Virus record (IMG/VR): IMGVR_UViG_3300043424_000614
Location: 1-22,134 of that record
Length of the DNA: 22,134 nucleotides
Reading direction: 5' to 3' (one strand)
Origin: a virus
Shown here in pieces: positions 1 to 22,134 of this stretch. Each line of letters starts with the position of its first letter. Position 1 is the first letter of the stretch. The translations under genes and the position numbers were made by a program. Under the pieces are notes generated by a model, which saw only the letters and a list, made by a program, of their open reading frames with translations, did not search any database and was not told the origin of the DNA.

Positions 1-278
1 TTTTGTTCAACGTTAATACCGTAATTTTTTAAATTTGTTACTAAATCATTTAAATTGTTAATTTTTTTATTAGGATCGTTAAAATCCTTCATTAATTGCT
101 CAAGATTAGGTTTTTGAGTATTATTAGGAGTAACTGGTTTACTGGGCTGTGTAGCTTGTTGCTGATTATTAGCTGTATTAGTCTGCTGGTTATTTGTTTG
201 ATTGTTATTAGCAGCGGGGTTAGCTGTATTTACAGCTGGAGTTGTTAATTCACTGATTAATTGATCGAATTTAGTCAT
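1..278 (-). CDS. Asn/Gln/Thr-rich protein, partial (C-terminus outside window)
   Basis: This is an open reading frame of 92 codons starting at the ATG at 278 and running off the left edge without a stop. The N-terminus (MTKFDQLISELTTPAV) is followed by a low-complexity stretch, roughly residues 16-60, very rich in Asn, Gln, Thr, Ala and Pro. A more ordinary, probably helical segment with LEQLMKDFNDP and INNLNDLVTNL comes next. Linkers of this composition are common in phage structural proteins, but no family is recognised. The N-terminus resembles the MKSFKQFxxE-type start of the 66-residue gene at 2075, and LISE followed by L could be a gp21-type protease site (inference). A NATAAATA late promoter motif lies only 5 bases before the ATG. 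The gene is in the same direction as the upstream minus-strand operon but separated from it by 70 bases. Confidence 0.7.
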   Translation of the reverse strand, partial: MTKFDQLISELTTPAVNTANPAANNNQTNNQQTNTANNQQQATQPSKPVTPNNTQKPNLEQLMKDFNDPNKKINNLNDLVTNLKNYGINVEQ

Positions 279-283
279 AAATC

Positions 284-291
284 TATTTATC
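284..291 (-). promoter_or_regulatory. T4-like late promoter motif (GATAAATA)
   Basis: On the minus strand the sequence reads GATAAATAG, ending 5 bases before the ATG at 278. T4 late promoters have TATAAATA about ten bases before the transcription start, and marine T4-like relatives use the relaxed NATAAATA. The same ATAAATAG octamer recurs upstream of the other minus-strand unit, at 2095-2102. The spacing would put the transcription start at or very near the ATG, giving a nearly leaderless message. That is odd, so the assignment is tentative. Confidence 0.45.
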
Positions 292-348
292 TGGGTCTAA
301 ACTTTTTATTTTAATTTTAATCCCCCAGCCCCAAACCTTTAAATCCAT

Positions 349-840
349 TTATGAGGGATCCACTGAAAAATCAACGGATCCTTTAGTAAAAAATTTATTT
401 TTTTGAATATTTTTTAGAACAGTATGTAAATCATACTTGTTAGCGAAGTGAATTGTTTTTTGAGTTGTTTTAGACTTAGAGATCGCTTTTAAAGCTGCAT
501 TTTCTAAGTCGGGGGAATACCAAGAACTAACTTCACACCAAGGCAAAGGTAATACGGATAGTATTTTGTTTAAATTCTTTTTAGAAAATGGAAAATTGTG
601 AGGTAAAGAGTAAACCGCTAAGACCTTTTCAAATTTACTAGGACATTTTTTGTATTCTGAACAAAATTTTTCTAAACAATAGTGGTAAAAAAATTTTTGA
701 ACATCTTTAGACGAATGTCCTGACGTGGTAAATGGAATACTATATTTTTTGCATACTTGTATAGTATCTCTAATAGCAGACTCTAATAGAGGATAGTAAT
801 CAATTACGCACACTCTAGAAACGGGAAATTCTTTATGCAT
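349..840 (-). CDS. Hypothetical protein, 163 aa, last gene of the minus-strand operon
   Basis: I do not recognise this protein. It starts with MHKEFPVSRVCVIDYYPLL and has 163 residues with no obvious signal peptide or membrane segment. It is fairly basic and Cys/aromatic rich: cysteines occur at about residues 11, 30, 55, 60, 66 and 102, but not in a clear zinc-finger pattern. The stretch YHYCLEKFCSEYKKC (residues 52-66) looks helical. The ATG lies 3 bases after the stop of the zinc-repeat gene, so it is almost certainly co-transcribed with it and may be translationally coupled. Gene 1-278 follows after 70 bases with its own promoter-like motif. The coding call rests on frame length and tight packing; function is unknown. 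Confidence 0.7.
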   Translation of the reverse strand: MHKEFPVSRVCVIDYYPLLESAIRDTIQVCKKYSIPFTTSGHSSKDVQKFFYHYCLEKFCSEYKKCPSKFEKVLAVYSLPHNFPFSKKNLNKILSVLPLPWCEVSSWYSPDLENAALKAISKSKTTQKTIHFANKYDLHTVLKNIQKNKFFTKGSVDFSVDPS

Positions 841-843
841 GGC

Positions 844-1455
844 TTATTTAAAAAATGATTCGACTTGTTCCAAAGACAAACCTTCACTTAAAGCCTCATT
901 AGTCACTTCATGTAATTGAGACAACAGATTATGTATTTTAGTCTCAAAATTTAAAAATTTTTGATGGGTTTCTTTGTTATATTCCATTTTTGATTCACTT
1001 TCTAATACCATCATATTATGAATCAAATCCCACTTAGAACCAAGATATTTTTTAATCTTTAAAAAAGTTTTTGTAGTGGGAGAATAAGCATTTTTTTCAG
1101 TCTCGGTTAAAGGTTCTTTAATTTTATTTCCATTTTCATCAATGATCCCTAATTTATAAGCTTCGTAATCTGTAATTTTTTTATTAAGTTGTTCAATAAT
1201 AAAATTATTTTTTAATGATTCTTTAAACATAGAATTATAGTTAATTCCATGTAAATGAAGATCATCAAAAGGATTTAATTTACAACCTTTTCCAAAACTA
1301 GTAGAACCACAATAAGAACATTTTTTAGGATCACTGGGATGAAAATGTACTCCATTCGGAGCATAACGACACCCTTTACCATAACTGGTAGAATTACAGT
1401 ACATACATCTACTCACTGCTTGTTTTATGAGTGTTTTTTCACAAATTAAGTCCAT
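844..1455 (-). CDS. Protein with two tandem CxxC..C..HxH zinc-binding-like repeats
   Basis: The N-terminal third carries two copies of one motif. The first has C17, C20, C29, H37 and H39; the second has C46, C49, C58, H67 and H69. Both share the core C-x-Y-C-x-S-T-S-x-G-K-G-C and end in a Pro followed by H-x-H. The regular Cys/His spacing strongly suggests each repeat binds a zinc ion (inference from pattern). Residues 70-203 are charged and probably helical, with a possible coiled coil near the end, and could be a partner- or nucleic-acid-binding region. The ATG immediately follows the stop of the GIY-YIG-type gene, so the two are in one operon. A link to DNA binding or homing-type nucleases is possible but not shown; no specific family name is assigned. 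Confidence 0.75.
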   Translation of the reverse strand: MDLICEKTLIKQAVSRCMYCNSTSYGKGCRYAPNGVHFHPSDPKKCSYCGSTSFGKGCKLNPFDDLHLHGINYNSMFKESLKNNFIIEQLNKKITDYEAYKLGIIDENGNKIKEPLTETEKNAYSPTTKTFLKIKKYLGSKWDLIHNMMVLESESKMEYNKETHQKFLNFETKIHNLLSQLHEVTNEALSEGLSLEQVESFFK

Positions 1456-1875
1456 TTATTGTATATTTAGGAAAGATTTCGGAGCCTTTCCAATTCTAAG
1501 GTTTAAAATGCCATTATATGATCCTTCAATTAATAAAACATCTCTAGCCATTTGTTCTTTAGCTTCGAAATAACTTAATTCCCATTTAGAATTACAAAAT
1601 CTAAGGATTTTAAAGGTAAAATTTTCTTTTCCGTATTTTTTAATATCCTCTAAAAGGTCATTAGACGATCCTGTATAAATTTTCCAGTCAGATTCTTTGT
1701 GGTCAATACGATTACGTGTTTTGCCTTTTAAGGGTTTTCGTTTAATTTTACGTAAACATTGTTTTTTACCAATATAAAACTTTCCAGTAACTGTATTAGT
1801 AATTTCGTAAATAAATCCAAAAAATTCATTTGGGCAATAAAGTCCTTCAGATAATGTCCAATGACCTAAATCCAT
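1456..1875 (-). CDS. GIY-YIG-type endonuclease-like protein
   Basis: The N-terminal half has the GIY-YIG core in variant form: GFIYEITN (residues 20-27) supplies the GIY strand and GKFYIGKKQ (31-39) the YIG strand. SDWKIYTGSSNDL (62-74), the Glu of SYFEAKEQ (101-108) and the Asn of SYNGILNLRIGK (119-130) fit the later catalytic and structural motifs. At 139 residues it is essentially a lone nuclease domain with no separate DNA-recognition domain. Similar short proteins occur in many T4-like phages, where they are often annotated as Seg-like or GIY-YIG nucleases. Whether it acts as a homing enzyme, a repair nuclease or on host DNA is not visible. Its ATG overlaps the previous stop by one base (TAATG), so translation is probably coupled. 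Confidence 0.75.
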   Translation of the reverse strand: MDLGHWTLSEGLYCPNEFFGFIYEITNTVTGKFYIGKKQCLRKIKRKPLKGKTRNRIDHKESDWKIYTGSSNDLLEDIKKYGKENFTFKILRFCNSKWELSYFEAKEQMARDVLLIEGSYNGILNLRIGKAPKSFLNIQ

Positions 1876-2075
1876 TATCTTTTCTTTCTTCTTTTATTTT
1901 TTTTATTAAAGGGTACTCTTTTTTGAATTTTTTTACCAAAAATGCTAAAAGGTATTCTTGTATCGCCTGCAGTATTGTCTCCGTAAGGTTTAGATGCGTT
2001 AGGCCCTAAAACAGAACCTTCACCACCAGCCATATTTCCTTCTTCTTTTAAAAAAAATTGTTTGAAAGATTTCAT
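1875..2075 (-). CDS. Small basic-tailed protein with possible prohead-protease site
   Basis: This 66-residue protein begins MKSFKQFFLKEEGNMAGG. An MKSFKxFxxE-like start is recurrent among T4-like structural or head-associated proteins. L-K-E at residues 9-11 fits the L/I-x-E cleavage consensus of the T4 gp21 prohead protease. The middle is Gly/Asn/Asp-rich and probably disordered. The last 20 residues are strongly basic (VPFNKKNKRRKKR at the end), suggesting binding to DNA or to an acidic partner. A packaged internal or head protein is a plausible guess, not a proven role. It is first in the minus-strand operon, 20 bases behind a NATAAATA late promoter motif, which agrees with late expression. 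The message carries no Shine-Dalgarno sequence. Confidence 0.7.
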   Translation of the reverse strand: MKSFKQFFLKEEGNMAGGEGSVLGPNASKPYGDNTAGDTRIPFSIFGKKIQKRVPFNKKNKRRKKR

Positions 2076-2089
2076 TTTGGGGTAATAAT
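2062..2089 (+). promoter_or_regulatory. Possible sigma70-like early promoter for uvsY
   Basis: TTGAAA at 2062-2067 and AATAAT at 2084-2089 are separated by 16 bases. Each matches five of six bases of the sigma70 -35 and -10 boxes. The element lies in the only space available before uvsY and overlaps the beginning of the divergent 66-residue gene. In such AT-rich DNA this quality of match can occur by chance. Confidence 0.3.
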
Positions 2090-2095
2090 AAAAAC

Positions 2096-2103
2096 TATTT
2101 ATG
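2096..2103 (-). promoter_or_regulatory. T4-like late promoter motif (CATAAATA) for the minus-strand operon
   Basis: The minus strand reads CATAAATAG, ending 20 bases before the ATG at 2075. This matches NATAAATA and would start transcription about 13 bases before the gene. The motif overlaps the ATG of the divergent uvsY gene. A gene 55-type late sigma factor is encoded in this window, so the element has a matching regulator nearby. Confidence 0.6.
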
Positions 2104-2520
2104 GATGATCAAAAAGAATCTGCTGCTTCTTTGTTCGAAAAATATGAACAAGAAATTAAAAAATACGTAACTGTTGATGAATTTAATATGAAACAAATTC
2201 AAATGGATTTACCTGCAACTAGACACTATTGGGTAGGTCGTTTGATGTTTCATAAACAAGAAATCAATAAACTTAAAAAATTACGCAAACAAGCTCAAGT
2301 AAAAATTACAGAAAAGATGCAAGAAGAATCTCCCGTAGGACTGACACATAAAACGGTTTACGCTGCTTCCGATAATCACCCTATTATTGTTAAAATAGAT
2401 GAACAAATTGCGGAGAATGAACTTCTTGTAGAATACTTGACTAAAATTGAAAGTAATTTTAGGTCTATTTCGTTTGATTTAAAAAACTTAATAGAAATAA
2501 CTAAGCTCGAGACGACTTAA
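2101..2520 (+). CDS. uvsY: UvsY-like recombination mediator
   Basis: UvsY loads the UvsX recombinase onto single-stranded DNA coated with the gp32 protein. The 139-residue length is almost the same as T4 UvsY (137). The protein is largely helical and charged. A central helix, residues about 37-68, carries ATRHYWVGRLMFHKQEINKL followed by the basic run KKLRKQAQVK, fitting the DNA-binding helix of the family. The segment SDNHPIIVKIDEQIAENELL (91-110) corresponds to the next conserved block. Direct placement before uvsW, as in the T4 uvsY-uvsW cluster, is strong support. The ATG at 2101 is 25 bases from the divergent gene and lacks a Shine-Dalgarno site; uvsW follows after 2 bases. Sequence similarity to T4 UvsY is low, so the call rests on size, pattern and neighbourhood. 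Confidence 0.8.
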   Translation: MDDQKESAASLFEKYEQEIKKYVTVDEFNMKQIQMDLPATRHYWVGRLMFHKQEINKLKKLRKQAQVKITEKMQEESPVGLTHKTVYAASDNHPIIVKIDEQIAENELLVEYLTKIESNFRSISFDLKNLIEITKLETT

Positions 2521-2522
2521 CC

Positions 2523-3968
2523 ATGACTGAAATTATTGTAGATTACGATTCAAGTAGAAAGAAAGGGGTTTTAATAACAGATTATCTTCCAGTCATCAGA
2601 GAACATTTTTCAGTAGAAGATAAAGATCAAAATTTTAAAAGAAGATTTTCTGTGGGGTATCGACCACCAACTCGAAAATATGTAATAACTCCGCAAGGAC
2701 GTTTTGAACCTCGATTTATTTTTACTATCATAGATTTTTTAAAAGATCAAAAAATACCATTTAATATCACATTAAAAGACTCTTTCAAAGATATTATTAA
2801 AACCCCTCCTCTAGAAACAAAATTAGCAAAATTAAATTTACCTCTTAGAGATTATCAAGAAGAAACTGTATTAGCAGCTCTGGAAAGTAAATCGGGAATT
2901 ATTTTACTTCCCACTTCTGCAGGTAAAACTTTAGTTATGGCTACTTTAATTTCTTCTGTATTAAATCAGCAAGATCTTAAAACTCTAATTCTAGTTCCTA
3001 ATTTACAATTAGTAACCCAATCCCATTCTGATTTTATTGAGTACGGTATACCGAAAGAAGATGTAACTATGTGGACTGGAAAACATGAACCCAATCCAGA
3101 TGCTAAAATTTTTATTTCAAATGTTCAAATTTTACAGTCAGAAAAACAAGATTTATCTTTATTAAAAACTATTGGTCTTTTAATAGTAGATGAGGTTCAT
3201 GTATGCAAACGATCTAATTTGATTAATAAAATTATAGATCAAATTCCAGCCATTTATCGGTTTGGTTTAACAGGAACATTGCCCGATAATAATTTGGATC
3301 AGTGGAATGTTTTAGGTAAATTTGGGAAAATTATCTATAAAAAGAAATCTTATGATTTAAGAGAACAAAATTATATCACTCAAGTAGTTGTAGCTATTTT
3401 AAAATTACTTTATAACAACCTACCAGACTTTTCTCCCAAATCAGCTTCAAATCCTATTCAAGCTTATGAAGAAGAAATTCAATTTCTACAAACTAATAAA
3501 TTTAGAAATTCAGTTATTACTAAAATTGTTAACAAAGTAGATAAAAACACTCTTATATTAGTAGATAGAATTATTCACGGAGAAGAATTACTTCGCGTAT
3601 TACAAAATAACACAGATAAAACCGTATATTTTGTACATGGAAATGTGGATGTAGAAGAAAGAGAAGAAATTAGAAAATTAATGGAAGAACAAGATAATGT
3701 AGTGTGTATTGCCATCTCTAAAATATTTTCTACGGGTATTAATATTAAAAATCTTCACAACATTATTTTTGCTGCCATAGGAAAAGCCAAGATTAAAATT
3801 ATTCAATCTATTGGAAGAACCTTACGCAAACATGCTTCTAAGAAAAGAGCGACTATTTTCGATATTTGGGACAATTTAAAATACGGTAACAGTCATATTA
3901 TGGAAAGAATGTCTCTTTATGACGAAGAAAAAATACCTTACACCACCACAGAAATAAAAGAAAGTTGA
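2523..3968 (+). CDS. uvsW: UvsW-like superfamily 2 DNA/RNA helicase
   Basis: UvsW unwinds branched DNA such as stalled forks, D-loops and R-loops, and in T4 it helps shift replication from origin- to recombination-dependent initiation. All core SF2 motifs are visible: motif Ia region LRDYQEETVLAAL (108-120), Walker A LPTSAGKT (129-136), motif II DEVH (223-226), motif III LTGTLP (249-254), motif V STGINI (403-408) and motif VI QSIGRTLR (428-435). The N-terminal roughly 100 residues precede the helicase core as in T4 UvsW. The length, 481 residues, is close to the T4 protein (about 500). It begins 2 bases after uvsY, so the two are surely co-transcribed, and gene 55 follows. Confidence 0.95.
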   Translation: MTEIIVDYDSSRKKGVLITDYLPVIREHFSVEDKDQNFKRRFSVGYRPPTRKYVITPQGRFEPRFIFTIIDFLKDQKIPFNITLKDSFKDIIKTPPLETKLAKLNLPLRDYQEETVLAALESKSGIILLPTSAGKTLVMATLISSVLNQQDLKTLILVPNLQLVTQSHSDFIEYGIPKEDVTMWTGKHEPNPDAKIFISNVQILQSEKQDLSLLKTIGLLIVDEVHVCKRSNLINKIIDQIPAIYRFGLTGTLPDNNLDQWNVLGKFGKIIYKKKSYDLREQNYITQVVVAILKLLYNNLPDFSPKSASNPIQAYEEEIQFLQTNKFRNSVITKIVNKVDKNTLILVDRIIHGEELLRVLQNNTDKTVYFVHGNVDVEEREEIRKLMEEQDNVVCIAISKIFSTGINIKNLHNIIFAAIGKAKIKIIQSIGRTLRKHASKKRATIFDIWDNLKYGNSHIMERMSLYDEEKIPYTTTEIKES

Positions 3969-4006
3969 TTAAAACAAAAATAATCCTATTATAGAAAAAT
4001 ATTTTT

Positions 4007-4555
4007 ATGGCAAGAAAAAAGAAAAGTGATTTTGATGAAAACGGAGAGTTTGATATTGCAGCTTTCCTTAATGAAAAACCCAAAAAAAGAATTCGTCGAA
4101 CTAAAGAAGAATTAAAACCAAATTACGTTGACCCTAAAGAAATGGAAGATCTTATCAGATCTTACTATAAAGACGGTTACCTAGATCCTAACCTAGCTGA
4201 TATGATTCAAAAAATTGCTACGAGATTGGGATATGCTCATAATTTTTTAAGATATTCTTACAAAGAAGAAATGATTGGTGATGCTATCATTAAAATGATA
4301 ACCGCACTCACTAGAAAAAGATTTAAATGTGATTCCGGATATAATCCGTTTTCATACTTTACTAAAGTTGCATATAGAGCATTTCAAAATAGAATTAAAA
4401 AAGAGAAAAAGGAACATGAAACTCTTCAAAAATATCAAGATGAGGTTTATTCTATTTTGACTGAGTCTGGAAGTATACCCCACCAAAAAAATACCAGATA
4501 TGAAAAATATAATGAAGATAGTAATTCTTCATTTGTGCAGTATAATAATTTTTAA
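4007..4555 (+). CDS. 55: Late sigma factor, gp55-like
   Basis: In T4, gp55 replaces the host sigma factor on RNA polymerase and reads the TATAAATA late promoters. This protein has 182 residues against 185 in T4. The sigma region 2-like part is clear: YKEEMIGDAIIKMI (85-98) and NPFSYFTKVAYRAFQNRI (113-130), followed by KKEKKE, all closely paralleled in T4 gp55. The N-terminus is a basic, Lys/Arg-rich extension (residues 1-36). T4 gp55 ends in a hydrophobic sliding-clamp-binding motif (SLDFLYE); here the C-terminus is SNSSFVQYNNF, only a weak match. A TTGATT-N16-TATTAT element at 3965-3992 might be its own promoter. The gene abuts 47 exactly. No co-activator gp33 gene was recognised in the window. 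Confidence 0.92.
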   Translation: MARKKKSDFDENGEFDIAAFLNEKPKKRIRRTKEELKPNYVDPKEMEDLIRSYYKDGYLDPNLADMIQKIATRLGYAHNFLRYSYKEEMIGDAIIKMITALTRKRFKCDSGYNPFSYFTKVAYRAFQNRIKKEKKEHETLQKYQDEVYSILTESGSIPHQKNTRYEKYNEDSNSSFVQYNNF

Positions 4556-5623
4556 ATGATTGATACTTTTTTTGACGAGAAACAAATAGCGTTGTTCAGT
4601 GACATCCATATTGGAGTTCATAGAGATTCTCCTGTATGGCATCAAATTGCTTTGGAATGGACTGATTGGTTTGTTGAAGAAGTAAAATCTCGCAATATTA
4701 AAAATGTTCTTTTTTGTGGAGATTTTTTTCATAATCGTTCTTCTGTAGATTTAACAACATTACAAACAGGAGCAAAAATTATTGAAAAATTAAAAGACTT
4801 TAACATGATTATGTTAGCTGGTAATCATGATAGTTATTATAAAAATAATGCTTCTATCAATTCATTATCTCCTTTTAGAGGAAAGAAAAACATTTTCGTA
4901 GTCGATGAAACACCTTTAATATTGAATGGTAAAATTAAAGTATGTCTCTGTCCGTGGGGAACAGAAATACAAAGTATTCCTGAATGTGATTTATTAGCAG
5001 GTCATTTTGAAATCGTAAATTTCAAAATGAATCCTCATAAAGTTTGCGATCACGGTTTGGATTCTAACAATCTTTTAGATAAGGCAAAGTTAGTTATTTC
5101 TGGGCACTTTCATTTAAGAGAACATAGAAAATATCCTAACGGTAAAAGTATTCTTTACTTGGGTTCCCCTTATGAAATGGATTTTGGAGAAAGAGGTCAG
5201 ATTAAAGGTATTTATTTTTTAAATACAGATACTTTAGAAGTAGAATTATTAGAAAACCAATTAACACCTAAACATATTAAAATTAAAGTGTCTGATCTTC
5301 TTAGTGGTGTTATCAAACCAGATTCTTTACCAAAACTTCTAAAAAATAATTTTATAGCAGTTGATGTGGATAAAAAAATGGATACTCAAACATTAGATTT
5401 GATTATTTCCAAATTTGCTCAACACCAACCTAAACATGTAAGAACAGATTTTAATATTTTTGAACAAATGCAATTATCTGCTACAGAAATAGAAGAATTT
5501 AGTTTTGATATTGATAAGGCTTTATTAGAATTTGTCGAATTAATTGATACTCAAGTTTCTAAAAAAGAAATTTTGGACAAATGTTTAGAATTATATAAAA
5601 TATCTATTACACAAAATGAGTAA
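4556..5623 (+). CDS. 47: Recombination nuclease subunit gp47 (Mre11-like)
   Basis: Gp47 is the nuclease half of the Mre11/Rad50-like gp46-gp47 complex, which resects DNA ends for recombination and helps degrade host DNA. The calcineurin-type phosphoesterase motifs are all present: D-x-H at 16-18 in FSDIHIG, GDFFHN (55-60), GNHD (89-92), the metal-binding GH at 149-150 and GHFH (183-186), followed by LYLGSPYEMDFGE near 200-212. The length of 355 residues is close to T4 gp47 (339). It starts directly after the gene 55 stop. Its last 8 bases overlap the first gene of the glycosyltransferase cassette, so its normal partner gene 46 lies 7.7 kb further on. Confidence 0.95.
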   Translation: MIDTFFDEKQIALFSDIHIGVHRDSPVWHQIALEWTDWFVEEVKSRNIKNVLFCGDFFHNRSSVDLTTLQTGAKIIEKLKDFNMIMLAGNHDSYYKNNASINSLSPFRGKKNIFVVDETPLILNGKIKVCLCPWGTEIQSIPECDLLAGHFEIVNFKMNPHKVCDHGLDSNNLLDKAKLVISGHFHLREHRKYPNGKSILYLGSPYEMDFGERGQIKGIYFLNTDTLEVELLENQLTPKHIKIKVSDLLSGVIKPDSLPKLLKNNFIAVDVDKKMDTQTLDLIISKFAQHQPKHVRTDFNIFEQMQLSATEIEEFSFDIDKALLEFVELIDTQVSKKEILDKCLELYKISITQNE

Positions 5624-6413
5624 AATAGGAATAGCTGTTATAACCTGTGATAGACTGAATTATGTCGATAATCTTTTATCATCATTAAATCCTCAAAAAT
5701 TTTTAAGATTTGTTGTTAATGATGGTGAGCAAGATTTATCCGATATAAAACATGCTATACATACAATAAAAACACCAAAACCAAGAAGCGGGGTTGGTGT
5801 AGCAAAAAATTTAGCCATTAAAGCATTAATGGCTATTGGTTATGATTATATTTTTATTTTAGAGGATGATATTGTTATTAAAGATGAAAATGTTTTTGAA
5901 AAATATATTGAAGCGTCTAGAATATCAGGTATTCAGCATTTTAACTTTGCTTTTCATGGTAATGATAATTACCTACCAGATGGCTCGCCTGCTGTTAAGC
6001 TCCAAGTAGAATATTCTAAAGATTGTGTAATTTGTCTGTATCCTAATGTTTATGGTGCACTTTCTTTTTACACAAAAAAATGTATTGAAGAATGCGGATA
6101 CATGGATGAACATTATTATAATGCATTAGAACATGTAGATCACACTAATAAAATTATTCAAAAGAAAATGCATCCACCATTTAGATGGTTTGCTGATATT
6201 GCTGATAGTTCAAAATATATTTCTGAACAAGATAGTTCCCATTCAGGATCTACTATTCGTAAAGATCAATCATGGATTCAAAATTTTCATAATATGGCGG
6301 ATTATTTTGCTAAACAAAATGGATTTGATGTTAGAAATCCTTATACCAAAATAGCAACAAAAGAAGAGGTTATTGAAAATTTAAAAGAAATTAAAACACT
6401 ATGGAAAAAATAG
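5616..6413 (+). CDS. GT-A (GT2-like) glycosyltransferase, tandem copy 1
   Basis: The first 100 residues look like a GT-A-fold nucleotide-sugar transferase: an opening strand GIAVITCDRLNYVDNLLSSL (5-24), a FVVNDG turn (32-37), GVGVAKNLAIKAL (59-71) and the metal-binding FILEDDIVI (80-88), whose two Asp residues (84-85) act as the DxD-type site. The C-terminal half holds RWFADIADS, also found as WWFADITNS in the next gene. The two proteins share the layout throughout, including KYIEAS after the metal site and a K-E-E-V-I tail, so they look like a tandem duplication. Donor and acceptor sugars cannot be inferred. The ATG overlaps the end of gene 47 by 8 bases, and the gene overlaps its copy by 13 bases. 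Confidence 0.85.
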   Translation: MSKIGIAVITCDRLNYVDNLLSSLNPQKFLRFVVNDGEQDLSDIKHAIHTIKTPKPRSGVGVAKNLAIKALMAIGYDYIFILEDDIVIKDENVFEKYIEASRISGIQHFNFAFHGNDNYLPDGSPAVKLQVEYSKDCVICLYPNVYGALSFYTKKCIEECGYMDEHYYNALEHVDHTNKIIQKKMHPPFRWFADIADSSKYISEQDSSHSGSTIRKDQSWIQNFHNMADYFAKQNGFDVRNPYTKIATKEEVIENLKEIKTLWKK

Positions 6414-7171
6414 GAGTAGGAATTGTAACCTATAATTCAGAAAATTATTACAAAGATCTTTATAATAGTATTGATCAAACTAAAATTGACCATTTAGTTA
6501 CTGTGAATGGGGGAAATGAATATTCAAAAAAATATGGAAATCATTGGATTCAGCACAATGTAAACAAATATCCAGCTGTATGTAGAAATGATGCGATTAC
6601 TGCACTGTTAAAAGAAAATTGTGATCATATTTTTATTATTGAAGATGATATGATTATTAACGATTCAGATATATTTAAAAAATATATCGAAGCTTCCAAA
6701 ACATCCGGATTGAAATATTTTTCATTTGTTTCTACATCGTGGGAGTCTGGTGAACCTTGGAATAGAACACCTCGATTAGTAGTAGAATATAGTAAAGAAG
6801 TTAGTGTTTCTTTTTATAAAAATATGTGCAATGAATTTACCTATCATCATAAATCTTGTTATGATAAAGTAGGTTTTTATGATTCTCAATTCAGAGATCC
6901 ATTTGATATTGATATGGCATATAGAGAATCACAACAGGATTATGCAGCTCCTTTTTGGTGGTTTGCTGACATTACCAATTCAGACTTTTATATTAAAAAC
7001 AATCCAGTAGCTGTTAGTCGGCTTCAAAGTGAAAGACCTGACGGTAATAGAGAACAAAGAATTCAAGAACAATGGAAAATGTTTATTCAAAAACATGGAT
7101 TGATGGTCAATCAAATTCCATCTGTTTCAAAAGAAGAAGTCATTAAAAAATTAAAACAAATAAAACCATGA
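6401..7171 (+). CDS. GT-A (GT2-like) glycosyltransferase, tandem copy 2
   Basis: This is a paralogue of the preceding gene. It opens with GVGIVTYNSENYYKDLYNSI (5-24) and has VTVNGG (33-38), CRNDAITALL (61-70) and the metal-binding FIIEDDMII (78-86), followed by KYIEASKTSG as in copy 1. The aromatic block PFWWFADITNSDFY is conserved too, and the tail SKEEVIKKLKQIK parallels TKEEVIENLKEIK of copy 1. Divergence is substantial, so the duplication is old or the two genes were acquired as a pair. They may add different sugars in sequence (inference). The start overlaps the previous stop by 13 bases, and the end overlaps the next gene in an ATGA junction. Confidence 0.85.
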   Translation: MEKIGVGIVTYNSENYYKDLYNSIDQTKIDHLVTVNGGNEYSKKYGNHWIQHNVNKYPAVCRNDAITALLKENCDHIFIIEDDMIINDSDIFKKYIEASKTSGLKYFSFVSTSWESGEPWNRTPRLVVEYSKEVSVSFYKNMCNEFTYHHKSCYDKVGFYDSQFRDPFDIDMAYRESQQDYAAPFWWFADITNSDFYIKNNPVAVSRLQSERPDGNREQRIQEQWKMFIQKHGLMVNQIPSVSKEEVIKKLKQIKP

Positions 7172-8820
7172 AAATTTCAATAGGTATTAACGGTTATAAA
7201 GAACACAAAGACCTTGAAAAGAGAGAAAAATTTTGTATCGAAAGTTTATTAAAAAACAAAAAAGAAAATGTAAATCTTTATAATGTTTGTTTTACTGATG
7301 AAAATATAAAATATGATTCTTTTGAAACATTAAATCAATTGTGTTTATATTCTAATAGTATCATAAAAAACTATTTTTCACACGAAGGTCTTCACAAAGA
7401 ATATGAACAAAGAAAGTCAGATATTGACAATAATAATAAAAAATTACCTTCAGTAAAAGAAATTTTTGATGTATTATCACATACTGATTGCGATTATTTT
7501 TTATTTTTAAACAATGATATTATTTTATCGAATAGATTTTTAAAGAATATTGACTCTTCAGTTGATTGTTATGCCGTATCTCGTATGCATATACATGACA
7601 TTGAATCTTTAAATGAGGAGCCTAAATTAGAATCTTATTCTGTACATGGATTTGATGCATTTTTAATAAAAAAAGAAACGTGGTTAAAAATTAGAAATAA
7701 TTTTCCTGATTTAATTCTCGGTAGATTTTATTGGGATACCTATTTCGTCACAAAATTTAAATTATTATGTAATACTAAATTTGTTAATGATTTACCTCCT
7801 GTATGTTTCCACATAGAACATAATAGTAAATCCTCTGAAAATACTATTGAAAATTATTACAACGAAGATGTATTTAAAAGAGATTTGATTATAGGTCATT
7901 TGTGGTTCAGTTATGTACAAAACGTACCATTAAAAAGACCTACAATTAATAATTGCAAGTGGTATCAACCTTTTCCGAATGAAAAAGAAATTGAGGAAAA
8001 ACACTTCAATCAATTAAATCAAAAAACACTCTTTGATCCTAATTTTGAAAAATTACCAATTACTAATAAAAATGATTTTGATTTGTTCATTCCAGTGGCA
8101 CCAAAAGATGAAATTAAATTGTCTTTTGTCATAGAATACGCAAATAAACATTTAAAACATAATAAAATATTTGTTTGCTCACCACACAATATAACAAATA
8201 AAATTACAGATTCAAAAATTTCTTACATTAATGACAATGATGTTTTAAATATTCCAGACAAAAGTTTTATTTCATTTAGACCTAATTGGACATATCAACA
8301 ATTTTTGAAATTATTTTTTAATTTCAGTGAATCACAATATTACTTTGCTCTTGATGCTGATACAATTATTATAAAGGATTTACCTTTATTTGAAAATGAA
8401 CATCCCATTTGGTATTATGGATGGCAACAAAATCATTTTCCTTACTTTCTTTTTAATAAAAAGTTTTTTAATCTAGATAAAAGTCTTAAACATACAGGCA
8501 TCGGTGATTTAGGTCTTTTCAATAAAAATATTACACAAACGTTTTTAAATTACACAGGATGTAAATCTCCTAAAGAATTGTTGCTTAAAACTGGACCACA
8601 AATGAATGTAGTGTTTCATTTTTCTGAATATGAAACATACGCAAATTTTACCAATACCCATTATACAGGACTTTACAAATTCAAACATCTAGAACAAGAA
8701 AATATGGGAAGAGACCTAAATCAAGGCGAAAGTTGGTCAAAAGAAGATATTAAACAAGTAATTGAAAATTATAAAAGTTCTTCTAAATCTATATTATCTC
8801 TTCACTCATGGAAAATATGA
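7168..8820 (+). CDS. Two-domain glycosyltransferase-like protein
   Basis: At 550 residues this is about twice the size of its neighbours and seems to join two transferase-like modules. The N-terminal module (about 1-250) starts SIGINGYKEH and has FLFLNNDIIL (111-120) where GT2 enzymes carry DxD, followed by RFYWDTYFV (186-194). The C-terminal module (about 303-550) starts DFDLFIPVAPKDE and has a clear DxD in YYFALDADTIIIKDLP (391-406), then WYYGWQQNHFPYF and TGIGDLGLFNK. This second module resembles the DUF6492-type GT-A proteins (from memory). A fusion of two enzymes acting in sequence is the simplest reading. The first site has N-N-D rather than D-x-D, which many GT2 enzymes tolerate. The start overlaps the upstream gene as ATGA. 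Confidence 0.8.
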   Translation: MKISIGINGYKEHKDLEKREKFCIESLLKNKKENVNLYNVCFTDENIKYDSFETLNQLCLYSNSIIKNYFSHEGLHKEYEQRKSDIDNNNKKLPSVKEIFDVLSHTDCDYFLFLNNDIILSNRFLKNIDSSVDCYAVSRMHIHDIESLNEEPKLESYSVHGFDAFLIKKETWLKIRNNFPDLILGRFYWDTYFVTKFKLLCNTKFVNDLPPVCFHIEHNSKSSENTIENYYNEDVFKRDLIIGHLWFSYVQNVPLKRPTINNCKWYQPFPNEKEIEEKHFNQLNQKTLFDPNFEKLPITNKNDFDLFIPVAPKDEIKLSFVIEYANKHLKHNKIFVCSPHNITNKITDSKISYINDNDVLNIPDKSFISFRPNWTYQQFLKLFFNFSESQYYFALDADTIIIKDLPLFENEHPIWYYGWQQNHFPYFLFNKKFFNLDKSLKHTGIGDLGLFNKNITQTFLNYTGCKSPKELLLKTGPQMNVVFHFSEYETYANFTNTHYTGLYKFKHLEQENMGRDLNQGESWSKEDIKQVIENYKSSSKSILSLHSWKI

Positions 8821-9686
8821 AATCAATTTATGTACATTTGAGACCAGATCAATTTACATTTTCAAGTGAATTTGTACATTCAAATTATGTATACACCGAC
8901 TTACCTTCTTATGCTAATGTAAGTATTAAACAGACAAAAAAATTTTTAAGTGGTGATCCTATATTATTAGATAATTCTTTTATCAATAATGAAATAAGTG
9001 ATGAAATAGAAACATTTTTTAAACTATGTAAAGAAAAATTTCCTTCCTTTTATAAGGACCCATTTTGGTTTTTAACACTAGCTAGATTATATGTGGTTTT
9101 TCTTTTTTGTAAGAAAGAAAATGTAAATGAATTTATTCATTTAGAATATGACAATTTAATCTATTCAGACTTTACACAATTAAAAGATTTAAAACAGTCA
9201 ATATATTTTACACAAGTCGGTCCTTATTGTAGTTCTGCTGGTTTTGTTTATTGTAACTCTTTAGAATCTTTTGAAAAATTTATTATTAAACTCCAACAAT
9301 TAATAAACAAAGGAGAAAATATTGTACGCAAATTTACACAATATGATCAATTAAGTGAAATGATTATGTTAGATTTAATTTTTACTCATACGAAAGTTAT
9401 GAATTATCTCCCGATTTTACCTTTCGGAGATTGCAGTAAAAATTTTAATGAACTTCAAATTTTATTCGATAGCGCATCTTATGGTCAATATTTAGGAGGT
9501 ACAAATAACGGAAACGGTAAAGGGTGGTATGGTTTGCATCATTATGTGGGCAGAGAAATTGCTAATAAGTCCATCGATGTTATATTTGAAAATAATAAAC
9601 CTTTTGTTTTATTTGACAGTAAAAAAATACCTATTGCTAATTTACATATTCATTCTAAAAAATTAGAAAATTTTATTTGTGAATAG
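8808..9686 (+). CDS. Glycosyltransferase-like protein (GT-A type, putative)
   Basis: The 292-residue protein has FIHLEYDNLIYSDFTQLK (109-126), in which E-Y-D-N sits after a hydrophobic strand as expected for a GT-A metal site. AGFVYCNSLESFEKF follows (144-158). The later block FDSASYGQYLGG with a Gly/Asn-rich loop resembles the acceptor region of poorly characterised viral and bacterial glycosyltransferases. There is no clear assignment to a numbered family. The first ATG at 8808 overlaps the upstream gene by 13 bases. The in-frame ATG at 8817 (protein MKSIYVHLRPDQF) would give a tidy ATGA overlap and may be the true start. Its position inside the cassette supports a role in glycan building. 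Confidence 0.65.
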   Translation: MENMKSIYVHLRPDQFTFSSEFVHSNYVYTDLPSYANVSIKQTKKFLSGDPILLDNSFINNEISDEIETFFKLCKEKFPSFYKDPFWFLTLARLYVVFLFCKKENVNEFIHLEYDNLIYSDFTQLKDLKQSIYFTQVGPYCSSAGFVYCNSLESFEKFIIKLQQLINKGENIVRKFTQYDQLSEMIMLDLIFTHTKVMNYLPILPFGDCSKNFNELQILFDSASYGQYLGGTNNGNGKGWYGLHHYVGREIANKSIDVIFENNKPFVLFDSKKIPIANLHIHSKKLENFICE

Positions 9687-10464
9687 AGAAAATATAATAA
9701 CAGGAAATGCTTTTAAAAGTATTGCTGATGATTTTTTAGATGAAGAAAAAACTTTTTTGGATTTATCTAAAAAACCTAAAATTATTTTTCTTAAAACTGA
9801 TTGGATAGAATTATTTAAAAATAAAATTCTTCCTAAAATAAATTATCAATTTAGTTTAATAACACATAATGCGGATCGTTCATGTCCTTCTGGTAATTTT
9901 GATTTATTAGAGGACAACAAACTTATAAAATGGTTTGGAATGAATTGTGATATTACACATCCTAAACTTCAACCGATTCCTATTGGTATAGCGAATGAAA
10001 AGTGGTCACACGGGAATAAAGATATTTTACTTAAAATCATTAATGAAAATAATGAAAAGAAAAATTTTGTATATTCCAACTTTGATGTTTCTACAAATTA
10101 TAATAAAAGAAACAATACTTTAAATTGGATAAAAACACAGACTTATATAGACCAAGAAAGATCAAAATTATCTTTTGAAAATTATTTAAAAAAATTAAGC
10201 ACATACAAATATGTTATATCTCCTGCAGGTAATAGTATAGATTGTCACCGAATTTGGGAATCAATTTATTTAAATGTCATTCCTATAATAGAAAAACATG
10301 TAGCATTAGAGTTTTTTTATGATTTAACTATTTTGGTGGTAGATTCTTTCGAACAAATAACCGAAAAAATGTTAAATGATGAATTTATAAAAATAAAATC
10401 CAAAAACAAACAATTATCAGATTTTATTTTTTATAAAAAAATGATACGTTATGAAAAAAATTAA
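9679..10464 (+). CDS. Exostosin-like (GT47-type) glycosyltransferase
   Basis: The key signature is YVISPAGNSIDCHRIWESIY (178-197) followed by LNVIPII. It matches the nucleotide-sugar-binding core of exostosin-like, GT-B-fold enzymes, where S-P-x-G-x-x-x-D-x-x-R-x-W-E is typical. The upstream segment NFVYSNFDVSTNYNKRN (129-145) fits the usual lead-in, and LQPIPIGIANEKWSHGNK (97-114) the N-terminal part. The start is GTG at 9679, overlapping the previous gene by 8 bases. The downstream overlap is 14 bases. The sugar it transfers is unknown. Confidence 0.75.
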   Translation: MNRENIITGNAFKSIADDFLDEEKTFLDLSKKPKIIFLKTDWIELFKNKILPKINYQFSLITHNADRSCPSGNFDLLEDNKLIKWFGMNCDITHPKLQPIPIGIANEKWSHGNKDILLKIINENNEKKNFVYSNFDVSTNYNKRNNTLNWIKTQTYIDQERSKLSFENYLKKLSTYKYVISPAGNSIDCHRIWESIYLNVIPIIEKHVALEFFYDLTILVVDSFEQITEKMLNDEFIKIKSKNKQLSDFIFYKKMIRYEKN

Positions 10465-11125
10465 AATTTGCGTATGTCATTATCCGCCTCTTGAGGATAG
10501 AAAAAAATATTTAGATTCAGTTCTCCCTACATTACAAATACCGTTTGAGTTTTATAGCAAATTTAATAGAGAAAATATTAACGACTACGCAAATTTATTT
10601 TCACAGGATCCTGTTATTCTTTCTCAAAGAGGATGGTCTGGTAATCCCCCGAATATGTCACCGTCTATAAAAGCGACTACATTAGAACACGCTAAAATCT
10701 ATGAAGATATCTTAGAACAAAATTATGATTATTTTGCAATTTTAGAAGACGATGCTGTCTTAACAGATGATTTTAAAAATAAATTTTTTAATATAATTGA
10801 TAACTTACCAAATGATTGGGATGTATTACATTTTAGCAATGGTTGTGGTGGTCGACCACATTTAAAGTGCAATGATGGTACTAATTTGGTTAAAATGGAA
10901 TGTAAAAGAAGTTGGACAGCAAGTGGATATTTAATAACTAAAAAAACAGCAAAAAAATTCTTAGACTGCATTTACCCTATTGTATTACCCATTGATTTTG
11001 AATTAAATTTTATCCAAAAACATTTAAATATGAATGTTTTTTGGGCTGTTGATCCTCTTGTATTTGAAGGTTCAAATCCAGTAGCAGGTAAACATCATAA
11101 ATACGGATCAAGTCAAATAAGATAA
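10451..11125 (+). CDS. GT25-type (LPS glycosyltransferase-like) protein
   Basis: GT25 enzymes add sugars, often galactose, to lipopolysaccharide or to collagen-type hydroxylysine. The hallmarks are here: FEFYSKFNREN (32-42), a conserved middle SIKATTLEHAKIYEDIL (72-88) where classic members read SLGEIACTLSH, the metal site FAILEDDAVL (95-104), the block WDVLHFSN (123-130), TASGYLITKKTAKKFL (156-171) and LPIDFELN (179-186), where the family usually has PVDW. All catalytic blocks are in order and the length (224 residues) is normal. The start overlaps the preceding gene by 14 bases, and the stop shares one base with the next ATG (TAATG). Confidence 0.88.
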   Translation: MKKIKICVCHYPPLEDRKKYLDSVLPTLQIPFEFYSKFNRENINDYANLFSQDPVILSQRGWSGNPPNMSPSIKATTLEHAKIYEDILEQNYDYFAILEDDAVLTDDFKNKFFNIIDNLPNDWDVLHFSNGCGGRPHLKCNDGTNLVKMECKRSWTASGYLITKKTAKKFLDCIYPIVLPIDFELNFIQKHLNMNVFWAVDPLVFEGSNPVAGKHHKYGSSQIR

Positions 11126-11829
11126 TGGAAACTATTTTAGTAAAACAACATATAGGTTTAGGTGATTATTTGATTTGTAATGGTTTAATAAGAATTTTAG
11201 CAGAAAAATATAATATCATCTTACCTGTACCTACAAATTATTTGACTAGTGTTGAATTCATGTATCGTGATATATCTAATATTTCATGTGTGCGTCTTGA
11301 ACACGTCAACTATAATGACTATAAAAATATTAAGGTAATTGGTTTTGATTGGTCTGAACATCCAACAAAATACCCAGAAGAAAATTTTGAACAAATGTTT
11401 TATCGACATGCCGACATTCCATTTGAATGTAAGAAAACACATTTTAAAGTTTTAAGAGATGTCGAAAGAGAAAAAAATTTATTTAATTCATTAAATTTAA
11501 TTCCTAAATCTTATTCATTTTTACACGAATATAATGCTGGAGATTCAAATTCAAGTGTAAAAATAAATAGAAATTTAATAACAAATCAAAATATAATATC
11601 CGTAGGTGTAAATGTTTTTTCGCAAAATATTTTTGATTACATAACACTTATAAATGAAGCAGCTGAGGTTCATGTTATAGAGTCAAGTATATTTTGTTTA
11701 ATTGATTTGTGTCAAGAAATTATAAATTCTAATCTTTTTTGCCATCAATACGCGAAAAGAGACAAAAACCTTTTAGGTAAAGGAAATTGGATGATACCAA
11801 AAAATTGCAAAAATTGGAAAGTTTTTTAA
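11125..11829 (+). CDS. GT-B glycosyltransferase-like protein, possibly GT9-related
   Basis: The N-terminus VKQHIGLGDYLICNGLIRIL (6-25) is the first strand-loop-helix of GT-B-fold enzymes in the ADP-heptose transferase (GT9) style. The C-terminal part has FDYITLINEAAEVHVIESSI, followed by FCLIDLC. This resembles the place where GT9 enzymes carry the donor-binding DSGPMH motif, here with E-S-S. At 234 residues it is shorter than classic GT9 proteins (about 320-350), so it could be a reduced version or a distant relative. The gene starts inside the stop of the GT25-like gene (TAATG) and ends 9 bases before the methyltransferase. Confidence 0.65.
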   Translation: METILVKQHIGLGDYLICNGLIRILAEKYNIILPVPTNYLTSVEFMYRDISNISCVRLEHVNYNDYKNIKVIGFDWSEHPTKYPEENFEQMFYRHADIPFECKKTHFKVLRDVEREKNLFNSLNLIPKSYSFLHEYNAGDSNSSVKINRNLITNQNIISVGVNVFSQNIFDYITLINEAAEVHVIESSIFCLIDLCQEIINSNLFCHQYAKRDKNLLGKGNWMIPKNCKNWKVF

Positions 11830-11838
11830 ATATGAATT

Positions 11839-12462
11839 ATGTTAGCTAATTATTTTAAAGACGATTTAGGAATTATACATCAAAAAGATATCAATAATGA
11901 TGTAAAATATGATAAGCAATACATCGATGAAAGATATCACCAATATCCTGAAAAATGTGTGAATATGTCACATTTAAGATTGGGATTTATTATAGGAGGT
12001 ATTCAAAGAACCCCTACATCTATTTTAGATGTAGGTTATGGTTCGGGTGATTTTTTAAAGGTATGCAAAAACATTATACCTAAATGTTACGGTAATGATG
12101 TAACTGGTTTACCCGTTCCTTCCGGAGTCGAATTTGTAGAAAATATATATGAAAATTTTTATGATGTAGTATGTTTTTTTGATGTTTTAGAACATTTTAC
12201 TGATATTAATGTAATAAAAAATATAAAATGTAATTTTATTAGTATTAGTGTTCCTTGGTGTCATTATTTTAATGATGAATGGTTTGAAAAATGGAAACAT
12301 CGTAGACCAGATGAACATTTACATCATTTTGATTTATCTTCTTTAACAAATTTTTTTAACGAATGTGGATTTGAATTAATATGTCATTCTAATATTGAAG
12401 ACGCTATTCGTAAAGACGTTGATAAAAATATACTTTCTTGTATTTTTAAAAACAAGAAATGA
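11839..12462 (+). CDS. SAM-dependent class I methyltransferase
   Basis: Motif I is clear, LDVGYGSGD (63-71), with the acidic end of strand 2 near YGNDVTGLP (84-92). YDVVCFFDVLEHF (108-120) is the motif of Methyltransf_23/UbiG-like enzymes. FISISVPWCHYF (133-144) and LHHFDLSSLTNFFNECGFEL (161-180) complete the Rossmann fold. The substrate is unknown. Its place among sugar-transfer genes suggests O-methylation of a sugar or capping of a glycan end (inference). The start is the ATG at 11839; an ATG at 11832 is out of frame and closes after five codons. The end overlaps the next gene as ATGA. Confidence 0.85.
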   Translation: MLANYFKDDLGIIHQKDINNDVKYDKQYIDERYHQYPEKCVNMSHLRLGFIIGGIQRTPTSILDVGYGSGDFLKVCKNIIPKCYGNDVTGLPVPSGVEFVENIYENFYDVVCFFDVLEHFTDINVIKNIKCNFISISVPWCHYFNDEWFEKWKHRRPDEHLHHFDLSSLTNFFNECGFELICHSNIEDAIRKDVDKNILSCIFKNKK

Positions 12463-13319
12463 AATTTAGTAGTAAAAATTTTGTAAACGGTTCTTTTTAT
12501 CTTTACGAAAAATTTAAAGATGATACCCCATTTGCTACTGGCAAAATTGGTAATTGTGAATTAATGTGCATTTACAATTATTTTTATTTTGAACATAAAA
12601 AAGAACCAATTCAGTGGTTTCCGAATGTAGTAGAAGAAACCTATAATAATACTGGTGTTTTTCCACAAACAGAACAAGCCCGAATTGAATTTGTTAATCA
12701 ATTAACAAGTGACCTAAAAGATATAGATTCTTTAGCTTGGTGGTCTATGTTTAATTTAGATTTTGAAGCACGATATATTAAAAAATATTCTCCTAATTGT
12801 GAATTATTGGATTTACAAAGTTTAGAACCTTTCTATTCTGGTTCACCGTGGACAGAACATTTAAAAGATAAAAAAGTTCTTGTTGTTTCTCCCTTTACAG
12901 AATCTATTCAAAAACAATATTGTATTAAAGATAAAATTTGGAAAGATCCTCGTATATTGCCCAGCTTTGAATTGTTAACTATAAAACATCAACATTCACC
13001 TGGAATACACAAACCAAGTCGTTACGCTTCTTGGAAAGAAATGGTTGAAGATATTAAAAGTCAAATGTCTTCAATAAATTATGATATATTGTTAGTTGGT
13101 GCTGGTGCCTCAGCATTGCCTTTAGTTGCTCATGCTAAACGTTCAGGTAAAAGGGGCATTCATTTAGGAGGACCATTACAACTCTTATTTGGTATTAAAG
13201 GAGGAAGATGGGACAATGGTCCAGTCGGTAAACATTTTTATAACGATTACTGGATTAGGCCTTCTATAGAAGAAACCCCTGAAAAGTTTAAAAACATCGA
13301 AGGTGGATGTTATTGGTGA
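12459..13319 (+). CDS. GT-D-like glycosyltransferase-fold protein (putative)
   Basis: The protein has two marks of the GT-D/DUF1792-type fold: an N-terminal GKIGNCELMC (28-37) at the place of the usual R-F-G-D-G-E metal motif, and a C-terminal block with DILLVGAGASALPLVAHAKR (209-228), then GIHLGGPLQLLFGIKGG (233-249). The latter is the G-A-G plus H-x-G-G-x-x-Q signature of this group. The usual D-x-E is replaced by N-C-E, so metal binding may be altered, though similar variants may exist. It is the last gene of the cassette; 30 bases separate it from gene 46. It overlaps the methyltransferase by 4 bases. Its sugar and acceptor are unknown. Confidence 0.65.
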   Translation: MKFSSKNFVNGSFYLYEKFKDDTPFATGKIGNCELMCIYNYFYFEHKKEPIQWFPNVVEETYNNTGVFPQTEQARIEFVNQLTSDLKDIDSLAWWSMFNLDFEARYIKKYSPNCELLDLQSLEPFYSGSPWTEHLKDKKVLVVSPFTESIQKQYCIKDKIWKDPRILPSFELLTIKHQHSPGIHKPSRYASWKEMVEDIKSQMSSINYDILLVGAGASALPLVAHAKRSGKRGIHLGGPLQLLFGIKGGRWDNGPVGKHFYNDYWIRPSIEETPEKFKNIEGGCYW

Positions 13320-13349
13320 TTTAATTTTTAATCATAATAAAATCATAAC

Positions 13350-15143
13350 GTGCATTTAGTAAATTTTAAAACTCTAGAAGTTAAAAATTTTCTTTCTATA
13401 GGAAATACTCCAGTAAATCTCAGTATTGAAAATGGTGTTAATATCATTACAGGAGTTAATTTGGATAAAGAAGATTCTAAAAATGGTGTTGGCAAATCTA
13501 CCATTATTGAAGCTCTTCATTTTGCTTTATTCGGTTCAACTATTAGAGAATTGAATAAAGACCTCATAATCAATTCTAAAACCAAAAAAGATTGCGAAGT
13601 AAAATTAACATTTGAAATTTGTAATAACGGAAACAAAGATCAATATCAAATTGTTAGAACTTTACAGCCTACTAAATGTTTTATAAGCAAAAATGATGAT
13701 GATGTAACTAGATCGACCTTGCCAAAAACTAATGAATTTATTTGTAAATTAATTCATTCTAACAGTAAAATATTCCAAAATTCTGTCATAATGACAATCA
13801 ACAATACTGTTCCTTTTATGGCACAGACTAAAGTTGATAAGAGAAAATTTATTGAAAGTATTTTAAATTTAGAAGTTTTTTCAGAAATGCTTTTAAAAGC
13901 AAGAGCGGAACATAACGAAACAAAAAGAGAGTATGAAATTTGTTTCGCGAAACACTCAGAAATAGAAAAGAATTATAATATTAACAAACAACAATTAGAT
14001 CTTTTTGAAGATAATAAAAATAACAAACTTTCAAATATTAGAAAAAAAATAGAAGACACTCTTTCTAAAATAGAAGAGTTTAAAAAATCATTTCATCAAA
14101 TTCCTGAAAATGTAGATCAATTATTTGATTCAAAAATTACTTTACTACAAAAAGAATTAAAAGAAATTAAAAATAAACATCAAAATATTTTTGAAAAAAT
14201 AACAGAATTTAAAACCTCCATTAAGCATCAAAAATCTTTACTTCAAGAAATTGGAAGTGTCGATGCTGTATGTTCAACATGTAACAGACCCTATTCTGAA
14301 GATGATATTAAACATAAAGAAGAAAACATTTTAAAAATTAATAATAAAATCAATGAGTTAACCGAAAAAAAAAGCAAAATTTCTTTGTCATTAGAGGAAA
14401 TAGAAAATACTCAAGAACAAAAAGAAAAAGAAATACAAGAAGTTAATTTAAAAAGACAAAAAATTCAACAATTCATTAAAGAAAATTCTAATATACAAAC
14501 AAAAATTACCTTTTTAATTGAAAATATTAAAGAATTTAAAAAAGATGAAAGTGACATTAAAGAAGAATCTAATGAGGTTTTAGAAAACATAGTTAAAACT
14601 CTTTCAGAAGATGTTAAAATACACAAAGATCAATTACAGACATTAGATAACACTTTGTCAGTTTTGGAATGTGTCAAATTTGTTGTTTCTGAAGAAGGTG
14701 TGAAGTCGTATATCGTCAGAAAAATATTAAAAGTTTTAAATTCCCGTTTAGCTTATTATTTGGAACAATTACAAGCTAACTGTTTATGTTCATTTAATGA
14801 ATATTTTGATGAAAATATTACAGATGAAAAAGGTGAAGCGCGTTCTTATTTCAATTTTTCTGGAGGAGAAAGAAAGAGAATTGATTTAGCATGTTTGTTT
14901 GCCTTCCTAGACATTCGTAGAATGCAAGGTGATATTCATTTTTCAACCATCTTCTATGATGAACTTTTGGATTCTTCATTAGATGATAAAGGAGTCGAAT
15001 TGGTATTAAAAATTTTAAGAGATCGTATGGAAAAATATAATGAAAATTGTTACATCATAACTCACAGAGGTACTACCGTTTTGGATAAAGCAGATAAAAT
15101 TATTATGCTTGAAAAGAAAAATGGGTTTACATACATAATTTAA
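13350..15143 (+). CDS. 46: Recombination nuclease subunit gp46 (Rad50-like ATPase)
   Basis: Gp46 is the ATPase and coiled-coil partner of gp47. Visible elements are Walker A in SKNGVGKSTIIEAL (43-56), a Q-loop region near 150-160, long charged coiled-coil segments (about 185-440) around the zinc hook CSTCNRPY (Cys308, Cys311), the ABC signature FSGGERKR (503-510), Walker B with D-loop IFYDELLDSSLD (534-545), and the H-loop in YIITHR (568-573). The start is GTG at 13350; it is forced, because an in-frame stop lies 12 bases upstream and no ATG intervenes. The length, 597 residues, is near T4 gp46 (560). Gene 47 lies 7.7 kb upstream, an unusual separation for a two-subunit enzyme. There is no Shine-Dalgarno site. 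Confidence 0.95.
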   Translation: MHLVNFKTLEVKNFLSIGNTPVNLSIENGVNIITGVNLDKEDSKNGVGKSTIIEALHFALFGSTIRELNKDLIINSKTKKDCEVKLTFEICNNGNKDQYQIVRTLQPTKCFISKNDDDVTRSTLPKTNEFICKLIHSNSKIFQNSVIMTINNTVPFMAQTKVDKRKFIESILNLEVFSEMLLKARAEHNETKREYEICFAKHSEIEKNYNINKQQLDLFEDNKNNKLSNIRKKIEDTLSKIEEFKKSFHQIPENVDQLFDSKITLLQKELKEIKNKHQNIFEKITEFKTSIKHQKSLLQEIGSVDAVCSTCNRPYSEDDIKHKEENILKINNKINELTEKKSKISLSLEEIENTQEQKEKEIQEVNLKRQKIQQFIKENSNIQTKITFLIENIKEFKKDESDIKEESNEVLENIVKTLSEDVKIHKDQLQTLDNTLSVLECVKFVVSEEGVKSYIVRKILKVLNSRLAYYLEQLQANCLCSFNEYFDENITDEKGEARSYFNFSGGERKRIDLACLFAFLDIRRMQGDIHFSTIFYDELLDSSLDDKGVELVLKILRDRMEKYNENCYIITHRGTTVLDKADKIIMLEKKNGFTYII

Positions 15144-15148
15144 ATAAA

Positions 15149-16393
15149 ATGCATAATTACATCTCAAAACAATCTGGTTTACCATTTATTCTAGGAAGTC
15201 CTATTGGTTTGCCCCCTAACATACCGGTTTCGACTCAAATTGCTAAAGTTAGACAAAATGGTAATTTACCTGAACCAGAAATGCCTGGTCAGAATTTACC
15301 CAGAGCAGTAAATTATTTAGCAGATTACGGCGGTTGTGCATTTTATAGATGCATGGCTCCAAATTCCGCATTAAATCTTTATCAAAAAGCAGTTATCCTT
15401 GAATTGACTACTATGGTATTGGATCCTAGATTCTATCAAAATATCAAAGCAGTCAAAATTCAAAGACAAGCTACACCACATCAAAGAGAATTTGTTAAAT
15501 TACTAAAAACACTTTCACAACAAAATGGGTTTAAACTCATTTATGAAATTGATGATTTAGTATTCCATGAAGATATTCCGGAATATAACAGAAATAAAAG
15601 TGCTTTCGTTTCTGAAGAAATAAGAACATCTATAATGGATATTATGAATATGTGTGACGAAATTACAGTCACGTGTGATTTCATGAGAGATTATTTTATT
15701 GAAAAAACAGGTAATAAAGCAGTAACCGTCATTCCAAATTATTTACAAAAAGGATGGTTTGAGCGATACTACAATTTATCTAATCTTCTTAAATCGTATG
15801 AGAAGAATAAAAAGAAACCAAAAATTTCTATTTTTGCTTCAGGTACACATGTTGACGTTACCAATAAAACCAATCAACAAGATGATTTTTCAAATATAGT
15901 ACAAGCAGTCATTAAAACGAGAACCATGTTTAAATGGCAATTTTATGGATGTTTCCCATTGCCTTTAAAACCATTTATTGATCGAGGTGAAATTGCTTTT
16001 TATCCTTGGGTGCCACTTCCAGAATTTCCAGCCACAATAGCTCAATCTGATACTCAACTCACTTTTGCGGCACTTGAGGATAATAATTTTAACAGAGCAA
16101 AGTCTAACATTAAATTAATTGAATCTGGTGCAATGGGTATACCCTGTGTGTGTCCAGATCTCTGCACATATAAAGATGCATTTTTGAAGTATAAAACCGG
16201 TGATGAATTTATCGACCAAATCAAATATGCTTTGAAGGATCAAACTCGATATGCAGACCTTTGCAAAAAATCTAAAGCTCATTCTGATAATTTTTGGTTA
16301 GAAGATGAAAAAAACCTAGGCAAACATTATGAAGCCTACTTCACGCCTTTTGGTTCGTCTGAAAGAAAATATCTTAAAGAATGTAATCCTTGA
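15149..16393 (+). CDS. GT4-like (GT-B) glycosyltransferase
   Basis: The 414-residue protein begins with a Pro/Gly/Asn-rich leader (1-50). An N-terminal Rossmann-like domain follows with RAVNYLADYGGCAFYRC (52-68), LIYEIDDLVF (130-139), EITVTCDFMRDYF (171-183) and VIPNYL (194-199). The C-terminal domain holds KISIFASGTH (225-234), WQFYGCFP (263-270) and the donor-binding FNRAKSNIKLIESGAMGIP (314-332) then CVCPD. The last block is the usual E-x(7)-E-like region of GT4 enzymes. It lies outside the main cassette, between 46 and 43, with only 5 bases after 46, and so is co-transcribed with replication genes. Target and sugar are unknown. Confidence 0.88.
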   Translation: MHNYISKQSGLPFILGSPIGLPPNIPVSTQIAKVRQNGNLPEPEMPGQNLPRAVNYLADYGGCAFYRCMAPNSALNLYQKAVILELTTMVLDPRFYQNIKAVKIQRQATPHQREFVKLLKTLSQQNGFKLIYEIDDLVFHEDIPEYNRNKSAFVSEEIRTSIMDIMNMCDEITVTCDFMRDYFIEKTGNKAVTVIPNYLQKGWFERYYNLSNLLKSYEKNKKKPKISIFASGTHVDVTNKTNQQDDFSNIVQAVIKTRTMFKWQFYGCFPLPLKPFIDRGEIAFYPWVPLPEFPATIAQSDTQLTFAALEDNNFNRAKSNIKLIESGAMGIPCVCPDLCTYKDAFLKYKTGDEFIDQIKYALKDQTRYADLCKKSKAHSDNFWLEDEKNLGKHYEAYFTPFGSSERKYLKECNP

Positions 16394-16423
16394 AATATCA
16401 CAGTTTTGATTTAATATTATAGC

Positions 16424-19018
16424 GTGTATAGAAACGCTTATTATTCACCTAAAGAAGGAACTGTCTTTTTAAGAACGTGGTCAGACGATGGAGATCGTAT
16501 CGACACTGAAATACCATTCACACCTTTTCTCTATACAGAGAGAGAAAATGCTAGTGATGCTATTTCAATTTTTAAAACACCTTTAAAAAAACATTATTTT
16601 AAAAATTCTTTTGATAGGAATAAATTCGTAACAGAATCTAATACTAAAAGACTTTTTGGTAATTTCCCAGTAGATCAACAATTTCTCATAGAGAAGTACA
16701 AAAATCAAATCCATGAGAAAGATTTTAGTAAATTTCCATTAAAGGTTTATTTTTTAGATATTGAGGTTCACTGTCCAGATTTCTTTCCAGAACCAAAAGA
16801 AGCCAAAGCACCTGTTAATCTAATTACAATTTACGATACTCTTAAAGATCATATTTATACTTGGGGGTTAAATGAAGATTACTACCCCAAAGAAAAAAAT
16901 ATAACTTATTTTAAATGTAAATGTGAAGAAGATTTATTTGTTAGTTTTGTAAATCATTGGAAACAAGATCCCCCTGATATTGTTAGTGGATGGAATAGTG
17001 AACGATTTGATATGCCTTACATTATTAATAGGGCAACGAACATTATTAGCAGAGATTTTATTAATCAACTTTCTCCTGTAAAGAATCTTCATTTTAGAGA
17101 ATTTAGAGACCGTTTTGGTCAGATGGCTGGTAAATGGACTATTAGTGGTGTGAGCTCCATTGACTATATGGAACTCTACAAAGTTTATAGTTTTGGTGAT
17201 AGGGAGTCTTATTCCCTTAACTACATCGCAGAATATGAATTGAAAGAAGGTAAATTAGCTTACAATGCTACTAACCTAGCAAACCTTGCCAACGAAAATT
17301 GGGATCAATTTGTTGAGTATAATATTCAAGACGTAGATCTTCTTCGTAAATTAGAAAATAAACTCAATTTCCTTAAAGTCGTAAGAATGTTGTCGTACAA
17401 AGGATGTACTAACTTCGAAGCAGCTCTGGGAAAAATTGGCATTCTTTCCGGTGCAGTGGCTATTCAGGCATTTAAAGAAGGTCAGATTATTCCTACCTTT
17501 AAAAATGACAATGAAACAGAATCTTTAGAAGGAGGTTATGTAAGAGAACCTGAAAGAGGTTTAAAAGAAGCGGTGGTTTCTTTTGACGTAAATTCGCTTT
17601 ATCCTAACACTATTATTACGTTGAATATTTCACCAGAAACCAAGTTAGGTAAAATTATCACAGGTGATTGGAAGAAAGATAAAGAAATAGAAATTAAATT
17701 GGTAAACGGTAAAATTAATAAAATTGAAGTAGAAAAATTTAAAAAATTTATCGTAGATGAAAAAATATCTGTTTCAAAAGCAGGCGTTCTCTACACACAA
17801 AAGTTTAAAGGAGTTTTACCCACACTCATTAACAGAGTTTATGGAGAACGCGTAGAATCAAAAAAAGCTATGAATTCTGCTAAGAAGTCTCTTTCTAAGG
17901 TAGAAAAAGAATTGTCTAAAAATAAAACAAATGAGTTAGAAAAACAAAAGAAAGATTTAGAAGCAGAAGTAATTTACTATGACGTCTTGCAGAGTGTGTT
18001 GAAATTGACTTTGAATTCTATTTACGGAATTATGGCTAATAAATACTCACCGCTTGTTGATATTGACAACGCTTCTTCTATTACCTTAACAGGACAAAAT
18101 GTAGTTAAACAAGGAAGTGTTATTGTCGACAAATATGCTAAAGAACGGTTCGGAATAGAAGAGTCTTTGCAAATAGCAGGCGATACGGATTCTCTTTATA
18201 TTACTATTAATTCAATCCTCAAAAAGAAAGGAATTGCATTACATGAAAATAAACAAATTACACAAGAATGTCATGAAATCGTAAATGATATAGGAACTCA
18301 TTTGAATCAAGAAATTTTAAATTGGGCTCGTACTGATTTAAATTCTATTGATCCTCGATTTGAATTTAAAAGAGAAGCTATTGCAGATGTTGGTACTTTT
18401 CTTCAAAAGAAAAGATATATTTTGCATATTTTGGATAGTGAAGGGATACCTTGTAACAAATTCAAATATGTAGGTGTCGAAGTTGCTAGATCTACTACAC
18501 CTAAAGAAGTTAAAGAATTTATTAAGAAAACCATTGAAACAGCTTTCTTAACAAAAGACATAAAGAAATCCAATGATGTCTTTAGAGAAGCATATGAAAA
18601 ATTTAAATCATTAGACGTTAAAGAAGCAGCATTTAGAAAATCAGTAAAAGATTATGACAAGTATTCTTCTAAAGCTTCTTTAAACAAATTTGAAAAGGGT
18701 ACACCTTGTCATGTTAAAGCTGCTATTGCTCATAATCTCCTTTTACAAGAACATAAAATTCTTTCAAAATATGAAACCATTAAATCGGGTCAAAAGATCA
18801 AATACTTTTATGCTTCAAAAAACCCTTACAATCTAGATGCAATTGCATTTATTAATGAGTATCCAAAAGAATTCAGTAATATCAAAATTGACTACGATAA
18901 AATGTTTGATAAAATTGTAGTACCACCCATTGAAAACGTTTATGAAGCTATTGGTTGGAGATTACCAAAAATGGGTAAAGAAGTTCAAACAGATTTATTT
19001 GACTTATTTGGAGAATAA
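16424..19018 (+). CDS. 43: DNA polymerase gp43 (family B)
   Basis: This is the replicative polymerase with proofreading. The 3'-5' exonuclease motifs are DIE (112-114) in VYFLDIEVH, GWNSERFDMPYI (189-200) and YNIQDVD (299-305). The polymerase motifs are A, FDVNSLYPNTI (387-397); B, KLTLNSIYGIMANKYSPL (527-544); and C, GDTDSLYI (586-593), followed by KKRY (662-665). The C-terminal QTDLFDLFGE (855-864) is a sliding-clamp-binding, PIP-like tail comparable to the end of T4 gp43. Length is 864 residues against 898 in T4. The start is GTG at 16424; an in-frame stop 12 bases upstream leaves no other choice. A 30-base gap precedes it. All catalytic residues appear intact, with no intron or intein. 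Confidence 0.97.
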   Translation: MYRNAYYSPKEGTVFLRTWSDDGDRIDTEIPFTPFLYTERENASDAISIFKTPLKKHYFKNSFDRNKFVTESNTKRLFGNFPVDQQFLIEKYKNQIHEKDFSKFPLKVYFLDIEVHCPDFFPEPKEAKAPVNLITIYDTLKDHIYTWGLNEDYYPKEKNITYFKCKCEEDLFVSFVNHWKQDPPDIVSGWNSERFDMPYIINRATNIISRDFINQLSPVKNLHFREFRDRFGQMAGKWTISGVSSIDYMELYKVYSFGDRESYSLNYIAEYELKEGKLAYNATNLANLANENWDQFVEYNIQDVDLLRKLENKLNFLKVVRMLSYKGCTNFEAALGKIGILSGAVAIQAFKEGQIIPTFKNDNETESLEGGYVREPERGLKEAVVSFDVNSLYPNTIITLNISPETKLGKIITGDWKKDKEIEIKLVNGKINKIEVEKFKKFIVDEKISVSKAGVLYTQKFKGVLPTLINRVYGERVESKKAMNSAKKSLSKVEKELSKNKTNELEKQKKDLEAEVIYYDVLQSVLKLTLNSIYGIMANKYSPLVDIDNASSITLTGQNVVKQGSVIVDKYAKERFGIEESLQIAGDTDSLYITINSILKKKGIALHENKQITQECHEIVNDIGTHLNQEILNWARTDLNSIDPRFEFKREAIADVGTFLQKKRYILHILDSEGIPCNKFKYVGVEVARSTTPKEVKEFIKKTIETAFLTKDIKKSNDVFREAYEKFKSLDVKEAAFRKSVKDYDKYSSKASLNKFEKGTPCHVKAAIAHNLLLQEHKILSKYETIKSGQKIKYFYASKNPYNLDAIAFINEYPKEFSNIKIDYDKMFDKIVVPPIENVYEAIGWRLPKMGKEVQTDLFDLFGE

Positions 19019-19032
19019 TAGATATTAACAAT

Positions 19033-19899
19033 ATGATTTTATCACACGAAACACCTATTTCTCTTTTAGAAGAATCTGTATCTTACAATGACTACGATTA
19101 TTGTTTGGTACATTTACTGCCTACCCATAAACGATACAAAGATTTTTATTTTAATTGTTCCCAAAAAGGTCGTCATGTTCTTTTAGATAATTCTCTTTTT
19201 GAATTGGGAGAATCGTACGACCCCCAAGAATTTGCTTACTGGATAAAAGAACTTAAACCCACTGAATACATCATTCCCGATGTATTCAATGATAAAGATG
19301 GAACCATTGCTAGTTATGAAAATTTCATTTCAAAATATTCCAATCTTCCTGGTAAAAAAATTGCAGTAATTCACGGTAAGACGTATCAAGAATTTAAAGA
19401 ATGTTATGAATTTTTTGAAGATAAAGTAGATAAAATAGCTTTTAACTTTGTTGATGATTACTTTAAAAAGTCTTATGATGATGAATGTTTAGTAAGCAGA
19501 TTAAAAGTACCTACCTATTGGAATTCTATTCCAGAAAATGATTGGAAGAAATATGCTTTAGGCAGAGCTATGTTAGTGTCTCGAATGATTGAAGATTGTA
19601 CAATGAATGTTTATAATAAACATCACCTTTTAGGTGCAACTCTTCCAAGAGAGTTTAGTTTATATATTGATAATGATGTTTCGGAATACATTACATCCAT
19701 TGACACCTCTAATCCTATTGTTGCAGGTCTTTTGAATAAGAGGTATGAAGAAAATTATGGTCTTCAAGAAAAGTGGTCGGTAAAATTAGTCGATTTTATC
19801 GAAACGGAACCTAATTACCACCAACTAAAAGACATTCTTTTTAATGTAGGAATGTTTCGAAAGTATATTGAAAAAACACAAAAAAACGGTATAATTTAA
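19033..19899 (+). CDS. TGT-like TIM-barrel protein, DpdA-like base-exchange enzyme (putative)
   Basis: Queuine tRNA-ribosyltransferases and their DNA relatives (DpdA) exchange a guanine for a 7-deazaguanine base. The layout fits: HVLLDNSLFELGES (48-61), TEYIIPDVFNDKDGTI (77-92), KKIAVIHGKTYQEF (108-121), KIAFNFVDDY (134-143), HHLLGATLPREF (197-208) and SIDTSNPIVAGLL (222-234). H-L-L-G near the last third and the Asp in a S-x-D-T-S context are typical of the TGT/DpdA group. At 288 residues it is shorter than bacterial TGT (about 375) but in the range of small phage DpdA-like proteins. It may instead act on a tRNA. It follows the polymerase gene by 14 bases and precedes the kinase by 2. Confidence 0.7.
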   Translation: MILSHETPISLLEESVSYNDYDYCLVHLLPTHKRYKDFYFNCSQKGRHVLLDNSLFELGESYDPQEFAYWIKELKPTEYIIPDVFNDKDGTIASYENFISKYSNLPGKKIAVIHGKTYQEFKECYEFFEDKVDKIAFNFVDDYFKKSYDDECLVSRLKVPTYWNSIPENDWKKYALGRAMLVSRMIEDCTMNVYNKHHLLGATLPREFSLYIDNDVSEYITSIDTSNPIVAGLLNKRYEENYGLQEKWSVKLVDFIETEPNYHQLKDILFNVGMFRKYIEKTQKNGII

Positions 19900-19901
19900 A
19901 T

Positions 19902-20459
19902 ATGAAAATAGCTATCTCAGGCGCACACTGTACAGGTAAGACTACATTAGTTAATGCTCTAAAAGATTCAGGAAAATACGATAATTTTATTTTTAGAAGT
20001 AATCTTTTAAGAGGATTGAAAGAATTGGGTATTCCTATTAATGAATTAGGAAATACTACCACACAATTATATGTGATGACTAAATTTTATGAATTTCTTC
20101 ATACACCAGGAAATGCTATTTTAGATCGTTGTATATTGGATGGCATGGCTTATACTATGTATTTCTATCCAGAAATGTCTGAAAATATGCAATCAGCATT
20201 TGAGAGAATATTTGAAGAAATTATTTTTAAATATGACGCTATCTGTTATGTGGAACCTGAATTGGATCTAATTGATGATGGAGTTCGATCAATAGATAAA
20301 AATTTTTATGATCAAGTGGTTTTAAATTTTGAAATTCTTATTGATGAATACAATATTCCAGTTCATCGTATTTCAGGCTCTGTTGAAAAAAGAGTTAAAC
20401 AAGTAAACAAAATTATCAAATCCCTTAAAGAAACAAAAAATTGTGGTTTTGAACTTTAA
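19902..20459 (+). CDS. P-loop nucleotide kinase, NadR/AAA_28-like
   Basis: A clear Walker A is present, GAHCTGKTTL (7-16). DRCILDGMAYT (75-85) is the position where nucleoside and nucleotide kinases have an acid-Arg pair (D-R) contacting phosphates or the base. YVMTKFYEFL (57-66) fits the lid/helix region of the NadR-type AAA_28 ATPases. The length of 185 residues is typical of small kinases. A role in dNTP or modified-nucleotide supply is plausible beside DNA polymerase and the DpdA-like gene, but the substrate is unproven. It begins 2 bases after the preceding stop. A promoter-like stretch (about 20464-20496) follows it. Confidence 0.8.
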   Translation: MKIAISGAHCTGKTTLVNALKDSGKYDNFIFRSNLLRGLKELGIPINELGNTTTQLYVMTKFYEFLHTPGNAILDRCILDGMAYTMYFYPEMSENMQSAFERIFEEIIFKYDAICYVEPELDLIDDGVRSIDKNFYDQVVLNFEILIDEYNIPVHRISGSVEKRVKQVNKIIKSLKETKNCGFEL

Positions 20460-20500
20460 TTTTTTGTGGAATTTAAAAAATAAGAATATAAATTTAAAAC

Positions 20501-20863
20501 ATGGAAACAAAAACAAACCTAATCGTATTCTTTGATTCAGTAGGACGTACTGTAATCGGAGAAAAACTAGATACAGAATCGAACGAAAACATCCTTGCAG
20601 TTAAAAATCCTGCAGTTGTTCACATTTCACCAAATCCACAATCAGGACAATTGACTCTACAAATTCTTCCTCTTTTCTTTAAGGAATTTTTGGCAGATAA
20701 AAATTCATCAACTACATGGCTGTATAAGAAAGACTCAATTACAGAAAGTAAAGATGTAGTTTTTGACTTTAAACTACAAGCCCAATATCAACAACTTTTT
20801 GTTAATACACCACCACAACCACAAGGTTCTCCAGATGTGGTAAAGTTGTTTGACGAAGAATAA
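20501..20863 (+). CDS. Conserved small phage protein, Sm-like fold suspected
   Basis: This 120-residue protein has a strand-rich pattern: LIVFFDSVGRTVIGEKL (7-23), AVKNPAVVHISPN (33-45) and LTLQILPLFFKEFLADK (51-67), then TTWLYKKDSI and a Pro/Gln-rich tail ending DVVKLFDEE. The pattern of a short, strand-rich protein with N-P-A-V-V-H and P-L-F-F-K-E-F recalls small proteins in other T4-like phages that may adopt an Sm-like fold, but this is from memory and untested. A position between 43 and uvsX is reminiscent of such genes. It stands alone: 41 bases after the kinase with a promoter-like element, and closed by the strong terminator at 20882. That suggests higher or separate expression. Function is unknown. 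Confidence 0.75.
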   Translation: METKTNLIVFFDSVGRTVIGEKLDTESNENILAVKNPAVVHISPNPQSGQLTLQILPLFFKEFLADKNSSTTWLYKKDSITESKDVVFDFKLQAQYQQLFVNTPPQPQGSPDVVKLFDEE

Positions 20864-20881
20864 AAAAATAATTAAACAATT

Positions 20882-20920
20882 AAAAAGGTCTTTGAAAGAA
20901 ATATTCAAAGACCTTTTTTT
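20882..20920 (+). terminator. Strong intrinsic terminator after the small conserved gene
   Basis: A perfect 15-base-pair hairpin is formed by AAAAAGGTCTTTGAA (20882-20896) and TTCAAAGACCTTTTT (20904-20918), with a 7-base loop and a T-run to 20920. The A-run on the left arm also makes it a usable terminator in the minus direction. It ends the long replication operon before uvsX. Confidence 0.9.
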
Positions 20921-20922
20921 AT

Positions 20923-20950
20923 TTGTAGATTTATATAAAAAATAGTTTAT
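20923..20950 (+). promoter_or_regulatory. Candidate Bacteroidota-type promoter for uvsX
   Basis: TTG at 20923-20925 and TAGTTTAT at 20943-20950 are separated by 17 bases. This matches the Bacteroidota-type TTG-N(17-23)-TAnnTTTG consensus at all but one base. It lies just after the terminator and just before the uvsX ATG at 20964, where a new promoter is required. A sigma70-like reading of the same AT-rich DNA is also possible. Confidence 0.4.
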
Positions 20951-20963
20951 TATATTACTTGCT

Positions 20964-22067
20964 ATGCCAAAAAATGAATTAGACTCACTTAAAGATATCT
21001 TTAAATCCGTAGACGCACTTAACCCAGATGCAGATATTCTTGATGCATCAACATTATCTTCAGCAGAAGATTGGATTGATACAGGATCTTATGCATTAAA
21101 TGCTATTATTAGCGGTTCTATGTATAAAGGTATTCCTTCTGGTAGAATTACAGGATTTGCTGGTCCGAGTATGGCTGGTAAAACTCTTATCATGAATAAG
21201 ATTATGGCTAATGCTCAGAAGAAAGGTTATATTCCAGTTATTTGGGATTCTGAGGTAGCTGTGGATAAAAAGAGTGCCGAGAATGTAGGTATGGATACTT
21301 CAAAAGTAAAATACTATCCAGTAGAAACCATCGAAGATTGCAGAAACCAAATGTGTACGTTTTTGGATAATGTTATTAAAGCCAGGGAATCCAATTCTGA
21401 TTTGAAATTTATTGCTACTATTGATTCATTGGGTAACCTAGCTTCTGCTAAAGAAATCAAAGATGCAGCTGCAGGTAAAGAAGCAGCAGATGTGGGTCAG
21501 AGAGCTAAAGCTATTAAATCCATGATGCGTGTTTTAACATATAAAGCCGCTAAAGCTAAAGTACCAATTCTCTTTTCTAATCACGTTTATGAAGGAATGG
21601 AGATGTTTCCAACATTGGTTAAAAACCAATCTGGAGGTAAAGGGCCGATTTATCTTGCTTCTGTGTTAGTTCAATTAAGCACACGTAATGAAAAAACAGC
21701 AGATAATCCAGAAGAACAATCTGTAGCTATTGCACATAATATTTCTGGTGTTACTCTTGGGGCACTAACAGTAAAAAATCGTTTTGTTCCTAATTATTTG
21801 AAAACAGAACTTTATCTTAATTTCAAATCAGGTCTTAATAAACATGCAGGTCTCTTTGAAATCGCTGAAGCATTCAAGGTTATTGAAAAACCTGGAAGGA
21901 CTGTAATGTATAAAGGAGAAAGTTTAGGTTATCGTAAAGATCTTGAAAAGAGTGCTGAATTTTGGGAAAAAATTATGCCAGATTTGGAAACCGCTTTACA
22001 AGAAAATTTATGTTACGGTAAAAGTTCAACTAGTGATATCGAAGAAGAAATTGATAATATCGAATAA
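20964..22067 (+). CDS. uvsX: UvsX recombinase (RecA-like)
   Basis: UvsX forms the nucleoprotein filament on single-stranded DNA and performs strand exchange for recombination-dependent replication. Seen are SGRITGFAGPSMAGKTLIMN (59-78) with Walker A GPSMAGKT (67-74), the catalytic acid in VIWDSEVAVD (92-101), Walker B FIATIDSLGNL (149-159) and VPILFSNHVYE (200-210), the position of the RecA Q-like loop. The length of 367 residues is close to T4 UvsX (391). The tail is acidic (SDIEEEIDNIE). It is the first gene after the terminator and overlaps the next ATG by one base (TAATG). Confidence 0.95.
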   Translation: MPKNELDSLKDIFKSVDALNPDADILDASTLSSAEDWIDTGSYALNAIISGSMYKGIPSGRITGFAGPSMAGKTLIMNKIMANAQKKGYIPVIWDSEVAVDKKSAENVGMDTSKVKYYPVETIEDCRNQMCTFLDNVIKARESNSDLKFIATIDSLGNLASAKEIKDAAAGKEAADVGQRAKAIKSMMRVLTYKAAKAKVPILFSNHVYEGMEMFPTLVKNQSGGKGPIYLASVLVQLSTRNEKTADNPEEQSVAIAHNISGVTLGALTVKNRFVPNYLKTELYLNFKSGLNKHAGLFEIAEAFKVIEKPGRTVMYKGESLGYRKDLEKSAEFWEKIMPDLETALQENLCYGKSSTSDIEEEIDNIE

Positions 22068-22134
22068 TGCATTCTGAATCCAAATTAGACCTGGATTACT
22101 ACGAAAATATTATTCTTTTCAATTCTCTTTTAAG
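22067..22134 (+). CDS. 41: Start of a probable replicative helicase gp41, partial
   Basis: The frame opens with an ATG that shares one base with the uvsX stop and runs off the right edge. The visible residues are MHSESKLDLDYYENIILFNS followed by LL. The D-Y-Y-E-x-x-I-L-x-x-x-L-L pattern matches the N-terminal start of T4-like DnaB-type helicases as I remember it, and 41 follows uvsX closely in T4-like phages. Only 22 residues are visible, so the call depends mainly on position. Confidence 0.55.
   Translation, partial: MHSESKLDLDYYENIILFNSLL

Follow-up and report, generated by a model that had tools for sequence, protein, structure and literature searches.

The 22,134-nt stretch of viral DNA analyzed here (the window) carries an island of glycan-assembly genes between the genes for the two subunits of the gp46/gp47 nuclease, and in related phages the starter pair of this island, c1/c2, is kept while its distal genes are swapped. 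Many uncultured T4-like phages thus hold, at one fixed site of their conserved replication module, a glycan locus that is exchangeable in the manner of a serotype locus. We propose, with confidence a little short of even, that the island encodes a soluble and exchangeable pathway that decorates a virion protein with a methyl-capped glycan.

Organization of the locus

The whole window is a T4-like replication and recombination module with the gene order uvsY, uvsW, gp55, gp47, c1 to c9, gp46, GT414, gp43, TGT-like ORF, kinase, small ORF and uvsX. The features discussed here are the following.

4556–5623, + strand: gp47, SbcD-like nuclease subunit, left border of the island (phrog_100, E 1.7e-68)
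5616–6413, + strand: c1, GT-A glycosyltransferase, constant first gene of the island (phrog_2456, E 4.3e-26)
6401–7171, + strand: c2, GT-A glycosyltransferase, c1 paralogue, best-conserved cassette gene (model, motif)
7168–8820, + strand: c3, two-part protein, probable fusion of two glycosyltransferases (parts separate elsewhere)
8808–9686, + strand: c4, conserved cassette protein (in 16/34 islands)
9679–10464, + strand: c5, GT114-type xylosyltransferase-like enzyme, GTG start (A075L match)
10451–11125, + strand: c6, GT25 glycosyltransferase (PF01755, E 1.3e-18)
11125–11829, + strand: c7, possible GT9-like glycosyltransferase (HxGLGD motif only, near the N terminus)
11839–12462, + strand: c8, SAM-dependent methyltransferase (PF13489, E 4.4e-15)
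12459–13319, + strand: c9, GT-D-like protein, right-hand anchor in the closest relative (PF22882)
13350–15143, + strand: gp46, SbcC-like nuclease subunit, right border of the island (phrog_77, E 2.1e-96)
15149–16393, + strand: GT414, extra glycosyltransferase between 46 and 43 (phrog_7162, E 1.9e-23)
19033–19899: TGT/DpdA-fold ORF (model pLDDT 84)

The first-pass annotation had described nine co-directional genes splitting the 47-46 pair, and this is borne out: c1 to c9 all lie on the + strand between gp47 and gp46, at 5616–13319. Its claim that every junction in the block overlaps or is shorter than 10 nt also holds, with seven of the eight internal junctions overlapping (c1/c2 -13, c2/c3 -4, c3/c4 -13, c4/c5 -8, c5/c6 -14, c6/c7 -1 and c8/c9 -4 nt) and the eighth, c7/c8, at +9 nt; at the borders, gp47/c1 is -8 nt and c9/gp46 +30 nt. 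Its description of the T4 46-47 gap as holding one very small ORF was wrong, as there are two small ORFs, 46.1 and 46.2; the gap in T6 has a further ORF of 855 nt.

A chimera or assembly artefact is ruled out by identical junctions in independent contigs. The stretch from uvsY to c2 is also present on a second contig at 100% identity, and the 8-nt overlap of gp47 and c1 is repeated in independent contigs with 67–90% identity to the window, one of which has c9 (83%) near gp46 with a 248-aa gene in between. Phage records contained no megablast match to the window, a PADLOC run returned no systems, and the freely accessible literature on glycosyltransferases with gp46, gp47 and uvsW yielded no description of the locus.

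Conservation and exchange of the island in related phages

A c2 scan of IMG/VR found 80 loci, and removal of duplicates left 34 islands, the window included, with 347 proteins in 129 families (35% single linkage). The island begins at the same place as that of the window in all 33 further non-redundant phage contigs; in the 14 relatives that also reach gene 46, the 47-46 interval measures 3.9–11.1 kb and contains 5–14 genes. The insertion had been taken for an unusual one-off, a view refuted by this comparison because relatives regularly have an island between 47 and 46. The island genes are co-directional, 284 of the 326 junctions overlap or lie within 10 nt, and the order c1-c2(-c3) is constant. 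Within the 34 islands, c1/c2 are found in 31, c3 in 25, c4 in 16 and c5 in 13, while the remaining cassette genes are rarer (c9 in 4, c8 in 3, c6 in 2 and c7 in 1). Pfam searches over island representatives returned GT2, GT25, GT10 and GT47-like glycosyltransferases, sugar methyltransferases, and sugar-nucleotide epimerases and dehydratases.

Comparison with the closest long relative, 3300032116_001024 (L023), locates the exchanged segment. Nucleotide homology extends over 1711–7165 of the window and restarts at 12457, and between 7165 and 12457 it is gone save for one 312-nt patch. The edges of homology fall at the end of c2 (7171) and the start of c9 (12459); the exchange of c3 to c8 is thus bounded by genes.

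The island is absent from the more distant L012, L013 and L015, where the two nuclease genes share a 4-nt overlap. In G021 (236 kb) the two genes abut and a c1-led cluster is found at another site. G008, a relative further removed again, has a c1-like gene in the 46-47 interval, beside two non-glycosyltransferase genes. The latter two genes and the 855-nt ORF of T6 are further insertions in the 46-47 gap, of the kind that a loose collection of genes at a permissive site, with no joint product, would show. We give such a collection very little credence, given the single direction of the islands, their tight junctions, the dominance of glycan functions and the constant order of the first genes.

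Enzymes of the cassette

The proteins c1 and c2 are paralogues with 32% identity. The predicted structure of c2 (pLDDT 90.9) has GT-A enzymes as its neighbors in the PDB, and the acidic motif EDD of this protein is invariant. In L041 c1 and c2 are fused into a single 594-aa ORF, an arrangement consistent with consecutive steps. No close relatives of c1 or c2 were found among 50,697 phage records, where the best identities were 28% (c1) and 24% (c2). The lambdoid phage HK542 has a c1 homologue, which we count as a caveat to a virion-protein acceptor.

For c5, the match to A075L, the xylosyltransferase that acts on the chlorovirus capsid glycan (PDB 8q8i/8avq/8asa; E 5e-30, 34% over 199 aa), extends to the active site. 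All five of the A075L donor and catalytic residues checked are retained: D73, the catalytic base, and N148, R158, N202 and R208, which have donor or structural roles, correspond to D66, N134, R144, N185 and R191 of c5, and D66 and R191 are invariant in the 13 c5 proteins. The A075L-type reaction is an inverting beta-xylosyl transfer onto an acceptor that contains fucose, and the acceptor-contact residues are partly changed in c5 (S72 to A and T112 to A). By sequence, c5 is a member of GT114, with a predicted GT-B fold, rather than an exostosin of GT47; the label 'exostosin-like' reflects an earlier classification, since corrected in the A075L paper.

The remaining assignments are of graded strength. 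The paralogues c1 and c2, first described as GT2-like copies, are GT-A enzymes, the GT25 enzyme c6 and the methyltransferase c8 were matched as first described, and c8 is presumed to add a sugar O-methyl cap. The two-part nature of c3 also stands, as the parts are encoded apart in relatives (the N-terminal part alone in L006/L007, the C-terminal part alone in G017); its status as a probable fusion of two glycosyltransferases is weaker, the C-terminal part giving a weak match to DUF6492. The 'GT-D-like' c9 does match PF22882, at E 1.2e-5 and 25.2 bits, just below the Pfam cut-off of 27, and a c9 profile found no match in the PDB. For c7, earlier called 'GT-B/GT9-like', the HxGLGD motif is present and makes a GT9-like enzyme possible, but there were no profile hits, including those of a c7 profile against the PDB. 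The 'GT-A-like' label of c4 is not confirmed, because the window gene has no match in Pfam, PHROG or the PDB and a c4 profile has none in the PDB. Taken as a whole, the idea of a single cassette for assembly of a methyl-capped glycan is supported, with solid assignments for c1, c2, c5, c6 and c8 and weaker ones for c3 and c9.

Expression timing and membrane proteins

The T4 late promoter TATAAATA is a poor marker in these phages, with about one third of its copies upstream of an ORF, and a group motif was therefore derived. This motif, (A/G)TAAGTA(T/A), lies upstream of the gene for terminase in three genomes and also of those for portal and a head-tail adaptor. Its core, ATAAGTA, is missing from the window (none found, 6.9 expected), and the motif is depleted in the islands (24 versus 74), which suggests that the island is expressed early or in the middle of infection with the replication genes, and not late with the virion genes. 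Early targets, among them DNA and the host, are favored by this test.

One such target would be the host envelope, the island enzymes altering the O-chain or core of the lipopolysaccharide early in infection and so blocking superinfection. The GT25 and O-antigen-like sugar genes of the islands and their apparent early expression fit this account, and the same reading has been proposed for the glycosyltransferases of pelagimyophages (PMC7029224). Against it, the 347 cassette proteins include no polytopic membrane protein of the flippase, polymerase or Gtr-like kind. In a hydropathy scan at least two predicted membrane segments were found in 0 of these 347 proteins, compared with 56 of 1965 ORFs of at least 100 aa from the same loci, a result that speaks against a complete lipid-carrier pathway. 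A polytopic membrane protein is usually required to make new surface glycans, but lipid-linked intermediates of the host could be extended by soluble enzymes. We consider modification of the host envelope unlikely; the membrane-protein test leaves protein or DNA as the acceptor.

DNA as a possible acceptor

Multi-step hypermodification of phage DNA bases, with a glycan built on a handle other than hydroxymethylcytosine as a defense against host nucleases, would suit an island that lies inside the replication and recombination module and is free of late-promoter motifs. In T4, agt is at the neighboring 47-55 junction and bgt lies between 42 and uvsX. Sets of phage glycosyltransferases reportedly hypermodify DNA with diverse glycans (Pyle 2024). 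The same module also encodes a candidate base-modification enzyme: the ORF at 19033–19899 is, on its model, a TGT/DpdA-type barrel with a TGT-like TIM-barrel fold, the top hits being ten TGT/DpdA entries (E 3.8e-7 to 1.1e-5), including DpdA 7ui4. In the sister phages G004, G009, G010 and G014 the genes that come after this ORF encode a formyltransferase-like protein and QueF, and QueC is found in G017 and G025, a gene set indicative of 7-deazaguanine DNA in many phages of the group. In the Tevenvirinae, the interval from gene 43 to uvsX is a known site of base-modification genes (PMC8056088).

Several results stand against DNA as the acceptor. No thymidylate-synthase-fold hydroxymethylase or TET enzyme was found in the relatives searched (PF00303, the gp42/TS fold, in 0 of 26 record searches and PF12851, TET, in 0 of 21, mostly on fragments and with an incomplete genome for the window), and standard hydroxymethylcytosine glucosylation was disfavored, neither gp42 nor TET having turned up in these searches. 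The T4 alpha-glycosyltransferase, T4 beta-glycosyltransferase and T6 TAGT are unmatched by every cassette family, whose profiles scored E 0.009 or worse against them in a set of 13 sequences. Pfam TAGT hits of c1 and c2 (E 0.03–0.04) were discarded; hhalign gave them 1% over 17 columns, covering only the acidic motif. By sequence, glucosylation of the T4 or T6 type finds no support. Moreover, G013 (211 kb) and G020 (163 kb) have the island and no detected relative of the ORF at 19033–19899, so that the sugar island and the DpdA-like gene are separable and a tie between the two was rejected; both phages have a ThyX-like gene, by motif reading, between 43 and uvsX. We regard a DNA-borne glycan as rather unlikely, and its specific form in which the sugars would sit on 7-deazaguanine-type bases inserted by the DpdA-fold enzyme, giving oligosaccharide-bearing 7-deazaguanine DNA, as highly improbable.

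A proposed pathway to a virion-protein glycan

For the preferred reading, a glycan on a virion protein, we infer the following order of action, sugars and acceptor. The glycan would be made in the host cytoplasm by soluble enzymes forming a modular, surface-type pathway, in which c1 and then c2 would start the chain, c3 to c7 and c9 would extend it, with c5 performing a xylose-like transfer, and c8 would methylate it; a virion protein of the phage would most likely be the acceptor. As the distal genes are swapped blockwise between constant end genes, related phages would make different outer glycans on a common inner part.

The first-pass annotation offered a virion protein, DNA or the host surface as targets and chose none of them. 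Resemblance to known enzyme families now tilts the evidence toward a virion protein, and it is this kinship that we weigh most. In profile searches of the set of 13 sequences, c1 matched Myrna gp234 (E 3.1e-23; c1/c2 values 3.1e-23 and 8.6e-11) and Tonenili gp127 (E 3.6e-22), and c6 matched Che8 gp110 (E 3.9e-7) and Myrna gp238 (E 2.7e-5). Glycosylation of the Myrna and Che8 virions has been reported (PMC12363180); A075L, the relative of c5, builds the capsid glycan of VP54, on which chlorovirus enzymes also place terminal O-methyl groups (PMC11571054, PMC9614988). These sequence relationships favor a virion protein, with the caveat that glycosyltransferase families do not fix the acceptor. 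Bacteria also have GT114 enzymes, which is a further caveat, and we count against this reading that no virion genes adjoin the island.

The locus resembles several known systems in part. Like chlorovirus PBCV-1, with A075L (GT114), A064R and A061L, it has mostly soluble, virus-encoded glycosyltransferases together with O-methyltransferases; unlike PBCV-1, it belongs to a bacterial phage, has its genes side by side in the replication module as an exchangeable operon, and differs in part in the acceptor-contact residues of c5. The small clusters of mycobacteriophages Che8 (gp108-110) and Myrna (gp234/gp238) share glycosyltransferase families with c1/c2 and c6, but have two or three glycosyltransferases, those of Myrna beside a virion gene, whereas here five to 14 genes lie in the replication module. 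The host recognition cluster of pelagimyophages, also T4-like, is likewise hypervariable with several glycosyltransferases, but its position is in the structural region, between VrlC and gp14 and together with tail fibre genes, and gp46 and gp47 are unnamed in that paper (PMC7029224). T4 agt/bgt and T6 ggt (TAGT) share the replication region, agt lying beside gene 47, and differ in that they have no sequence match to the cassette families and that their hydroxymethylcytosine pathway was not found here. Bacterial O-antigen and serotype loci have the same constant ends, swapped middle, and sugar-nucleotide and methyltransferase genes; unlike in them, membrane proteins of the lipid-carrier, flippase or polymerase kind were not seen in the islands.

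Should a virion protein prove to be the acceptor, the island would be the counterpart, in viruses of bacteria, of the capsid-glycan machinery of chloroviruses, and the diversity of phage surface glycans, their acceptor and their role in adsorption or predation would be directly testable. Outside the island, GT414 is kept also where the island is absent, at 45% in L013 and 44% in G021.

Putative base-modification genes near the island

The product of one ORF between gp43 and uvsX has the TGT/DpdA fold and belongs to a PHROG without function. In sister phages, genes for QueF and a PurN-like formyltransferase adjoin the DpdA-fold gene, which suggests a (formyl-)preQ1-type DNA modification. The DpdA-like gene was not found in G013 and G020, island-bearing phages whose gp43-uvsX interval holds a ThyX-like gene.

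Window 19033-19899: TGT/DpdA-fold protein
L113:15430-16071, minus strand: ThyX-like gene, identified by motif
L121:17619-18257, plus strand: ThyX-like gene, identified by motif

Glycan genes beyond the island

The glycosyltransferase between gp46 and gp43 is conserved in island-bearing and island-free relatives alike, and a search of the phage collection returned zero matches to it. A second cluster type, led by the GT-A starter gene c1 or by c1-c2, includes QueE and a dTDP-glucose dehydratase, with an AroB-like cyclase in L051 and an RfbH-like aminotransferase in L089. This cluster type adjoins an opposite-strand gene, fibre-like in appearance.

Window 15149-16393: GT-B-type glycosyltransferase
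L051:4326-18255: second cluster type
L089:6362-15187: second cluster type

A probable promoter motif, insertions and a small ORF

The motif (A/G)TAAGTA(T/A) lies upstream of terminase, portal and head-tail adaptor genes on the G013, G017, G020 and G009 contigs, and is likely a late promoter; it differs from T4 TATAAATA.

The 46-47 gap accepts insertions in T-even phages as well, since T6 carries an ORF between 46 and 46.1. In one relative (L007:17618-20253), a 356-aa ORF, which may be an intein, intron or homing element, interrupts uvsX, unlike in the window, where uvsX is uninterrupted. A small ORF is conserved 5' of uvsY in nearly all relatives.

L183:17496-18350: 855-nt ORF of T6
Window 1456-1875, minus strand: small ORF, GIY-YIG-like N terminus
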